64,000 bases of DNA, taken from Bdellovibrionales bacterium RIFOXYC1_FULL_37_79. Lineage in GTDB: Bacteria > Bdellovibrionota > Bacteriovoracia > Bacteriovoracales > Bacteriovoracaceae. Positions 1-64,000 of this stretch are shown in pieces. The notes beneath the pieces are model-generated. The model worked only from the letters and a program-made list of their open reading frames with translations. It did no database searches and was not told the origin of the DNA. Position numbers and translations under genes: made by a program. The stretch is from NCBI GenBank assembly GCA_001770015.1, contig MEQB01000011.1, forward strand, positions 186,001 through 250,000. The letters run 5' to 3'. Within the stretch, counting starts at the first letter, position 1, and each line of letters begins with the position of its first letter.

Positions 1-722
1 TTAACAGATAAAAAGGCTGCTTGAATTTCATCGAGCCTTGAATTGTAGCCAATTATTTTGTTAAAATACTTCTCATGAGATCCATAATTTCTTAGAGTTT
101 TGATTGTCATGTCATGGGATTTGTTTTTTGCAAGAATTGCTCCGCCGTCGCCAAGAGCACCAAGATTTTTGGTTGGATAGAAACTAAATGCACCAAAATC
201 ACCAAAAGTTCCAGCCTTTCTTTCTAGATACTGCGCACCATGTGCCTGGGCACAGTCTTCAATCACTTTTAAATTATATTTTTGAGCGATTGCTTCGATA
301 AAATCCATTTCACATACTTTTCCATAAAGATGTACGGGAACAATTGCCCTGGTTCTGGGGGTAATATTTTCTTCAATCTTAGAGGGATCAATATTATAGG
401 TGTCTAGCCTGGGTTCAACCAGGACAGGTATTAATTGGTTTTGCAGTATTGAAAGGATGGTTGCAATATAGGTATTTGATGGAACTATTACTTCTGAGTG
501 AGAAGGGAAATTACAAGTTTTTAATGAAATGGTGATGGCGTCTAATCCTGAAGCGACGCCGCTACAAGAAATATTATTATGGTACTGGGAAAAATCCTCT
601 TCAAACTGCTTAACTCTTTCACCAAGGATATACTGTCCTGAGGCGATTACATCGATGGAGGATGTTTTTAATTCTTCAATAAAGGGTCGATTCACTTCTT
701 TGAGATTTTCGTAATAAATCAC
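1..722 (-). CDS. DegT/DnrJ/EryC1-family sugar aminotransferase, 3' part outside window
   Basis: PLP-dependent aminotransferase that probably puts an amino group on a dTDP-3-keto-6-deoxyhexose. Read on the minus strand, the product runs off the left edge, so about 240 residues are visible. It has the family hallmarks: a cofactor-binding [10 protein letters not shown] stretch, an EDCAQAHGA stretch and the [16 protein letters not shown] motif holding the PLP lysine. The start is a GTG at 722 that overlaps the stop of the upstream gene (GTGA). A good GAGGAG ribosome site lies inside that gene, so the pair is translationally coupled. The FdtA-like ketoisomerase upstream suggests a 3-amino-3,6-dideoxyhexose (Fuc3N or Qui3N type). 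Family assignment is firm; the exact sugar is inference. Confidence 0.9.
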
Positions 723-1087
723 TTATACTCCTCGTAAACATAATCAGATGCATCGTATTCGTGTGATGAGAGGATTAATAGAATTGACTTATCCAGATTG
801 GGTTTCATTGTGTGCCAATCTTCTGGTTGTAATACCATACATTCGGTAGGAGATGTTAGACATATGGTTTTTTCTTCAAGGTTGTTTTTATAAAAAATCT
901 CACATTCACCAGAGAGACAAATAATTGCTTGAGTAGCTTCTTTGTGGCGGTGTCCACCTCTTAGAATATTTTTGTGTGTGTCGTAGATGTAATATACACG
1001 TTTGATTTGAAAGGGTAGTATTTTTTCGATGACGGTAAGCGAACCACGATTGTCACTCAAAGTTGGAAGTGTGATAATGCTGGCCAT
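719..1087 (-). CDS. FdtA/QdtA-like dTDP-4-keto-6-deoxyglucose 3,4-ketoisomerase (cupin)
   Basis: Small single-domain cupin of about 122 residues. The motif [10 protein letters not shown] and the spacing of the beta strands match the WxcM/FdtA sugar ketoisomerases, which move the keto group of dTDP-4-keto-6-deoxyglucose from C4 to C3 before a DegT transaminase acts. I chose the ATG at 1087, preceded by AAGGGA, because the family starts close to this point; an in-frame start at 1135 would add 16 residues with no similarity. Its stop overlaps the GTG of the aminotransferase. Whether the product is the fuco or quinovo epimer cannot be read from the sequence. Confidence 0.85.
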
Positions 1088-1197
1088 CGATACTGTCCCT
1101 TGTTGTTTTGTTAAAAAAAAAGTAATCTTGTACAAATTTTAAATTGCGACTATATTGCTGAAAGTGCTTTTATTCAAGAAATATATGGGGTAAACGC

Positions 1198-2307
1198 ATG
1201 GATAAGGATAAGATTTTGCAAAAATATGATAATGATCTGACGATTATATTGCCACTGTATAGTAGAGATAAGTTTACCTTGCGTTGGTTTTTATATGCAT
1301 CTAGCCAAAGATGTCCTTTTAAAATTATAGTTGCTGATGGATCAAAAAATAAATTTTTTAAAAATAAGATTGAATATTTTTCTAAAATGTTAAGAATTGA
1401 ATATCAAGAATATCCAGAGGATCAGGGTTATTTTGATTATTATAGGAAAATGAGTTTAGCTTTAAAAAAGGTTGAAACCAAATATGTTCTTCTGGTAGAT
1501 AACGATGATTTTTTAAATTTTGATAGCTTATATGAGAGCATTATTTTTTTAGAGAATCATCCAGATTACGCTTTATGTGGAGGTAAAGTTAATAATTTTT
1601 ATATTAAAGGAAAATGCTTAGATGGCCACGCGGGATTGTATGGCGATAGAAGTTATTTTTATAACTCCGTATACGAAACGGCTACGTCCGTGGAAGATGA
1701 GCATGATTTTGAAAGAGTTCGGACACATATGGCTAAATATGTGTCTAATTTTTATGATGTTCACCGTACTGTTGTATATCAAAATGCTTTTGATAAACTC
1801 GATGAAATAAAACTGCATGATATTTTTTTAGCTGAATTGTTTTTATCAAACTATGCCTTATTGTTTGGGAAAACAAAAAAGTTAGATATTTCTCATTTGA
1901 GTCGTCAATCAAATCCTCCGAGTTCATGTGCTCAAGGTGAAAAATTAAAAGGCAATGGAATGATGGTCAGACTTTTAGCGACTACATGGTCAGACGATTT
2001 AGATAAATATTGTAGAACTTTGGCATTGCAAATCAGTATGAAAAATACAGATGATGAGAAGTATTTATTTATCAAGAAAGGGTATGCGGACTATTTGAAA
2101 TTATGTCTGCTTGGTTCGTTTTATAAGCGTTTTGTGGGGATATTCATTTCGATTAAAGGTTTTGTTATTGAAAAATTTAAGCTAAAAAAATATATGAGTA
2201 GCGATTTATTACCCTATATTAAATATAGAATATTTTACCGATTTTCTATACATTATAGCCAAGCAAAAAAGTTGAGTCTTTTTTTAAAAGAAGATAAAAA
2301 AGTTTGA
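1198..2307 (+). CDS. glycosyltransferase, GT-A fold (TIGR00180-like family 2)
   Basis: Cytoplasmic GT-A glycosyltransferase of 369 residues. The N-terminus has the nucleotide-binding pattern TIILPLYSRDKF, then IIVADGS, and the metal-binding acidic motif LLVDNDDFL near residue 103. These features resemble the TIGR00180 group of surface-polysaccharide transferases. The C-terminal 80 residues are basic and hydrophobic and may sit on the membrane. It is divergent from the ketoisomerase at 1087, so the 110 bp between them probably holds two promoters. Acceptor and donor are unknown. Confidence 0.8.
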   Translation: MDKDKILQKYDNDLTIILPLYSRDKFTLRWFLYASSQRCPFKIIVADGSKNKFFKNKIEYFSKMLRIEYQEYPEDQGYFDYYRKMSLALKKVETKYVLLVDNDDFLNFDSLYESIIFLENHPDYALCGGKVNNFYIKGKCLDGHAGLYGDRSYFYNSVYETATSVEDEHDFERVRTHMAKYVSNFYDVHRTVVYQNAFDKLDEIKLHDIFLAELFLSNYALLFGKTKKLDISHLSRQSNPPSSCAQGEKLKGNGMMVRLLATTWSDDLDKYCRTLALQISMKNTDDEKYLFIKKGYADYLKLCLLGSFYKRFVGIFISIKGFVIEKFKLKKYMSSDLLPYIKYRIFYRFSIHYSQAKKLSLFLKEDKKV

Positions 2308-2600
2308 ATCTTTATTAGATAACCTGAAATAATTTATTATTTTATGCATTTTTCACGTCACTAATATTTTAAAATTTATTTGAGTAAAATAACTACATAA
2401 CCCCACTCTTATCCTTGATAATTTTAAGAGGAGATGTTTGTTATATAAATGCCAGACTATTTAATTTTTTGAAAGTCAATTTTATTTTTAGTGGTAATTG
2501 GTTAAGAAAATTAAGATTTATTAAATTTTCACTTTTATTTTTGAAAATATTAAGTACATGGTTACAATAATTTCTTATTAACTTTTTATCGGAGAAAAAT
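2308..2600. other. AT-rich intergenic stretch upstream of secreted protein
   Basis: About 290 bases that are very AT-rich and have no convincing open frame. The only signal I can support is the promoter at 2541-2568 and the GGAG ribosome site at 2591 for the gene at 2601. Confidence 0.5.
2541..2568 (+). promoter_or_regulatory. sigma-70-type promoter for the gene at 2601
   Basis: TTGAAA at 2541-2546 and TACAAT at 2563-2568 are each one base from consensus and are separated by 16 bp. They lie 32 bp upstream of a strong ribosome site (CGGAG, then ATG at 2601). In such AT-rich DNA a chance match is possible. Confidence 0.5.
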
Positions 2601-3302
2601 ATGATAAAAAAAACTTTTTTAATTTCTGGTTTATTAATTATTGCTCTTTCCGTATTTGCCTATGAAAAAGGACTTTATAGATTTGTAGCACCTGTTATTG
2701 ATCAGTTGACGGCCGTGGAAGATTTGAGTGATATAGGGACAATAGTTTATGATATTACGGATGATACATTTTATGGGAAAACAAGAGATGGTTTTGAAGC
2801 AATCAGTAGGGAGGCAAGCATTACTCCCCAAACTTGCTATTTAAAAGATGTTAGAACAGCTACCACGAATGGTGGTAGCGCTACAACTTCCTATACCGAC
2901 AGGGTATTAAATACCGTTACCGGTGACTGTGGATTTGTAACTTTGTCAAACGGCTCTTCGGGGACAGGAGGGACGAATACTCAATTCCAGATCCCAGCTG
3001 GAAAATATGAGGTTGTGGCATCGGCTCCTTGTTACCAATGTGAGGCGTTTCAAACAAAACTTCAGAACATTACTGATACAGCTACTATTGAACTTGGATC
3101 ATCTGAATATTCAGAAAATGGAGCTGGTTTGAATTACCAAACTAATTCAAGATTAGAAACGAGTTTTACATTAACTTCTAGCAAAACGTTATCTTTGCAA
3201 CAGATTGCATTCTATGCAAAAGTAACGGATGGCTGGGGTTCCGCTGCAAACCTCGGTGGTAATAGTGTATATGCCCAATTAAGAATTACAAAAATTGAAT
3301 AA
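2601..3302 (+). CDS. secreted protein with probable C1q/TNF-like jelly-roll C-terminus
   Basis: 233-residue hypothetical protein. Residues 1-20 form a Sec signal or membrane anchor (basic MIKK, then a hydrophobic stretch). Residues 45-65 contain VEDLSDIGTIVYDITDDTFY, which resembles the phage-tail-fibre or collagen-stalk adaptor repeats found before receptor-binding domains. The C-terminal 100 residues (around FQIPAGKYEVVASAPCY through FAYAKV-like strands to QLRITK) read like the beta strands of a C1q/TNF-like head. Three cysteines suggest disulphides. The likely role is an exported or surface adhesin, but this is inferred from pattern only. It has its own promoter and a terminator-like hairpin region behind it. 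Confidence 0.7.
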   Translation: MIKKTFLISGLLIIALSVFAYEKGLYRFVAPVIDQLTAVEDLSDIGTIVYDITDDTFYGKTRDGFEAISREASITPQTCYLKDVRTATTNGGSATTSYTDRVLNTVTGDCGFVTLSNGSSGTGGTNTQFQIPAGKYEVVASAPCYQCEAFQTKLQNITDTATIELGSSEYSENGAGLNYQTNSRLETSFTLTSSKTLSLQQIAFYAKVTDGWGSAANLGGNSVYAQLRITKIE

Positions 3303-3308
3303 TTATTG

Positions 3309-3340
3309 AAAATAAAAACGGATATCGACATAGTAATCCG
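3309..3340 (-). terminator. possible rho-independent terminator facing left
   Basis: Read on the minus strand, a CGGAT/ATCCG stem (3340-3336 with 3323-3319) is followed directly by TTTTTATTTT. A second imperfect stem (3343-3374, ATCGGTAYTCC arms) lies just upstream. It would terminate the decayed ATPase gene. Confidence 0.35.
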
Positions 3341-3475
3341 TCATCGGTATTCCAGTATTCAATTGGAGTACCGATAAAAAGATTAATGAGTAAATATTTA
3401 TTCAGATGCTGTGTAAAAATGGCCGGAAGTTTAATCAGATTAAAAAAAATCGTATTCTATAGTTTTTGCAAAAAT

Positions 3476-4484
3476 TTAGGGCAAAATTCCCTTCTGTGTT
3501 TCAACAACAAAATCAATCTCCCCTTTTCCACGCCAATAGTAGATCTCTCCAAATTTATTTCTTAAAAGATGAAACATGTAAGTCTCAAACCTCTTTCCCG
3601 AATCTCCACCATTTTTGGTGATGATCGATTCTCGAAGTCCATTATCAATCGGGTAATATTTTTTAGGCCAGACTTGTGTCTTTTTTCTGAATAAGTGAAA
3701 TAAGGACATGCATGAATAAGGTAACACGACTCAAACGCATCAAGATAGGTTTTTACTGTATCTGCAGTGGTCTCAAAACTTTTGGCAACATTTCTAAGAC
3801 TAAGTTCCGAGCCGGCTGACTCAAAAACTGTTTTTGCAACTTGCATAAGCAGCTTGGTTGATCGTGCAGCGACCTGTCTTCTAACATCTCTCTCAATAAT
3901 GCCACTAAAATACTCTTTAAGTAGCCGCTTGGGATTTGCAACACTTAAGGCCAGAGGAAATCCCCCCTCTTTAAGATAATCTTGGAAATTTCCATTTTTA
4001 AATTGCTGATATTTACCAAAACTAAATGCATTCATTTCAATCGAAATGTGTCGTCCAGTAAGGGCAAGGCCCATCTTTCCCGCTAAAAGACGAGAATTTG
4101 ATCCACTGATAATGAAGTATCTCTTTTGCTTTGCCACTTCTCCCACATATCCACATTTCGAATCTCATCAAAAAAGTAATAACCATTTTTAATACCTAAC
4201 TCACCCTCTTGATAAGAAACTATTGCATCAAGTAGATGGTTATCGAGTATATTACTTAGGCGTGGATCTTCAAAATCGATATACAATGAGCGATCCTTAA
4301 TCTGAAGGTAATCAATAATCTGTTTCATAAAAACAGACTTTCCACATCTTCGCACTCCCTGAATTACTGTTACAAGATCACGTCTTAGCTCAATACAAGG
4401 TAAAGAGTCCCGAGGAATTCCAGTTTCCCAATCGGCTTCTTCCGCAAGTATTTTCTTAACAACTTGAATGTATTTTTCATCCAT
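3476..4484 (-). pseudogene. DUF4143-type AAA ATPase, frameshifted
   Basis: Remnant of an ATP-binding protein of the AAA_14/DUF4143 family. The coding signal is split over three frames. Frame one (from ATG 4484) has Walker A VRRCGKS and a Walker B YFFDEI. Near 4130 it shifts to a second frame carrying the ISGSNS sensor, a helical region and the winged-helix part. Near 3700 it shifts again to a C-terminal piece with the DUF4143 nuclease-like GKRFE and GEIDFVVE stretch, which then ends early. An intact paralogue lies at 42329-43705. At least two frameshifts make a functional product unlikely. Sequencing errors are the alternative, but the neighbouring gene is broken too. Confidence 0.8.
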
Positions 4485-4544
4485 AATATTAATACTTTAA
4501 CCCAAAAATTGGAAAGTGTCGAGTTTGATCGACACTTTCTAATT

Positions 4545-5074
4545 TTATAATTTTTGCAAAAATTTACTGCTCATATCTATTTCATCAAACAACTTGTTAT
4601 TAGCAAGCCCAAAAACACCCGTTTTGTTCTTACTAATTAACCCTTTTTTCTTTTGATTTATTCGATGAATAAGCGACCTTGCATTCGGCTCAAGCAACGT
4701 TGTATCGCTTCTGGAATCTTCGTTTTTTACATCATCCAAAGCGCCAAGCGTTTTAGGATATCGATCTTGCAAATATTTTTATATTTCAACAATTTCAGAG
4801 CGTGAGCAGTTTTTTATCTCTTCATAAAGAACAGGGATTTCACTACTGCTTTTATCGAGAGTACATAGTAAATTCAGTTTCTGTGCGCTACTGACAAAGA
4901 AGTGAAGGAAATTTTTATCACTCTTAAAATAATCAATCGCAAGAGAGGCATATTTTAGCGAGGTTAAAATACATCCAAGGCGCTGATACTGGCATTTTTT
5001 TTTAATGAGTTATTTTGAGACATTTCCTTGGCGGAATTTATTCTCATTTCTTCAAATTGCTGCCTAGTGTACAT
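4545..5074 (-). pseudogene. unrecognised gene, broken by frameshift and stop
   Basis: A good AGGAG ribosome site and an ATG at 5074 start a frame (MYTRQQFEEM...) that ends after about 36 residues. The coding signal carries on in another frame after a run of nine A (around 4990-5000). It is cut by an in-frame TAA near 4779 and then continues to a stop at 4545 (final residues SKFLQKL). Joined, this would be a mostly helical, charged protein of about 175 residues that I do not recognise. It sits directly upstream of, and on the same strand as, the broken ATPase, so the two may have formed one decaying unit. Confidence 0.55.
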
Positions 5075-5255
5075 TTGATTGTTCTCCTATCAAGTGTTAA
5101 GTTGTAACATTAGCCGAATTGGATATTAAGTCAACTAGGGATTCCAGCTTTTTTGTCAATATGCCTACCTCCTTGAAGTTTTTATGATATTGACAAATGA
5201 ATTAATATCAGGTTAATAGGTTGCGGCAGTATCCTGTTTGCAAGAGAAATTAATT

Positions 5256-7316
5256 ATGAAAGTATTTTTGGCTGATCTGGTTCATTCCTATGTTCCGGCT
5301 GTGGGGACTAGTTATGAAGGAGGAAATGAGGCTGGATTTGTGGTTCCCTACGGAATTGCGAGTATAGCTTCTTATGCAAAAAAAATTTTTGGTAGTGCAA
5401 TAGATGTTTCTCTTTATAAATTTCCTAACGATTTACTGCAAGCATGCGCTGATTGCATGCACCCCCCAGACGTAATAGGGTTTTCAAATTATGTTTGGAA
5501 TAGTCATTTAAATCTTGCTATCGGAACGAAGTTAAGACAGCAGTTTCCGAATGCGTTAATTGTTGTTGGCGGACCGTCTGTACAAGCCGACGAGAGTGGA
5601 ATTGAAAGTTACCTCAAGTTGAACAGGTTTATTGATATTTGTGTTATGCACGAAGGGGAGCGACCATTTGCTGAAATTCTTGGATATATGCTTAAGTCTC
5701 GCAAAACCTTTATCACGGAATCTCGTCCGATAAAAAATACTGGTTTTTTGTCACCTAACGGACAATTAATCTGTACGCCGAATATTAGATTCGAACAGTT
5801 GGATGAGTTGCCCTCTCCCTACCTTATGGGTGAATTAGATTGTTTTATGTCTAAGGGATTTGTTCCGTTGTTTGAAACTAATAGAGGATGTCCGTTCCAA
5901 TGTGCCTATTGTGCTTGGGGTATAGCAGCTCTTAATAAGATTCGAAAATTTCCGATGGATAGAATTTTTGCTGAGTTAAATTATGTATCTAAAAAGATGC
6001 CTAATGCCCCAACTTGGTTCTTTGCAGATGCTAATTTTGGTATATTGCGCCGAGATGTGGAAATTGCTCAGAGAATAAGAGAGATTAAGAATAAAAATTC
6101 GGTGCTCAAAACTATTGTTATATACGAAAGCAAGAATACACCCAAAAGAAATTTAGAAATTGCTAAACTTCTTCGGAATCAATCAAGCGAAAAAGTTCAT
6201 AGAATGGATAATGCACTGATTGCTTTGCAGACATTGGATCCAGTTGCGCAAGAAGCTACGAAAAGGAGTAATATTAAACTAGGAAACATTGCTGAAAAAG
6301 TTGATCGATATCAGGCTGAAGGATATGGTGTTCGAACTGATATTCTTTCCGGACTACCAAGAGAAACTCATGATGCTCATTTAGATACGCTAAGAAAAGT
6401 TTTTGCTTATCATTTTGATCAGATAGGTATTTATAACGTAGTTTTATTGCCAGGAACAGAAATGGCCACTCAATCTTTCCGAGACACCCATCACACTTTA
6501 ACCAAATTTTTTACAAGGGACGGGTATTGGGGTGAATACGATGGTATTCGGTCAGTGGAGTCGGAAGAAGTTATTTGCGGAAACTCAGCAATTCCTCCAG
6601 AAGATTTGCTAAATCTCCGCTTACTTCATTGGGCAATCTGGTTTGGATGGAATCATAAGTTTTTAAAACCTATGCTTAGATATGCTAGTGATGTTTTTAA
6701 TAAAAATCCAGCAGATGTTCTCTATTCATTAGTTAAAGGTGAGGGTGGCTCTTTTAACGAGGATATGCGGAGCTTTTTTAAGGGGCTTCGTTCTGGATAT
6801 TGTGCTGAGTTTTTTGAAAGTCCAGAAAGTCTTAGGCAATACTATTTTCAAGATACGAACTGGACTTTACTAAAGAGCGCTACACAAAAACCAACACATC
6901 TCATGTATAATGCTAAATTGATAAGGGATCAAAAACTCTTTAAGTCTATGTTAAATGCTTTACAAGAGATTATTTTGTTACCTGACTCTGATTCAGCAGA
7001 TTATAAAGAAATATGCCGCTTAGTACTTTTGATGAGAGTCGAGCCAGATGCTATCTTTGCTGGACATATTGAGGACAGAATTTTTATTTCGATGCCATCG
7101 CATCTTGCGCGCTACTTTTTTGAAGGAATAAGGGAGGTTGAAAGTGAGACCTCTGTTTTTACTTTGCAAAAAACTACTGGAGAGCAAGACGATATCCGAA
7201 AAAATTTAATTTTGAAATCATATGTCGATAATCCTCTTTCTGCTATTTGTTCAACAATCGGACTGATTCCAAACGCATTTACCTATGATCTTGTTTGCAC
7301 CAAGTTTGAGGCTTGA
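5256..7316 (+). CDS. cobalamin-binding radical SAM protein
   Basis: About 686 residues from the ATG at 5256 (the frame is open slightly further upstream). Residues 1-150 look like a B12-binding Rossmann domain (PYGIASIASYAKK, VIGFSNYVW, VVGGPSV, CVMHEGERPF). The radical SAM core follows with NRGCPFQCAYCAWG, the CxxxCxxC cluster that holds the 4Fe-4S. A long C-terminal region of about 300 residues has no motif I know. Members of this class methylate unactivated carbon or phosphorus or do radical rearrangements. Here the downstream genes are sugar methyltransferases and epimerases, so a sugar or lipid-linked substrate is plausible. First gene of a run ending at 11608; the 240 bp gap behind it may hold a second promoter. 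Confidence 0.85.
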   Translation: MKVFLADLVHSYVPAVGTSYEGGNEAGFVVPYGIASIASYAKKIFGSAIDVSLYKFPNDLLQACADCMHPPDVIGFSNYVWNSHLNLAIGTKLRQQFPNALIVVGGPSVQADESGIESYLKLNRFIDICVMHEGERPFAEILGYMLKSRKTFITESRPIKNTGFLSPNGQLICTPNIRFEQLDELPSPYLMGELDCFMSKGFVPLFETNRGCPFQCAYCAWGIAALNKIRKFPMDRIFAELNYVSKKMPNAPTWFFADANFGILRRDVEIAQRIREIKNKNSVLKTIVIYESKNTPKRNLEIAKLLRNQSSEKVHRMDNALIALQTLDPVAQEATKRSNIKLGNIAEKVDRYQAEGYGVRTDILSGLPRETHDAHLDTLRKVFAYHFDQIGIYNVVLLPGTEMATQSFRDTHHTLTKFFTRDGYWGEYDGIRSVESEEVICGNSAIPPEDLLNLRLLHWAIWFGWNHKFLKPMLRYASDVFNKNPADVLYSLVKGEGGSFNEDMRSFFKGLRSGYCAEFFESPESLRQYYFQDTNWTLLKSATQKPTHLMYNAKLIRDQKLFKSMLNALQEIILLPDSDSADYKEICRLVLLMRVEPDAIFAGHIEDRIFISMPSHLARYFFEGIREVESETSVFTLQKTTGEQDDIRKNLILKSYVDNPLSAICSTIGLIPNAFTYDLVCTKFEA

Positions 7317-7558
7317 CCTTTTGACTCACAGAAAGGAGTATTTAAAAAAAAGTTGTGAAAACATATTAATTAATGCTTGTTACGTTTTTTTGGTTTAAAT
7401 GTGTCTTCAGAGGAGAATTATAAAATATTGATGACGAAAGGATCAGAAATCAGCGATGCGCAAGACTTGATGTGTTAGTTCTTTTATTTGTCAATATAAT
7501 GGTGGTGGTGTATTTATTCTGGGCAGTTATTAAATAATTTGAGTTAGGGAGAATGTTC

Positions 7559-8779
7559 ATGGCAAAATGCTTGGTGTGTAATAGTAGTTATGATTCATTT
7601 ATTTCATTTGGAAGGCAGCCTTTGGCGAACGGTTTTTTGCTTGAAAAAGATTTTGGTAAAGAATATTTTTTTGATATGAAAGTTGGATTTTGTTCCAATT
7701 GTAAAATGGTCCAATTGGTTGAGCAGCCTAATAGAGAACAGATGTTTCATGAAAACTATGCATTTTATTCTTCTACATCCAGTTATATGGTTAAGCATTT
7801 TGAGAAATTTTCAGAAACACTGCTTTCTCGATATGTGAAATCACCTGATTCTTTTGTTGTTGAAATGGGTAGTAATGATGGCATTATGTTACAAAATTTT
7901 GCAAAAAAAGGTATTAAGCATCTTGGCATTGAACCCTCTGCGAATGTTGCCCAGGTTGCTAGAGAGCGAGGGGTTAACACCGTCGTGGAATTTTTTGATA
8001 GCAATCTTGCGAGAAAGATTGTTAGCCAAGATGGTCAAGCAGATGCTTTTTTTGCATCAAACGTTATGTGCCATATACCTTATATTGGATCAATAGTAGA
8101 GGGAGTAAAAATACTCCTCAAACCTTCGGGTGTTATGGCGTTTGAGGACCCATACTTGGGCGATATTATTGATAAAACTTCGTATGATCAAATTTACGAT
8201 GAACATGTGTTTTTCTTCTCACTTTTGTCAGTAAGTCATGTGTTCGAAAAGTACGGCATGGAATTGATTGATATCGAGCCTCAGATAACCCATGGCGGCT
8301 CTATGAGATATTTTTTGGCCAATAAGGGTGCATATCAAGTTTCAAATCGTGTTAAGGAACAAATCAATTTGGAAAAAGAAATCGGGCTGGAAAAGATGGA
8401 TGTGTATCAGAAGTTTGCCAGTAATGTGAAAAAATCAAAAGATGATTTGCTCGAAATTCTTCGAAAAATAAAATCAGAGGGGAAAACCGTAATTGGATAT
8501 GGGGCTACGTCAAAAAGTACGACTATTATGAATTATTGTGGAATTACACCAGATCTTATAGATTACATTTCAGACACAACTCCTATTAAGCAAGGAAAGT
8601 TTTCACCAGGAATGCATATTCCTGTAAAGTCCTATGAACATTTTGTAAAGAAAAAACCGGATTATGCGTTATTGTTTGCTTGGAATCATAAAGAAGAGAT
8701 ACGATCCAAGGAAAAAGATTATTGTAATGCTAAAGGAAAATGGATAACCCATGTTCCGAATGTACATATTTACTGCTAG
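7559..8779 (+). CDS. sugar C-methyltransferase-type SAM-dependent methyltransferase
   Basis: About 406 residues with the three-part layout of TylC3-like NDP-hexose C-methyltransferases. There is an N-terminal zinc-binding part with two CxxC pairs (KCLVC, FCSNC). A SAM-binding domain follows (VVEMGSNDGIMLQ, LGIEPS), and then a C-terminal domain with VIGYGATSKSTT and HVPNVHIY. The family methylates C3 or C5 of keto-sugars. I prefer ATG 7559 over ATG 7553 because AGGGAG at 7546 lies at a correct distance only from the second. The downstream dehydratase begins 6 bp after the stop. Substrate not known. Confidence 0.87.
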   Translation: MAKCLVCNSSYDSFISFGRQPLANGFLLEKDFGKEYFFDMKVGFCSNCKMVQLVEQPNREQMFHENYAFYSSTSSYMVKHFEKFSETLLSRYVKSPDSFVVEMGSNDGIMLQNFAKKGIKHLGIEPSANVAQVARERGVNTVVEFFDSNLARKIVSQDGQADAFFASNVMCHIPYIGSIVEGVKILLKPSGVMAFEDPYLGDIIDKTSYDQIYDEHVFFFSLLSVSHVFEKYGMELIDIEPQITHGGSMRYFLANKGAYQVSNRVKEQINLEKEIGLEKMDVYQKFASNVKKSKDDLLEILRKIKSEGKTVIGYGATSKSTTIMNYCGITPDLIDYISDTTPIKQGKFSPGMHIPVKSYEHFVKKKPDYALLFAWNHKEEIRSKEKDYCNAKGKWITHVPNVHIYC

Positions 8780-8784
8780 ATCTT

Positions 8785-9771
8785 ATGATTAATCATAAAA
8801 TTGAAGAAGATGTCTTGAAATTCTATCAAGGTAAAGCGGTATTAATTACCGGTGCAAGTGGATATCTTGGTAGTGTTATAAAAAATTTGATCGAAAAGGT
8901 AGCAAAAAAAATATTGGTCGCAGAACGTAATTTAAAGATTGATTTATCTTGTCGTAACCAATCTGTTTCGGTTTTATCGAATGCTTTGTTAAATCAAATA
9001 GAAGAAGCGGATATTGTATTTCATTTAGCATCGCAGACCAATGCATATACTTCTCGTCAAGAACCAGTAAATGATATTTTATCGAATTATGTGTTATTGG
9101 CCCAAATCATTGAAGGTTGTTTGGTTAAAAAGGTTAAACCCTTTATTGTAAATGCCAGTACCGTAACTGTTTATGGGAAAAAAGAGGGGACAATAACTGA
9201 GTGTGATAATATTTATCACCCGATTACATTTTACGATATCAATAAAAGAACATCAGAGATGTTGCTAAATTATTATATTGAAGAGAAGTTGATTAAAGGA
9301 TGTTCTCTACGATTGGCCAATATTTATGGCCCGTCACTAGGCGCAAGTAATAAAGGGCGCGGAGTTATGAATAAAATGATTCATAAGGCTTTGCGTGGTG
9401 AAGATTTGTCTTTATTCGAAGGATGTGATTATTTGCGTGATTATACTTATATTATAGATGTTGCTTATGCTTTTTTGCTCTCGCCAATGTTTGAAACGAG
9501 AACAAATGCCAATGCATATGTTTTGTGCAGCGGCAGAAGTGAATTGATGAGCTTTTATTACAACGTAATTAAGGAATGTGCAGCTAATATTGGAATTAAT
9601 ATAAATATTGTGACCTGCAAACCATCGTCAGAATTGTTAGACATTGAGAAGCGAAACTTTCGAGGAATGTCTCAATTATTTTCTGATCATACTGGATGGA
9701 AACCGATGGTTGGATTTAAGGAAGGGGTCGAAAGAACTATTAGATTTCTTCAAAGCGAGGAGAAAAAATGA
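8785..9771 (+). CDS. NAD-dependent epimerase/dehydratase (extended SDR)
   Basis: About 328 residues from ATG 8785. It has the Rossmann motif TGASGYLG near residue 24, HLASQTNA, the catalytic serine/threonine region NASTVTVYG, and YDINK as the YxxxK pair. The substrate part ends in GWKP, typical of NDP-sugar enzymes. It overlaps the next gene by 4 bp (ATGA). Between a C-methyltransferase and an O-methyltransferase-like gene, it probably reduces or epimerises a keto-sugar intermediate. The frame is also open from 8740, but that would overlap the preceding gene by 40 bp. Confidence 0.85.
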   Translation: MINHKIEEDVLKFYQGKAVLITGASGYLGSVIKNLIEKVAKKILVAERNLKIDLSCRNQSVSVLSNALLNQIEEADIVFHLASQTNAYTSRQEPVNDILSNYVLLAQIIEGCLVKKVKPFIVNASTVTVYGKKEGTITECDNIYHPITFYDINKRTSEMLLNYYIEEKLIKGCSLRLANIYGPSLGASNKGRGVMNKMIHKALRGEDLSLFEGCDYLRDYTYIIDVAYAFLLSPMFETRTNANAYVLCSGRSELMSFYYNVIKECAANIGININIVTCKPSSELLDIEKRNFRGMSQLFSDHTGWKPMVGFKEGVERTIRFLQSEEKK

Positions 9772-10667
9772 ACAACGAAAATGTAAGCAAGCAATGGAAT
9801 AAAATCAATAAAGAATTATTTGATGAAAATCTAGTTGTTAATATGGATTCATTTAAAGATTCTAATTATTTTTATAAACTTGCTATGTGGAAGCCGGAAA
9901 CCAACGGAGTAAGATATTATAAGAGTTTTTTATATTTTGTTTGTTCAACATTGGACGAAGGTCACTGGGAAATTCTTAATAAAGTGAGAAATAGGGAAAT
10001 CGGTGGATCTAATCATATGATTGAATATAATAATTTGAAAATTTGTCTCGATTATGTCCAGGCAGCGTTAGAGTACAGTTTTATTAGTTCAAAATTTGAT
10101 TTTTGTTCTAAGCGTATTTTAGAAATTGGAGCAGGGTATGGGAGGACGGCCCATACAATTATTCAAAATAGTGATATCACTTCATATACCATTGTAGATT
10201 TACCTGAGTGTTTGCATCTTTCTCAAACATATTTAAAGAGTGTTCTTAACGCTACAGAATTTACGAAGCTGAGTTTTTTATCTGCGTCAGAGTTTAAGAA
10301 AAGCGAAATGAGTTTTGATTTGGTGATAAATATAGATTCCATGGCCGAAATGGATAAAAGTATTGTGGAAGAATATTTAATTAAAATTGGTAAGAATTCG
10401 CTTTATTTTTATGCAAAAAATCCTGTAGGAAAATATCAAGATCCTTCATTGTTAAATAAAAATGTAGATAAGGAGGCGATCGCATTTGCTCTAAAGACCG
10501 GCCCATTAAATCAAATAGTAGATATTTTTTCAGCGGAAGATATTGGTAAACAAGAACAGTTATTTTTGAACGCCTATAAACCTAAAGGTGACTGGGAAGC
10601 AATTATTAGTGCATGGGCTTCTCCTTGGTCTTATTACTGGAATGTGCTGTATCAGAAGGTGAATTAA
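9768..10667 (+). CDS. putative sugar O-methyltransferase (NanM-type)
   Basis: 299 residues. The SAM-binding motif ILEIGAGYGRTAHTI lies near residue 120, followed by YTIVDLPE, a pattern of the family annotated as putative sugar O-methyltransferase. The N-terminal 110 residues are the helical lid of that family. It has a GAGGAG ribosome site inside the preceding gene and a 1-base stop-start overlap (TAATG) with the next gene, so it is part of one translated run. The methylated position is unknown. Confidence 0.78.
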   Translation: MNNENVSKQWNKINKELFDENLVVNMDSFKDSNYFYKLAMWKPETNGVRYYKSFLYFVCSTLDEGHWEILNKVRNREIGGSNHMIEYNNLKICLDYVQAALEYSFISSKFDFCSKRILEIGAGYGRTAHTIIQNSDITSYTIVDLPECLHLSQTYLKSVLNATEFTKLSFLSASEFKKSEMSFDLVINIDSMAEMDKSIVEEYLIKIGKNSLYFYAKNPVGKYQDPSLLNKNVDKEAIAFALKTGPLNQIVDIFSAEDIGKQEQLFLNAYKPKGDWEAIISAWASPWSYYWNVLYQKVN

Positions 10668-11608
10668 TGAAAATCGTTATCACAGGAGCTCTCGGGCATA
10701 TTGGTTCAAAACTTATTCGAGAATTACCGAATAGGTTTATTAATGCTGATATTGTTTTGATAGATAATTTTTTAGTGCAACGATATTGCTCGCTATTTCA
10801 ATTACCGACAAATGGTCGATATAAATTTCATGAAGCGGATATTTTTGAGGCTGATTTGGTGGAATTATTCAAGGATGCAGATGTTGTGATTCATCTGGCG
10901 GCAATTACTAATGCGGCGGATAGTTTTAAGAATGCGGATGAGATTGAGAAAGTCAATTTTCAAGGCACGTGTAGGGTCGCTAAAGCTTGTGTTGAGACAA
11001 AATCCAAGCTCATCTTTTTATCAACCACAAGTGTTTATGGAACCCAGCTCGACAAAGTAGCAGAAGATTGTTCGTTGGACGAGCTTAAACCTCAGAGTCC
11101 TTACGCTGATTCGAAGCTCAGATCAGAAAAAATGTTGAGTGAGCTAAAGGGACTTGAATTTATTATTTGTCGTTTCGGAACCATCTTTGGTATTTCGGAT
11201 GGGATGAGATTTCATACGGCCATTAATAGATTTTGTTGGCAAGCAACGATGGGAATCCCGCTTACAGTTTGGAAAACGGCTCTAAATCAATATCGGCCAT
11301 ATTTGGATCTAGAGGATGCGGTTGATTCCATTTGTTTCATTATAAAAAACCAGATATTTAATAGAGAAATTTACAATGTTTTAACAGATAATTATATGGT
11401 TAGTGATATTGTTGGCATAATTCGTGAGATAATTCCTCGCACAGAGATAAATTTTGTTGAAACACAAATTATGAATCAATTATCTTATTTTGTATTAAAT
11501 GACAAATTTACCAATTCTGGCTTTCAATTCAAGGGGAATATCAAGGAGCAGATAACAAAAACTATTCATCTTTTAAAAGGTGCAAACACTAGTTTGCTTG
11601 TAAACTAA
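10667..11608 (+). CDS. NAD-dependent epimerase/dehydratase
   Basis: 313 residues from ATG 10667, preceded by AAGGTG; the frame is open further upstream, inside the neighbour, but that part has no similarity. It has the GALGHIGSKL cofactor motif at residue 7, HLAAITNA, the catalytic FLSTTSVYG region and YADSK (YxxxK). It closes the plus-strand modification operon. Its stop overlaps the stop of the convergent PtmA-like gene by 4 bp. Likely an NDP-sugar 4-epimerase, dehydratase or reductase. Confidence 0.85.
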   Translation: MKIVITGALGHIGSKLIRELPNRFINADIVLIDNFLVQRYCSLFQLPTNGRYKFHEADIFEADLVELFKDADVVIHLAAITNAADSFKNADEIEKVNFQGTCRVAKACVETKSKLIFLSTTSVYGTQLDKVAEDCSLDELKPQSPYADSKLRSEKMLSELKGLEFIICRFGTIFGISDGMRFHTAINRFCWQATMGIPLTVWKTALNQYRPYLDLEDAVDSICFIIKNQIFNREIYNVLTDNYMVSDIVGIIREIIPRTEINFVETQIMNQLSYFVLNDKFTNSGFQFKGNIKEQITKTIHLLKGANTSLLVN

Positions 11609-12387
11609 AGCCCAAATCCATCATCAACAACAATATTTTGACCAGTCACAAACGCTGAAGCGGGATTCAGTAGATACGCAATGGTTGAGTTTATATCATC
11701 TGGGTTCAGCATGCCTTTAAGTCCACTTTCTTCATGATAAGCTTTCAAAAAAGATTCTGGTTGGTTTGCGAAAATCCCACCAGGGCTAATGCAGTTGATC
11801 CGGATTCCATTCTTTTTTAAAAGCTGGGCCATATATTTTGTTAGATGGATTATAGCAGATTTTATACAGGGATATTCAGGCCCTGTAGTTAATTTAGTAC
11901 CTTCATAAATTGAAAATTTAGGGGCAATAACTCCATAGATTGATGATATATTTAAAATTAGACCGTTTAATTTATTTTGTATCAGGTGTTTTGAAAACAT
12001 CTGGCTCATTAAAAAGTATCCACCTAAATGCATGTTTAGATTTTTACAGAATGTTTCATACTCAACTTCAAAAAAAGGTTTATTAAAATCGTGCGTCTTT
12101 GGGTAAGCATTATTAACAAGTCCGTAAAGATCATTAGGAAAATGATTGATTGCTGTATTGATCATTTTGGAAATTGATTCTTTATTGGTGATGTCCGTAT
12201 TTACGACTAATAGGTGGCGGTTGTGTTCTTTAGGTAAACTGCTTACTAGATTATTGGCGGATTCAATATTATTGTCAGCGATAATGACATTTCCGCCACT
12301 AAAAAGAACGGTTTTGACAATTTCAGAACCGATTAATCCAGCTCCTCCTGTGACAATAATAGTTTTGTTTTTTAAAATATCATTCAT
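11605..12387 (-). CDS. ptmA: SDR oxidoreductase, PtmA-like, of legionaminic acid operon
   Basis: 260-residue classical short-chain dehydrogenase/reductase. It shows the TGGAGLIGSE cofactor loop, the NISSIYG serine, the YPCIK catalytic YxxxK and the C-terminal VTGQNIVVDDGFG. In Campylobacter the gene at this place, next to the CMP-legionaminate synthetase gene ptmB, is ptmA, which acts late in modification of legionaminic acid. The operon order here is the same. Last gene of the minus-strand operon, with an ATGA overlap to its upstream neighbour. Its biochemical step is not certain even in Campylobacter. Confidence 0.8.
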   Translation of the reverse strand: MNDILKNKTIIVTGGAGLIGSEIVKTVLFSGGNVIIADNNIESANNLVSSLPKEHNRHLLVVNTDITNKESISKMINTAINHFPNDLYGLVNNAYPKTHDFNKPFFEVEYETFCKNLNMHLGGYFLMSQMFSKHLIQNKLNGLILNISSIYGVIAPKFSIYEGTKLTTGPEYPCIKSAIIHLTKYMAQLLKKNGIRINCISPGGIFANQPESFLKAYHEESGLKGMLNPDDINSTIAYLLNPASAFVTGQNIVVDDGFGL

Positions 12388-13091
12388 ATTTTTTCCCTCA
12401 TCAATAATGTTACAAGTTTGAAATCTATGGGATTGTCGATATCAATCGAGCGTTCTTCTGGCATTTCATACATGGCGGTATCGTCAAGAAACACGCTGGT
12501 AGCTTTAAAAAGTTCATCTCTTTTCCAAACATAAATCGAGGCATTCATATCGTATGATTTGGGAGCATCTTGGCGTCGGGTTATATTATTTGGCAGTTGC
12601 TTTGAAAGATGGGCCACTCCGTTGGTGATTTCTATTAAATTGAAATAGGGTGATTTTCTCGAAGGCATAGCGGTAATTACGTTCTTGACGTTATTTTCAA
12701 TCAGTAGATTTATACAATTAGTTATATCAGTTGATAGTCTCAAGGGTGCAGTCGCATCTAGATCAACGACGATATCATACTTAACATTATTTATCTTTTC
12801 ACATTCGAGTACGCAATGCTGGATAACTGGTAGCTTGGCAGCAGTATCAGTAGCTAAATGATCTGGACGTTTGACTAGAATATTTGCTCCAAATTTTTTA
12901 GAAACTTCTAAAATTTTATCATCATCGCTGCTTATAGCAATTGTTTCAAAATATTGAGATTCGATGGCCTGTTCAATGGTATAGGCAATTAAAGGTTTGT
13001 CTAAAAGCATTTTGAGGTTTTTTCCAGGGACCCCTTTAGACCCACCTCTTGCACATATTGTGCATATTATATGCTTGGATTGGTGACCCAT
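12384..13091 (-). CDS. acylneuraminate (CMP-legionaminate) cytidylyltransferase
   Basis: 235 residues. The activating enzyme couples CTP to a nonulosonic acid. The CTP-binding signature CARGGSKGVPGKNLK is at residues 13-27. [10 protein letters not shown] and a DLDATAPLR metal/substrate motif follow. ATG 13091 has a good AAGGAAG site even though it overlaps the end of the upstream oxidoreductase by 25 bp. By position it corresponds to PtmB/LegF. A second enzyme of the same family lies at 19126. Confidence 0.9.
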   Translation of the reverse strand: MGHQSKHIICTICARGGSKGVPGKNLKMLLDKPLIAYTIEQAIESQYFETIAISSDDDKILEVSKKFGANILVKRPDHLATDTAAKLPVIQHCVLECEKINNVKYDIVVDLDATAPLRLSTDITNCINLLIENNVKNVITAMPSRKSPYFNLIEITNGVAHLSKQLPNNITRRQDAPKSYDMNASIYVWKRDELFKATSVFLDDTAMYEMPEERSIDIDNPIDFKLVTLLMREKI

Positions 13092-14005
13092 ATTTCTTCC
13101 TTTGATGCTTTTTCAATAGATTCAATTAAATTTAAAATATTCAAACCCTCATCAATAGAACAAAGATTTGTGGTGTTGTTTTGCAGAATATCTTCGAGCA
13201 TAAGTTTGTATGTTTCATTTCTGGGTACTGGGATTAAGCGTGTGTCGTTATTAATTTGAACTTTATTATTAATTAAATCGATTTCAAAAGTTTTATCAAA
13301 AGTGTTGATGGTAATTTTTCTTTGAGTAATTTGGTCATTGTAATTTAGAATTATTGTTCCAGAAGGACAGCGTTTGGTTTGGAAAAGAACGGCCACTTGA
13401 TCATCGGTATCAATCTCAAGATCGCTGGCCTTTTGTACTTGCGCTGTAAGTTTTGTCCATTGCCCTAATAACCAAATGGCGTAGTCAAGCTCGTGACTTA
13501 AATCGCGTAAAACTCCTCCACCTAGATTTTTATGTGCGGAGTAGCTTTCTTTATAATTTTGATTGGGGCGCCAAGTGGGAAGATATTGTCCTACGTAAGC
13601 ATGAAAAGAAAGAATGGTTTGGTTTTGGAGTTCTTTTTTTATAAATTGTATTAAAGGATGAAATCGAAGATTGTATCCAACAAACGTTTGCGTTCTAAGC
13701 ACATTAAAATCAATATCAGCTAATTCATAAGAGGCAGCGGCGATTGGTTTTTCGATTAGTATTTTGCCAATGAATTTATTGGCATTAAGGGTTTTGAGTG
13801 ACTCAGCATGTTTGCTGGTTGGTGTGGCAATAATAATTAAATCAAAAGAGTTTTTATTATTATCAAGAGCAGTTTGAAGATTAGTGTATGATTCAAAGGG
13901 TAAATTTTCTTGCTTTGAGACAATAGTTAAATTATGGCCTTTCGATGATAATATATCTGTATGGCGTTTTCCTATGGAACCATATCCTACTACACAGATG
14001 TTCAT
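13067..14005 (-). CDS. Gfo/Idh/MocA oxidoreductase, PtmF-like
   Basis: 312 residues. N-terminal Rossmann fold with VVGYGSIGKRH and the EKPIA motif near residue 90, which carries the catalytic lysine of the family. The C-terminal half is a beta-sheet substrate domain. A Gfo/Idh enzyme stands at the same place in the Campylobacter ptm locus (ptmF). ATGA overlap with the nucleotidyltransferase upstream. Substrate probably a sugar nucleotide or nonulosonate derivative; inference from position. Confidence 0.82.
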   Translation of the reverse strand: MNICVVGYGSIGKRHTDILSSKGHNLTIVSKQENLPFESYTNLQTALDNNKNSFDLIIIATPTSKHAESLKTLNANKFIGKILIEKPIAAASYELADIDFNVLRTQTFVGYNLRFHPLIQFIKKELQNQTILSFHAYVGQYLPTWRPNQNYKESYSAHKNLGGGVLRDLSHELDYAIWLLGQWTKLTAQVQKASDLEIDTDDQVAVLFQTKRCPSGTIILNYNDQITQRKITINTFDKTFEIDLINNKVQINNDTRLIPVPRNETYKLMLEDILQNNTTNLCSIDEGLNILNLIESIEKASKEEIWVTNPSI

Positions 14006-15051
14006 TCGAATTCCTTGGAGAAATCATCCTGTGCTTTTTGATAATCCATGTGCTGGCCAATATCCAGCCAATACTCTCTTAGAGGAAATGAATAAGTTTT
14101 GCGATTGTTGTTCAGTATTCTTTGAAATAATTGAGGCATGTTTAAATGTTCGTCATCTTTAATAAAAGACAGTGCGTCGGGGTGTAAAACATATATGCCA
14201 GCATTTACATAAAATTTCTTGGTAGGTTTTTCGCTTATACCGATAATTTGTTGATTTTCGTTAACCTTGACTACGCCATAGGGAACTTGGAAATCAAATT
14301 CTCTGATACACATTGTGGCAAATGAGTCATTTTGTTGATGGTAGTTGAGTAAATGGAGAAAATTAATTTTTGTTAACAAGTCTCCGTTCATAACTAAAAT
14401 AGGTTCATTTAAGTTTTCAAGACATTTTAGAGAACCTGCAGTGCCCTTGGGGGTTGATTCTTTTATATATGATATGTTTACACCCAGTTGATTTCCATCT
14501 TTAAAATAGTCTTCAATTAATTCCGACATATGGTTTACACAGAGGGTAATGTTATTAAATCCATATTTAGCAAAGTTTCTAATAATATTCTCTAGAATGG
14601 GTTGACCGCCAATTTGAAGTAAAGGTTTTGGCGTGAAGTCAGTTAGTGGTTTTAATCGAACACCTTTCCCACCTACCATTAGAATCACTTTATTGGGTTG
14701 GGTGGTTTGTGAGATAAGTTCACCTATATCTTCCATTCCAACTACTGAGTTATCGCTGTTTAAAATTGGAATTTGGTAAATTTTGTGTTTGGTTGCTTTC
14801 GCTAGTATTTCTTCTTTTGTTTCATGAATGTACGCAGTCAGTGGTGTTTTACAAATGATTTTATCGATGGAGTCTGTTAGTTGAACACCTCGAAGGAGAC
14901 CACGACGAATATCACCGTCGCTAATGGTGCCAATAAGTTTTTTATTATCATCTAAAACAATACAAATTTTCATGGCACCAGAATCTATAATGGCCAAGGC
15001 ATCTTTAATTGATGCCTTGGGAAAGATGGTCATCTTGGTTATATTTTTCAT
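14002..15051 (-). CDS. nucleotidyltransferase with tandem CBS domains, PtmE-like
   Basis: 349 residues. Residues 1-120 form two CBS domains. From about 125 on there is a sugar-1-phosphate nucleotidyltransferase fold (MVGGKGVRLKPLTDFTPKPL, NGDLLT, VNAGIYVLHPD). This fusion is typical of PtmE, which makes GDP-glucosamine for the GDP-linked legionaminic acid route of Campylobacter. The AAGGAG ribosome site lies at the very end of the preceding gene and the ATG follows its stop directly. CBS domains suggest control by an adenosine ligand. Confidence 0.87.
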   Translation of the reverse strand: MKNITKMTIFPKASIKDALAIIDSGAMKICIVLDDNKKLIGTISDGDIRRGLLRGVQLTDSIDKIICKTPLTAYIHETKEEILAKATKHKIYQIPILNSDNSVVGMEDIGELISQTTQPNKVILMVGGKGVRLKPLTDFTPKPLLQIGGQPILENIIRNFAKYGFNNITLCVNHMSELIEDYFKDGNQLGVNISYIKESTPKGTAGSLKCLENLNEPILVMNGDLLTKINFLHLLNYHQQNDSFATMCIREFDFQVPYGVVKVNENQQIIGISEKPTKKFYVNAGIYVLHPDALSFIKDDEHLNMPQLFQRILNNNRKTYSFPLREYWLDIGQHMDYQKAQDDFSKEFE

Positions 15052-16221
15052 TTATAATTTCTCCTTAGGCTTAATATCTCTAAATGATTTAGTGAGTAGC
15101 TTTGATAGTTCTATTGTGCTGATAATTTTTACGATTTTTTTTGAGCAATTACCGCTTCCGTAAAGGGAAGTGGTTTTATTTGTCTTTAGTATAAAAGCTG
15201 GAGAAAGAGCACGTGATATACTTTTTAATATTTCTTTTTCGCTGTATTGACAGTGAATGATAGAAGGGTCGCATGCCCTACCTGATTGACGTAGACCAAT
15301 ATTGACTGTGGGTGTATGGAGGCTTGGTGCTTCCAGTATACCGCTTGATGAATTGCCGAGTACTAAGTCCACATGTTTTAATGCGCTTAAGTAGTTCAGT
15401 TGTCCCATGGAAACGAATGAAGTTGAGATAGTAGAATGAGTACCGACAAAGTCATCAATTAATTTGTTGATGATTCGACCATCGGTATCAGAATTAGCCT
15501 TTGTAAAAATGAAGTGGGTATTTTTTACTTTTGGTAAGGCCTTAAGTATTTTTATAAAATTTTGTTTGGTGTTGAGTGAAAGTGTGTCGGGATGGTATGT
15601 AATTAAAATATTTTTGTTTCCCTTGAGAATATTAAGCTTTTTTTGAAGATCACTTTTAGAAAGGAGCGGTAGTTTTGCAATATTCTCAACGCCGAGGGCC
15701 CCAACATTAAAAACGTTTTGGGGATTTTCTCCAAGTTGAATTACTCGTTTTTTATATTCATCGGCAGCAACAAAATGGAGGTGAGACATTTTGGTAATAC
15801 TATGTCGGATGGCTTCATCAATGACTCCTTCTGTTTTCTCTCCACCATGTAAATGAATAATGGGGATTCTATGAATCAAGGCCGAGGTTGCTGCGGCAAG
15901 GGCCTCATATCTATCGCCTAAAACCATAATGGCACTTGGTTTTAATTTCTCAAACGCATTGGAGAAGCCGATGCTTGCCATTGCGAAAGATTTTGTTATT
16001 GCAGACGGAGTGTCAGCAGATAGCACGCACTCAAATTTTTCATCAATTTTAAATCCGTCTTTTAATATTGCTTTATAAGTCAAGCCAAATTCTGGGGAAA
16101 AGTGCGTCCCGGTTGCAACTATTTGTAGTTGCATTTTTTTGTGCTTTTGAATTTCCTTCATAGTCCAGTAAAGTAATCCGTAGTCTGCCCTGCTCCCTGT
16201 AACGACGCAAATTTTTTTCAT
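15052..16221 (-). CDS. legG: NDP-sugar 2-epimerase (hydrolysing), LegG/NeuC type
   Basis: 389 residues. GT-B-like hydrolysing 2-epimerase: VVTGSRADYGLL at the N-terminus, VLGDRYEALAAATSA, IIHLHGGE, and the UDP/GDP-site signature GNSSSGILEAP with NIGLRQSGR. It would release 2,4-diacetamido-2,4,6-trideoxymannose from its nucleotide for condensation by the next enzyme. ATGA overlap with the synthase upstream. Assigned to LegG by operon context; a second NeuC-type protein is at 21692. Confidence 0.88.
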   Translation of the reverse strand: MKKICVVTGSRADYGLLYWTMKEIQKHKKMQLQIVATGTHFSPEFGLTYKAILKDGFKIDEKFECVLSADTPSAITKSFAMASIGFSNAFEKLKPSAIMVLGDRYEALAAATSALIHRIPIIHLHGGEKTEGVIDEAIRHSITKMSHLHFVAADEYKKRVIQLGENPQNVFNVGALGVENIAKLPLLSKSDLQKKLNILKGNKNILITYHPDTLSLNTKQNFIKILKALPKVKNTHFIFTKANSDTDGRIINKLIDDFVGTHSTISTSFVSMGQLNYLSALKHVDLVLGNSSSGILEAPSLHTPTVNIGLRQSGRACDPSIIHCQYSEKEILKSISRALSPAFILKTNKTTSLYGSGNCSKKIVKIISTIELSKLLTKSFRDIKPKEKL

Positions 16222-17216
16222 ATTTGGTCATCCTTTTTATAATTTTTGAGGGAGAGTGTTCCGATAATTTCATTCCATTTCATGGGCGATAAACCGGTGC
16301 CTGGTCTTTTGGTGGTAAGATTATGTTCTGTAAATTTTTCTCCAGAAGTGATATTTTGAGCGGCAACAATACTTTTACGTACGTTATTTGCAATAAGTAA
16401 TTCGTTAGATGAAGGAGATTTTTGGGGATTTCCCATGGCTTTTTCAATATTTCTAATGGATGAAATCATGTTAGTGAGTTCTAATGGGTTTAGGCTTGCT
16501 TGATGATCAGGTCCTGGTAAATTTTTATCAAGGGTAAAATGTTTTTCAATAACCGTTGCTCCTAAGGCAACTGCCGCAATAGATATCTCTATTCCCTGAG
16601 TGTGATCTGAATATCCAATTTCAACTCCAAATTCTTTCTTCATTTTTAACATGGCATTTAGATTAATATTCTCAAGTGGTGCAGGGTATTCAGAAGTACA
16701 GTGCAGTAAAATTATATTTTTTAAAGATGTTCCAAATGATTGAAGAGTTGTGATTGCTGTTTTAACGTCATCGAGCGTACACATTCCAGTAGAGAGTATA
16801 ATAGGTTTTTTATAAGAGGCAATTTCTCTAAGGTAAGGGTAATTGGTAATTTCTCCCGAGGGGATTTTCATGTATTTTAAATTGAGAGTATTTAAAAACT
16901 GAGCACTCTCTATGTCAAAAGGGGTAGAGAGAAAATCAAGTCCTTTTTTGATAGCATAATGGTAAAGAATCATTTGATCATCGAGGGAAAGTTCAAGTCT
17001 TCGTAACATATCAAGCTGGGAGGTGGATTGAGTATCATGAATAATTTGATAGTCTGCTTTTGGTGCTTTGGAGGTGCATAGGTTGTCAGCTTTAAATGAT
17101 TGGAATTTGACAGCATCAGCACCTGCTTTTGCCGCAGCATCAATAAGTTGTTTGGCAAGATCTAAGTTGCCATTATGGTTAACGCCAGCTTCAGCAATAA
17201 TATATACTTTTTTCAT
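16218..17216 (-). CDS. legI: N-acetylneuraminate/legionaminate synthase (NeuB family)
   Basis: 332 residues. PEP-condensing synthase: IIAEAGVNHNG, KFQSFKA, MKIPSGEITNYP, ILSTGM, HCTSEYPAP, GYSDHTQG and EKHFTLDK make a TIM barrel. A C-terminal SAF (antifreeze-like) domain follows (RKSIVAAQNI, KRPGTGLSP). In this operon it would make legionaminic acid. Coupled by a 4-bp overlap on both sides. NeuB and PseI have similar signatures, but the surrounding PtmE/LegC-type genes favour LegI. Confidence 0.9.
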   Translation of the reverse strand: MKKVYIIAEAGVNHNGNLDLAKQLIDAAAKAGADAVKFQSFKADNLCTSKAPKADYQIIHDTQSTSQLDMLRRLELSLDDQMILYHYAIKKGLDFLSTPFDIESAQFLNTLNLKYMKIPSGEITNYPYLREIASYKKPIILSTGMCTLDDVKTAITTLQSFGTSLKNIILLHCTSEYPAPLENINLNAMLKMKKEFGVEIGYSDHTQGIEISIAAVALGATVIEKHFTLDKNLPGPDHQASLNPLELTNMISSIRNIEKAMGNPQKSPSSNELLIANNVRKSIVAAQNITSGEKFTEHNLTTKRPGTGLSPMKWNEIIGTLSLKNYKKDDQI

Positions 17217-17830
17217 CTTATAACCTCGCCACTCATAACATCTTTTTGGATGGTTTTTCCAGCACCAATAATTGAACCGGAATTAACCGTAGTATTGGGG
17301 AATATAGTGGCGTTGCTACCGATAAAAACATTTTCTTTTATGATAACGTTGCCATTTAAAACCGCTGACGTAGATATATGGCAAAAATTATCAATACGTG
17401 AGTCATGTTCAATAAGAGCCTTTGTATTAATAATGCAATTTTCTCCAATTAATACATTTGCATTTATAAAAGCGTGATGCATGACAATTGTTCCAGATCC
17501 AGTTCGAGAGTGTGGGGAGAGATAGGCTAAAGGAGATATGATTGTTGGTTGATCGGCATTTAATTGCTTAAGGATATTATTAATTTGAATTCGCTTGTCG
17601 GCAGTTTTGATTTGACCGATGGCTATGTGAAAACAAAAACCATCTTTTGTTAATTTTTCTATATCTTTGTCATCTCCAATAACAGAATAACCAAGAATTT
17701 TTTTCCCAATATTTTCCTTTAAATCTATTATGCCTTCTATAATATATTTATTAGTAGACTCAATAACATCAATACATGAGCGGCAGTGTCCTCCGCCTCC
17801 AATAAGAACGATGGGTGTTTTATTTATCAA
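17213..17830 (-). CDS. PglD/NeuD-type sugar N-acetyltransferase, LegH-like
   Basis: About 205 residues. The N-terminal nucleotide-sugar-binding fold starts with IVLIGGGGHCRSCIDVI. The C-terminal left-handed beta helix has hexapeptide repeats, including a HHAFINANVLIG stretch and the ISTSAVLNGNV coils. It would acetylate the amino group made by the aminotransferase. I place the start at TTG 17830, with GGAG inside the preceding gene. An ATG at 17857 is open but lies 38 bp inside that gene and adds residues the family lacks. Confidence 0.83.
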   Translation of the reverse strand: MINKTPIVLIGGGGHCRSCIDVIESTNKYIIEGIIDLKENIGKKILGYSVIGDDKDIEKLTKDGFCFHIAIGQIKTADKRIQINNILKQLNADQPTIISPLAYLSPHSRTGSGTIVMHHAFINANVLIGENCIINTKALIEHDSRIDNFCHISTSAVLNGNVIIKENVFIGSNATIFPNTTVNSGSIIGAGKTIQKDVMSGEVIR

Positions 17831-18974
17831 GAGTAACTCCGCTTGGAATATTAACAAATGTATTATAGATATTGTCAGTGTTAGTCATATCAGTTTTTTC
17901 GCAATGTTGATAAATAGGTAGGTGATGCATTGGTTTCCATAATGATCGGGTAATGATTCCTGCCCTATTGGTTTCTGCGAGGAAGTTATCTTTTTCTTTT
18001 TTGTTTGAAAGAATAACTGCATTTAACCAGTGATTGCTGGATTCAAAATATTTGCCTTCCCAAAAATGAACGTCATTGTTGTTTTTAAAAAAATTCTTGT
18101 ATTGGTAAGCGATATTCCGCTTATTTTCTAAAAATAAGGTGAGTTGTTCTAGCTGAGCAACAGCAAGAGCTGCATTTAGATTAGGCAATCGATAATTATA
18201 TCCGATTGCATCGTGTTCATATTCCCAATCGTGGTTTAATTTAGCTGTGGTCGTTAAGTGCTTGGCTTTTTTTGCTAAGACGGGATCATTCGTTATGATG
18301 GCCCCGCCGCCACCAGAGGTGGCAATTTTATTTCCATTGAAGCTAAGGATTCCAATATCCGCAATAGTGCCTAGGTGTCGATTGTTCAGAAAGCTTCCAA
18401 GTGCTTCTGCTGCATCCTCAATAACAAGAATGTTATATTGTTTACATATTTCAATAATCTGGAAAATATCAGTGCTGTGGCCAAGCGTGTGCATTGGTAA
18501 GCAGGCTTTTATGATTCTGTTTGTAGATTTATTAACACATTGGTTTTGCGTATTTTGATACGTATTTTTCTCAAGAAACGCTTGCAGTGTAATTGGACAT
18601 AGACCGAGTGTTTGGGGGGAACAGTCAATAAAAACAGGATGTGCCTTTTGATATTTAATTGCATTTGTTGTTGCAACGAAGGTTAAGCTTTGGGTAATAA
18701 CCTCATCATCTTGCCAAACATCTGCAAGCATAAGCGCCATATGGAGAGCTGCCGTCCCATTTACTGTTGCGATAGCATAGGTTGATCCGGTTATTTGTGA
18801 AATCATTTCTTCAAATTTATTTACAAAACTTCCTACGCTGGAAACAAATGTTGAATCGATACACTCATTTAAATATTTTTTTTCGTTTCCAATAAAAACA
18901 GGAGAATGAAGGGGAACTATGCCTCTTCCGTTGTACAAATCTCTGATAAAGCGAATTATATTACTATGCATCAC
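17820..18974 (-). CDS. legC: LegC-type DegT/DnrJ/EryC1 aminotransferase
   Basis: 384 residues, first gene of the minus-strand nonulosonate operon. PLP-dependent transaminase with VNGTAALHMAL, EDAAEALGS and the lysine motif SFNGNKIATSGGGG. The start sequence PLHSPVFIGNEKKYL is typical of LegC, which aminates C4 of the GDP/UDP-4-keto sugar made by LegB. Two ATG codons are adjacent at 18974 and 18971. The dehydratase that supplies its substrate is not in this operon but at 22898 on the other strand. Confidence 0.88.
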   Translation of the reverse strand: MMHSNIIRFIRDLYNGRGIVPLHSPVFIGNEKKYLNECIDSTFVSSVGSFVNKFEEMISQITGSTYAIATVNGTAALHMALMLADVWQDDEVITQSLTFVATTNAIKYQKAHPVFIDCSPQTLGLCPITLQAFLEKNTYQNTQNQCVNKSTNRIIKACLPMHTLGHSTDIFQIIEICKQYNILVIEDAAEALGSFLNNRHLGTIADIGILSFNGNKIATSGGGGAIITNDPVLAKKAKHLTTTAKLNHDWEYEHDAIGYNYRLPNLNAALAVAQLEQLTLFLENKRNIAYQYKNFFKNNNDVHFWEGKYFESSNHWLNAVILSNKKEKDNFLAETNRAGIITRSLWKPMHHLPIYQHCEKTDMTNTDNIYNTFVNIPSGVTLDK

Positions 18975-19000
18975 AAATACACCTATGTGGATAGAGTTTT

Positions 19001-19006
19001 GTTATA
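19001..19006 (-). promoter_or_regulatory. candidate -10 box for the legC operon
   Basis: TATAAC on the minus strand, 27 bp upstream of the legC start, has one mismatch to TATAAT. The -35 region 17 bp further up (TGGCAA) is poor. It lies in the 150-bp divergent region with the plus-strand promoter at 19063. Confidence 0.3.
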
Positions 19007-19062
19007 AATTAAGATGATTAAAATTGCCAGATACTATCTCATGAATAATAAAAAGTCATTTC

Positions 19063-19091
19063 TTGATGATGCTATATTCATTTGGTAGTAT
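19063..19091 (+). promoter_or_regulatory. candidate sigma-70 promoter for the plus-strand nonulosonate operon
   Basis: TTGATG at 19063-19068 and TAGTAT at 19086-19091 have a 17-bp spacer, each with four of six consensus bases. If real, transcription starts near 19098. This agrees with the gene starting at TTG 19126 (or GTG 19120) rather than at the upstream in-frame codons at 19063-19071. Confidence 0.35.
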
Positions 19092-19125
19092 CGGCACGTT
19101 TAAATTGCGTATCAGGGGTGTGTTT

Positions 19126-19824
19126 TTGACTTATTTGGCAATTATTCCGGCAAGAGGTGGCTCTAAGGGAATACCTCAAAAAAATTTGGTTAATTTGAAG
19201 GGCAATCCTTTGCTCTATTATGCGATTAAGGTTGCCGAAGGTATTCAGAGCATAAAAGAGGTAACCGTGAGCTCTGACGATGACAAAATTTTATCTGTTG
19301 CTACACAGTATGGAGCTTTTCCATTAAAAAGACCTATCGAACTTTCCTTGGATTCGACCCTCACATCAGAAGTGATTCATCATACAATTGTTCAGCGCGC
19401 GAGAGAACTTGATTTTCAACACATCATTTTGTTACAACCAACATCTCCGCTTCGAACAAAAAATGATGTGGAGGAAGCAATTAAAATATATGAAGCGGAT
19501 ACATCGTGCGATGCGCTTATTAGCGTGTATAAACCTTCTGAACATCCATTTAAAGGATTTGTATTAACACCGCAAAATAAGTTGGAGGGTTATTTTTCAT
19601 TGAAGGCGCCTTTTTCAAGAAGACAGGATCTTCCAGAAATTTATATGCCCAATGGTGCGATTTATATTTTTTCAGTTGAAAAGTTTATGAAAGAAAAAAT
19701 TATACCTCAGACAAATATTATCCCATATATTATGCCTGCAGAAAAAAGTATTGATATCGATACTTTTTCTGATTTAGAGATAGCTGAGGTTATGATGAGG
19801 AAATATGATGAAACCAGAAATTAA
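19126..19824 (+). CDS. CMP-nonulosonic acid cytidylyltransferase (NeuA family), second copy
   Basis: 232 residues from TTG 19126, which has AGGGG seven bases upstream. It has the CTP-binding signature [31 protein letters not shown] and [12 protein letters not shown], so it is a full-length family member. It opens the plus-strand operon and overlaps the NeuB-like gene by 20 bp, whose GAGGAA site lies inside it. Clearly diverged from the enzyme at 12384. Whether it activates Neu5Ac or another nonulosonate cannot be told. Confidence 0.85.
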
Positions 19825-20860
19825 AATTGGAAAAAGAATTATAGGAGAAAATTATCCTCCGCTGGTTATTGCTGAGATAGGTATAAATCACGAGGGATCA
19901 TTAGAAACTGCTTATAGGATGGTTGATTCTGCTTATGAAGCCGGCGCAGAAATTATTAAACATCAAACTCATGTTGTAGATGATGAGATGTCAGAAGAAG
20001 CAAAAAATGTTATTCCAGGAAATTCTGACCAGTCAATATACGAGATTATGGCCCGTTGTGCACTAAATGAAGAAGATGAACTTAAATTGAAGAAATATGT
20101 TGAATCAAAAGGAATGATTTTTTTAAGTACACCCTTTTCAAGAGCTGCTGCTATAAGATTAGAAAAAATGGGAGTGACTGCCTATAAAATAGGCTCAGGA
20201 GAGTGTAATAATTATCCGTTGATTGAGCATATTGCTAGGTATGGAAAGCCCATCATTTTGAGTACTGGAATGAATACAATAGAAAGTGTTTCGAAGGCGG
20301 TGGAGATTTTTAGGAAACATAAAATTCAATTTGCATTACTTCACTGTACAAATGTTTATCCGACACCTCCTGAAATCATTCGACTTGAGGCCATGAAAGA
20401 ATTGCAGAAAAGTTTTCCGGATGCGGTCGTTGGTCTTTCTGATCACTCCATAACTAATTATCCATGTATTGGAGCAATTGCGCTTGGAGCATCAATTGTC
20501 GAAAGACATTTCACAGATACAAAGCAAAGACTCGGTCCCGATATAATGTGCTCGATGGATACTAAAGAATTAAAGGAATTAATTGAGGCATCGAAGATTC
20601 TCCAGAAAGCTCGAGGAGGCATAAAAGGTGCAGTGATAGAAGAGCAACCAACAATTAATTTTGCTTTTGCTTCTGTCGTTGCTATCAAAGATATTAAAAA
20701 GGGTGATGTTTTTACCAGAGATAATTTATGGGTTAAAAGACCCGGCGTGGGTGAATTCAAGGCTGAAAGTTTTGAATCATTGTTGGGGTTGTGCGCTGCA
20801 AATGATATTGGTGCTGATTCGCTGTTGCGAAAATTGGATATAGTGGGTGAAGTAAAGTGA
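19805..20860 (+). CDS. N-acetylneuraminate synthase family protein, second copy
   Basis: 351 residues: PEP-dependent condensing enzyme with [60 protein letters not shown] and [10 protein letters not shown]-terminal SAF domain has [11 protein letters not shown] and KRPGVGEF. The [19 protein letters not shown] start resembles sialic acid synthases more than LegI/PseI proteins. With NeuA- and NeuC-like neighbours this could be a complete Neu5Ac-type module. Stop overlaps the next start (GTGA). Confidence 0.87.
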
Positions 20861-21684
20861 GAATAGTGATAACTGGAGCCACTGGGTTTATTGGAAGTTC
20901 TCTTACGAATTGTCTTAAGAGGGCTGGACATGAAGTAGTCGGTGTTTCCAGATCAACTTGTTCGGAAAAAAATAATATTGTGAGAGTGGAGTCTTTTAAT
21001 AATCTTCCTTGTGGAGATGTATTAGTTCATTTGGCTGAGTCGAATAATAGGATACTAATTAATTCTCAACACGGAGTAGATTATATTGGTCAAGTTTCAC
21101 AAGTAGCACGAGATATTATTAAAAATAACTTTAGTTATTATATTTATGCCTCTTCTGTAGCGGTGTATGCAAACCGCGAAGAAGGGGTATGTGGATTGTC
21201 TGATGAGAATTTGTCGGACGATAACTATGCTTTGGCCAAACTTGAAGTTGAAAAAATATTTTTAGATAGAAAAAATTCTGCAGTTATTAGATTATCAAAT
21301 ATTTATGGACCTGGAATGTCCCCCCTCAATGTTGTTTCTGCAATTATAAGTCAAATTAAAGAAAATAAAAAAGTTGTTGAATTACAAAGTATTACTCCCA
21401 TAAGAGATTTTATATGGGTTGATGACGTTACCCATGCCATAAATCTAATAATTGAAAAAAAAATAGAGGGAAAATATAATCTCGGCACAGGTATAGGAAC
21501 CTCTGTAAGTGAAATGGCAAGGACAGCCTTGGAAGTGGCTGGTAAAGAGAATGTACCTGTTGTTGCGAAAATGAAGACCGGCCCATCATGTGTGGTCTTG
21601 GATATTGATAAAACTATGCGAGATCTGAATTGGAAACCTGAAATTACGGTGCTGGAAGGATTAAAAAGATTGCTTAGGAATTAG
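20857..21684 (+). CDS. NAD-dependent epimerase/dehydratase between NeuB- and NeuC-like genes
   Basis: 275 residues from a GTG coupled to the preceding stop. Extended [23 protein letters not shown], the YALAK catalytic pair and RDFIWVDDV. It is shorter than LegB/PseB dehydratases and is more likely a reductase or 4-epimerase. An SDR inside a neuA-neuB-neuC set is not part of plain Neu5Ac synthesis, so it hints at a modified nonulosonate. Substrate unknown. Confidence 0.8.
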
Positions 21685-21691
21685 GGTAATT

Positions 21692-22885
21692 ATGAGAAAA
21701 AAGATTACAGTCGGGGTATTTACGGGGAATAGGGCGGAATACGGTTTGCAGCTCCCCCTATTAAAAGCTCTTTCTGCGCATCCGAATTTTGACTATAAGT
21801 TAATTGTTTCTGGCGCTCATTTAGATCTAGATTTTGGTGATACTCTTTCTCTAATAGAAAATGATGGATTTGAAATCCATGAAACTCCTGCGGTAAGGTT
21901 AAAAAGAGATGATTTGTTTTCGACAGCAGTGGCTATAGGGGAAGGAATAAAAGAAATTGCTCATTCTTTAAATAGGTTAAAACCTGATTTAGTTGCTGTT
22001 TATGCGGATCGTTTTGAAGGATTTGCTGCAGTGGTGGCGGCATCACAAATGAATATACCAGTTATTCATATCGAGGGAGGGGACCTAACGGAAGGAGGAG
22101 CGCTGGATGATTCAATTAGACATGCGATGACTAAACTTTCTCATATTCATTTTACAACCAATGAAGAAGCTTATGAACGTGTCTTAAAGTTAGGTGAAGA
22201 GCCTTGGCGTGTTTGTAATGTCGGATTACCTTCAATTGATTTGATATTAGAAAAAAATTATTCAGATAAGGATACTATTTTAGAAAGATATAGATTAACT
22301 CTTGATCGTCCTATTGTTTTATTTACGTTGCATTCAGTAACAACAGCATTCGAACAAGCACAAGAGCAAATTAAAAAGGCTCTAGGTGCGCTTGAGAAAC
22401 TGGCGAATGAAGGATGCCAAGTCCTTATTACTTATCCTAACAATGATGCGGGTGGAAGAGTTATTATAGATCATATTTTAAAATTTCAAGAAAAAAATCT
22501 GAAAAACATTCAGATACATAAATCTTTAGGAATGAAAAATTATCATGGAGTTTTGGCCCTTGCTCAAAGAATTGATGCCAAAGTTGTTTGCGTTGGTAAT
22601 TCTTCTTCTGGATTAAAAGAGACAGCAATATTTCATTGTCCTGTAGTAAATATAGGTTCAAGACAAGATGGTCGCTTAAGAGGAGAAAATGTTTTTGATT
22701 GCTCCAACGAAAGTGATGATATTTATCGAAGTGTTAATTATGTACTAAACTCAAAGGAGTTTCAGGAAATTTGTAAAAAAGCTAAAAATCCTTATGGTAA
22801 TGGTGGTAGCGGGGAAAAGATGGTGGACTTCCTTGCTAAAATTGAAATTAATAAAAAACTTATTCAAAAAAAAATGACGTATTAA
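21692..22885 (+). CDS. UDP-N-acetylglucosamine 2-epimerase (hydrolysing), NeuC family, second copy
   Basis: 397 residues. VGVFTGNRAEYGLQLPLL, YADRFEGFAAVVAASQ, VIHIEGGDLTEGG, VCVGNSSSGLKET and NIGSRQDGR are the conserved NeuC/LegG motifs. It would supply ManNAc or a diamino-mannose to the NeuB-like enzyme of the same operon. Separated from its neighbours by only 7 and 12 bp. Confidence 0.88.
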   Translation: MRKKITVGVFTGNRAEYGLQLPLLKALSAHPNFDYKLIVSGAHLDLDFGDTLSLIENDGFEIHETPAVRLKRDDLFSTAVAIGEGIKEIAHSLNRLKPDLVAVYADRFEGFAAVVAASQMNIPVIHIEGGDLTEGGALDDSIRHAMTKLSHIHFTTNEEAYERVLKLGEEPWRVCNVGLPSIDLILEKNYSDKDTILERYRLTLDRPIVLFTLHSVTTAFEQAQEQIKKALGALEKLANEGCQVLITYPNNDAGGRVIIDHILKFQEKNLKNIQIHKSLGMKNYHGVLALAQRIDAKVVCVGNSSSGLKETAIFHCPVVNIGSRQDGRLRGENVFDCSNESDDIYRSVNYVLNSKEFQEICKKAKNPYGNGGSGEKMVDFLAKIEINKKLIQKKMTY

Positions 22886-22897
22886 TTGAGGGAAAAA

Positions 22898-23878
22898 ATG
22901 AAAAGATGTTTGGTAACTGGTGCTGATGGTTTTATTGGATCACATCTAACCGAGCTTTTAGTAAGTTCAGGATATAAAGTAAAGGCCTTGTCGCAATATA
23001 ATTCTTTTAATTATTGGGGATGGTTGGAAGATATCGACTGCAAAAACCAGGTAGAGATCGTTTCCGGTGATATCAGAGATTCAAAATTTTGTGATGAGTT
23101 GGTAAAGGAAGTGGATTGTATTTTTCACTTGGCAGCACTTATTGCAATTCCTTATTCTTATGTAGCTCCGGAAAGTTATATTTCAACTAATGTGAATGGT
23201 ACTTTAAATATTTGTCATTCTGCTTTGAAAAATGGAAACATAAGGGTTATTCACACTTCAACTAGTGAAGTTTATGGAACAGCTCAATTTGTTCCTATAA
23301 CTGAAAAACATCCGTTGCAACCCCAGTCCCCATATAGCGCAAGCAAAATTGGCGCCGATGCAATTGCCATGAGTTATTTTAATGCGTTTAATCTTCCGGT
23401 TACTATTGCGCGTCCTTTTAATACTTTTGGGCCAAGGCAATCTGCAAGAGCAATCATACCAACAATAATTACTCAAATCGCCAGTGGTGTAAAAAAGATT
23501 AAATTGGGAGATCTGACTCCTACTAGAGATTTTAATTATGTAAAAGATACTTGTAGAGGTTTTTTGGAGTTAGCGAAAGCTGATAATACAAAAGGAAAGA
23601 CGGTAAATATTTGCTCAAATTATGAAGTTTCAATGAAAGATACTTTGGAACTTATTAAGAAATTAATGAATAGTGATGTTGAATTTATTACTGACGAAGC
23701 AAGAATTCGTCCAGCAACCTCTGAAGTTTTTCGATTATGGGGGGATAATACACTGATTAAAGAATTAACTGGCTTTAATCATGGTTATAAGCTTGATAAC
23801 GGAATGATGGAAACTATAAACTGGTATTCAAATCCAGAAAACTTGAAAAAATTTAAATCCAACATTTACAATGTTTAA
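22898..23878 (+). CDS. legB: LegB-type NAD-dependent 4,6-dehydratase
   Basis: About 326 residues from ATG 22898 (GAGGGA five bases upstream; TTG 22886 is open but would place the ribosome site inside the gene). Extended SDR with GADGFIGSHLTELL, YNSFNYWGWL, HLAALIAIPYSYVAPE, HTSTSEVYGTA and PYSASKIGAD. The YNSFN-WGWL and IPYSY stretches are typical of LegB, which makes the 4-keto-6-deoxy intermediate of legionaminic acid. It is the only LegB candidate in the window, although LegC, LegH, LegI and LegG lie on the other strand, so the two operons are probably needed together. Confidence 0.85.
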   Translation: MKRCLVTGADGFIGSHLTELLVSSGYKVKALSQYNSFNYWGWLEDIDCKNQVEIVSGDIRDSKFCDELVKEVDCIFHLAALIAIPYSYVAPESYISTNVNGTLNICHSALKNGNIRVIHTSTSEVYGTAQFVPITEKHPLQPQSPYSASKIGADAIAMSYFNAFNLPVTIARPFNTFGPRQSARAIIPTIITQIASGVKKIKLGDLTPTRDFNYVKDTCRGFLELAKADNTKGKTVNICSNYEVSMKDTLELIKKLMNSDVEFITDEARIRPATSEVFRLWGDNTLIKELTGFNHGYKLDNGMMETINWYSNPENLKKFKSNIYNV

Positions 23879-23893
23879 GAAGAAGGAAGTGGT

Positions 23894-24859
23894 ATGAAAA
23901 ATATTCTATTGGTGGGAGCTGGGCAGTTGGGTTCGAGGCACTTACAGTCTCTTGCAGTATCTGTGGAAAGTTTTGATTTTTCTGTTGTTGATCCATTTGA
24001 GGAGTCGTTAAAAATAGCAAAGACCAGATTTGAAGAAGTAGGTAACCATACAAATCATAAAATTTCTCTATTTAAAAGCCTAAAAGAAGTAGAAGAAAAT
24101 AATTTTGATCTAGCTATTGTTGCTACTAACTCAGGAGTGCGTTTTGAGGTTTTAAAAACTTCTTTGGAACTTTTTAAAATTAAAAACATTATTTTGGAAA
24201 AAGTTTTATTTCCGAGATTGGATGAATATGAGAGGGCTCAACTTTTAATTAAAGAGAGTGGTGTCGATGCGTGGGTGAATACACCTCGTCGATTTTATGA
24301 GTTTAACAGGTATTTGAAAAAAAATTATAAATGGAGTCCCGTTCAGGCAAAATATGAAAACAAAAGTTGGGGGATTGGCTGTAATTCAGTTCATTTTATT
24401 GATTTGATCCAATACCTAACAGGTTCAGAGTTGGTGGAAGTTTGTTCGGATAGGTTAAACAATAAAATTTTAGAAAGTAAAAGAAGTGGTTATATTGAGT
24501 TTGAAGGGGTTCTTGGATGTAAATTTAGGGACGGAAGTACTTTGGAGTTAAATTCTGATCCTGATTTAAATGCAGGTGTTATGAAAATTGAAACAAGCGA
24601 GTTTGATTTTTCTATTAACGATGCGAAGGGGATTTGTGAAATTTTTGATAAACAGGGAAATCAAATTGAAACAAAGAGTTTTACTAATCCCTATCAAAGC
24701 CAATTAACCTTGATGACGTATAATGCAATTATGAAAGGTGAGGAGCATTTGCCTACCTATAGTGAGTCCATGAAAGAGCACGTAATTTTTATTAAGTCTC
24801 TACAAGGTTTTATGTCAAAAATAAAAGGTGAATTTATAGAAGTGGTTAGTATTACTTAG
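23894..24859 (+). CDS. Gfo/Idh/MocA-family oxidoreductase
   Basis: 321 residues. Rossmann start ILLVGAGQLGSRHLQSL, then VATNSGVRFEV and an ILEKVLFPR stretch where the family usually has EKP. Preceded by AAGGAAG. A second, different Gfo/Idh gene follows after 9 bp. Both may act on nonulosonate or deoxysugar precursors. The EKP motif is altered to EKV, so the catalytic lysine is kept but the following proline is not. Confidence 0.75.
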   Translation: MKNILLVGAGQLGSRHLQSLAVSVESFDFSVVDPFEESLKIAKTRFEEVGNHTNHKISLFKSLKEVEENNFDLAIVATNSGVRFEVLKTSLELFKIKNIILEKVLFPRLDEYERAQLLIKESGVDAWVNTPRRFYEFNRYLKKNYKWSPVQAKYENKSWGIGCNSVHFIDLIQYLTGSELVEVCSDRLNNKILESKRSGYIEFEGVLGCKFRDGSTLELNSDPDLNAGVMKIETSEFDFSINDAKGICEIFDKQGNQIETKSFTNPYQSQLTLMTYNAIMKGEEHLPTYSESMKEHVIFIKSLQGFMSKIKGEFIEVVSIT

Positions 24860-24868
24860 GATGGATAT

Positions 24869-25825
24869 ATGATTTGGATAATTGGTTCGGGATATATGAG
24901 TATTGAGTATGCGAAAGTTTTAAAGAATCTTGGGAAAGATTTTATTGCCATAGGACGTGGTGAAGAGAATGCTAAAAAATTCAGGGAAGCTACGGGAAAA
25001 GAAGCTATTGTTGGTGGTCTAAAGAATTTCCTTGAAACAAAACCGAATAAACCTTCAGAAGTAATTGTTGCCTCAAATGTTGAACAGTTATTTGAAACAA
25101 CAACTCTACTTTTGGAATATGGTGTGAAATCAATTCTTTTAGAAAAACCTGGAGCAACCAATAGTGAGCAGATGAGGAAGTTGTCGGAATTGGCGAAAGA
25201 AAAATCGGCGGATGTTGTCCTTGCATATAATAGGCGCTTTTATTCTTCTACCGATAAGGCGATCGAAATAATCAAAGAAGATGGTGGAGTAACTTCATTT
25301 AATTTTGAATTCACGGAATGGAGCCATACAATTGAAGTGCTAAATAAACCTAAAGAAACATTTGAAGCATGGCTAGTTGCAAATTCTTCTCATGTAATAA
25401 ATATGGCCTTTTTTCTAGGCGGATATCCTGAAAAAATGAGTTCATATAGCGCAGGCGAGAAAGTTTTGAAATGGCATCCTCGTGCGTCTATTTTCGCAGG
25501 TTCGGGTGTTTCCCACACAAATGCTCTTTTTTCGTATCAAGCCAATTGGTCATCTCCTGGTAGGTGGAGTGTTGAAATGATAACGAGAAAGCATCGATTG
25601 ATTTTTCGGCCTATGGAAAAATTGCAGATTCAAGATATTGGAAGTGTGGCAATCAACTCTGTGGAGATTAATGATACTATCGATAAGGAATTTAAACCGG
25701 GACTTTTTAAACAAACAGAATGTTTTTTATCAAAGGATTTTTCTCGTTTTGTAAATATTCATGACCAGCTCTCTCATATTAATATATACGAGACAATTTT
25801 AAATGGAGGCACTTTTGCTAGATAG
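24869..25825 (+). CDS. Gfo/Idh/MocA-family oxidoreductase, second in tandem
   Basis: 318 residues. The cofactor motif is IWIIGSGYMSIEYAKVL, with the family motif LLEKPGATN near residue 92 and LAYNRRFY after it, and a C-terminal sheet domain. It is not a recent duplicate of the gene before it. Its last 23 bp overlap the acetyltransferase gene. Likely NAD(P)-dependent oxidation or reduction of a sugar nucleotide. Confidence 0.78.
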   Translation: MIWIIGSGYMSIEYAKVLKNLGKDFIAIGRGEENAKKFREATGKEAIVGGLKNFLETKPNKPSEVIVASNVEQLFETTTLLLEYGVKSILLEKPGATNSEQMRKLSELAKEKSADVVLAYNRRFYSSTDKAIEIIKEDGGVTSFNFEFTEWSHTIEVLNKPKETFEAWLVANSSHVINMAFFLGGYPEKMSSYSAGEKVLKWHPRASIFAGSGVSHTNALFSYQANWSSPGRWSVEMITRKHRLIFRPMEKLQIQDIGSVAINSVEINDTIDKEFKPGLFKQTECFLSKDFSRFVNIHDQLSHINIYETILNGGTFAR

Positions 25826-26480
25826 GTCTTTGATTAACACAGTATCTCAGTATTATTTTAAGCAAGTGAAGAATTTTTTTCCTGATGGAATTGAAGTTTC
25901 TTTTTTAGAACTAGAAAAGATTGTTGAGATATCGCTGTTAAAACTTAAAATAACTTTTTCATACCTCAATTCAAAATATTATCAAGATGACTTTGAGAAG
26001 ATTTTTAACCTGTTGAATGGTGATCACTATTCAATGTTGTTGTACAGCATAAGTCGAAACTTTTTTATAGAAGTAAACAACGAAAACTATGCAACTAAAA
26101 CATTTTTATTAAATAAAATGCTTCATGGAATTGATGTGTTTTATAAGGTTAAGCTGCCCGAAGTATTTCTATTTGTTCATCCTCTTGGGACAGTTTTAGG
26201 TAATGCCAACTATGGTAATTTCTTTTGTGTTTATCAGGGGTGTACAGTTGGTTCCAAAGTTGGACAGTATGTGTACCCAGAGTTTGGTGAAAAAACCATC
26301 CTCTATTCCCATTCTTCGATCATTGGTAAATGCAAGATTGGAAACAGGGTAATTTTGGGGGCAAATAGTTCAATAATTAGTACGGATGTGCAGGATAATA
26401 CTCTTGTGTTAGGGTATTTCCCCGGCCATACATTTAAAAAAGTAAATGAAGATAATTTCAAAGCCATCTTCTTGGATTAG
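25803..26480 (+). CDS. serine acetyltransferase-like hexapeptide acyltransferase
   Basis: About 225 residues. The N-terminal 130 residues are helical. The C-terminal part is a left-handed beta helix with HPLGTVLGNANYGNFF, GCTVGS and SSIIGKCKIGNRVILGANS. This layout resembles CysE-like and surface-sugar O-acetyltransferases. ATG 25803 overlaps the previous gene; TTG 25815 has a better GGAGG site five bases upstream and may be the true start. Acceptor probably an amino or hydroxyl of a glycan sugar, from context only. Confidence 0.78.
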   Translation: MEALLLDRSLINTVSQYYFKQVKNFFPDGIEVSFLELEKIVEISLLKLKITFSYLNSKYYQDDFEKIFNLLNGDHYSMLLYSISRNFFIEVNNENYATKTFLLNKMLHGIDVFYKVKLPEVFLFVHPLGTVLGNANYGNFFCVYQGCTVGSKVGQYVYPEFGEKTILYSHSSIIGKCKIGNRVILGANSSIISTDVQDNTLVLGYFPGHTFKKVNEDNFKAIFLD

Positions 26481-26492
26481 AAAGGATAAGAA

Positions 26493-27560
26493 GTGAAAAA
26501 AGCATTAATCACAGGAATTACCGGACAAGATGGAGCTTTCCTTACAGAGTTGTTGTTAAATAAGGGCTATGAAGTTCATGGAATAAAAAGAAGAACTTCT
26601 CTTTTTAATTCAGATAGAATTGATCATTTGTATAAAGATCCCCATGAGGAAAAAGGCAGATTAGAGCTTCATTACGGAGATTTAACTGATACTGCAAATA
26701 TTACGGGTATTATCAATCAAGTTCAGCCTGATGAAATATATAACTTAGGAGCCATGAGCCAGGTCCGGACTAGCTTTGAGATTCCTGAATATACAGCTAA
26801 TGTTAATGCCCTTGGCACGCTTAGAATTTTAGAGGCGATTAAGAGTTTGGATCTTATTCATAAGACCAGATTTTATCAAGCCTCCACTTCAGAATTATTT
26901 GGAATGGTTTGTGAAGTTCCACAAAAAGAGTCAACTCCCTTCTATCCCAGATCGCCCTATGGAATTTCAAAATTATTTGCTTATTGGACTACGGTAAATT
27001 ATCGGGAAGCTTATGGTTTATTTGCCTGCAATGGAATTTTGTTTAATCATGAATCACCAATGCGTGGTGAAAATTTTGTTACAAGGAAAATTACCAGGGC
27101 TGTTTCTAAAATTGCTCTAGGAAAAAAAGAATGTGTCTATCTTGGAAATCTGGATGCTAAAAGAGATTGGGGACATGCTAAAGATTATGTGGAAGCAATG
27201 TATCTGATGCTTCAAATCGATAAGCCAGAAGATTTTGTGATTGCGACTGGAAAGACAACGACGATCAGGGAATTTTTAAGAAAATCATTTAGGCATGTTG
27301 GTATGGAGATAGGTTTCCGTGGAAAAGGGGTTGATGAAATTGGGTTTGTAGCTGAGTGCAATAACGAGAGATATAAAGTTCCCATTGGACAAGAGGTGGT
27401 AAAAATTGACGCTAAATATTTCAGGCCGACTGAGGTTGAAATGGTGGTGGGGGATGCCTCCAAAGCGCTGGCAAAACTTAATTGGCAACCCAAATATTCG
27501 CTTGAGGATCTGATTAAAGATATGATGGAATCGGATCTTTTGTTATATGGTGATGAATAA
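26493..27560 (+). CDS. gmd: GDP-mannose 4,6-dehydratase
   Basis: 355 residues from GTG 26493. Very clear family member: [53 protein letters not shown] and [16 protein letters not shown]. Converts GDP-mannose to GDP-4-keto-6-deoxymannose, the precursor of GDP-fucose, rhamnose or perosamine. No fucose synthase or perosamine synthase follows directly. The DegT protein at 58455 or an enzyme outside the window could complete the route. Confidence 0.95.
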
Positions 27561-27574
27561 ATAGGACCTATGTT

Positions 27575-28537
27575 ATGTCAAAAAAATATATTTCATATTT
27601 ACCGGGCGGAAATCAATTTGATGATATCAGGGTAAATTTGCCTGTAAGTTATAAAATACAAGATGATTATCTGACGACTGTTTTAAAGAAAAATATTAAT
27701 TCAAATATCCTTTATAATTTCTTAAAACTTGCTATTTTATTTTCGTTGAAGAAAATAAAACTCTGGGAAAGTTTGGTTCAGTGTGGATTTATCAAAGGGT
27801 GGTTTAATGAGTTTTATGATTATTGGGTAAATGTCTTAAATGGTCGCCCAATTACGGTTTTTGATTTTCATCATTTATATTTTCACTATCGAAGAAAAAA
27901 TCAAGAAAGTAGTGAGATGTCCTGGGAAAATGCCAAAGATCATATCCATAATTGGCAAAATCCGAATAACATAGGGCTTACGTTTCATTACGTTGCCAAA
28001 TACAGCCGCTTACCCTTTAGATCCAAAGAGCTTTTTAAGTATATTCGCAAAGGTCAACAGATCCTCGAATATGGTTGTGCTTTGGCACCAATGTATCGAA
28101 CTTATCGTGAATATTTAAATCATTTCAAATGTAGTTGGGTTTTGGCTGATATTCCTAATTTCCCCTTCCATTATGCAAGATATACTTATGCGAAAGATGC
28201 TGGAGTTATTTTTTCTACCATTACAGATGAAATCATGGATGATCCTTTAAGAGGGATTGATAAAAAGTTTGATTTGATCATTATTCAAGAAGTGTTTGAA
28301 CATCTTCATTCACCACTTCACGTTGCCAAATATTTAAATGAAAGGCTCCGCATTGGTGGTTTGCTATTTTTTGATTATGTTTTATCTGATGCGAAAGGAT
28401 TGGACACTCCTATGGGATTGGCAGAAAGAAATGAAACGCTTAAACATTTAAATGATCATTTCCAAATACTTGAAGGTCGTTTTAGCATGGACATTGGGCA
28501 GACTGTGGGGTTTTGTGTCGGGAAAAAGATAAGATGA
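27575..28537 (+). CDS. SAM-dependent methyltransferase
   Basis: 320 residues. The C-terminal half is a class I methyltransferase domain with ILEYGCALAPMYRTY, FDLIIIQEVFEHLHSP and RIGGLLFFDYVL. The N-terminal 130 residues have no motif I recognise. It sits between Gmd and three glycosyltransferases and overlaps the next start (ATGA). Possible roles are methylation of a terminal sugar, which can stop chain growth, or of a lipid carrier-linked sugar. Confidence 0.75.
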   Translation: MSKKYISYLPGGNQFDDIRVNLPVSYKIQDDYLTTVLKKNINSNILYNFLKLAILFSLKKIKLWESLVQCGFIKGWFNEFYDYWVNVLNGRPITVFDFHHLYFHYRRKNQESSEMSWENAKDHIHNWQNPNNIGLTFHYVAKYSRLPFRSKELFKYIRKGQQILEYGCALAPMYRTYREYLNHFKCSWVLADIPNFPFHYARYTYAKDAGVIFSTITDEIMDDPLRGIDKKFDLIIIQEVFEHLHSPLHVAKYLNERLRIGGLLFFDYVLSDAKGLDTPMGLAERNETLKHLNDHFQILEGRFSMDIGQTVGFCVGKKIR

Positions 28538-29532
28538 AAAATAGTATTTATTATATTACCGATAGTGCAAATTGGGTGATTAGAGAGATTGGCATTTCTC
28601 TTGAGCGACATTTAAAAATACATAATTTTAAAATGATATCTAATGCTCGATTTAAATTTAGAGGAATCAAGCATTACTCAACCAGATATGCAGCGGGGAA
28701 GTTTATTTTCAAAGACCCTTTGGCCAAAAGAATTTTAACTTATTTTCATGGCGAGGATGCAGATATCGAGCTTCTTTCCAAGCTTAGAAAGAATCAAAAT
28801 AATATCGATATAATTCATACATCTTGCAAGCTCACAAAATATCATCTTATCAAAAATGGAGTTGCAGATGAGAAAATAAAAATTATTCCAATTGGTATAG
28901 ATGTTGATCAATTTAAGGTTGCTTCGATAGAGGAAAAAATCCGATTAAGAGAAAAACTTGGAATACCAAGTAATAGTGTTGTGATTGGTTCATTTCAAAA
29001 AGATGGCAATGGATGGAATGAAGGTAATGAACCCAAACTTTGCAAGGGACCTGATTTGTTTTGTGATGTAGTGGAAAAAATTCATAATGAGAATCCGGTC
29101 GTTGTCTTGTTAACGGGGCCTGCGAGGGGTTATGTTAAGAATCGTTTAATTGCAGCAGGTATTCCGTTTAAACATATTTATTTGGAAAATTATCAAGATA
29201 TTCATAAATGCTTTGCTGTGCTTGATCTTTATTTGGTGACTTCTCGGTTGGAGGGAGGACCTCGGGCCCCTATGGAGTGTATGGCCAGTGGCATTCCGAT
29301 TATTTCAACTAAAGTCGGTCAAACACCAGAACTCATCGAACACGGCAAAGACGGATATCTGGTTGATATTGATAAAACTGATAAGATGAAAGATTTGGTT
29401 TTAAGTATCCTTTCTAATGATTCAATCAAAAATGAATTTATTAAAAATGGCCTTGAGAAAGTTAAGGCTTATGATTATCAAATCATCGCCAAGAGATATC
29501 TGGATGAATTGTATAATCCTTTGATGAAATAA
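28534..29532 (+). CDS. glycosyltransferase family 4
   Basis: About 332 residues from ATG 28534; ATGA overlap with the preceding stop. GT-B fold: IIPIGIDVDQF in the linker, VVIGSFQKDG opening the C-terminal domain, and SRLEGGPRAPMECMASGIPI as the donor-binding EX7E motif, then TPELIEHGKDGYLV. Retaining transferase for an unknown nucleotide sugar in glycan assembly. Confidence 0.88.
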   Translation: MKNSIYYITDSANWVIREIGISLERHLKIHNFKMISNARFKFRGIKHYSTRYAAGKFIFKDPLAKRILTYFHGEDADIELLSKLRKNQNNIDIIHTSCKLTKYHLIKNGVADEKIKIIPIGIDVDQFKVASIEEKIRLREKLGIPSNSVVIGSFQKDGNGWNEGNEPKLCKGPDLFCDVVEKIHNENPVVVLLTGPARGYVKNRLIAAGIPFKHIYLENYQDIHKCFAVLDLYLVTSRLEGGPRAPMECMASGIPIISTKVGQTPELIEHGKDGYLVDIDKTDKMKDLVLSILSNDSIKNEFIKNGLEKVKAYDYQIIAKRYLDELYNPLMK

Positions 29533-29539
29533 AAAAACT

Positions 29540-30529
29540 ATGAATAAAAAAGTAACGATATATTTTCCCTTTACCCAAGGACCTGGCAACGGAGGGAACA
29601 ACTTTTTAGTTTCGCTTAAAAATGAATTTATTAAAATGGGTATTTATTGTGAAACATTGGCTGATGCACATGCCATCATTTTTAACTCTCACCATAATGT
29701 GCAAGAAGTACTAAAATTAAAAAGAAAGTATCCTGAAAAAATTTTTATTCATAGAGTGGACGGCCCGATGACTATTTATAATGGGCCGAGCGACAAAAGA
29801 GATAGCGTTGTTCGATTGTTAAATTGTCAAGTCGCTGATGGAACAGTTTTTCAATCCAATTGGTCAATGAGTCAAAATATTCAGCTCAATTTATTTAACG
29901 AAAGAAAGTGTAGAGTTATCTGCAATGCTCCTAATCCTGATATTTTTTTTGTAAAGGAGATTAGAGATAAAAAAAACGCCCAATTAAAAATTATTAGTAG
30001 TGGCTGGTCAAATAATCCTAATAAGGGAGGAGAGACACTTTGTTGGTTGGATCAAAATCTCGATTTTAATAAATATGATTTTGAATTTATCGGTCCAACC
30101 ATTATCAATTTTAAAAATATCAAAAAGCACGGTTCCAAAACTTCCCAAGAGATAGGGGAGATACTTAGAAGTTGTGACGTCTTTTTTTTTCCCTCAAAAT
30201 ATGAAGCATGTTCAAATGCTTTGCTGGAGGGAATCCATTCAGGTCTGATTCCGCTTGCTAAAAATTCCAGCAGTAATATAGAAATTATTGATAATGATCG
30301 TTTATTGTTTGATGAAGTTGACTCAATTATCCCCAAGCTTGATTATATTTTTGAACATTACGAAGAACTTCTCTATAACGTAAAAATTATAAAATTAGAT
30401 GAAGTTGCTAAGCAATACTATCAATTTGCTACTTCCTTTGAGCAACCATCAACTGTTAAATTTTCTTATTGGAATAGTCAAATTCGATATTGGTTCAATA
30501 TTTTTCGAAATAAAACAGGTAATTTGTGA
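29540..30529 (+). CDS. glycosyltransferase (GT4-like)
   Basis: 329 residues. HRVDGPMTIYNG and FQSNWS in the acceptor half, then VICNAPNPDIFF. The donor motif is FPSKYEACSNALLEGIHSGL, close to the GT4 EX7E pattern. Its stop overlaps the GTG of the next transferase. The ribosome site is weak, so coupling with the gene before it may drive translation. Confidence 0.82.
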   Translation: MNKKVTIYFPFTQGPGNGGNNFLVSLKNEFIKMGIYCETLADAHAIIFNSHHNVQEVLKLKRKYPEKIFIHRVDGPMTIYNGPSDKRDSVVRLLNCQVADGTVFQSNWSMSQNIQLNLFNERKCRVICNAPNPDIFFVKEIRDKKNAQLKIISSGWSNNPNKGGETLCWLDQNLDFNKYDFEFIGPTIINFKNIKKHGSKTSQEIGEILRSCDVFFFPSKYEACSNALLEGIHSGLIPLAKNSSSNIEIIDNDRLLFDEVDSIIPKLDYIFEHYEELLYNVKIIKLDEVAKQYYQFATSFEQPSTVKFSYWNSQIRYWFNIFRNKTGNL

Positions 30530-31659
30530 AAATCGCTCTTTTTTTTACTTTTGGTATTTCTCTTAAAGAATGGAAAGAAACCGGTCTTTTTTCCAGAGAG
30601 GTTGCGCCTTATTTGGAGTTGGTAAAAAGAGGGCATGAAGTCGTTTTCATTACATATGGTCAAGAGGACGATATGAAATTTGCCGGTGATGTGTCAGGTA
30701 TTATAATAGAGCCAATTTTTAAATATTACTATGAAAGTAATTTTAAAATTATAAATATAATTAAATCCTTTTGTTTTGTTTGGAAAAGAAGAGACATGTT
30801 TAAAAAAATGGATGTTTATAAATCCAATCAAATGCTTGGTGCATGGCTCCCAATTATCGCTGGAAAAATTTTCAAAAAACCTATTTTAGGTCGGGTGGGA
30901 TATGATCTTTTTGAATTTTATAGTAAGAGAGAAAGTAGCAATTTTAAGCTCGGAATTGTATATTTGATAAGCAAACTTACTTATAAATTTTCAGACCATG
31001 TTTTGATCACTTCTGCCGAAGGTGCTGATTTTATCCAGAAAAAGTTTAATATACCCAAAGACAAGGTAAGCTTTCATTTTAATTATGTGGATACCAAAAG
31101 GTTTTCTCCAACGTCTCTCAAAAAAGAAAAATCAATTCTCTACGTTGGCAGGCTGGATAACCATAAAAATCTATTTCCAGTTATTGATGCAGTGATGGAC
31201 CTGAATATTCCTTTTTATCTGGTTGGCTCGGGAGATGAGGAGGAAAAAATTAAGAGATATGTTCGGGAAAAGAAAATCAATGTTTTCTTTTTTGGGAGAC
31301 TTCCCAACGAAGATCTTCCCCGGGTTTACAATGAGCATCAATTTTTTATTTTAAATTCATATTCAGAGGGTAATCCCAAGGCCCTCCTTGAGGCAATGAG
31401 CTGTGGCTGCTGTCCGGTTGGCAACAACGTCGCTGGAATAAAAAGTATTATTGTTGATGGAAAAAATGGAATGTTTACAGATGGTGGTAAGGAAAGTATT
31501 AAAAAAGCAATAACTCAATTACTAAATAATAATGTGCTTGTGCAAACTATTGCTTACGAAGCCAGAGAATATATTGTTAAACATTGTAGTCTTTCTTCTA
31601 TGATTGACTTTGAACTTAGTCTTTATAAAAAAATTAAAGATAAGAATCATAAATCTTAA
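30526..31659 (+). CDS. glycosyltransferase family 4
   Basis: 377 residues from GTG 30526. GT-B fold: FNYVDTKRFSP linker, SILYVGRLDNHKNL opening the C-terminal domain, and YSEGNPKALLEAMSCGCC as the EX7E donor site. Last gene of the plus-strand operon that begins near 19126. It converges with, and overlaps by 26 bp, the transferase on the opposite strand. Confidence 0.88.
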   Translation: MKIALFFTFGISLKEWKETGLFSREVAPYLELVKRGHEVVFITYGQEDDMKFAGDVSGIIIEPIFKYYYESNFKIINIIKSFCFVWKRRDMFKKMDVYKSNQMLGAWLPIIAGKIFKKPILGRVGYDLFEFYSKRESSNFKLGIVYLISKLTYKFSDHVLITSAEGADFIQKKFNIPKDKVSFHFNYVDTKRFSPTSLKKEKSILYVGRLDNHKNLFPVIDAVMDLNIPFYLVGSGDEEEKIKRYVREKKINVFFFGRLPNEDLPRVYNEHQFFILNSYSEGNPKALLEAMSCGCCPVGNNVAGIKSIIVDGKNGMFTDGGKESIKKAITQLLNNNVLVQTIAYEAREYIVKHCSLSSMIDFELSLYKKIKDKNHKS

Positions 31660-32698
31660 CGGTATTGTCGATCATTTTAGCGATATTATGTTCGGTGCAA
31701 ACTTTTTTGTAGGCAGAATTGATAAGACTATCTGAACTGGTTTTGTCTTGAAGTGAGATGAGTTTGTTTAAGAAATCATCAGGGTCATCTGGATTAAATA
31801 AAAGTGCACAATTATTGGCTGCCAGCGTTCTATGGGCATCTATGTCTGATAACAGACAAGGAGTTTTGCATGCCATGGCTTCTAGTACACTTAACGGAAG
31901 TCCTTCTGATTCACTAAAACTGGTTAGAACATCGATACTATTTAAAAAGTGACAAATATCATGAGTCTCACCAACAAACTTGATCAGATGTTCGATATTA
32001 TATTTTTGAGTGAAGTGTATAAGTTGATCTTTTAACGGTCCGTTGCCTGCAATATAAAAAATAAAGTTTTTTAAATCATCATGTTTTTTATGAACGGCAA
32101 AAAGCAGTTTGTCGATTCTTTTGACTCTGTCTAGTCTTCCGATTACTCCAATTGTGTAAATATTTCCATTATTTATTTTGGAGTAATGAAATAAATCAAG
32201 ATTTATCCCGTTAGGGTTGATGGAAATTTTGGAAGTGGGAGCCACATCCAAAATTTTTGCTTTGATATATTCGCTTTGGGAAACACAGATGTATTGATTG
32301 GTAAGAAAGGAAAGTATCTTTTCTATAATGAGCTTTTTGTCCTTGGAAATTCCATGAAAAGTATGAATAACTTTTGCTTTTGTAAAAATATATAAAATCT
32401 TTGAATAAATTCCAGCCCCTCGTCCATGAGAGTGGATAATATCAATCTTATTTTCTTTAACATATTTGATTAACAAAAAAATGGTTAAAATTGATAATTT
32501 TCTCTTGGGAATAGAGATAATGCCGGAAGCATTTTTTTTAAATTTTTCGTAAAAAGGTGGTTCATCAGGAGCAGCAATATAGATATTAAATTCTGGATGC
32601 TGTTTACTGATTCCTTCAATTAAATCATAAATATGACGAGGACCTCCCCCCATGTCTGAACGAGCAGAGATAAAAAGAATATTAGTTTTAGAACTCAC
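31634..32698 (-). CDS. glycosyltransferase family 4
   Basis: About 354 residues. ILFISARSDMGGGPRHI is the usual acceptor-side start of this family. HSHGRGAG, NPNGINLDLF, IGVIGRLDRVK and FSESEGLPLSVLEAMACKTP (EX7E) follow. I prefer GTG 32698, which overlaps the stop of the upstream epimerase gene in a GTGA arrangement, the coupling used throughout this region; an ATG at 32719 is also open. Confidence 0.87.
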   Translation of the reverse strand: MSSKTNILFISARSDMGGGPRHIYDLIEGISKQHPEFNIYIAAPDEPPFYEKFKKNASGIISIPKRKLSILTIFLLIKYVKENKIDIIHSHGRGAGIYSKILYIFTKAKVIHTFHGISKDKKLIIEKILSFLTNQYICVSQSEYIKAKILDVAPTSKISINPNGINLDLFHYSKINNGNIYTIGVIGRLDRVKRIDKLLFAVHKKHDDLKNFIFYIAGNGPLKDQLIHFTQKYNIEHLIKFVGETHDICHFLNSIDVLTSFSESEGLPLSVLEAMACKTPCLLSDIDAHRTLAANNCALLFNPDDPDDFLNKLISLQDKTSSDSLINSAYKKVCTEHNIAKMIDNTVKIYDSYL

Positions 32699-33669
32699 AG
32701 TTTTACCGATTTTACCCATGCTTTATTTTTCAAATACCAATCAACAGTATTTTTGATTCCTTCTTCAAGAGAAACCGTGGGTTGCCATTTTAGCAAATCA
32801 TTGGCCTTTTTAATATTGGCCCAGGTCTCTAGGATATCTGCTTTGTGGAATGGTTGATAATTGATAATAGCTTTTTTATTTAAATGTTTTTCAATTGCAC
32901 TAATCACGTAGTTAATGGCATAGGGCTGATTTCCTCCACCCAAATTAATGACTTCATAACCAAGCGGTTTCATGGCCTTGATGGTTCCATCTGCAATATC
33001 GGTGACGTAGGTAAAATCCCTCGCTTGGGCCCCATCTCCAAAAAGTTCAATGGGGCTGCCTTCATCTATCCACTTGATAAATCTAAACATACACATATCC
33101 GGTCTTCCAGCCGGACCATACACGGTGAAATATCGAACCACCGAAATATCTAGGCCATAGAGGTAATGATAGGAGTAAGACATGGCTTCAGCAGCTTTTT
33201 TAGAAGCGGCATATGGAGAGATAGGAGTGTTCACTGGAAGCGTTTCATCAAAGGGCATTTCTTGTCCTGCGTACAGGGATGACGTGGATGCCAATACCAT
33301 TTTTTTTACATTATGGTCTTTCATAAGTTCTAAAAGATTGAGTGTCCCGATCGCGTTAGTGGTCATGTAGATCATCGGATTGATCATGGAATATCGGACT
33401 CCGGCTCTGGCTGCTAGATTAATAATGCAATCAAATTTATGCTTTTCAAAAATAGATTTTAAGGCAGGTCTGTCTTCAATGTCGCTTGGATAAAAAATAA
33501 AGTTGGAATCAGGATTTAGATTCTCTAGACGATGATTTTTAAGTTTAACGTCGTAGTAGTCATTTAAGTTATCAACGCCAACCACCGTAAAGCCTTGTTC
33601 CAGCAGTTGTTTGGCAACAAATGCGCCAATAAATCCGCAAGCTCCGGTTAGTAAAACGGTATTTTTCAT
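32695..33669 (-). CDS. NAD-dependent epimerase, UDP-glucuronate 4-epimerase-like
   Basis: 324 residues. Extended SDR: VLLTGACGFIGAFVAK, VDNLNDYYDVKLKNHRL, INLAARAGVRYS, STSSLYAG, PYAASKKAAE and RYFTVYGPAGRPDM. The NDYYDVxLK and AGVRYS stretches are those of UDP-GlcA 4-epimerases (CapI/Gae). It supplies UDP-galacturonate or a related donor. Coupled to genes on both sides by 4-bp overlaps. Confidence 0.87.
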   Translation of the reverse strand: MKNTVLLTGACGFIGAFVAKQLLEQGFTVVGVDNLNDYYDVKLKNHRLENLNPDSNFIFYPSDIEDRPALKSIFEKHKFDCIINLAARAGVRYSMINPMIYMTTNAIGTLNLLELMKDHNVKKMVLASTSSLYAGQEMPFDETLPVNTPISPYAASKKAAEAMSYSYHYLYGLDISVVRYFTVYGPAGRPDMCMFRFIKWIDEGSPIELFGDGAQARDFTYVTDIADGTIKAMKPLGYEVINLGGGNQPYAINYVISAIEKHLNKKAIINYQPFHKADILETWANIKKANDLLKWQPTVSLEEGIKNTVDWYLKNKAWVKSVKL

Positions 33670-34478
33670 TTTATTTCCTGTGTATTCAATTTAAAACGTC
33701 TTGAATAGGGGTAGATCAAGCTTGTCAGGGTTTTAACATAATAGTATAAAAATTTTATTCCTCCTCCGTGAAGAATATAAGCGTGAGTCATGGTTTTTAA
33801 TGCAGATAATTTTTGAGCCTTTGCCTTTTTCATAGAAATGCAATTGGCGTCAATATTTCGGACGACTAAAACATCATTTAAATTTTCACCTTTCCCAATT
33901 TTCAAAAGGCGTATATTTAAATCATAGTCTTGAGCGTATCGGATATTTGGATTGTATCCGCCAATTTGGTCGTAAGCGTCCTTGCGAAAAAAGAGAGTGC
34001 TGTGGGCAAATGGATTAAATGAAGAAAGAGATTTTTGGATGTTTTTATAATTGGAAATTAATTTTACTTTGGGTGAGGTTTTTATATTATTGAAAATTTC
34101 TTCATAGTTGGAACCACAAAGTACATATTCGGGATTGTTTTCCATGAAGTTCAGCTGTTTTTCGAGACGATCGGGCAGACAGTAGTCATCGGAATCGATG
34201 CGTGCAATATATTTTCCGGAAGCTGTGCTTATTCCTTTGATCAGGGACTGGGTAAGCCCTAAGTTGGTTTCATTTTTAATAATTATAATTTTTGGACTTT
34301 GATATGATTCTAAAAGCGTCTCTATGTAAGGGCTAGATGCATCATTTATGATTATGAATTCAAAGGATTTATATGTTTGATTTAATATATGCTCAATAGC
34401 ACTTTTTAATCTGCTTTCAGTTTCGTTATAAACAGACATAACGATGGATATTAGAGGCAAGGGGGTCGTATTTTGCAT
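33666..34478 (-). CDS. glycosyltransferase family 2
   Basis: About 270 residues from ATG 34478 (a TTG at 34496 is also open; neither has a clear ribosome site). GT-A fold: ISIVMSVYNE, IIINDASSP, NLGLTQSLIKG, and RIDSDDYC as the metal site. GGYNPNIRYAQDYDL follows, typical of family 2 enzymes. First gene of a three-gene minus-strand run with the epimerase and GT4 behind it. Confidence 0.87.
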   Translation of the reverse strand: MQNTTPLPLISIVMSVYNETESRLKSAIEHILNQTYKSFEFIIINDASSPYIETLLESYQSPKIIIIKNETNLGLTQSLIKGISTASGKYIARIDSDDYCLPDRLEKQLNFMENNPEYVLCGSNYEEIFNNIKTSPKVKLISNYKNIQKSLSSFNPFAHSTLFFRKDAYDQIGGYNPNIRYAQDYDLNIRLLKIGKGENLNDVLVVRNIDANCISMKKAKAQKLSALKTMTHAYILHGGGIKFLYYYVKTLTSLIYPYSRRFKLNTQEIK

Positions 34479-34647
34479 ATGAGGTATGGATATCAAATTT
34501 CATAAAAGATGACCAGAGTTAGAAGCTCGTTTAATCAATGGTAGGCCATGTAATTTGCGCTATATGGCAAATTAAATTCTAATTTTTTGACAATTTTCTT
34601 GCAAGAGAAGATAAAATACGAAAGAAAAGGATTATTTAGGAGATCAG

Positions 34648-35454
34648 ATGCCGTGTTACTACGATAAGATTAATGGTAGATTAGTTTCTGTTGATAATGA
34701 GGTTAATGCAAATTACTGGGATGAACATTGGAATAGTGGTGATTTTGAAGCAAAATTAAAGCATTCAAGAAATGTATTTATTACTGATAATACTAGAAAA
34801 TTCTTAAAACCTGGATCTCGTATTTTGGAAGGTGGTTGTGGGCGGGGTGATAAGGTTTTTGCCTTGCAATCATGTGGCTTTGATGCATACGGCATTGATA
34901 ATGCTCAAGATACGGTTCAAAAAATTAATCGTTTTGTCCCGGAATTGAAGGTTACTTTGGGGGATGTGAGAAAGCTGGATTTCAAGGATAATTTTTTTGA
35001 CGGCTATTGGTCCTTGGGAGTAATTGAGCATTTTTATAACGGTTATTCTGATATTACCCAAGAGATGTGGAGAGTTTTAAGACCAGATGGATATTTGTTT
35101 TTAACAGTTCCTTCCATGTCACCACTGAGAAAATTAAAAGCGAAATTTGGGTTATACCCAGAATTTAAACATTCACAAGAATTGGAAAATAATTTTTATC
35201 AATTTATGTTGCCTCCTTTGCAGATAATTAGAAGTTTCGAAGAGGTGGGCTTTGTTTTACTAAGTGTTTGTCCTCTTGATGGTGTAAAAGGTATGAAGGA
35301 TGAGATCCTTTTTTTTAGACCTTTATTTCGTTGGATTTATAACAATAATACATTGATGGCCAAAGTGCTAAGAAGAATTACTAATATATTAATGAGTAAA
35401 TTTTCTAACCATATAACGTTTTATATTTTTCAAAAAAATGGCTCCACTATCTAG
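34648..35454 (+). CDS. class I SAM-dependent methyltransferase
   Basis: 268 residues. ILEGGCGRGDKVFALQ near residue 58, then YGIDNAQDTV, LGDVRKLDF and YWSLGVIEHF: a standard methyltransferase core. It stands alone on the plus strand among glycan genes, with AGGAGA upstream of ATG 34648. It overlaps the stop of the convergent SGNH-like gene by 8 bp. Substrate unknown. Confidence 0.8.
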   Translation: MPCYYDKINGRLVSVDNEVNANYWDEHWNSGDFEAKLKHSRNVFITDNTRKFLKPGSRILEGGCGRGDKVFALQSCGFDAYGIDNAQDTVQKINRFVPELKVTLGDVRKLDFKDNFFDGYWSLGVIEHFYNGYSDITQEMWRVLRPDGYLFLTVPSMSPLRKLKAKFGLYPEFKHSQELENNFYQFMLPPLQIIRSFEEVGFVLLSVCPLDGVKGMKDEILFFRPLFRWIYNNNTLMAKVLRRITNILMSKFSNHITFYIFQKNGSTI

Positions 35455-36700
35455 TTAATGATAAAGACTTCTTTCTTTTAGCAGATTCTATGACTATTTT
35501 GATATTTTCCGCTAGAGGTAAAGAAAAAAGGTTTGCTTTATGTGGGTAAAGGTGTTCAAGGTCAGAATATATACTAAAGTCGGTAAAGTTATGATGAAAG
35601 TTTTTATTTAAATCAATAATAGATATGATGTTGGGATAACGAGCTTTTAGTGTAATAAGATAATTTGATAATGCTTTTCCAAATTTAAGGTTATTTTCAC
35701 ATCCCTCAAGCCATATGGCGGGAAGTTGGACAATATAAATGGAAACTTTGTTTTCTTGAAGTAAATCAAATGTTTTTATAATTTGACTATTTTCATTTGT
35801 ATCAAGTTGTATTGCGCTATCACAGTCAGGAGAGTTTCGATATTTCGTAACGGTGCCACTATTTAGCAGGGACTTCCATTTTATTTGGTTTTCGTATGTA
35901 TTTTTTGCTAATTCGTTAGAAGTCACAGGTGGAAAAATTTGAAACCCGTCTGGACGGACAGATTCTTTCTCGGGAATTGAGGGATGAATTGAATTTAGAA
36001 TTCCTTTAAAGTAAAAATCAATATAATGTAAGAGAGGTTTTTCAAATTTGAAATGATAGGTAGGAATAAGAGTTATAAGGTATTCCAGGTTTGAGACAAT
36101 GTATTTATTCAAACCATATTGTTGATGAAGAAAATGCAAATCACTTTTTCGTGTAAAAAAAATATTTTTTAGAGAGGTTTCGTAAAAGAACAGAGGGAAA
36201 AGTGCGGCAAAAATATTTGTAAGTTTTTTCTCAATCAGCTTAAAAAAAACATTATAAGGTTTATGGTCGAGTTTGTACCCGTAGGAGTTGATGAGATAAT
36301 TACTTACTTTTTGTACTCGATCTTCTTTTTTATTAAAATCTCTTGGGCTGATCGAAAGAATAAGTGACTTAGGGAGGTTATTTCTTATCACAGAGTTCAA
36401 AAACTCGTAATAGAAGGGAAAGAAGCCACCGCCTACGGATATTGTTTGGACGTTGATTGTCTCTTCTTTATCTCTATTTAGTACCTGTTCAATGATGTCG
36501 GGATCAAGCGAATCTTTTGCTCGTGAATTACCTAAAATTAAAAAGTCTACTGGGGAAGAATGACGATAGTGCCATACTCCTGCAGAAACAACATTATTAA
36601 CATAGAAGTCACTCGGACAAATGGTATGTTGTGGTTTAACTAGTATATTTAGTATGAAAAAAAAGGAAATAAAAAGAATATAAAAAATTTTGTTGATCAT
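35447..36700 (-). CDS. membrane-anchored SGNH-like protein, partner of MBOAT
   Basis: 417 residues. One N-terminal transmembrane segment or uncleaved signal (residues 5-22), then a periplasmic domain. LILGNSRAKDSLDP resembles the serine block of SGNH-type proteins, and the C-terminal DLEHLYPHKANL resembles the DxxH block. It follows the MBOAT gene after 8 bp, as in alginate AlgI/AlgX-AlgJ, PatA/PatB and DltB/DltD pairs. It probably transfers an acyl group to an exported glycan. Function is inferred from the pair; the serine block is degenerate. Confidence 0.65.
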   Translation of the reverse strand: MINKIFYILFISFFFILNILVKPQHTICPSDFYVNNVVSAGVWHYRHSSPVDFLILGNSRAKDSLDPDIIEQVLNRDKEETINVQTISVGGGFFPFYYEFLNSVIRNNLPKSLILSISPRDFNKKEDRVQKVSNYLINSYGYKLDHKPYNVFFKLIEKKLTNIFAALFPLFFYETSLKNIFFTRKSDLHFLHQQYGLNKYIVSNLEYLITLIPTYHFKFEKPLLHYIDFYFKGILNSIHPSIPEKESVRPDGFQIFPPVTSNELAKNTYENQIKWKSLLNSGTVTKYRNSPDCDSAIQLDTNENSQIIKTFDLLQENKVSIYIVQLPAIWLEGCENNLKFGKALSNYLITLKARYPNIISIIDLNKNFHHNFTDFSIYSDLEHLYPHKANLFSLPLAENIKIVIESAKRKKSLSLTR

Positions 36701-36708
36701 GGTTACCC

Positions 36709-38097
36709 TTAAAATTGAAAGTAAATAAAGGATTGGTCTGAAGGGGGTTGGTTTAAGATAAATAAGAGACCCAGCGCAGAGAAAATAGCCAAGCGGGTAT
36801 AGTAGTTAAAACTCATAAAGGAAATTCGTTTTTTTAGATATAAGTTCTCAATTAGTTGAGTTGAAATCATGATGAAAAGAAGAAAAATAGCATTTGATGG
36901 TGGAGCTAAAAAAGGTAAATGAGGCCTATATGATAAAATTAAAAGAAGATCGTTTAAGCTTTCTACTCTAAAAATGAACCAAGAAAAAAGAATTGTGGAA
37001 AACGTTATTATATAAGAAACCAGATTTGGAATTTTAATAAATTTTTTTGATGACCAATATTTGTGAATAGACAGAGCTAAGCCGTGGTAAGTTCCCCAGA
37101 TGATAAAATTATAACTGGCACCATGCCACAATCCACCTAAAACCATGGTAAGGATCAGGTTGCGATACATTTGTTTATTACCGTGTCGATTTCCACCGAG
37201 TGGAATGTAAAGATAATCCTTGAGCCAGGTTGATAATGTAATATGCCATCTCTTCCAAAAATCGCTTATATCCTTTGCGAAGTAGGGATAGTTAAAATTT
37301 GCCGAAAGTTCAATTCCAAGACAGCGAGCAATGCCTCGCGCAATGTCTGTATACCCCGAAAAATCAGCGTAAATTTGAAAACAGAAAAAGAGTGTGGCTT
37401 CAAAAATAGTTAGGCGATCGTAAGCGGATAAATTTTGAAAGACTGAATTAACGTATGGAGAAAAATTGTCTGCAAAAATAACTTTTTTTATGTAACCTCT
37501 TATAATGAGTTCTACTCCTTGAGTTACATTTGAAAAATAAAAATCCTTTTTACAATGTAATTTCTTTAGCTGGGGAAGAAGGGAGGAAACGCGCTCAATT
37601 GGACCAGCAATTAGCTGAGGAAAAAAAGATACATAACAGAAAAAATAAGCAAATTTATTTTCGGCATGAATATTTTTTCGGTAAACATCAATGGTATAGC
37701 TCATCGTTTGGAAGGTGTAGAAGCTAATTCCAACCGGGAGAATAAGATTTAAATATGGAATATTATGATTAATTGAAAAAAGTCCCAAACTATCATTTAT
37801 AATTTGAGATATGAGCGAACCATACTTAAAGAAACCAAGGATGCTTAAATTAGCGACAATTGATATTAGAACAAGAAGTTTTCTCCTTTTTTGTTGTTCA
37901 GTTCTTTCCATTAGAAGTGCAACGTGAAAATCAACAACTGTTGTAAAAAAAAGCAGCAGCAGAAAAAAAGGATTCCATGCTCCATAGAAAATACAGCTGA
38001 AAATATTAATAAGAAAAATTTTGTCAATTTTTTGATTTTTAATCAAAATAAAAAATAGACAGAGAAAAGTAATGAAGATTGGAGAAGTGAAGAGCAT
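36709..38097 (-). CDS. MBOAT-family O-acyltransferase (AlgI-like)
   Basis: 462 residues with about ten to eleven transmembrane segments. PVGISFYTFQTMSYTIDVY, FFPQLIAGPIER, YADFSGYTDIARG, FNYPYFAKDISDFWKRWHI and GLWHGASYNFIIWGTYHG are the conserved blocks; the last contains the catalytic histidine. It moves acetyl or another acyl group across the inner membrane for glycan O-acylation. It begins a two-gene unit with the SGNH-like protein. Confidence 0.92.
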   Translation of the reverse strand: MLFTSPIFITFLCLFFILIKNQKIDKIFLINIFSCIFYGAWNPFFLLLLFFTTVVDFHVALLMERTEQQKRRKLLVLISIVANLSILGFFKYGSLISQIINDSLGLFSINHNIPYLNLILPVGISFYTFQTMSYTIDVYRKNIHAENKFAYFFCYVSFFPQLIAGPIERVSSLLPQLKKLHCKKDFYFSNVTQGVELIIRGYIKKVIFADNFSPYVNSVFQNLSAYDRLTIFEATLFFCFQIYADFSGYTDIARGIARCLGIELSANFNYPYFAKDISDFWKRWHITLSTWLKDYLYIPLGGNRHGNKQMYRNLILTMVLGGLWHGASYNFIIWGTYHGLALSIHKYWSSKKFIKIPNLVSYIITFSTILFSWFIFRVESLNDLLLILSYRPHLPFLAPPSNAIFLLFIMISTQLIENLYLKKRISFMSFNYYTRLAIFSALGLLFILNQPPSDQSFIYFQF

Positions 38098-38238
38098 GGT
38101 TAATAATCCCTAAACGATTTAAATCCGAGTTTTAAAAGTATAAAAACTTCATTTTCCTACGTGTAGTTATTACTTCATAATAACGGAGTGTTCAATTAAA
38201 AACATAGATTAAATGTGAGATTTTAATACTCCTACCAA

Positions 38239-39801
38239 TCACCTCTCAAGCAAATACATATTCTCAACTAAATTTTTAATACTCCCCTCCCCAATCGCAG
38301 AAATAATTTGGAAAAAGCCATTTCCTCGCTTCCAGATGGGCCATTTTTTTACAGGTGGATAGGCATCGAGTCGCTGATTTTTATATTCGCTCTCAAGTAT
38401 GAAAAGGTAGGCTTGGTTTTCATTCAGATATTTTTGGGCATTGAATTCAGAAATAATTTCAACCTTTTTATCTATGGCTTCTGAAATGTAGTAGGGCTTT
38501 CTAAACACCACTCCCACTGGTTTATTTTCCATGGTTTCGATAACAGAGGCAGGAACGATGGGGAGGTAAAAGTTTGGAATATATATAATCCACAAAGCGG
38601 ATAAACTGATCATAATAAAAAAGGCTTTGATGGGAAGTTCCTGCACAAAAAAGATAACCACCGTAGTGGCAACAAAAAAACTTAACGTGATGGCGAAGCT
38701 TAAATGGGTAATGTGAAGATCTTTGATTAAAAAAATGGAGATTAAAATTAGCAAACTCATCAACGCGTAGAGAACCCCCAGGGTTATTTTACCCGCCTGA
38801 TAAGTGGAATCAGTCCGCTTGGCGTAATGAATGGAGTTGGTTATCAGTAATAAAAAAAAGGTGATAGAGGGAATAGCGTAGTGATGGGAACGCTGGGAGG
38901 GAATAAACCAAAGTAGAAAAAAGAAAACAAAATGGATGATGAGAAAAAAGCTGCTTTTATGAATATTGGAAAAAAGATGGGGGACAAAAAAAATCCAAGG
39001 GATTGAATAGATCAAAAGTCCCTGGATGATGGAAGTTAGGGGATAGCTTTTAGCGGTGAATTTGCCAAAGTTCTCCTTAAGGAAAAAATATTCCAGAAAA
39101 TGATCCCCGTATTGGAAATAGCAGGCGAAATACCAGATGCTTCCAATCAGTAAACCGGAAATACTCCAGATCAAAAGTGATTTCAAAGCGTCCATATTTC
39201 GATAATCACTGTTAATGGCAAAATACAGCGACATGCTTCCTACACACATAATAAGCGAAACCGGCCCTTTTACCAGGGTCGAGAGTCCCAGGCAAAAGAT
39301 GGCCAAAATTAAAATGGAATCTCTTCGCTCTTGCAGGTAGCTGAAAAAATAAAGTGATGCCAGCGTGCTTATAATGGTCAGCGGGATCTCCATCATATAA
39401 ATGCGGGAGTATTTTAAAAAGGCAAAAGAGCTGGCAAGAATCAAAAAGGTGGTGATAGAGGGGATATTAAAGTGCTTTTTGTTCCAAAGACTGATTAAAA
39501 ATAAACCAACCAGTGAAAGGACTGCCACCGATATCCTGGCCCACAGGATGGAAGCCTTGCCGGTAATTTTGTAATAGAGTAAAGCGTTCCAGAAATGAAG
39601 AGGTGGCTTGGACCAATGTTCAGTGTTGTTGTAATAGGGAGTGAGTGAGCTTCCCCTTTCAAACATCTCTTCGGATATTTGCAGATAAAACCCCTCCGTT
39701 CCCTGTCTCATGGCATTGATATTTCCGATATCATAAAGATACAGGAAAGCCACCACCATAATGCTTAAAGCAAATATAATTTTTTTATCAACAATAATCA
39801 T
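38239..39801 (-). CDS. GT39/ArnT-like membrane glycosyltransferase
   Basis: About 520 residues from ATG 39801 (a TTG 36 bp upstream is open). Many transmembrane segments. The first periplasmic loop has QGTEGFYLQISEEMFERG and HWSKPPLHFW, and the second block is LSTLVKGPVSL, as in polyprenyl-phosphate-sugar-dependent transferases (PMT_2). It would add a sugar to lipid A, a glycan or a protein on the periplasmic side. Divergent from a second GT39 gene at 39899. Confidence 0.85.
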   Translation of the reverse strand: MIIVDKKIIFALSIMVVAFLYLYDIGNINAMRQGTEGFYLQISEEMFERGSSLTPYYNNTEHWSKPPLHFWNALLYYKITGKASILWARISVAVLSLVGLFLISLWNKKHFNIPSITTFLILASSFAFLKYSRIYMMEIPLTIISTLASLYFFSYLQERRDSILILAIFCLGLSTLVKGPVSLIMCVGSMSLYFAINSDYRNMDALKSLLIWSISGLLIGSIWYFACYFQYGDHFLEYFFLKENFGKFTAKSYPLTSIIQGLLIYSIPWIFFVPHLFSNIHKSSFFLIIHFVFFFLLWFIPSQRSHHYAIPSITFFLLLITNSIHYAKRTDSTYQAGKITLGVLYALMSLLILISIFLIKDLHITHLSFAITLSFFVATTVVIFFVQELPIKAFFIMISLSALWIIYIPNFYLPIVPASVIETMENKPVGVVFRKPYYISEAIDKKVEIISEFNAQKYLNENQAYLFILESEYKNQRLDAYPPVKKWPIWKRGNGFFQIISAIGEGSIKNLVENMYLLER

Positions 39802-39898
39802 TATTATTATTTGATCGTCTATTGGAGATATAGTCAATCCTAATATGTCGCCATCTTCTGTACTTTGAATTAGGCTTTTTTTTTGTTAAAGTAGAAAA

Positions 39899-41368
39899 AT
39901 GCAAAAGGATACAGTTTCAAATTTTTCACATCACTTTTTATGGATACTGGGAGCCGCTCTGGTGGTTTATCTGCAGCAGGCCTGGGTGTCGGGATTTTTT
40001 CAAGATGGTTACCTCTACGCCGCTTTTGGAAAACATGCCGCTTTGAGGGGCAATTGGTTGGTTAATCATCTCAGTGATTTTTCTTACCCAGCGTTTTTTC
40101 ATCATTCCCCCTTCGTTTTTTTGTTAGAGGGTCTGTTTTTCAAAATTTTTGGCGCCAGCTATTTAACGGCCCGGTTATTTAGTGCACTTTTCCCGTTTTT
40201 GGCCTTGGTTATTTTATACAATTGGATGAAGAAGGAAAAAGGTGAAGTCTTTGCCTTCCTGGTGGGTTTGTTCTTTGTGTTTTTGCCTCCCGTGATGAAA
40301 AAAGTCCGGTTTCCCGGGATGGATATGCCCCTTATGCTTTTTACCCTCGTGTCCATTATGTTTTATTACAAGGCCTATGTGGATAACCTCAAAAAATATT
40401 GGATTGGGTGCGGAGTTTTCTTTGGATTGGCCATGCTGACTAAGGGACCAATGGCGCTTTTCATTCCTCTCGCTATTTTGATCCACCTGGGGTGGACTAA
40501 AAAAATAAGCCTGCTCAAAAATTCTACCCCGTGGTTTTCCTTCCTGCTGGGATTGCTGGTCTTTTCGCTGTGGCCACTAGCCTTACAATTAACCGGTCAG
40601 TTTCATATCTTTGAAAAATACCTGGATTTTACTTTTATTCACACAGTGGCCGAAGGCCGTGGTCTTTCTGAGTATACCTTTTTTCAGTGTTTGCTTTTTT
40701 TAATCAAACAAACCGCCCCGTGGTTGGTACTGACTTTATTTTCCATGTATCTGGCCTTGAGGGTCCGATCCCAGGATCACTTGTTAAAACTGTTTATCTC
40801 TCTTTGGTTGGCGGTTTTGATTCCGCTTTCTATGGTTAAATTCAAATATTCCCATTATATGATGCCAATGTATCCTGCCTACGCTTTTTTAGCTGCTTAT
40901 CCGGTTTCATTTTTATCAAGCAAAGTGATCAAAAAGATTTATCAAGGGTTTATTTTTGTCACGGTTACCATGGCACTTTTACTGCTTATTTTTCCTTTGA
41001 CCACAGAAATTAGAAGAGACCCTGAAATTTTTGAGATAAGGAAATTAACTGACTTGATGCCGGTCAAGCCTGATACCTGGGGAGTTGTGAGTGATGTTTA
41101 TCCCTACTGGGCACTGGCCAATTTAAACGGGTTTCATGACCATTCGAATACTCTCAGTTTAACGGCTCCTGATTTGTTGAGTATTATTGAGCAGGAGGAT
41201 GGCAAGAATTGGATTTTTTTAATACCAAGCTCCGTTTATAATCAGCATGTTCATTTACTGGACGTCAGACTTAAAAAACTTATTTATTTTGAAAAGCAGG
41301 ATATGGTGGTTGCGATTGAAAGAGCGATATTTGATGATGGCCAGATGCTTATTAAAAAGAGACGTTGA
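39899..41368 (+). CDS. GT39/ArnT-like membrane glycosyltransferase
   Basis: 489 residues, about ten transmembrane segments. GFFQDGYLYAAFGKHAALRG carries the acidic residue of the first loop, HHSPFVFLLEG and the AMLTKGPMALFIP block follow, and FKYSHYMMPMYP matches the usual SHY site. It uses a polyprenyl-linked sugar donor in the periplasm. The stop overlaps the start of ung (TGATG), an unexpected pairing of a glycan gene with DNA repair. Confidence 0.85.
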   Translation: MQKDTVSNFSHHFLWILGAALVVYLQQAWVSGFFQDGYLYAAFGKHAALRGNWLVNHLSDFSYPAFFHHSPFVFLLEGLFFKIFGASYLTARLFSALFPFLALVILYNWMKKEKGEVFAFLVGLFFVFLPPVMKKVRFPGMDMPLMLFTLVSIMFYYKAYVDNLKKYWIGCGVFFGLAMLTKGPMALFIPLAILIHLGWTKKISLLKNSTPWFSFLLGLLVFSLWPLALQLTGQFHIFEKYLDFTFIHTVAEGRGLSEYTFFQCLLFLIKQTAPWLVLTLFSMYLALRVRSQDHLLKLFISLWLAVLIPLSMVKFKYSHYMMPMYPAYAFLAAYPVSFLSSKVIKKIYQGFIFVTVTMALLLLIFPLTTEIRRDPEIFEIRKLTDLMPVKPDTWGVVSDVYPYWALANLNGFHDHSNTLSLTAPDLLSIIEQEDGKNWIFLIPSSVYNQHVHLLDVRLKKLIYFEKQDMVVAIERAIFDDGQMLIKKRR

Positions 41369-42033
41369 TGGAATTTCCGCAAAATACCAAGTGGTATGAT
41401 TTACTAAAAGAAGAGTTTCATAAAACTTATTATCAAGATTTACTTAAAAAAATTTATAAAGAAAAAAATCAGGGCAAAATCATTTATCCTGCGACGGATG
41501 ATGTTTTTAATGCTTTTCGATTTACCGATTATGATCAGGTCAAGGTGGTTTTACTGGGCCAGGATCCCTATCACGGCGATGGTGAGGCCCATGGACTTTT
41601 GTTTTCAGTTAAAAAAGGTGTGCGGATTCCACCTTCTCTTCGAAATATTTACAAGGAACTCGCCAGCGATATCGGGTTCAGGATTCCCACGGACGGGTAC
41701 TTAAAAAACTGGGCCGATGCAGGTGTTTTTCTTTTAAATACCATTTTGACCGTGGAAAAGGATCAGGCCCTCAGTCACAAAAATTGGGGATGGGAGATTT
41801 TTACGGATCAGGTTATTCGTATTTTAAATGCCAGGGAAAAACCACTGGTCTTTGCCTTGTGGGGCAATTTTGCCAAATCTAAAGAAGCTCTTATAACCAA
41901 TCCACAGCATTTTGTTCTCAAGGCCAATCACCCTTCACCCTTATCTGCCAGTCGTGGCTTTTTCGGTTGTAAACATTTTTCCAAGATCAACTCAATCTTA
42001 AAAACCATCGGAGAAAAAGAAATTCCCTGGTAG
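41368..42033 (+). CDS. ung: uracil-DNA glycosylase, family 1
   Basis: 221 residues from ATG 41368. Removes uracil from DNA. VVLLGQDPYHGDGEAHGLLF holds the catalytic aspartate at about residue 66. LLNTILTVEK and HPSPLSASRGFFGCKHFS hold the leucine-loop and catalytic histidine. Full length; ends in EIPW. Its TAG stop is the first part of a perfect palindromic repeat. Confidence 0.96.
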   Translation: MEFPQNTKWYDLLKEEFHKTYYQDLLKKIYKEKNQGKIIYPATDDVFNAFRFTDYDQVKVVLLGQDPYHGDGEAHGLLFSVKKGVRIPPSLRNIYKELASDIGFRIPTDGYLKNWADAGVFLLNTILTVEKDQALSHKNWGWEIFTDQVIRILNAREKPLVFALWGNFAKSKEALITNPQHFVLKANHPSPLSASRGFFGCKHFSKINSILKTIGEKEIPW

Positions 42034-42088
42034 GTACGGCCTGACTTTTGGGGATGTGGTACATCCCCAAAAGTCAGGCCGTACCTAC
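42030..42088. repeat. perfect palindromic repeat at the ung stop codon
   Basis: A 28-bp arm (42030-42057, beginning GTAGGTACGGCCTG) is followed by a 3-base loop GGT and its exact reverse complement (42061-42088). It overlaps the TAG of ung. Single or double arms of the same sequence occur at 43692, 44350, 49171 and 50793, plus a degenerate arm at 42244. It could act as a transcript-end hairpin; no T-run follows. Confidence 0.9.
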
Positions 42089-42136
42089 TTCCGAGATGGT
42101 GATTTTTAAGCATGGTAATGTAGAAAAAACACTGTA

Positions 42137-42160
42137 TTTTAAGCATATCGATGCTTAAAA
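42137..42160. repeat. 10-bp inverted repeat in the ung-ATPase spacer
   Basis: TTTTAAGCAT, four bases, then ATGCTTAAAA: perfect arms. A third copy of the half-site TTTTTAAGCATG occurs at 42102-42113. No T-run follows, so it could be a protein-binding site or a decayed element. Confidence 0.45.
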
Positions 42161-42243
42161 TTGGAGAGTGGATTGAAAATTCAAAGAGTTAACCGCTTTA
42201 CTAAAAAAAATCAGATTTAAAAATTGATTATCGAATGCATTAT

Positions 42244-42264
42244 GTCCCTAAAATTCAGGCCGTA
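42244..42264. repeat. degenerate single arm of the palindromic repeat
   Basis: TCCCTAAAATTCAGGCCGTAC differs by one base from the right arm of the copy at 43725. It lies 65 bp upstream of the ATPase gene, so that gene is bracketed by two arms of the same sequence variant. This is the only copy not touching a stop codon. Confidence 0.7.
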
Positions 42265-42328
42265 CTATCATTTTGATTGCTTTTTTGGTGGTAGAAAAGT
42301 AAAATATATTCATAAAATGGTACCATAA

Positions 42329-43705
42329 ATGGAATTATTAAAGCGTAACATATTGAAATCACTTCACGGATGGAATGACTCTCCAATTCGCTCTCCATTA
42401 CTGTTAATTGGGCCTAGGCAAATTGGTAAAACCACTTTATTACAAATTTTTGGAAGACAAATTTCCCGTAGATTTTTTGAAATTAATTTTTGGAGCGATT
42501 CAAACCAAACTCTTAAAAAAATTTTTCAAAGATCTCTTGAACCAGCTAAAATACTAAATGAATTAGCAGATTATTTTGAAGTTGATGCCATTAATCCAAA
42601 AGAAGATGTGCTTTTTTTTGACGAAATACAAGAAAGCCCTGAGGCCTATGCTTCCTTGAAACTATTTAAAGAAAAAATGAAAGAGTTACGCATTCTGGTT
42701 ACCGGAAGCTATCTTCAACTTTTCTTAAAAACAGAAGAGATTAAAAAACTCCCCGTCGGATGTGTCGATGAATTTTACTTAGGCCCTTTATCCTATACTG
42801 AATTTCTTGAAAACTATGATGAGCGTATTTTTCAAAAATATAATCAACTTGACCTCAATAATTTTGAGATAACAATCGCCCTGCATGAAAAACTAATGGA
42901 ATTGCTTAACGAATATTTTTTTACTGGAGGATTACCTGAAATTATTTTCTTGTACTTATCTGGTAATAAAAATTATCAAACAAGACAAGACATTCGTAAA
43001 AAACAAAAAGATTTACTTAATCAATATACTTTAGATTTTCAAAAATATGGTAAAAGTGTTCACATAAAAAAAATTGATCAAATTTTTCAAAGTATTCCTT
43101 TTCAATTGGAAAGGGTTAATGATCAATCAACCAATCGATTCTCTTATAAAGATTTAGGGAAAAATATCAAGTATCAATCGTTGCATTGGTCTTTTCAATA
43201 TTTAAAAAATGCTGGTCTGATTATAAGATCATTTATAGTCAGCAGGCCTGATCACCCTTTTAGAGTTCATGAACAAAAGGAAGAACGAAATTTATTCAAA
43301 TGTTTTTATTTCGATATCGGGCTTTTGAATGCAGCATTAAATTCATCGATTAAAATTAGCTTGGAAGACTGGGGTTCGTATAAGGGATATATTGCTGAAA
43401 ATTTTGTTGCCATTTCACTTTATAATATGTTTCAAACCGAACTGATTACTTACAAAAAATCATCCAAACATGATAGTGCTGAAATTGAATTCCTTATTAC
43501 TGACGAGAATAATAATATCATCCCAGTTGAAGTAAAATCTTCAAAGAAAGCACTGTCTTCAAAAAGTCTTGATTCTTTTGTTAAAGAATTCTCTCCTAAA
43601 AGGGCCTATAAACTGGTTCCGATCCTAAGCGAAAAATTCAAAAGAAATGAATATGTTACCATTCCTCTTTATATGATTGATAAGATGGAAGATGGTACGG
43701 CCTGA
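42329..43705 (+). CDS. DUF4143-type AAA ATPase (AAA_14)
   Basis: 458 residues. Residues 20-140 are a P-loop domain: Walker A LIGPRQIGKTTLL, Walker B VLFFDEIQES and sensor-like LVTGSYLQL. A winged-helix region follows. The C-terminal DUF4143 part has YIAENFVAISLY, AEIEFLITD and VEVKSSKKAL, a PD-(D/E)xK nuclease-like pattern. Such proteins are common accessory genes of unclear role, often near mobile DNA. Its last three residues (GTA) and its TGA stop are encoded inside the palindromic repeat. A broken relative lies at 3476-4484. Confidence 0.87.
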   Translation: MELLKRNILKSLHGWNDSPIRSPLLLIGPRQIGKTTLLQIFGRQISRRFFEINFWSDSNQTLKKIFQRSLEPAKILNELADYFEVDAINPKEDVLFFDEIQESPEAYASLKLFKEKMKELRILVTGSYLQLFLKTEEIKKLPVGCVDEFYLGPLSYTEFLENYDERIFQKYNQLDLNNFEITIALHEKLMELLNEYFFTGGLPEIIFLYLSGNKNYQTRQDIRKKQKDLLNQYTLDFQKYGKSVHIKKIDQIFQSIPFQLERVNDQSTNRFSYKDLGKNIKYQSLHWSFQYLKNAGLIIRSFIVSRPDHPFRVHEQKEERNLFKCFYFDIGLLNAALNSSIKISLEDWGSYKGYIAENFVAISLYNMFQTELITYKKSSKHDSAEIEFLITDENNNIIPVEVKSSKKALSSKSLDSFVKEFSPKRAYKLVPILSEKFKRNEYVTIPLYMIDKMEDGTA

Positions 43706-43748
43706 CTTTTAGGGATGTACCGCCTCCCTAAAAGTCAGGCCGTACCAT
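43692..43748. repeat. palindromic repeat variant supplying the ATPase stop codon
   Basis: 24-bp perfect arms (43692-43715 and 43725-43748) around a 9-base loop. Same family as the copy at 42030, but with GGGGA changed to AGGGA in the left arm and the matching change TCCCC to TCCCT in the right arm, so pairing is kept. GGT-ACG-GCC-TGA in the left arm is read as the last codons of the ATPase gene. Confidence 0.9.
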
Positions 43749-43774
43749 TTTCCTTTTGTACCATTTTCCTTTTC

Positions 43775-44257
43775 CTACTGTATTACTACATAATACTCAT
43801 GAAGAGTTGCGCCGTGACCGGTATTGAGATTTAATCGATAAAATGAATGCTTGGCGCCACCTGTTCCATTATCAACAAATTTTACGTTGTCGCGAGCATC
43901 GGTAACAATGATTACAAAATCTAGGTAATCATAACCATAGGAGCCTCTGGAGGCGACTTCGTCTTCAAAGCGAGCTAACCAACGGTAGTCAGCGATGGCC
44001 CGCATTTCAATTTTTTGCTCTTTCGCCCAATGATTGTTTCCGCTATGGGATGAGAACCCACCAGAAAACCCATATTTCAGGTAAATTTTGTCACCGAATT
44101 TTGTGTCATAATTAGTATAGAAAATTTCGAATTCACTTTGCCAAGTGCTAAAATAGCCTGGGGTCGGATTATAAAGGTTGCCTTTGACATAAATTTCAGA
44201 AGCGCTAACAGTTGCCGTAAAGATTAAAAGAGTTATTAAAAAATGTGCTATTTTCAT
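43775..44257 (-). CDS. small secreted protein of unknown function
   Basis: About 160 residues. MKIAHFLITLLIFTATVSA is a clear Sec signal peptide, so I start there and not at the upstream ATG 44353, which falls in a repeat arm. The mature part is rich in aromatic residues and glycine and is probably beta-rich (YVKGNLYNP, YLKYGFSGGF, YDYLDFVIIVTDARD). This reads like a carbohydrate-binding or C2-like exported domain, without any motif I can name. GAGGAAC stands upstream. It follows the histidine kinase gene of the YcaO cluster on the same strand, but a repeat arm lies between. Confidence 0.65.
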   Translation of the reverse strand: MKIAHFLITLLIFTATVSASEIYVKGNLYNPTPGYFSTWQSEFEIFYTNYDTKFGDKIYLKYGFSGGFSSHSGNNHWAKEQKIEMRAIADYRWLARFEDEVASRGSYGYDYLDFVIIVTDARDNVKFVDNGTGGAKHSFYRLNLNTGHGATLHEYYVVIQ

Positions 44258-44349
44258 GTTGTTCCTCACTTTTTTTGCCTGCATGCTTTTACCCCATCTC
44301 GGACTCAATAACCATACAACTTTCATATAGTTGTAAAAATTTCCACGGT

Positions 44350-44375
44350 GCATCCCCGGAAGTCAGGCCGTACCT
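44350..44375. repeat. single arm of the palindromic repeat behind the histidine kinase gene
   Basis: On the minus strand the kinase ends in TAG, then GTACC, then a second TATTTAG, then the arm GTACGGCCTGACTTCCGGGG. The short sequence TACCTAAATAGG is thus present twice in tandem (44371-44394), like a small duplication at the junction. Confidence 0.75.
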
Positions 44376-44385
44376 AAATAGGTAC

Positions 44386-46305
44386 CTAAATAGGGGGATA
44401 TTTGCCGACAATTTCTTTGATCCATTCCATTTTGGGAAAATGATCTGAGCTGTATCCTGTGGATAAGTAGAGATTTTTAAAGCCAAGCTGAAAAATCTCC
44501 TTTGCGATGAATTCACCCTTTAAATCATGACTCAGGCTGGAATCTACATAGATTGGAGTATTAAAATTAAAAAGGTGGGCCTCATTGAAAAAATTATCCG
44601 GATGAGAAAAAGTTTTGCATTTTTGATTTTTATTTTTGGCGTGAATTTCCCATGTGGTTCGAATAAGTGGATCATCATCAATCAAAATCCAATCAAGTTT
44701 TTGTCCTGATTGCTCAAAGTGGATTGGTATAAACCCCGCCATGGATTTGGGAATTATTTTAACCGCCAGTCTGTTAGCCCGCTGACGGATCAGGGGTTCT
44801 TCAAAGCGGCTAGTGACCAAAATTGCCCGACTACCAAGCGCTAGGTCTTCGATCAGGTCAAGACCATTTTTATCTTGATTCAATAGTTCATAATCTATAA
44901 GAAAAAGCGAGTTGGAAATATTTGACGACTGAACAAATGCTTTGAAGTCGTCTCCGCTAGTAAAGCAGGACATCTTGGCAATACGATCTAAATAGTGAAG
45001 TCCCTCAAGTCGATTTTTCCAAACACCATGAATTGATAAATCATCATCGAGAACAATTATATGAAGGTCGTCGTATAAAAATAACTTGTCCATAAACCAC
45101 TCTGGCGTATCAACTTTTGGCAGTCTGATTTCAATGGTAGTCCCCACATATTCTTTTGAGTGAACGATGATATTGCCTTCAGCCGCCTCGATGGTTTTTT
45201 TAGCGTGGTAAAATCCGAGACCGCTGCCAGAGGTGGGATGTCCTTCCTTGCCAAAAGTTACTCCTTTTTCTCCCAGTTTATTTAAGATTTGATCGGGAAT
45301 ACCTTTGCCGTTATCCTGCACTTTAAGAATGATATGCGCCTTCGAATGTTCCAGGCTAATTTTGATGAGCCCCCCAGACCCAGACGCAGGAAGGGCCTCG
45401 GCAGCGTTATTAATAAGATTACTCAATACTCGTTTAAATTCAAAGGGAGAAATCAGGCTAAATAATCCATATCCCTGATTAAAGTCTCCTTCAATAACGA
45501 CGTGAGGAATATTTTGTAATTGAGCTCTTTTTTCAGAAATTAGATTATCAATTAGAGAAGATAATAAGGTTAGTTCAAATTTATCACAATATGGGGATGG
45601 CTGTTTATCAATAGATGCTTTAGCGACTTTACTTCGCTCCAGTAAGTGGTTGCTAATATCATTTATGCGGTTAACGGCATTTCTTATCATGATCCTTTTT
45701 TCTTCAGGGAAATGATCAAGTGAGGTCAGAAGTATTTGCAGGGATGCGAGCGGGGAGCGGATGTCGTGGGAGACTTGTGAAGCAATATCAAACATGGTCT
45801 CGGCTCGTTGCCATTTTAATTCATTGTCAAAGCTAATTTGCATTTTTTTCTTGATATTGGGAATGATAATCAAAGATAAAATAACTAAGAGAATCCAAAA
45901 GCCAAGGACGTATAAACTCCAATTGGCCCATGCATAGGTAAAATTCAGCTTTCCAAGTAAAATGGTTTTATCTTCATCAAAATAAATATTAACGGATTGG
46001 GTTTTGGAAAAAAATTGGGATGATTTGGTTATCGGAAAGACTTCAAATCGGGAATTGACATCATTGGTTGCTTGAAAACTGATCTGTTGAAAATTTCTTG
46101 AATTGGATAGAATTAAAATTACCTGGCGATATTCGCTGGTTTTGATTATTGATTCAACACTTCGGGTGAGGTTTTTGCTTAAATGGGAGTGATAAAAAAT
46201 GTTAAGTACGATTGAAAAAATAATAAGACAAAGAAGTAAATACAAAAGTGTTAAGGCAGACTTTAAATAGATATTTTTAATGTTTGTTTGTAACATCGTT
46301 AACAT
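44386..46305 (-). CDS. membrane sensor histidine kinase with two C-terminal receiver domains
   Basis: 639 residues. Transmembrane segments at about 17-38 and 131-149 enclose a periplasmic domain of about 90 residues. The kinase core has the H-box SQVSHDIRSPLASL (His180), N-box NLINNAAEAL, VQDNGKGIP and GSGLGFYHAK. Two receiver-like domains follow: the first with LDDDLS and the phospho-acceptor in LFLIDYELL, the second with LIDDDPLIR and an IYVDSSL site. There is no DNA-binding output domain. Its start lies 3 bp after the YcaO stop, so it is the last gene of that unit and probably senses something outside the inner membrane. It may pass phosphate on to the sigma-54 regulator upstream. Confidence 0.88.
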   Translation of the reverse strand: MLTMLQTNIKNIYLKSALTLLYLLLCLIIFSIVLNIFYHSHLSKNLTRSVESIIKTSEYRQVILILSNSRNFQQISFQATNDVNSRFEVFPITKSSQFFSKTQSVNIYFDEDKTILLGKLNFTYAWANWSLYVLGFWILLVILSLIIIPNIKKKMQISFDNELKWQRAETMFDIASQVSHDIRSPLASLQILLTSLDHFPEEKRIMIRNAVNRINDISNHLLERSKVAKASIDKQPSPYCDKFELTLLSSLIDNLISEKRAQLQNIPHVVIEGDFNQGYGLFSLISPFEFKRVLSNLINNAAEALPASGSGGLIKISLEHSKAHIILKVQDNGKGIPDQILNKLGEKGVTFGKEGHPTSGSGLGFYHAKKTIEAAEGNIIVHSKEYVGTTIEIRLPKVDTPEWFMDKLFLYDDLHIIVLDDDLSIHGVWKNRLEGLHYLDRIAKMSCFTSGDDFKAFVQSSNISNSLFLIDYELLNQDKNGLDLIEDLALGSRAILVTSRFEEPLIRQRANRLAVKIIPKSMAGFIPIHFEQSGQKLDWILIDDDPLIRTTWEIHAKNKNQKCKTFSHPDNFFNEAHLFNFNTPIYVDSSLSHDLKGEFIAKEIFQLGFKNLYLSTGYSSDHFPKMEWIKEIVGKYPPI

Positions 46306-46308
46306 GCA

Positions 46309-47310
46309 TTATCCTAAGGGGTGGATGTTTAAATTTAAATCATCAAATTGAATATTGTAGCCGGCGTATTCTTGGATTCTTTTAAGATTAACCTTTTCAT
46401 TGGTCGTTTTACCCCAGTAGGCATTTTGAAATAATTTGCCGGTATTTGCTTTGTAAACATAAAGTGGGCATTTGATAAAACCATCAGGTGGAGTTAGTTT
46501 GTTAAATTTAATGGGGGGGACCAAGGTCCGAATTATGGGTTTCAGTGAGGAATTTTTTTTGTTTTTAAACCAATTGTCATAAGAATGAAGATTGGAAATA
46601 TCGTTTATATATTTCATGTGTCCATCGGGGGTGTTGGGTGTCTTGATTTTATAGGCGGTTAAAATTTTGCGGGATGGTTTTTGATATATGTTTTTTGTTT
46701 TTTTGTCGAAGATTTGGGATATGATATTTCTGGTAACTTCAAATGAGGCGCTCTCTATAGCATCATCAATATTGGTATTAGTCCCAAGACCAATGCAAAA
46801 TCCAAATGGATTGACGAATTGATCGCCCTCGGCATAAGCGAGGATGGTGGTGTGAGAGTCGTAAGCGGAAATGTCAAAATATTGAATTTTAATATTGAAT
46901 TGGGAATTTAATGTGTTTCTAAGATTTCTAAAAAGAGAAGTAGCGACTGGTTTTTTCCTTGCATTCATTAAAAATGAACAGAAAAATGAATCCCGTTCAA
47001 GCAGTTCATTGGTGGCATTTATCATGGCGCTTTTTTTATTAAAAAAGGCGGCAACCCCATTGGAGGAGGTTTTGTTGTAAGAACAAAAAATTCGTTCAAT
47101 GCATTCAACCGATGCTTTTAAGAGAGCATCGCGCTCGTTAAATGCCGTTCCTCTTCCAATAAACTTTTTCTTGTTATAAACCATTGATACTGAGATGTCA
47201 TAATAATTCAAGTCGAAAAATCTTGGCCATGTGTAATTGACAACTTTAAGGTCAAGCTTTTGAGCGTTTTCAAAAAGCCAGGTTTCTAATTTTCTTTTTG
47301 AATTTTCCAT
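46309..47310 (-). CDS. YcaO-domain protein
   Basis: 333 residues. YcaO enzymes use ATP to activate peptide amide bonds, forming azolines, thioamides or amidines in ribosomal peptides, or act on ribosomal protein S12. The diagnostic blocks are present. GRGTAFNERDALLKASVECIER (here 52-73, with Glu69 and Glu72) leads, then SSNGVAA (82-88) and NATNELLERD with Glu102 and Glu105. GLGTNTNIDDAIESASFE ends in Glu191. No E1/ocin-ThiF partner, TfuA or dehydrogenase gene is adjacent. The C-terminus ends in NIHPLG, not the proline-rich tail of azoline-forming enzymes. The gene overlaps the binding-protein gene by 25 bp and is three bases from the kinase gene. Confidence 0.88.
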   Translation of the reverse strand: MENSKRKLETWLFENAQKLDLKVVNYTWPRFFDLNYYDISVSMVYNKKKFIGRGTAFNERDALLKASVECIERIFCSYNKTSSNGVAAFFNKKSAMINATNELLERDSFFCSFLMNARKKPVATSLFRNLRNTLNSQFNIKIQYFDISAYDSHTTILAYAEGDQFVNPFGFCIGLGTNTNIDDAIESASFEVTRNIISQIFDKKTKNIYQKPSRKILTAYKIKTPNTPDGHMKYINDISNLHSYDNWFKNKKNSSLKPIIRTLVPPIKFNKLTPPDGFIKCPLYVYKANTGKLFQNAYWGKTTNEKVNLKRIQEYAGYNIQFDDLNLNIHPLG

Positions 47311-48833
47311 AACGGTAAACTCACTTGGGTTTTAGAGAAATCGAATGACCAGCCTTTTCTGATGATTGCTGCAAAAGAGGAAGACATGAGGGGAAAAAAG
47401 AATCCCTTAATGAGTGCAGAGTAGTGTAATTCTCTCAGCTTCTCAATGCGTTCTTGTTTGTTTTCAATTTGCACATATTCATCAAGCCATTTCTTGCCTT
47501 TTTCTTTGCCAAGGCCGAAGCGATCATTGTTTATTATAAAAGACACTAATCCGATATCCTCTTGAAAACCAGAGTCGACTCCCGCAATATGAAAATCTGG
47601 ACGATCGTTGTAATGTGTGTTCGGATCTGGATATGCAGAAGCAGAACTTGTTTTAACATTTTTATTAATTTCGTTTAATTTGGATTCTAGTTTTTGTCGC
47701 AAGTCTGTTACAAGTAGGTAATCACCTTTGATGTTTTGATTGATAGATAAATCATCTGAAGCAGATTCAAGTTTATGAATAAATTCTTGTTCTTGTTCTC
47801 CGCTAATTGCACCTTCCCCGAAAGAAAGAAAATACTGATTAACTGGACGGTAACTTTTATAATGCGTAGTTAGTTCATGGAATAAGGCCCTTATCTTTTT
47901 TGCAAGAATAAAGCGATTTTTTTCCGTTATTTGTTTTATACCCTTTTGAGTGAAATTTAAAAAACTGATTTCCATATCTAAAGTCTGATGGATTTGTGCT
48001 TCAGTATTTTGAGACGCTAAGTCTATTAGATGATCTGTTGAGATAATATCTGCGGTAGTAATACAATCTACTAAATTTTCTCTAAAAAGTTCGATAGCGT
48101 TTTTAGGAGCAGATCTGCCTGATGGAACAAGAATAATTTTATGCGGTATCTTCGCAGAATAATGGTAATGATTCTTGTTCACGGCAAGGTTCATTTGCAG
48201 GTTTTTAGAGTCAATGTCTTTTTCAAGGTAGTACACACCGGAAGTGTTTCTATAGTCGATAATTTTTAATGTTGTCATGTCTAGTGAGGATTTGGGAATA
48301 ATGGAAAAATCAACTGAAGCTAGCATCGGTAACAGAAAAACAAATTTTTTCTGTGGTTTTAATATGACTTTGTCTTTAGTCGCAATTATACCCGGGCAAG
48401 GGTCATTAAGCGATTTTAGTATAAGATTAGGGCATAATAATGTTTTCAGGTTGCCATGTGGGTTTGTCGACAGGATCATAAGTCTTTTTAAAGATGTTTC
48501 AACATCTTCACCTGTAATTGCCATACCGTCCACGGTCTTTAAATTTGGATGGATATCAAAATGTAATTCATCATTTTTCCAATAGTATTTCTGGGCGATG
48601 CCTGAAATTAAATTTCCTTTTAAATCAAGTTCAACGAGTGTTGAATAAATATTTTTTAATAACATATATTCCGGGATGTATGTTATTCGACTAGGGTCAT
48701 ATTCATTGATTGATTTGAAAAGTGGAAAAGCCACTCGTAGTGTTGGTGCTTCTGAAGGTGTGTTTTTGCTACATGTATTAATGGTGAACATACAACTTAT
48801 TAAAATAATTATTTTAAACATAATCTGGTACAA
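47286..48833 (-). CDS. ABC-type oligopeptide-binding lipoprotein (SBP family 5)
   Basis: About 515 residues. The signal (FKIIILISCMFTINTC) ends in a cysteine that can be lipidated. After it come the family 5 features: LRVAFPLF, IYSTLVELDLKGNLISGIAQKYYW, a VDGMAITGEDVETSLKRL block, and a C-terminal lobe with YPDPNTHYNDRPDF. Such proteins bind peptides in the periplasm. No permease or ATPase gene lies nearby, so it may feed a permease encoded elsewhere or act as a sensor. The start overlaps the 3' end of the small peptide gene by 25 bp (or 13 bp with ATG 48821). Confidence 0.85.
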   Translation of the reverse strand: MYQIMFKIIILISCMFTINTCSKNTPSEAPTLRVAFPLFKSINEYDPSRITYIPEYMLLKNIYSTLVELDLKGNLISGIAQKYYWKNDELHFDIHPNLKTVDGMAITGEDVETSLKRLMILSTNPHGNLKTLLCPNLILKSLNDPCPGIIATKDKVILKPQKKFVFLLPMLASVDFSIIPKSSLDMTTLKIIDYRNTSGVYYLEKDIDSKNLQMNLAVNKNHYHYSAKIPHKIILVPSGRSAPKNAIELFRENLVDCITTADIISTDHLIDLASQNTEAQIHQTLDMEISFLNFTQKGIKQITEKNRFILAKKIRALFHELTTHYKSYRPVNQYFLSFGEGAISGEQEQEFIHKLESASDDLSINQNIKGDYLLVTDLRQKLESKLNEINKNVKTSSASAYPDPNTHYNDRPDFHIAGVDSGFQEDIGLVSFIINNDRFGLGKEKGKKWLDEYVQIENKQERIEKLRELHYSALIKGFFFPLMSSSFAAIIRKGWSFDFSKTQVSLPLWKIQKEN

Positions 48834-49060
48834 TCAGATGCCCTTTCAATAACCGCCTCATTTACCACACCTTTTTCCTTTAGTTTTTCCATTAAAGTTT
48901 GATTTTGTCCTTCAAAATGTTTTTCATCTGATTGATTGCCGGACATTTCTTCTAATGATTTATTTTGATTCTTCATTAGTTCAGTAGAAAGTGCGGTATT
49001 AGTCACTAAAAGAGATGCTAAGGCAATTTTGGAAACAAAATTCTTTTTAGTTTTTTTCAT
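48809..49060 (-). CDS. candidate RiPP precursor: 83-residue peptide with signal-like leader and Cys-x3-Cys tail
   Basis: A strong ribosome site (AGGAG, six bases before ATG 49060) marks a real gene. Residues 1-25 look like a Sec signal peptide (basic start, hydrophobic core, ALS). Residues 26-73 are hydrophilic and helix-prone, rich in Glu, Lys, Gln and Asn. The end is ASDCTRLCLK with Cys77 and Cys81 beside Ser75 and Thr78, the residue types YcaO enzymes act on. The gene lies first in a tightly overlapping run with the binding protein, YcaO and kinase. A precursor or signal peptide is my inference; a plain small periplasmic protein with one disulphide is the main alternative. Confidence 0.65.
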   Translation of the reverse strand: MKKTKKNFVSKIALASLLVTNTALSTELMKNQNKSLEEMSGNQSDEKHFEGQNQTLMEKLKEKGVVNEAVIERASDCTRLCLK

Positions 49061-49170
49061 AAAAATCTCCTCTAACTAGGTCTGATTATTGTTCGTGCAA
49101 GCTACCAAATATCCAAATTGATAACAAGTTCAAATAAACATGCTGCAATTTTTATACGCTTTGCTAAGCT

Positions 49171-49195
49171 GCATCCCCAAAAGTCAGGCCGTACC
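49171..49195. repeat. single arm of the palindromic repeat at the end of the DHp-like gene
   Basis: GCATCCCCAAAAGTCAGGCC then GTACC on the plus strand. On the minus strand, GGT-ACG-GCC-TGA is read as the last codons (GTA) and stop of the 65-residue gene. Confidence 0.85.
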
Positions 49196-49381
49196 TCCTT
49201 GTCCTTTCACTTCTTCCCATTTTTGATTAAGTTTTAAAATAGCTTCGTCGATTTGCAGAATTAATTTGGGATTTTCATCCAGGCAGTGGGGATTATCTTT
49301 GAGCAGGTCGATCCCCATTTTAATCGAGACGATTGCATTTTTTAAATCGTGAAATAGTTTTTTATTTTTATCGCTTTTCAT
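49184..49381 (-). CDS. 65-residue DHp-like histidine phosphotransfer fragment
   Basis: The stretch LFHDLKNAIVSIKMGIDLLK looks like the first helix of a histidine-kinase dimerisation domain with the phospho-accepting His in HDLKN. ILQIDEAILKLNQKWEEV would be the second helix. There is no ATPase domain. The ATG overlaps the end of the sigma-54 regulator gene by 14 bp, so the two are co-translated. The last residues and the stop come from the palindromic repeat, so this may be a kinase truncated by the repeat, or a small phosphotransfer partner. Confidence 0.65.
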   Translation of the reverse strand: MKSDKNKKLFHDLKNAIVSIKMGIDLLKDNPHCLDENPKLILQIDEAILKLNQKWEEVKGQGGTA

Positions 49382-50699
49382 AATTTGAGTAGAAGGTGTT
49401 ACTGGAAATTTTAAGTGTCTTGATTGATAAATTAACCTTGTGTTCGTTGTCCTTCATGACTGATTCCACCAATTCATTTTTTAACTTTCTCATGGTTTCA
49501 TTCATGCCAAACGTGAGTGCATGTTTCTTGATATATCCGGTGAGCAGATTATCAGACGTTTCAAACGGGGTTTGAGATTGGAATTGCTCGGGTAAATCGG
49601 CGGCGAGGATAATCCCTTTATTTTTTGATTTCAAAACCTGTATGACCTTTTCAAGTTCTCTGATATTACCAGGCCAACCATAGTTATTCAGGATTGTTTT
49701 AACCTCTTTATGAAAAATTATTTTTCGAGGGGTTTGCTTTAAGAAATGTTTGATAAGAAGTTCAATATCATCTTTGCGTTCGCTTAAGGGGCGGAGATAA
49801 ATATTGGCGCCGGTTAATCGATAGTATAAATCCAATCGGAATTTTTTTTGATGTACCAGCTCAATAAGATTTTCACAAGTGGCAGAAATGATCCTGAAGT
49901 TTGATTTGATTACCTCAGTTGAACCGACCGGGGTGAATGATTTTTCCTCGATGGCCTTTAGAATTTTGGCCTGCAAACTCAGGGAAAATGAGCTGATTTC
50001 ATCTAAAAAAATAACTCCCCCATGCGCTTTTTTCAATAAACCGGTTTTTTTAATGCTAGCTCCGGTAAAGGCCCCTTTCTCATGTCCAAACAGTTCTGAT
50101 TCAAGCAGGGTTTCTGGAATAGCGGCGCAGTTGAGTTCGATAAAAGGAGAATTTTTATGGCAGGCCTCAAATATCTTTTTGGCCAAGAATGATTTTCCTG
50201 TGCCGGTTGGGCCTAGAATGAGAATGGGAATATCACTTGCAATGTTTTCCACCAAATGCAGAATTTCATTTTTGGTATGTTGATCATTGGTAATATAAGT
50301 ATTTTGGATGAAATTATCTAATATAAATTTTTTTTCACCCAGTAAAAAACTGCCAACCACTTTTTCTATGGCCCGGTCTTCCTCTCCTTTGACAAAGTAA
50401 TCTTGACAACCCATTTCGTAGGCTTTTTGAATATTTTCTTCATCGTCGTAGCTACTTAAAATCACCGAGTAAATGTTCTTGGATACACTTTTAGCAAGGA
50501 CCTGGAGTCCATCCAGTTCATCATCAATATTCAGATCAATAAATACCAGATCAAATGTTTTATTGGAAAGGATTTCAATGGCCTCTTTGGTTTTATTACA
50601 GGTGATTACATTTCCAAAGGCCTTAAGCTTAAATGATAGTGATTGGGCAATAAGGGCATCATCATCCACCACCAAGGTATTTATTTTTCTTATATTCAT
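49368..50699 (-). CDS. sigma-54-dependent response regulator (NtrC family)
   Basis: About 443 residues from ATG 50699 (the frame is open 36 bp further up). Receiver domain with VVDDDALI and the acceptor Asp in LVFIDLNID. The AAA+ domain has Walker A LGPTGTGKSFLA, the sigma-54 contact loop EKGAFTGAS, and Walker B GGVIFLDEIS. The C-terminus is a short helix-turn-helix-like region (MRKLKNELVE). It activates RNA polymerase carrying sigma-54 when phosphorylated. It is the first gene before the DHp fragment and the peptide/YcaO run, so it is the natural regulator candidate for that cluster. I found no good GG-N10-GC promoter in front of the peptide gene. Confidence 0.92.
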   Translation of the reverse strand: MNIRKINTLVVDDDALIAQSLSFKLKAFGNVITCNKTKEAIEILSNKTFDLVFIDLNIDDELDGLQVLAKSVSKNIYSVILSSYDDEENIQKAYEMGCQDYFVKGEEDRAIEKVVGSFLLGEKKFILDNFIQNTYITNDQHTKNEILHLVENIASDIPILILGPTGTGKSFLAKKIFEACHKNSPFIELNCAAIPETLLESELFGHEKGAFTGASIKKTGLLKKAHGGVIFLDEISSFSLSLQAKILKAIEEKSFTPVGSTEVIKSNFRIISATCENLIELVHQKKFRLDLYYRLTGANIYLRPLSERKDDIELLIKHFLKQTPRKIIFHKEVKTILNNYGWPGNIRELEKVIQVLKSKNKGIILAADLPEQFQSQTPFETSDNLLTGYIKKHALTFGMNETMRKLKNELVESVMKDNEHKVNLSIKTLKISSNTFYSNYEKR

Positions 50700-50792
50700 T
50701 GCGGCTTTAATATAGTCAAATTGGGAAAGATTCAAATATTCTTAAATGAGTGTGTAAAAATGATAGTATTCTTTTTTGGGAATCAAGGCATC

Positions 50793-50819
50793 GCATCCCC
50801 AAAAGTCAGGCCGTACCTA
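50793..50819. repeat. single arm of the palindromic repeat at the helicase stop codon
   Basis: On the minus strand, the TAG stop of the SNF2 gene continues directly into GTACGGCCTGACTTTTGGGG. A further TTCCCAAAA 13 bases on can pair with TTTTGGGGA to make a new hairpin. Confidence 0.85.
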
Positions 50820-53800
50820 ACCCAGGATTGCGGCGAAATCATTCATGTTGAGTTTTCCGGTGAAATATTGATCATCGTTTTCTGGGAGCAAATCAAGGAA
50901 GAGCTCTCTTTTGTACTCTTGTAATTTTAAAACATTTTCCTCGACGGAATTTTTAATAATTGGCCGGTAAACAGTAAGCGTGTTTTTTTGTCCGATACGG
51001 TGTGCACGATCGACCGCTTGATTTTCTACAGCAGGATTCCACCATGGGTCCATGACAAAAACATAACTGGCAGCAGTTAAATTAAGTCCGACGCCACCGG
51101 CCTTCAGACTGATAAGAAAAATTTGTCTTTTTCCTTCCTGGAAAAGATCCACTTGCTCCTGGCGCTTTTTAATGGATTGGGTTCCATCGATACGAGCGAT
51201 TTGCCAGTGATGTTTATCCAGAGATTTTTGAATGATATCCAGGTAGGTGGTAAATTGGGAAAAAACAATTGCCTGATGTCCTTCTTCTACAATTTGCGCT
51301 AAATTTTCGATGAGAAATTCAATTTTGGTGGAATGTAATTCCCCACCCTGGCGATCCCATAGACATTGCTGCCGAAGTTCCAGCAGACCTTTTAATATTT
51401 CACCATATTTTCTTTTCTTGGGAGAAAGTGAAATGCGTTTTTTTATGGCCTGCAGTTTTGCCTGATAATTGTTGGATTCAGATTCTTCAAAGTTAAGGTA
51501 AACCGTATTTTCCTGTTTGGGAGGAAGCTCGGTTAATACTTGTGATTTGGTTCTTCGTAAAATAAAAGGACTGGCGGTTTTTCTGGCGAGAAGCCGCGAT
51601 TTGGTGGTGGAGGTGGTTTTGACAAAAGATAAATCCCCCCAAATACCAGGTATGGCCAGATCAATAATATTATAAAATTCGGATAAGTCATTTTCCACCG
51701 GCGTACCGGTCAGGCAAATTCTAAAATTGGCATTAATTTTTCGCACAGAAGAAGCACCCAGGGAGCGGATGTTTTTTAAATGCTGAACTTCATCCATGAT
51801 AAGAATATCAAAACATTCGTTTTTAAATGTGGTCTCAGCCTCTTTTTTCATTATCCCGTAGCTGGTGAGAATAATCTTGGCAGTTGGTTCAATATTCCTT
51901 GATCCCCCATGATAAATAAATGCATTCAAGTCTGAAAATTTTTGAATTTCCTTTTCCCAATTTAAAATGATGGACACTGGGCACACGATGAGTACTTTAT
52001 TGATCTTGTCGTATAAACTTTTTATAAGAGCTATGGCCTGGATAGTTTTACCAAGTCCCATGTCGTCTGCCAGACAGGCTCCCATCCGGTGTTCATATAG
52101 AAACCGAAGCCAGTGAAAACCGGTTTTTTGATATTCTCTCAAGATGGGCTCCAGATAAGCTGGTAGCGGGTACAAGGGCATCTCTTTCAAGGTGGAAAGG
52201 GTGAAACAAATTGCCTCTTCCTCTGCGGTTAATGCCCCGTCGATTCCCATTTTTTTTAATTCAAATAATTCAAATATGCGGGCCTTGTTAAAGGGAATGT
52301 GAAAACGGCTGATAGATTCTTCATTTTCTTTTTCAATTTTTTCGTAATTTTCAGCTTCATATTGGGTGTATTTTTGCATGAATTTAATCAAGCTTTTTTG
52401 CTCATCGGTAAGCAGGACCAGCCCTCTGGTGGTTACAATAAGATTGTCATGGGAATTGGCATTTTGGATAACTTCCAGATCTTCTTCCGGAACATCTAAA
52501 TTCAAATTGAACCATGAATTCATACTGGGTCTTCGCTCGAAGCTGATGCGGGATTTCCAGGGGGTTATTTCTTTTTTGTTGTAATATATGTTCACCCCAT
52601 AGGGAGACATGATTTTATAAAATTGACCGAGACCTTGAAAAAGATTGGCGGTGGGCAGATGAAAATAAATGGTTTCATTGACCATGTTATATTCAGAAAA
52701 CCTGAAGGTAATATCTCCAAAACAATTGATTAGGGTCCCAAGGAGCAGCAGAATGTTGCTATTTTGATGTTTTACAATACACTGCTTGGTCAAATGATAG
52801 CTATAGCTGGATGAATGGTTGATCAGCTGGGAAACAAGATCAATCCAAAATTCCTTTTCGGGGTTGCCGAGCAACTCTCTTTTATAATCCTCGCAGGTGT
52901 TATCGGCCAGATATCTGGAAAGACATACTAAAAAATCGTAGGCATTTTTTTTCTTTTTAAAACTACCCAGATGTCCACCGGCAAAACAGATGTTTTTAAG
53001 AAAATAGGGGATTGGGAGAATGACGTTGTCAGTATCCAGATATTGCAAGGTGAATTCAATATGTCCCCGTTTCGTACTTGGATTAATAGTGATCTGCAAA
53101 TTGGGGTTGATCTGTACAAGATCGGTGCATGGAATATTATTGATGGATATTTCCAGAAATTGATTAAAATGATTTTGCTCAATTAATGAGAGAAGTTTTC
53201 CCAGCTGGACAACTTCTTCGTTGATTAGAATGTTTTTAAAGAAATTTTTTAATGGTTCTGGAATGTGAAAAACACTCCCGTCTTCCCAGTTAAATAAATA
53301 CATGTTTTCAAATATTGAAACATGGGTATAGATCCGGTTTTCTGGATCTATAAATTTAAAATTTAAGCTGGCATATTCATGGCCCAAACTATCGATTTGA
53401 GCATCAATAATAATTTTTCCCATCAGGGGTTTAGGTAGGGGAAAGTTGATGATTTGATTATTATCAAGGCGGAAATTCAAGGTTGAGTAAGTTGAGTTGG
53501 GAAGGGCCCCTTGCAGTTTGTGAACACTTTTAATAATAGTGCCATACTCAAAAGGCGTAACTCCTAAAAAGCCTTTATCCCTGGTGGTATTGAGAAAGAT
53601 CTCTCTTTGGTCTTTATCAACTGTATGATGAAGATGATAATAAAAAAACAAACTGGCGGCATGTCGGCAGTGGTGATCTTTATTCCATTCGATGCAATCA
53701 CAGTTAGAGCTTAAAATTTCAACGGGGTTGGTTTTATATACAATTTTGGTTTCATGAGCACGGTTTTCATTAACTATACCCGAGACGATAAAGTAGGCAT

Positions 53801-53942
53801 CTTCCCGGCCCCTCATAAAAGAGACCGAAATTCTAGACATCTTTAGCAGTTCCAAGGCTTCTGAAATGATATGCTTGGAGAAGTAATCCTTTGCCTTAAC
53901 CCGGATAGGCTTTAATATATCAGTGGACTCATTTGGTATCAT
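50817..53942 (-). CDS. SWIM zinc-finger SNF2-family helicase
   Basis: About 1,041 residues from ATG 53942; the frame is open 54 bp further but without a site. A SWIM zinc finger lies at 81-94 (CDCIEW ... HCRH). After a long linker comes the SNF2 ATPase: motif I DDMGLGKTIQAIAL, motif II LIMDEVQHLKN, motif III LTGTPVEN. The helicase C domain follows with VFSQFTTYLD, LKAGGVGLNLTAA and QAVDRAHRIGQ. It is a bacterial Snf2/RapA-like ATP-driven protein-DNA or polymerase remodeller. It follows rpoD after a spacer of about 120 bp. The 3' end abuts a repeat arm. Confidence 0.92.
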   Translation of the reverse strand: MIPNESTDILKPIRVKAKDYFSKHIISEALELLKMSRISVSFMRGREDAYFIVSGIVNENRAHETKIVYKTNPVEILSSNCDCIEWNKDHHCRHAASLFFYYHLHHTVDKDQREIFLNTTRDKGFLGVTPFEYGTIIKSVHKLQGALPNSTYSTLNFRLDNNQIINFPLPKPLMGKIIIDAQIDSLGHEYASLNFKFIDPENRIYTHVSIFENMYLFNWEDGSVFHIPEPLKNFFKNILINEEVVQLGKLLSLIEQNHFNQFLEISINNIPCTDLVQINPNLQITINPSTKRGHIEFTLQYLDTDNVILPIPYFLKNICFAGGHLGSFKKKKNAYDFLVCLSRYLADNTCEDYKRELLGNPEKEFWIDLVSQLINHSSSYSYHLTKQCIVKHQNSNILLLLGTLINCFGDITFRFSEYNMVNETIYFHLPTANLFQGLGQFYKIMSPYGVNIYYNKKEITPWKSRISFERRPSMNSWFNLNLDVPEEDLEVIQNANSHDNLIVTTRGLVLLTDEQKSLIKFMQKYTQYEAENYEKIEKENEESISRFHIPFNKARIFELFELKKMGIDGALTAEEEAICFTLSTLKEMPLYPLPAYLEPILREYQKTGFHWLRFLYEHRMGACLADDMGLGKTIQAIALIKSLYDKINKVLIVCPVSIILNWEKEIQKFSDLNAFIYHGGSRNIEPTAKIILTSYGIMKKEAETTFKNECFDILIMDEVQHLKNIRSLGASSVRKINANFRICLTGTPVENDLSEFYNIIDLAIPGIWGDLSFVKTTSTTKSRLLARKTASPFILRRTKSQVLTELPPKQENTVYLNFEESESNNYQAKLQAIKKRISLSPKKRKYGEILKGLLELRQQCLWDRQGGELHSTKIEFLIENLAQIVEEGHQAIVFSQFTTYLDIIQKSLDKHHWQIARIDGTQSIKKRQEQVDLFQEGKRQIFLISLKAGGVGLNLTAASYVFVMDPWWNPAVENQAVDRAHRIGQKNTLTVYRPIIKNSVEENVLKLQEYKRELFLDLLPENDDQYFTGKLNMNDFAAILG

Positions 53943-54059
53943 ATTATTGATAATTTTTTGCTTCCTGTTAGGTTTTATTATAATAAAGAGGGCCAAAATT
54001 TTATATGGATAAAGTCTTCCATGTAGAGAAAATGACTGGAATGATTTATAATTTCCGGG

Positions 54060-55805
54060 CTAATTATCCAGATAGGCCTTGAGCATCTTCGCCCGACTTG
54101 GGTGTCGAAGCTTCCTTAGTGCCTTGGCCTCAATCTGTCTGATCCTTTCACGAGTTACAAAAAAGTCTTGTCCGACTTCCTCAAGAGTGTGATCCGATTT
54201 TTCACCAATACCAAAACGCATTCTAAGGACTTTCTCTTCCCTTGCGGTGAGGGTTGAAAGTACTGAACGAGTTTGATCGGAAAGGGTGACACTCATGACG
54301 GCTTCCTGGGGAGAGATAATTTTCTTATCTTCGATAAAGTCGCCCAAGCTGGAGTCCTCTTCTTCACCAATAGGAGTTTCCAGGGAGATTGGTTCTTTGG
54401 AAATTTTCTGGACTTTTTTAACCTTATCTACGGGCAGTTCCATTTTTTCAGCAATTTCCTCAGGGGTTGGTTCTCTTCCTAGTTCCTGAACCAGTTGTCT
54501 GGAAGTTCTGACCATCTTATTGATTGTTTCAATCATGTGAACTGGTATTCTAATCGTGCGGGCCTGATCTGCGATTGCTCTGGTGATTGCCTGCCTGATC
54601 CACCAAGTGGCGTAGGTGGAAAATTTATAACCCCGTCGGTATTCAAATTTATCAACTGCTTTCATCAAACCAATATTACCCTCTTGAATCAGATCCAAAA
54701 ATTGTAATCCGCGATTGGTATATTTTTTGGCAATGGATACCACCAATCTTAAATTGGCTTCCACCAGCTGGGCCTTGGCGCGGTCGGCTTTTTCTTCGCC
54801 TTTTAAAATAATATTATAAACATTTTCAATGTCATTGAATTCCATGCCTGCTTCAATGCTGAGCCGGCGGAGCTTGCGGATGACATCTTCCTGATTTCTA
54901 ATCAGCTGTTCAATCTTGGCATCAGTGGTGTAGAGATCTTTGGCAAGTTTTCTCTTGTAAACATCATCATCAATAATTTTTTCAAACACGACCCGGTACT
55001 CAGCATCGTTTTTGACTTCTAAAAATTTATATATTCTGTCTTGTTGATCAAAAAGTTCCCTAAATTGCAGATAATATTTTTTAACTGGTTCAACAAAACT
55101 ATTTATTTGTTTTCTATTGAAGGTCAAATCGGCCAGGGTCTCGGAAATATCATCAAATTTGGCCTTTTGTTCCTTGGAAAATTTTCTCAAAGTACCATCT
55201 TCAAGTTCACTTTCTTTAAGCAGTTCTATAATACGCTCACAAACATCATAAATTCTATTTTTAGTCTTATTGATTTCTTTTTGGGTTGATTCATCATCCA
55301 GTCCTCTCACCAGTTCTTTGATGAATTCGTTTTGATTTTCCTGGGTTTCAATCCGCTCTTTGAGCCTTAAAATTTCCTTAAGAGCATGTGTAGAGGTCAG
55401 GGCCGAAAGAATGATCTTTCTTTCCCCATCTTCAATTTCTTTAGCAATTTCAACTTCGCCTTCCCTGGTCAAAAGGGCCACCGAGCCCATTCTTTTCAAG
55501 TAAAGTTTAACGGGGTCAGTGGAAGCGGATCGCAGTTCGGCTTTTTCTTCTTTGGAAAGGGTTTCTTCAATAATTTCGGTTCCATCCAGACGGATACCTT
55601 CCTCAACCTCATCGGCGACGCTATCTTTGATTTCAATTCTTGCTTCAAGAATTTTATGGATCACTTCATCAATGGCATCGGGATCAACAATGCCTGCAGG
55701 TACTGCTTCATGAATTTGATCCGGGCTTAGAAAGGCTTGGTCCTTTCCTTTGATCAAGAGTTTGGAAAAAACTTTGGAGTTTAGGAAGGCAGCAATAACC
55801 GACAT
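54060..55805 (-). CDS. rpoD: primary RNA polymerase sigma factor (RpoD)
   Basis: 581 residues with an AAGGAG site before ATG 55805. Region 1.2 is [13 protein letters not shown], followed by a long non-conserved insert typical of proteobacterial RpoD. Region 2 has [40 protein letters not shown] and [20 protein letters not shown]. Region 3 has ETINKM and region 4 has [20 protein letters not shown] and [19 protein letters not shown]. Housekeeping sigma factor. It follows dnaG by 10 bp, as in the macromolecular synthesis operon. Confidence 0.97.
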
Positions 55806-55815
55806 TAAAGTCTCC

Positions 55816-57705
55816 TTATTGGGGTTTAATTATTTTTTTTGAAATTTTTAATTCCATTAATTCTTTATCCACAGAACTTATTTCTTGCATGAGCTTGTCA
55901 GCCTCCTCTTTGGTGGAACAAAAAGGCTGATTATTTCTTAAAATATTTCTTTTTTCTAGCAAAAGTTCCTCTTTAAGTTTCTTATTAAAATCATCCAAGA
56001 GACGGGAGATTATCTTATCATCCAATTTCGTCTTTTCATATTTAAAAAGGGCATATCCCACCACCTCTCTAAGACTTTGTGAGATTTCCTCTTGGGCCGT
56101 TAGCGCCTGAACCATTTGTACATATTCTATTTCCTCTATTTCATATATGAAATCTTGCATTTTTAAAATAAAATTTTTGATATGGGCCGCATTTATATTT
56201 TCCAGCAATAGGGACATTTTGGGGGAGGATAAACATTCAGGATGCTTGATGATTTCCTCAATTAATCTTCTTTCGGCGGTAGAAATTGGAAGCGGGGGAG
56301 TTGGCTCGTTTTCAAGAGTGGTGCTTGGGGGTAATTTATTATTATTTACAATCACTTGCGGCGCAGAGTCATTGCCAGCATGTTTGGAATAGTCTTGAAG
56401 AAATTTGGTATAGAAATTAATAATGGTGGAAGAATCGGATTTCAGTCCCAATTGTTTTGCCGTTTCAATAATTCGCTCTGTGGCGGAAAGGGACTCTTTT
56501 AAGGGGGCAAGAAAAGGGAAGATACTTTTTAAAATTTCTAATTTTTTATCGGATAGATCTGGAATCTCGTTTGGAACAATATTATGAATCAAAATATCAA
56601 CGAACGGCTGGGCCTTTTCTTTTCGAGCAAAGAATTCCTCTTTGGAGAGATTCTCTAGGAATTCATCAGGGTCCTTATGGGGTGAAAAATCCAAATACTT
56701 TGGAATAATATCGTTGGAAAGACACATCTCATTAATTCTTTGCATCGCTTTAAAGCCAGCTTCATCGGAATCCAGCGCAAGATAAAAGTTGTGGGTTAGC
56801 CCTTTTAAATTTTTTAAAACTGCCTCTCCTAGCCCGACGCCCATGACCGCTACCGCATTTCTGATGCCATTTTTAAAAAGGGCGATGACGTCCATTTGTC
56901 CTTCCACCATAATGACAGACTGGTTGTCCCTTATCGAATTTTTTGCCAGGTGATAGCCATATAAAATATTTTTTTTATTAAAAATAAAGGATTGATCGGA
57001 ATTGATATATTTGCCTTTTTGATGTTCTTTGGTTTTTCTTCCACTAAAGCCGACAATATCGCCGAAACTGTTAAAAATAGGAAACATGATGCGATCCCGG
57101 AAAGTGTCAAAATAGGCATTAACTTTATTTTTATCTTTGCGAATGATGCCAATTTCCAAGGCTGTATCAAGCGCCAGCTTTCGTTCATTTTTATTCGGGA
57201 TGGATTCAAGATAGGAGGTTAAAATATTATTGCCAGGGGCCAGTCCGATTTGAAATTCCTTGATGGTTTCAGGTGAGAGATTTCGAGTTTTCACAAAGGA
57301 GGTGAACTCTTCTTTGGAATTATCAGTGGCAACTTTCTGAAAGAGCAAGGCGGCTTTGGAAAGTACCCGTTTGGCCATTTGGATCTTGGGTGGCTCTTCT
57401 TTGGGAGTGTAGTACTCGTCCCATGAAATGCCAACTCTGCTACAAATATCCTTGAGGGCATCCAGGTAGCTTAAGTTTTCTTTTTTTCTAACAAAGCTGA
57501 TCGCATCTCCCCCGATTTGATCCACAAAGCACATGAACATGCCTTTTTGATCATTAACCTGTAAGGAGGGGCTGGTATCATTGTGAAAAGGACAAAGTCC
57601 GACATGGTAATGTCCTTTTCTGGAGAGTGAAATATACCTTCCGATAATTTCAGAAATCGGTATGGTTTTGATTCGAATTTTTAAATCTTCAATACCATCA
57701 GACAT
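55816..57705 (-). CDS. dnaG: DNA primase
   Basis: 629 residues. The N-terminal zinc-binding domain ([30 protein letters not shown]) has only three of the four usual ligands: the second C of CFGC is replaced (CFVD). The catalytic core follows with FSGRKT and the TOPRIM motifs [13 protein letters not shown] and LALDSDEAG, and a C-terminal helicase-binding domain. Makes RNA primers for replication. The start overlaps the trmB stop by 8 bp. Confidence 0.95.
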
Positions 57706-58405
57706 GTGCCACCTCTCTTTTTAGGGAGGTTAGTTCAAATGCCTTGATTTTTATTCCTTGAGATATAAATATTTTTTCGAATTTGGTCTGAAAAGAAGAT
57801 AAAAAATGATTGGGATGCTCCTGCCTTAAATCAGTTGTTTTTAAATCTACATTAAAAAGATTTTGATTAAGCAAAATCTTTTCCATCCATTTAGCATAAT
57901 CGTCGTGGTCAGATTTTATGTAAAATTTTCCACCCGCCTTTAAAACTTTGTAGGCAACTTCTAAAAAAGGTATTTGAAAAAGCCTTTTTTTGTTGTGACT
58001 AGTTTTAGGCCAGGGATCGGGAAAAAAATAAAAGAGGGTATCAACTTCATTTTCATTAAACAAAAAGCCAATGCGCTCTCCCTTGGCCCGTAGAAATCGA
58101 AAATTTTTCTGAGATATGTTATTTAATTTTTTTGCCAGGGAAAAAGATCTTTTAAAGCGATAATCCATCCCGACAAAGTTAATATCAGGATTTTTCTCAC
58201 AAAAATCCATCATAAAATCGCCGTATCCGCTGCCAATTTCCAGATAAAGCGGAGAATGACGCTTAAATACATCCTGATTCCATTTACCCAGAAGAGCCTC
58301 GCCTTGCTCACCACAAAAAACAAAGCCACCAAAATCGCCTAAGCGGTCATTGTAAGGATTTTTAGTTTTGTACTTAAAATCAGGTAAATAAGTATGATCA
58401 ACCAT
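57698..58405 (-). CDS. trmB: tRNA (guanine-N7)-methyltransferase
   Basis: 235 residues. SAM motif LEIGSGYGDFMMDF, then NFVGMDYRFKR, and the TrmB signature FYFFPDPWPKTSHNKKRL. KSDHDDYAKWM follows. Methylates G46 in tRNA. It occupies the place upstream of dnaG that rpsU has in enterobacteria and is co-translated with dnaG. No obvious ribosome site was seen before ATG 58405. Confidence 0.95.
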   Translation of the reverse strand: MVDHTYLPDFKYKTKNPYNDRLGDFGGFVFCGEQGEALLGKWNQDVFKRHSPLYLEIGSGYGDFMMDFCEKNPDINFVGMDYRFKRSFSLAKKLNNISQKNFRFLRAKGERIGFLFNENEVDTLFYFFPDPWPKTSHNKKRLFQIPFLEVAYKVLKAGGKFYIKSDHDDYAKWMEKILLNQNLFNVDLKTTDLRQEHPNHFLSSFQTKFEKIFISQGIKIKAFELTSLKREVAHV

Positions 58406-58454
58406 TCAATACTAGGTATCAAAAAAATGGAAAAACTACAATTGAAAATACTGA

Positions 58455-59564
58455 CTATCTCTTGGCTAAAAATTCTTTTATAGCGTCACAAACGGTATTT
58501 ATGTCATCGCCGGTTAAAAATGGGTTTAGGGGTAGACAAATACACTGGGCCGCAAATTGTGGACCTATTTGCGTTTCGCCAGCCGCATTCATAAGCGGTT
58601 TTTCTTCTGGAAGTGATTTTTCATAGAAGAGGGCGCTACCAATATCTTTTGTCTTGAGAAATTGTTGCAGGGCATATTTTTGTTCTCGATTTGCCATTCG
58701 GATGGGGTATAAATGCCACGAAGAGGTTTCCAGATATTTTGCAGGAAGAAGACCGATTTCCAGATTTTTTAATTTTTCATGATATTGCTTGGCGATCTTT
58801 TTTCTCTGCTCGTTTTGTTGAGTGATTTTTCTAAGTTTTAGATGAAGTATCGCAGCTTGAATGGAGTCACATCGGGAATTTTTTCCAGAGAGTATATGTC
58901 CATTCGGGCTTCGTCCATGGTTTCTGATGGATTTGATTTTTTCCGCTAAATTGTCGTCTTGGGTTAAAATAGCGCCAGCATCGCCAAAGGCAGCCAGATT
59001 TTTAGTTGGATAAAATGAAAATGTAGTTAAATTATTAGATGAACCGATAGGTCCACTTTTAAGATAACCGCCCTGTCCCTGCGCACTGTCTTCCACAATT
59101 TTTATATTGAGCGGACGGCAGATAGCCTCTAACTCTTCGATTGGAGCGGGCATTCCGTAGATATGCACTGGAATGATTGCTTTTAATTTATGTTCTTTTA
59201 AAACTCGCTTAAGTGATGCAGGATCCATTAATCCGGTTTCTGCATTAACATCTATAAAGACGGGGGTGGCCCCTTGAGTGATGACCGCTTCAGCGGTAGC
59301 AAAAAAAGAAATGGTGGGGATACCAACTTTATCACCATGTCCGACATCATATGCCTGAAGAGCGATCTCGATGGCATCGGTGCCATTGGCTACTAACAAA
59401 CAATGTTTGGCTTGTTGCATTTGAGCAAATTCTTTCTCGAAAAGGGCATTATATTCGCCTTCAATAAAAGCATTCTTGTCAATTATTTCGGAAATTCTTC
59501 TTTTAGCTTCGGTTCGGAGTTCTTCATTGTGAAGTTCTTTGAAATTGTAGATTGGTACACCCAT
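58455..59564 (-). CDS. DegT/DnrJ/EryC1-family sugar aminotransferase
   Basis: 369 residues. PLP enzyme with VANGTDAIEIALQAY, PVHIYGMP, EDSAQGQGG and the lysine motif [19 protein letters not shown]. Closest in style to transaminases that act on UDP-GlcNAc3NA or 3-keto sugars (WlbC/PglE-like). It stands apart from the sugar locus, next to trmB, with a 49-bp gap. It resembles the partial gene at 1-722. Product sugar unknown. Confidence 0.88.
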   Translation of the reverse strand: MGVPIYNFKELHNEELRTEAKRRISEIIDKNAFIEGEYNALFEKEFAQMQQAKHCLLVANGTDAIEIALQAYDVGHGDKVGIPTISFFATAEAVITQGATPVFIDVNAETGLMDPASLKRVLKEHKLKAIIPVHIYGMPAPIEELEAICRPLNIKIVEDSAQGQGGYLKSGPIGSSNNLTTFSFYPTKNLAAFGDAGAILTQDDNLAEKIKSIRNHGRSPNGHILSGKNSRCDSIQAAILHLKLRKITQQNEQRKKIAKQYHEKLKNLEIGLLPAKYLETSSWHLYPIRMANREQKYALQQFLKTKDIGSALFYEKSLPEEKPLMNAAGETQIGPQFAAQCICLPLNPFLTGDDINTVCDAIKEFLAKR

Positions 59565-59668
59565 AAATCATCCTATTTTTTAGTTGTTATAAAATTCACA
59601 GGAGGAATATTAGCAGATTAGATTTGGTTTGTCCTAGGTTTTTTAGATAAAATTCCGAAGAATTGTTG

Positions 59669-62077
59669 ATGGATAAGTTATTTATATTTATGGTGCTTGG
59701 GGTGCTGAACGTCCTTACTGTTTATGCAGCCAATGATTCTTCAAAAGTTTGTACCATTACAATCAACTCAGATAATGAGGCCAATCTTTTTAAAAAATAT
59801 TTAAGTTCTGGAGAAAATAAGGGCAAGTTCGAATTTGTGGAGCTTACTAAAGGGACGGAGGATGATTGGTTTTCAAAAGCTTGTGAAAAAAAGATTCCCT
59901 GTGATGTTTTGGTTATTTCAGGACATTTTTCGGGAGGTTTTTTTTCTGACAAGAATAATCTTAGTTTATCCCTAGATGAATTAGAAGATAAGTCCTGCAA
60001 TAATAAATGTGACGATATTTTAACTAGGCCTACGGAAGTTTTTTTATTTGGCTGTAATACACTGGCATCCAAAGATGCTGATCAAACAACTGCTGATGCT
60101 GCGCTTAGAAGATATTTGGCACATGGAATGACATTGGAGCAAGCGGTTAGATCGGCACAAAACCTTTGGGGAGCATTTGGAAATTCAAATCGAGATACCA
60201 TGAAAAGAATTTTTAAAGGGGTAAGGAATATTTATGGTTTTTCTGAATCGGCTCCACTGGGGAATACGATTGAGCCAAGGTTAAAAAAGTATTTTGAAAA
60301 AGTAAAAGATTACGGAAAGCATCTGCTTGAAATAGAAACCAAAAGAGCTGTGGATGGGCTTGCGAAGACTAATTCTTGGATTTCCGACAATAATTTTCTT
60401 GCGGATACTTTGAAGGATACCTATTTTTATCAGTGTTCAGGACTACTCGCAGATAGTGATGATCCTATTCTTAAGAATATTTGTGCTATAAAAGATGAAA
60501 AAAAAGATGTTGATGAGAAGCTAGATCTGATTGAGAGGCTATTGGTAGGCACGGATTCACTTGTTTATGCCCCAACTATTATTGATTTTTTTGATAAGAA
60601 TTCGCCAAAAAATTACTATGAGAATACGCTGGAAATTTTCAAAAATATTCAAAAAAATGAATCGGCAAAGGCGAATTTTAAAGCAGGCTGGTCTACTCTT
60701 GCTCCAGTCTCGCAAATTTCTTATTTGGATTTTATGGTGAAGATGGGATGGATGGATGTTTCTGAGGCTACTAAAATTGAAAAAGCTGTTGTAACAAAAA
60801 TGTTAACGCCACCAATTTCAACATTTAACAAAGATAGCTTGTGTGGATATTATGAAAAATTTGAAGACTCAAGTGTTCGAAAACCTTTTTATCGCCTAAG
60901 TTACGATGATATTTCATCCAAAATCCTCAATGATAAAAATGGTGTGTTTGCGCTGGGATGTATTGGAATAAAGGATAAAAGGTTGGTGCTGGATCTGGAG
61001 AAAAAGTATTTAAAATATAAGAATTTAACATTAGAAGAAAAATTCGGTTATTTCAAAGCAATTGCCGCAACGGAATATGAGTCTCAGCTTTTAGATGATT
61101 TTATTTTAAAAAATGTTGGTAGTAAAAACAAAGAGAATTTTGGTGTGGCTATTTATTTAGCAGAATTGAATAGAAGTCAAAATGCTCGTATTCAAAATAT
61201 AATCATTGGTTTGGATCGAGCTGAGTATAACCTTGCATACGGTTTGCATAAAATGAAAATTAGTGATAGGCAGGTTTTAGATAAAATTTTGGCACGTGCT
61301 TTAGCGGGCGAGCTTGATTTTTTTGTTGCCTTGATGCCTTTTAAAGAGAAGCTTGATGGGGAACAAATTGAAAAAATAAGGTTATATTTTCTTGGAATGA
61401 AAAAAGAGGAGCTTGGAAAAGTTAATGAATTAGTTTTTACAAGTTTGCCTGCAAAAATAAGAGCTGAAGTTTTGTTGAGCATGCTTGAGAAGAATGTTGA
61501 AAATTTTGGAAGCGATTGCTTTATTGACTACACACAAGTAAGTACTGAAGATAAATTGGAGTTTAAAAAACAATTTTCCAATTATTTAGAAAAAATGTCT
61601 CCCAGCGATTATTTATCAAAGATACCAAAGTTGATGATTCTTTATCCAAATGAAGCTAGGCTTACTAATGCTGAAATAAGGGCATTTATTGAAATTTTTA
61701 AAATATCACCTAAAGTTAATTATAAAATGATAGAGCTTATGAAAAAAAATATAATTGAAGAGGAATTTCTAAATGATATTTTCATGATTGAGAATAAAAA
61801 TTTTTCAGATTATGACAAGGAAGAAATTCTAAAAAATAACATTAGAAAAGGATCAAAAATTCCTCAATTGTTAATTAATAAGGCTAAGACTGATTCATAT
61901 TCTCAAAGGATGATCGAAATCCTAATAGAATATGAAAAGATAGACCCTTCTGTCGAGGGACAAATGTGGTTGGTCAGTTTATTTAGAACTAGCGAGAATA
62001 TTCGTCAGCTTTTTAAGGAAGTTGGCTTTTTAAATGAAGAAATTGAAAAATTGTATAATCAACGATATAAAGATTAG
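59669..62077 (+). CDS. large secreted protein with CHAT/caspase-like His-Cys pair
   Basis: About 802 residues from ATG 59669. Residues 1-21 are a Sec signal peptide ending in VYAA. Between 75 and 135 the pattern is VLVISGHFSGGFF (His86), about 40 residues, then EVFLFGCNTL (Cys129). Strand-His-Gly-like turn followed by strand-Cys is the layout of CHAT and other clan CD cysteine peptidases. The AHGMTLEQAVRSAQ helix after it also fits. Residues 200-800 are almost all alpha-helical and repeat-like (HEAT-type feel) without a motif I know. A secreted protease or a protease-like scaffold is possible; active-site assignment is by eye. No partner gene is evident. Confidence 0.6.
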   Translation: MDKLFIFMVLGVLNVLTVYAANDSSKVCTITINSDNEANLFKKYLSSGENKGKFEFVELTKGTEDDWFSKACEKKIPCDVLVISGHFSGGFFSDKNNLSLSLDELEDKSCNNKCDDILTRPTEVFLFGCNTLASKDADQTTADAALRRYLAHGMTLEQAVRSAQNLWGAFGNSNRDTMKRIFKGVRNIYGFSESAPLGNTIEPRLKKYFEKVKDYGKHLLEIETKRAVDGLAKTNSWISDNNFLADTLKDTYFYQCSGLLADSDDPILKNICAIKDEKKDVDEKLDLIERLLVGTDSLVYAPTIIDFFDKNSPKNYYENTLEIFKNIQKNESAKANFKAGWSTLAPVSQISYLDFMVKMGWMDVSEATKIEKAVVTKMLTPPISTFNKDSLCGYYEKFEDSSVRKPFYRLSYDDISSKILNDKNGVFALGCIGIKDKRLVLDLEKKYLKYKNLTLEEKFGYFKAIAATEYESQLLDDFILKNVGSKNKENFGVAIYLAELNRSQNARIQNIIIGLDRAEYNLAYGLHKMKISDRQVLDKILARALAGELDFFVALMPFKEKLDGEQIEKIRLYFLGMKKEELGKVNELVFTSLPAKIRAEVLLSMLEKNVENFGSDCFIDYTQVSTEDKLEFKKQFSNYLEKMSPSDYLSKIPKLMILYPNEARLTNAEIRAFIEIFKISPKVNYKMIELMKKNIIEEEFLNDIFMIENKNFSDYDKEEILKNNIRKGSKIPQLLINKAKTDSYSQRMIEILIEYEKIDPSVEGQMWLVSLFRTSENIRQLFKEVGFLNEEIEKLYNQRYKD

Positions 62078-62080
62078 TGT

Positions 62081-62587
62081 TTAACTCGAATCTTCCGTCG
62101 CCATAAGCCGTTCGATGAATTTTCCCTCCTTTTCATTTTTTAAAATATAACTCGAAACAATTTTAAATCCTTTATTAAAACTGACCACCCTTGAGTAGGC
62201 CAAATAATTCCAGAAGCGTCCGACCTTGTTGCCTTTTTTGGCGCCGGTCACAATCATCGCAATTGAGCCAGGCAAGAATTTTAAAAAGTTTTGGATGTAT
62301 AAGCGCATTTTTCCTCTGATTAGCAGGTGGATGTGATTGCCTACAATCGCAAATTGATAGATACGAATTTGAAAGCGATCAGAGGCCTCTTTAATAAGTT
62401 CTTTGATGCGTTTGACATGCCTCGGGTGCAGCAAGCTCCACTGGTTTTTAGCTCGGGTGGATCGAATCACCACATGGAGAGCATCTTTAGTGCTAATGGG
62501 TCTGGCGATTTTTCTTTTGTGCTTTCGTTTTTCACCACCGTGTTCCAGACATATTTTTTCAAGAAAGGGGAAGGATTGTTTTTTCAT
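62081..62587 (-). CDS. REP-associated tyrosine transposase (RAYT, Y1_Tnp/TnpA-like)
   Basis: About 168 residues from ATG 62587 (a TTG at 62614 is open). It has the HUH nuclease block FAIVGNHIHLLIRG (two metal-binding histidines), ALHVVIRSTRA at the N-terminus, and a helix with the candidate nucleophile tyrosine in SSYILKN. These proteins cut single-stranded palindromic REP elements and spread them. No copy of the 42030-type repeat is next to it. The gene is intact, but a decayed second copy follows at 62735. Confidence 0.85.
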   Translation of the reverse strand: MKKQSFPFLEKICLEHGGEKRKHKRKIARPISTKDALHVVIRSTRAKNQWSLLHPRHVKRIKELIKEASDRFQIRIYQFAIVGNHIHLLIRGKMRLYIQNFLKFLPGSIAMIVTGAKKGNKVGRFWNYLAYSRVVSFNKGFKIVSSYILKNEKEGKFIERLMATEDSS

Positions 62588-62645
62588 GAAATTTCTCTTT
62601 TCGTTTGGGGGCAATGGTAATCGAGCTTTTCAAGGTGCAAAAATT

Positions 62646-62688
62646 GGTGCTGCTCGCATGAAAAAACTAATTGAAATTATTTGAAAAA
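62646..62688. repeat. 43-bp direct repeat, copy 1
   Basis: Sequence starting GGTGCTGCTCGCATGAAAAA, identical at 62954-62996. It lies upstream of the RAYT gene start (minus strand) and marks the unit that was duplicated. Confidence 0.9.
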
Positions 62689-62734
62689 TAATGATTGGAT
62701 GGAAAAAAATGCGAAGGGCTAAGTGCAGGGGGAG

Positions 62735-62960
62735 CGGGCGCCTTCAATTGATGAGCAGGTGAATATGATTACCTACAATCGCAAATTGATAGATGCGAAT
62801 GTGAAAGCGATGCTGAGTTCTTCTCTTCGTTGATGTTTTTCGGGTTCAGAAAGCCCTACAAGTTTTTTGTTTGTGAGGAAGGGTTATTTTTTCATAAACT
62901 TTTGCTTTTGGTTTGGGGGCAATGGTATATAAGTCTTCCAACGGGCAACAATAGGTGCTG
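62735..62960 (-). pseudogene. decayed second copy of the RAYT gene
   Basis: The stretch around 62765-62810 (TACAATCGCAAATTGATAGA) repeats the HUH-coding part of the intact gene (62340 onward) with a few changes. The region 62880-62930 repeats its 5' end (GGTTTGGGGGCAATGGTA). The middle is deleted and no frame is open. With the 43-bp repeats it shows a tandem duplication followed by decay. Confidence 0.8.
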
Positions 62961-62996
62961 CTCGCATGAAAAAACTAATTGAAATTATTTGAAAAA
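62954..62996. repeat. 43-bp direct repeat, copy 2
   Basis: Exact copy of 62646-62688, 308 bp downstream, at the matching place beside the decayed RAYT copy. Confidence 0.9.
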
Positions 62997-63131
62997 ACAT
63001 GCAAAGAACTCGGTGCATGGGTCTGGATCTTCAATCTGGTAAAGTTTTCATAAACCAGTAATACTAGTTAACGTTTATTTTTCGAGATGATAGATCAGGC
63101 ATGTAAACTGGTTTTAACAAAAGGAATAATC

Positions 63132-63539
63132 TTGAAAGCAAAATTCGTTGTAGCATTACTTATCTTTGGAACAATTTGTAACCTAGTGGCAGCTCAACTT
63201 CCTCCTCCTGATTTATCAAAAATCAATAGGCTTGGTTGTAATGCAAAAAATTTTGAAGAGGGTGGTTTTACCATCGAGAATTTGCAAAATCCGGATGCGG
63301 TAACTATAAAGCTAAACAGCGGGGAAAGTCATAAATTGTATAATTTAACATTAACGAAAAAAAATCAGCTTAGCTTTGCTTATTTAAATTTTGATATGAT
63401 GTTAAAGTTTGATAAAACAAGCCTGGAAGACGACACCAACTATCATAGCTATGAGGTATATGAGGGAATGTTGCTACAGGTGGTGCAGGATTTGGGTGGC
63501 TACACTTATGTGCCGGTATTATGTTTTAACCTAGACTGA
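63132..63539 (+). CDS. small secreted protein of unknown function
   Basis: About 135 residues if started at TTG 63132, which has AAGGA seven bases upstream and begins a clean Sec signal peptide (KAKFVVALLIFGTICNLVAA). The frame is open from 63087, but that would put 15 residues before the signal. The mature part has two cysteines near its ends and looks beta-rich (FTIENL, AVTIKL, YNLTLT, LSFAYLNFDMMLKF). I do not recognise the family. Confidence 0.65.
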   Translation: MKAKFVVALLIFGTICNLVAAQLPPPDLSKINRLGCNAKNFEEGGFTIENLQNPDAVTIKLNSGESHKLYNLTLTKKNQLSFAYLNFDMMLKFDKTSLEDDTNYHSYEVYEGMLLQVVQDLGGYTYVPVLCFNLD

Positions 63540-63540
63540 T

Positions 63541-63717
63541 TTATTTACCCATCATTTCTTCCAGAATTCGAGCTGCTTTCTTGGCAAATTCCGGGTTTTT
63601 TATCTTATCATTAATCTGATCTTTTAAAAGGGTGACCAGGTGTTTATCTTTTTGATCGAGCGCACTTTCTTGGGTTGTTTTTCTTTTGGGAAATTGTTTA
63701 AGCTTGGGAGCACTCAT
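63541..63717 (-). CDS. 58-residue hypothetical protein
   Basis: Small basic, helical protein (MSAPKLKQFPKRK at the start, AARILEEMMGK at the end). It begins 8 bp after the stop of the gene at 63726 on the same strand and is convergent with the secreted protein gene, the two stops being adjacent. Coding is supported by its context and lack of stops only; the family is unknown. Confidence 0.5.
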   Translation of the reverse strand: MSAPKLKQFPKRKTTQESALDQKDKHLVTLLKDQINDKIKNPEFAKKAARILEEMMGK

Positions 63718-63725
63718 TATCTGAT

Positions 63726-63950
63726 TTATCCCATGATGGATGGTTCATGACCAATTTTCTTATTGTGTTTGGCAACCATTTTCATATGATTATGAATGAC
63801 TTCATAAAGTTCGAGATTAGTTTTTTTGGGGTCCATGCCTTCTGGAAGTGTTGAATAGAGAAACTCACCCTCGATTTCCGTAAAGACGAACCAGGTATTG
63901 CCAAGTTTTTGAAAGAGTACGTCAGATTCTTTAGTCTTGATATTTTCCAT
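63726..63950 (-). CDS. 74-residue hypothetical protein
   Basis: A very good ribosome site (AGGAGGG, about six bases before ATG 63950). Soluble, no cysteines, with WFVFTEIEGEFLYSTLPEGM in the middle and a His/Lys-rich end. Probably co-transcribed with the 58-residue gene behind it. Function unknown. Confidence 0.65.
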   Translation of the reverse strand: MENIKTKESDVLFQKLGNTWFVFTEIEGEFLYSTLPEGMDPKKTNLELYEVIHNHMKMVAKHNKKIGHEPSIMG

Positions 63951-63972
63951 GCATGCCCTCCTGGCCTATGAT

Positions 63973-63990
63973 AAATCCATCGATGGATTT
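63973..63990 (+). terminator. AT-rich palindrome with T-run at the window edge
   Basis: AAATCCATCGATGGATTT followed by TTTTATTTT reads as a weak rho-independent terminator on the plus strand. No plus-strand gene ends close by, so it may be accidental. Confidence 0.25.
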
Positions 63991-64000
63991 TTTATTTTGC

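Follow-up and report, generated by a model that had tools for sequence, protein, structure and literature searches.

Gene organization of the locus

The window, a stretch of 64,000 nucleotides on contig MEQB01000011.1 of Bdellovibrionales bacterium RIFOXYC1_FULL_37_79, contains four minus-strand open reading frames between positions 44386 and 49060, all of which overlap or nearly touch, as the initial annotation had described them. The first in the direction of transcription encodes an 83 aa precursor peptide (48809..49060) with a signal-like N-terminus, a helical middle carrying an L-x3-G motif (LKEKG) and the tail ASDCTRLCLK. It is followed by an OppA-like family 5 solute-binding protein (SBP; 47286..48821, 511 aa), a presumed peptide receptor that starts with a lipobox-like or membrane-anchor segment; by a stand-alone YcaO protein (46309..47310, 333 aa) with intact acidic ATP-site blocks and the C-terminus HPLG; and by a hybrid histidine kinase (44386..46305, 639 aa) with HisKA and HATPase_c domains, one weak receiver and one possible receiver. 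The ATG of the SBP gene at 48821 overlaps the 3' end of the peptide gene, and neighbours from the peptide through the kinase overlap or lie a few bases apart, which points to a single operon.

Two further minus-strand genes lie upstream. An NtrC-type response regulator (RR; 49368..50735, likely ATG start at 50699) combines a receiver with a sigma-54 interaction domain bearing a GAFTGA motif, and directly after it comes a 65 aa ORF (49184..49381) resembling a DHp/HisKA domain (HisKA E 0.028), so that the transcription order in the window is RR, DHp-like ORF, peptide, SBP, YcaO, kinase. The initial annotation left out both of these genes, as well as the link to conjugation seen in relatives. Small ORFs of similar look also follow the RR in L120, L140 and L269. 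An interspersed repeat, GGTACGGCCTGACTTTTNGGGA, has a minus-strand copy just upstream of the RR gene (50796..50817) and further copies at 49174-49195, 44353-44374, 43694-43746, 42033-42085 and 42245-42266.

A conserved gene cassette in Bdellovibrionota

Of 59 genomes searched, 10 contain the YcaO, counting the genome from which the window comes. Seven of ten relatives' neighbourhoods have a small signal-bearing ORF and a related SBP before the YcaO and a related kinase after it, and five of those seven also have an RR upstream. A profile built from the cassette YcaOs matched in 120 of the 369 genomes of the phylum. SBP, YcaO and kinase occur together in 63 of the 71 neighbourhoods first examined, most in that order and with the gene overlaps likewise retained, a recurrence which argues that the arrangement in the window is not due to chance; the peptide-SBP-YcaO-kinase order also recurs in loci found later and in Elusimicrobiota. 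In related genomes, where the initial annotation had proposed to test the grouping, the four genes remain linked across at least a phylum.

The SBP gave the same picture. Its profile gave about 85 matches at E 1e-35 or better, almost all adjoining a YcaO; those without a full YcaO are at contig ends, beside a truncated YcaO (L228) or, for one SBP, without any (L229). Distances among the SBPs are correlated with those among the YcaOs (rho 0.52, a value that none of 2000 permutations reached). In public genome contigs, a scan placed the SBP family in Bdellovibrionota-type MAGs and in three Elusimicrobia MAGs. The cassette is a previously unnamed, repeatedly conserved gene set: in the open-licence literature searched, we found no earlier description of a YcaO with Bdellovibrio, a solute-binding protein, a histidine kinase or Opp.

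The precursor peptide

Pfam and NCBIfam gave no family for the window peptide and nothing else of use. The 61 peptides gathered from the cassettes are 51-171 residues long and in most cases have a signal-like N-terminus. Across an alignment of 23 divergent members, Met1 and a single C-terminal Cys are the only positions without variation; the L and G of the L-x3-G motif, upstream of this Cys, are nearly invariant, and the peptides are otherwise widely divergent. The conserved residue corresponds to Cys77 of the window peptide (48830-48832). Of the two cysteines on which the initial annotation had focused, only this one is kept in the family, and Cys81 is not conserved.

Cysteine is concentrated at the C-terminal end, with a frequency of 4.6% in the last 20 residues vs 1.2% in the middle. 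The expectation that relatives retain a tail Cys holds for 49 of the 61 peptides, which have one within their last 20 residues, and not for the other 12. Two of these 12 have a Cys 29-30 residues from the end, and some of the 12 show no obvious C/S/T counterpart there; the L017 peptide ends in GGWTL. At the site of the conserved Cys, L091 has a Ser where its sibling L102 has a Cys, and Ser and Cys are both residues used by YcaO enzymes. C-terminal tails differ between cassette copies of one genome.

For close pairs with measurable dS, dN/dS of the peptide ORFs ranges from 0.05 to 0.33, the mark of purifying selection. A profile search of the 369 genomes returned 34 peptide matches, every one of them at a cassette. 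The association with YcaO expected by the initial annotation is therefore complete among the Bdellovibrionota matches and breaks down in one Elusimicrobia locus (L252), where a peptide gene with SBP and kinase has no YcaO nearby. Taken together, the conserved Cys, the purifying selection and the confinement of matches to cassettes indicate that the ORF is a genuine gene linked with the YcaO and that the C-terminal tail is a functional site.

The YcaO protein

The window YcaO matches the Pfam YcaO family (E 3.9e-12) and contains every core residue that 53 cassette homologues share without exception (E69, R73, E102, E105, R106), which bears out the acidic ATP-site blocks read in the initial annotation. 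The locus shares with azol(in)e RiPP (TOMM) systems a YcaO (D protein) with intact ATP-binding residues as well as a short precursor with Cys/Ser/Thr in its core. The initial annotation was also right that the usual companions are missing. No E1-like or ocin-ThiF-like partner is conserved in the cassette, a ThiF-family gene being seen nearby in L140 only. TfuA, expected for a thioamitide pathway, had no match among the cassette proteins, and the cassette has no extra conserved gene. With no partner, protease or exporter, we rejected membership of this YcaO in an ordinary TOMM cluster.

A role like that of E. coli YcaO, in the context of RimO and ribosomal protein S12, does not fit the locus either. 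The two proteins differ in length (333 aa vs 586 aa) and are weakly similar (E 0.0055), and the neighbours in the window are peptide, SBP and kinase; no S12 methylthiotransferase of the RimO type, the neighbour which the initial annotation named as counting against its interpretation, was seen at the cassettes. A predicted structure (pLDDT 90.8) is closest to archaeal YcaOs, then to heterocyclases, and so does not single out a reaction type; the closest solved structures, from M. jannaschii and M. kandleri, share 11-18% identity with it in structural alignment. Three YcaO loci were set aside as different systems: L018 and L019, where the YcaO accompanies a non-exported precursor ending TTLTATN(S/C)SSYCD(S/C), and likewise L020.

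The solute-binding protein

On its own, the window SBP has a weak match to SBP_bac_5 in Pfam (E 0.077, below threshold). With the family profile, the best matches are OppA-type proteins (E about 1e-26 to 1e-29), PrgZ also being among the matches (E 1.4e-16), and the predicted structure (pLDDT 92.7) matches MppA/OppA structures, so the SBP assignment of the initial annotation is now on firm ground. Most members of the family start with a predicted membrane anchor or lipobox-like segment, and no permease or ATPase gene is found among the conserved cassette neighbours, as there would be for an Opp/Dpp importer. The predicted anchor and the missing permease fit an SBP acting as a tethered receptor. 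A proposed equivalence of Asp416 with the residue of OppA that holds the peptide N-terminus was dropped as ambiguous, since the alignment is Asp-to-Asp with AapF and shifted by two with OppA.

Kinase, response regulator and linkage to conjugation genes

The window kinase has Pfam matches to HATPase_c (6.5e-20) and HisKA (5.5e-5) and two transmembrane segments flanking a periplasmic loop of about 95 residues; in cassette kinases generally, the loop between the two membrane segments measures about 80-130 residues. It had been annotated as a two-receiver kinase. The first receiver is recovered as a weak Pfam match (E 0.028-0.039), while the second has no match, though its sequence is receiver-like. 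For the RR of the window, Pfam places a receiver together with a sigma-54 interaction domain. Of 63 cassette loci, 34 include an RR of this NtrC family, and the remaining 29 have no adjacent RR.

Promoter-like sites and gene neighbourhoods connect many of these regulators with DNA transfer. Exact or near-exact -24/-12 sigma-54 sites lie directly before the RR gene in eight loci (L012, L013, L051-L056). Such a site also precedes a divergent operon, with 10 of 11 matches in L013 and L054 and 9 of 11 in L053 and L052. This operon runs on into F-type transfer genes in L013, where TraC, TrbI/TraB, TraE and TraK were identified, and in L053 and L054, which have homologues of them; in L052 it stops at the contig border. 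In loci of the Bdellovibrionaceae type, a TrbC/TraC set lies after the cassette, and no sigma-54 site was found in front of these transfer operons. In the window, the best sigma-54-like site before the peptide gene is weak, with 7 of 11 matches.

TraC/VirB4 occurs within about 25 kb of 23 of the 34 RR-bearing cassettes vs 0 of the 29 RR-less ones, a comparison in which contig ends truncate the flanks of several loci in each group and extended flanks cover part of the RR-less group. A YcaO lies within 15 kb of a TraC in 21 cases, against 1.35 expected and a maximum of 8 in 20000 simulations of random placement in the same 29 genomes, which were partly chosen as cassette holders, a choice that does not extend to placement within them. 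The location of the cassette beside DNA-transfer machinery in many relatives suggests a possible function in signalling mating or crowding among predatory-type bacteria.

The window cassette itself stands without a conjugation system. A conjugative origin for this copy is not supported, as we found no TraG/VirB4 ATPase match in the window's own genome and no tRNA within the window.

A candidate peptide signalling system

The comparative tests mostly favour the interpretation given in the initial annotation, a modified and exported peptide that is sensed again by the cell, and on these sequence comparisons we regard it as supported. We think it fairly probable that the genes form a cell-cell signalling cassette, in which a Sec-exported, YcaO-modified peptide is sensed through the tethered SBP and the kinase. 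The product of the small gene would be a pre-peptide that has a Sec signal and carries the conserved Cys in its C-terminal tail. The stand-alone YcaO would activate a backbone amide in the cytoplasm and modify the tail, probably at or next to the Cys, giving an azoline-, amidine- or thioamide-type product. After export, the modified peptide would be trimmed by a protease not encoded in the cassette and bound by the membrane-tethered OppA-like protein, acting as a co-receptor for the histidine kinase rather than as a feeder of a transporter. The kinase would then phosphorylate the sigma-54 RR, which would switch on the cassette itself in a positive feedback and, in the copies on conjugative elements, also activate the type IV secretion operon.

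Several observations speak against a signal: the 12 of 61 peptides without a late Cys, L252 without a YcaO, the 29 of 63 loci without an adjacent RR, the weak sigma-54-like site (7 of 11) in the window, and the absence of a dedicated protease or exporter. We also know of no precedent for modification by a YcaO in the cytoplasm before Sec export.

A rival reading is an environmental sensor, in which SBP, kinase and RR would detect outside peptides, for instance those of prey, while YcaO and small protein would serve inside the cell as modulator or co-ligand and not as an intercellular signal. Carrier lineages are mostly predatory-type, OppA-like proteins bind diverse peptides, and L252 shows that a peptide-SBP-kinase set without YcaO exists. 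We consider this unlikely, however, because the peptide is a near-constant member of the cassette with a conserved terminal Cys, the YcaO is almost never lost, and the sigma-54 sites and T4SS linkage fit an autoinducer better. Quite unlikely, too, is a peptide that acts as an inhibitor or self-identity tag, like iCF10 in pCF10, silencing transfer among carriers of the element while something else is the activating ligand. The position of the peptide gene beside the receptor and near conjugation genes would agree with this, as would the several different copies per genome with tails unlike one another, but the cassette has no second conserved peptide gene, and sequence does not tell in which direction the response goes. 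A RiPP antibiotic cluster that uses SBP and kinase only for autoinduction or immunity is very improbable, since, although RiPP clusters are usually recognized by a YcaO with a small precursor (PMC8442711), genes for an exporter, a protease, immunity or further tailoring are not conserved next to the cassette, and its conserved neighbours are sensory and T4SS genes.

Comparison with known systems

The proposed signalling cassette has partial parallels elsewhere. In the enterococcal pCF10 system (PrgZ, cCF10/iCF10, PrgX), conjugation is under the control of an element-encoded OppA-like protein and the small exported peptide it binds (PMC7117660). The cassette resembles it in pairing an OppA-like protein with a small peptide predicted to be exported, and PrgZ belongs to the SBP profile matches; the association of such a protein with a conjugative element is seen in relatives (23 of 34 RR-bearing cassettes near TraC) and not in the window's genome. 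In pCF10, Opp carries the peptide inward to a cytoplasmic regulator and no YcaO modification is involved, whereas the cassette has a predicted receptor tethered beside a histidine kinase in a Gram-negative host, with no permease or PrgX-like gene in its conserved set and a kinase and sigma-54 regulator instead.

Among stand-alone YcaO pathways, the bottromycin YcaOs work without a partner (PMC8442711; see also PMC4979651 for such pathways). Like bottromycin and streptamidine, the cassette has a YcaO without a fused E1 domain adjoining a short precursor. Those pathways differ in having more biosynthetic genes and yielding secreted natural products, whereas the cassette has a precursor with a Sec-type signal and sensory neighbours. 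The archaeal YcaO of McrA thioamidation is structurally closest, but its substrate is methyl-coenzyme M reductase rather than an exported peptide. As the cassette lacks defining features of both pheromone plasmids and stand-alone YcaO pathways, we infer that it works like a peptide-pheromone system while belonging to neither.

In the NisRK (lantibiotic), Agr and ComX systems, a post-translationally modified peptide is sensed by a membrane kinase and drives its own operon. These differ from the cassette in being Gram-positive and using other enzymes, with no solute-binding co-receptor and no sigma-54 regulator. Peptide pheromones that are modified by enzymes, and conjugation under peptide control, have been described mainly in Gram-positive bacteria. 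If the signalling interpretation is true, it would add intercellular signalling to the roles of YcaO and a new class of Sec-exported modified peptides, open a way to study gene transfer between predatory bacteria, and give many unassigned stand-alone YcaO proteins a testable function.

Exchange of the putative modifying enzyme in Elusimicrobia

Three genomes of Elusimicrobia have a radical SAM enzyme in the place of the YcaO. Radical SAM gene, SBP and kinase follow one another in L253 and L269 (one genome), L267 and L268, and a small exported-peptide ORF precedes the SBP in L253, L268/L257 and L269. In L252, a peptide with three Cys, an SBP and a kinase occur with no YcaO within about 8 kb. 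Together, these loci suggest that what the cassettes have in common is peptide, SBP and kinase, to which a putative peptide-modifying enzyme is usually added. The exchange of YcaO for radical SAM next to a presumed receptor pair of the same kind points to a signalling architecture built of modules, which genome mining has overlooked. A broader proposal, for which we see the case as evenly balanced, is that these loci represent a new class of Gram-negative mating or crowding signal: a peptide exported through Sec and modified by YcaO or, in Elusimicrobia, a radical SAM enzyme would act through a tethered OppA-like receptor and kinase on a sigma-54 regulator, and through it on the cassette itself and, in Bdellovibrionota, on the conjugative T4SS of mobile elements. 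The SBP family is rare in Elusimicrobia (6 of 199 genomes), and the radical SAM gene of L268 is split over two frames.

Variant and probably decaying cassettes in other genomes

Radical SAM enzymes hold the position of YcaO in four Elusimicrobia loci, where they adjoin the genes for the OppA-like solute-binding protein (SBP) and the kinase (L253:339-10670, L267:8537-12962, L268:8189-11882 and L269:2000-8960). Most of these radical-SAM cassettes also contain a small peptide ORF. The sole E1-like gene seen close to any cassette is a ThiF-family gene lying a few kilobases upstream of an Elusimicrobia cassette (L140:2035-3114).

Two genomes encode a YcaO system distinct from the cassette (L018:9433-10422 and L019:9655-10632), in which YcaO adjoins a non-exported precursor of 117-137 residues with the C-terminal end TTLTATN(S/C)SSYCD(S/C). 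At another locus, an SBP gene accompanies a truncated YcaO of about 106 amino acids (L228:4924-6875), and no recognisable peptide was found beside the two; this arrangement is likely a decaying cassette.

Small ORFs resembling the HisKA-like DHp domain, each with an HD/HN-type box, directly follow the sigma-54 regulator in the window (49184-49381), at L120 and at the Elusimicrobia loci L140 (45-290) and L269 (3699-3923). They are possibly phosphotransfer or decoy proteins.

Repeats and putative mobile elements around the cassettes

Eight copies of an interspersed repeat, GGTACGGCCTGACTTTTNGGGA, lie around the cassette in the window, at 42033-50817, some of them arranged as inverted pairs. The whole genome contains 29 copies, compared with none for the reversed control, and the repeat is REP- or MITE-like.

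In relatives, a reverse transcriptase and a bAvd-like gene separate the cassette from the transfer genes at L016 (14931-16835), a pair characteristic of diversity-generating retroelements. At L015, from a probable Bdellovibrio exovorus genome, the stretch immediately upstream of the cassette (first 2.6 kb of the oriented view of 5500-14500) contains tandem repeats whose translation reads NNRWESVSQSE and whose spacers vary; they are probably a CRISPR array. Four genomes (G209, G211, G213 and G187) each have 6-7 genes for the conjugative ATPase TraC and several different YcaO loci, spread over several contigs, which suggests that many conjugative elements are co-resident, each with a distinct peptide.
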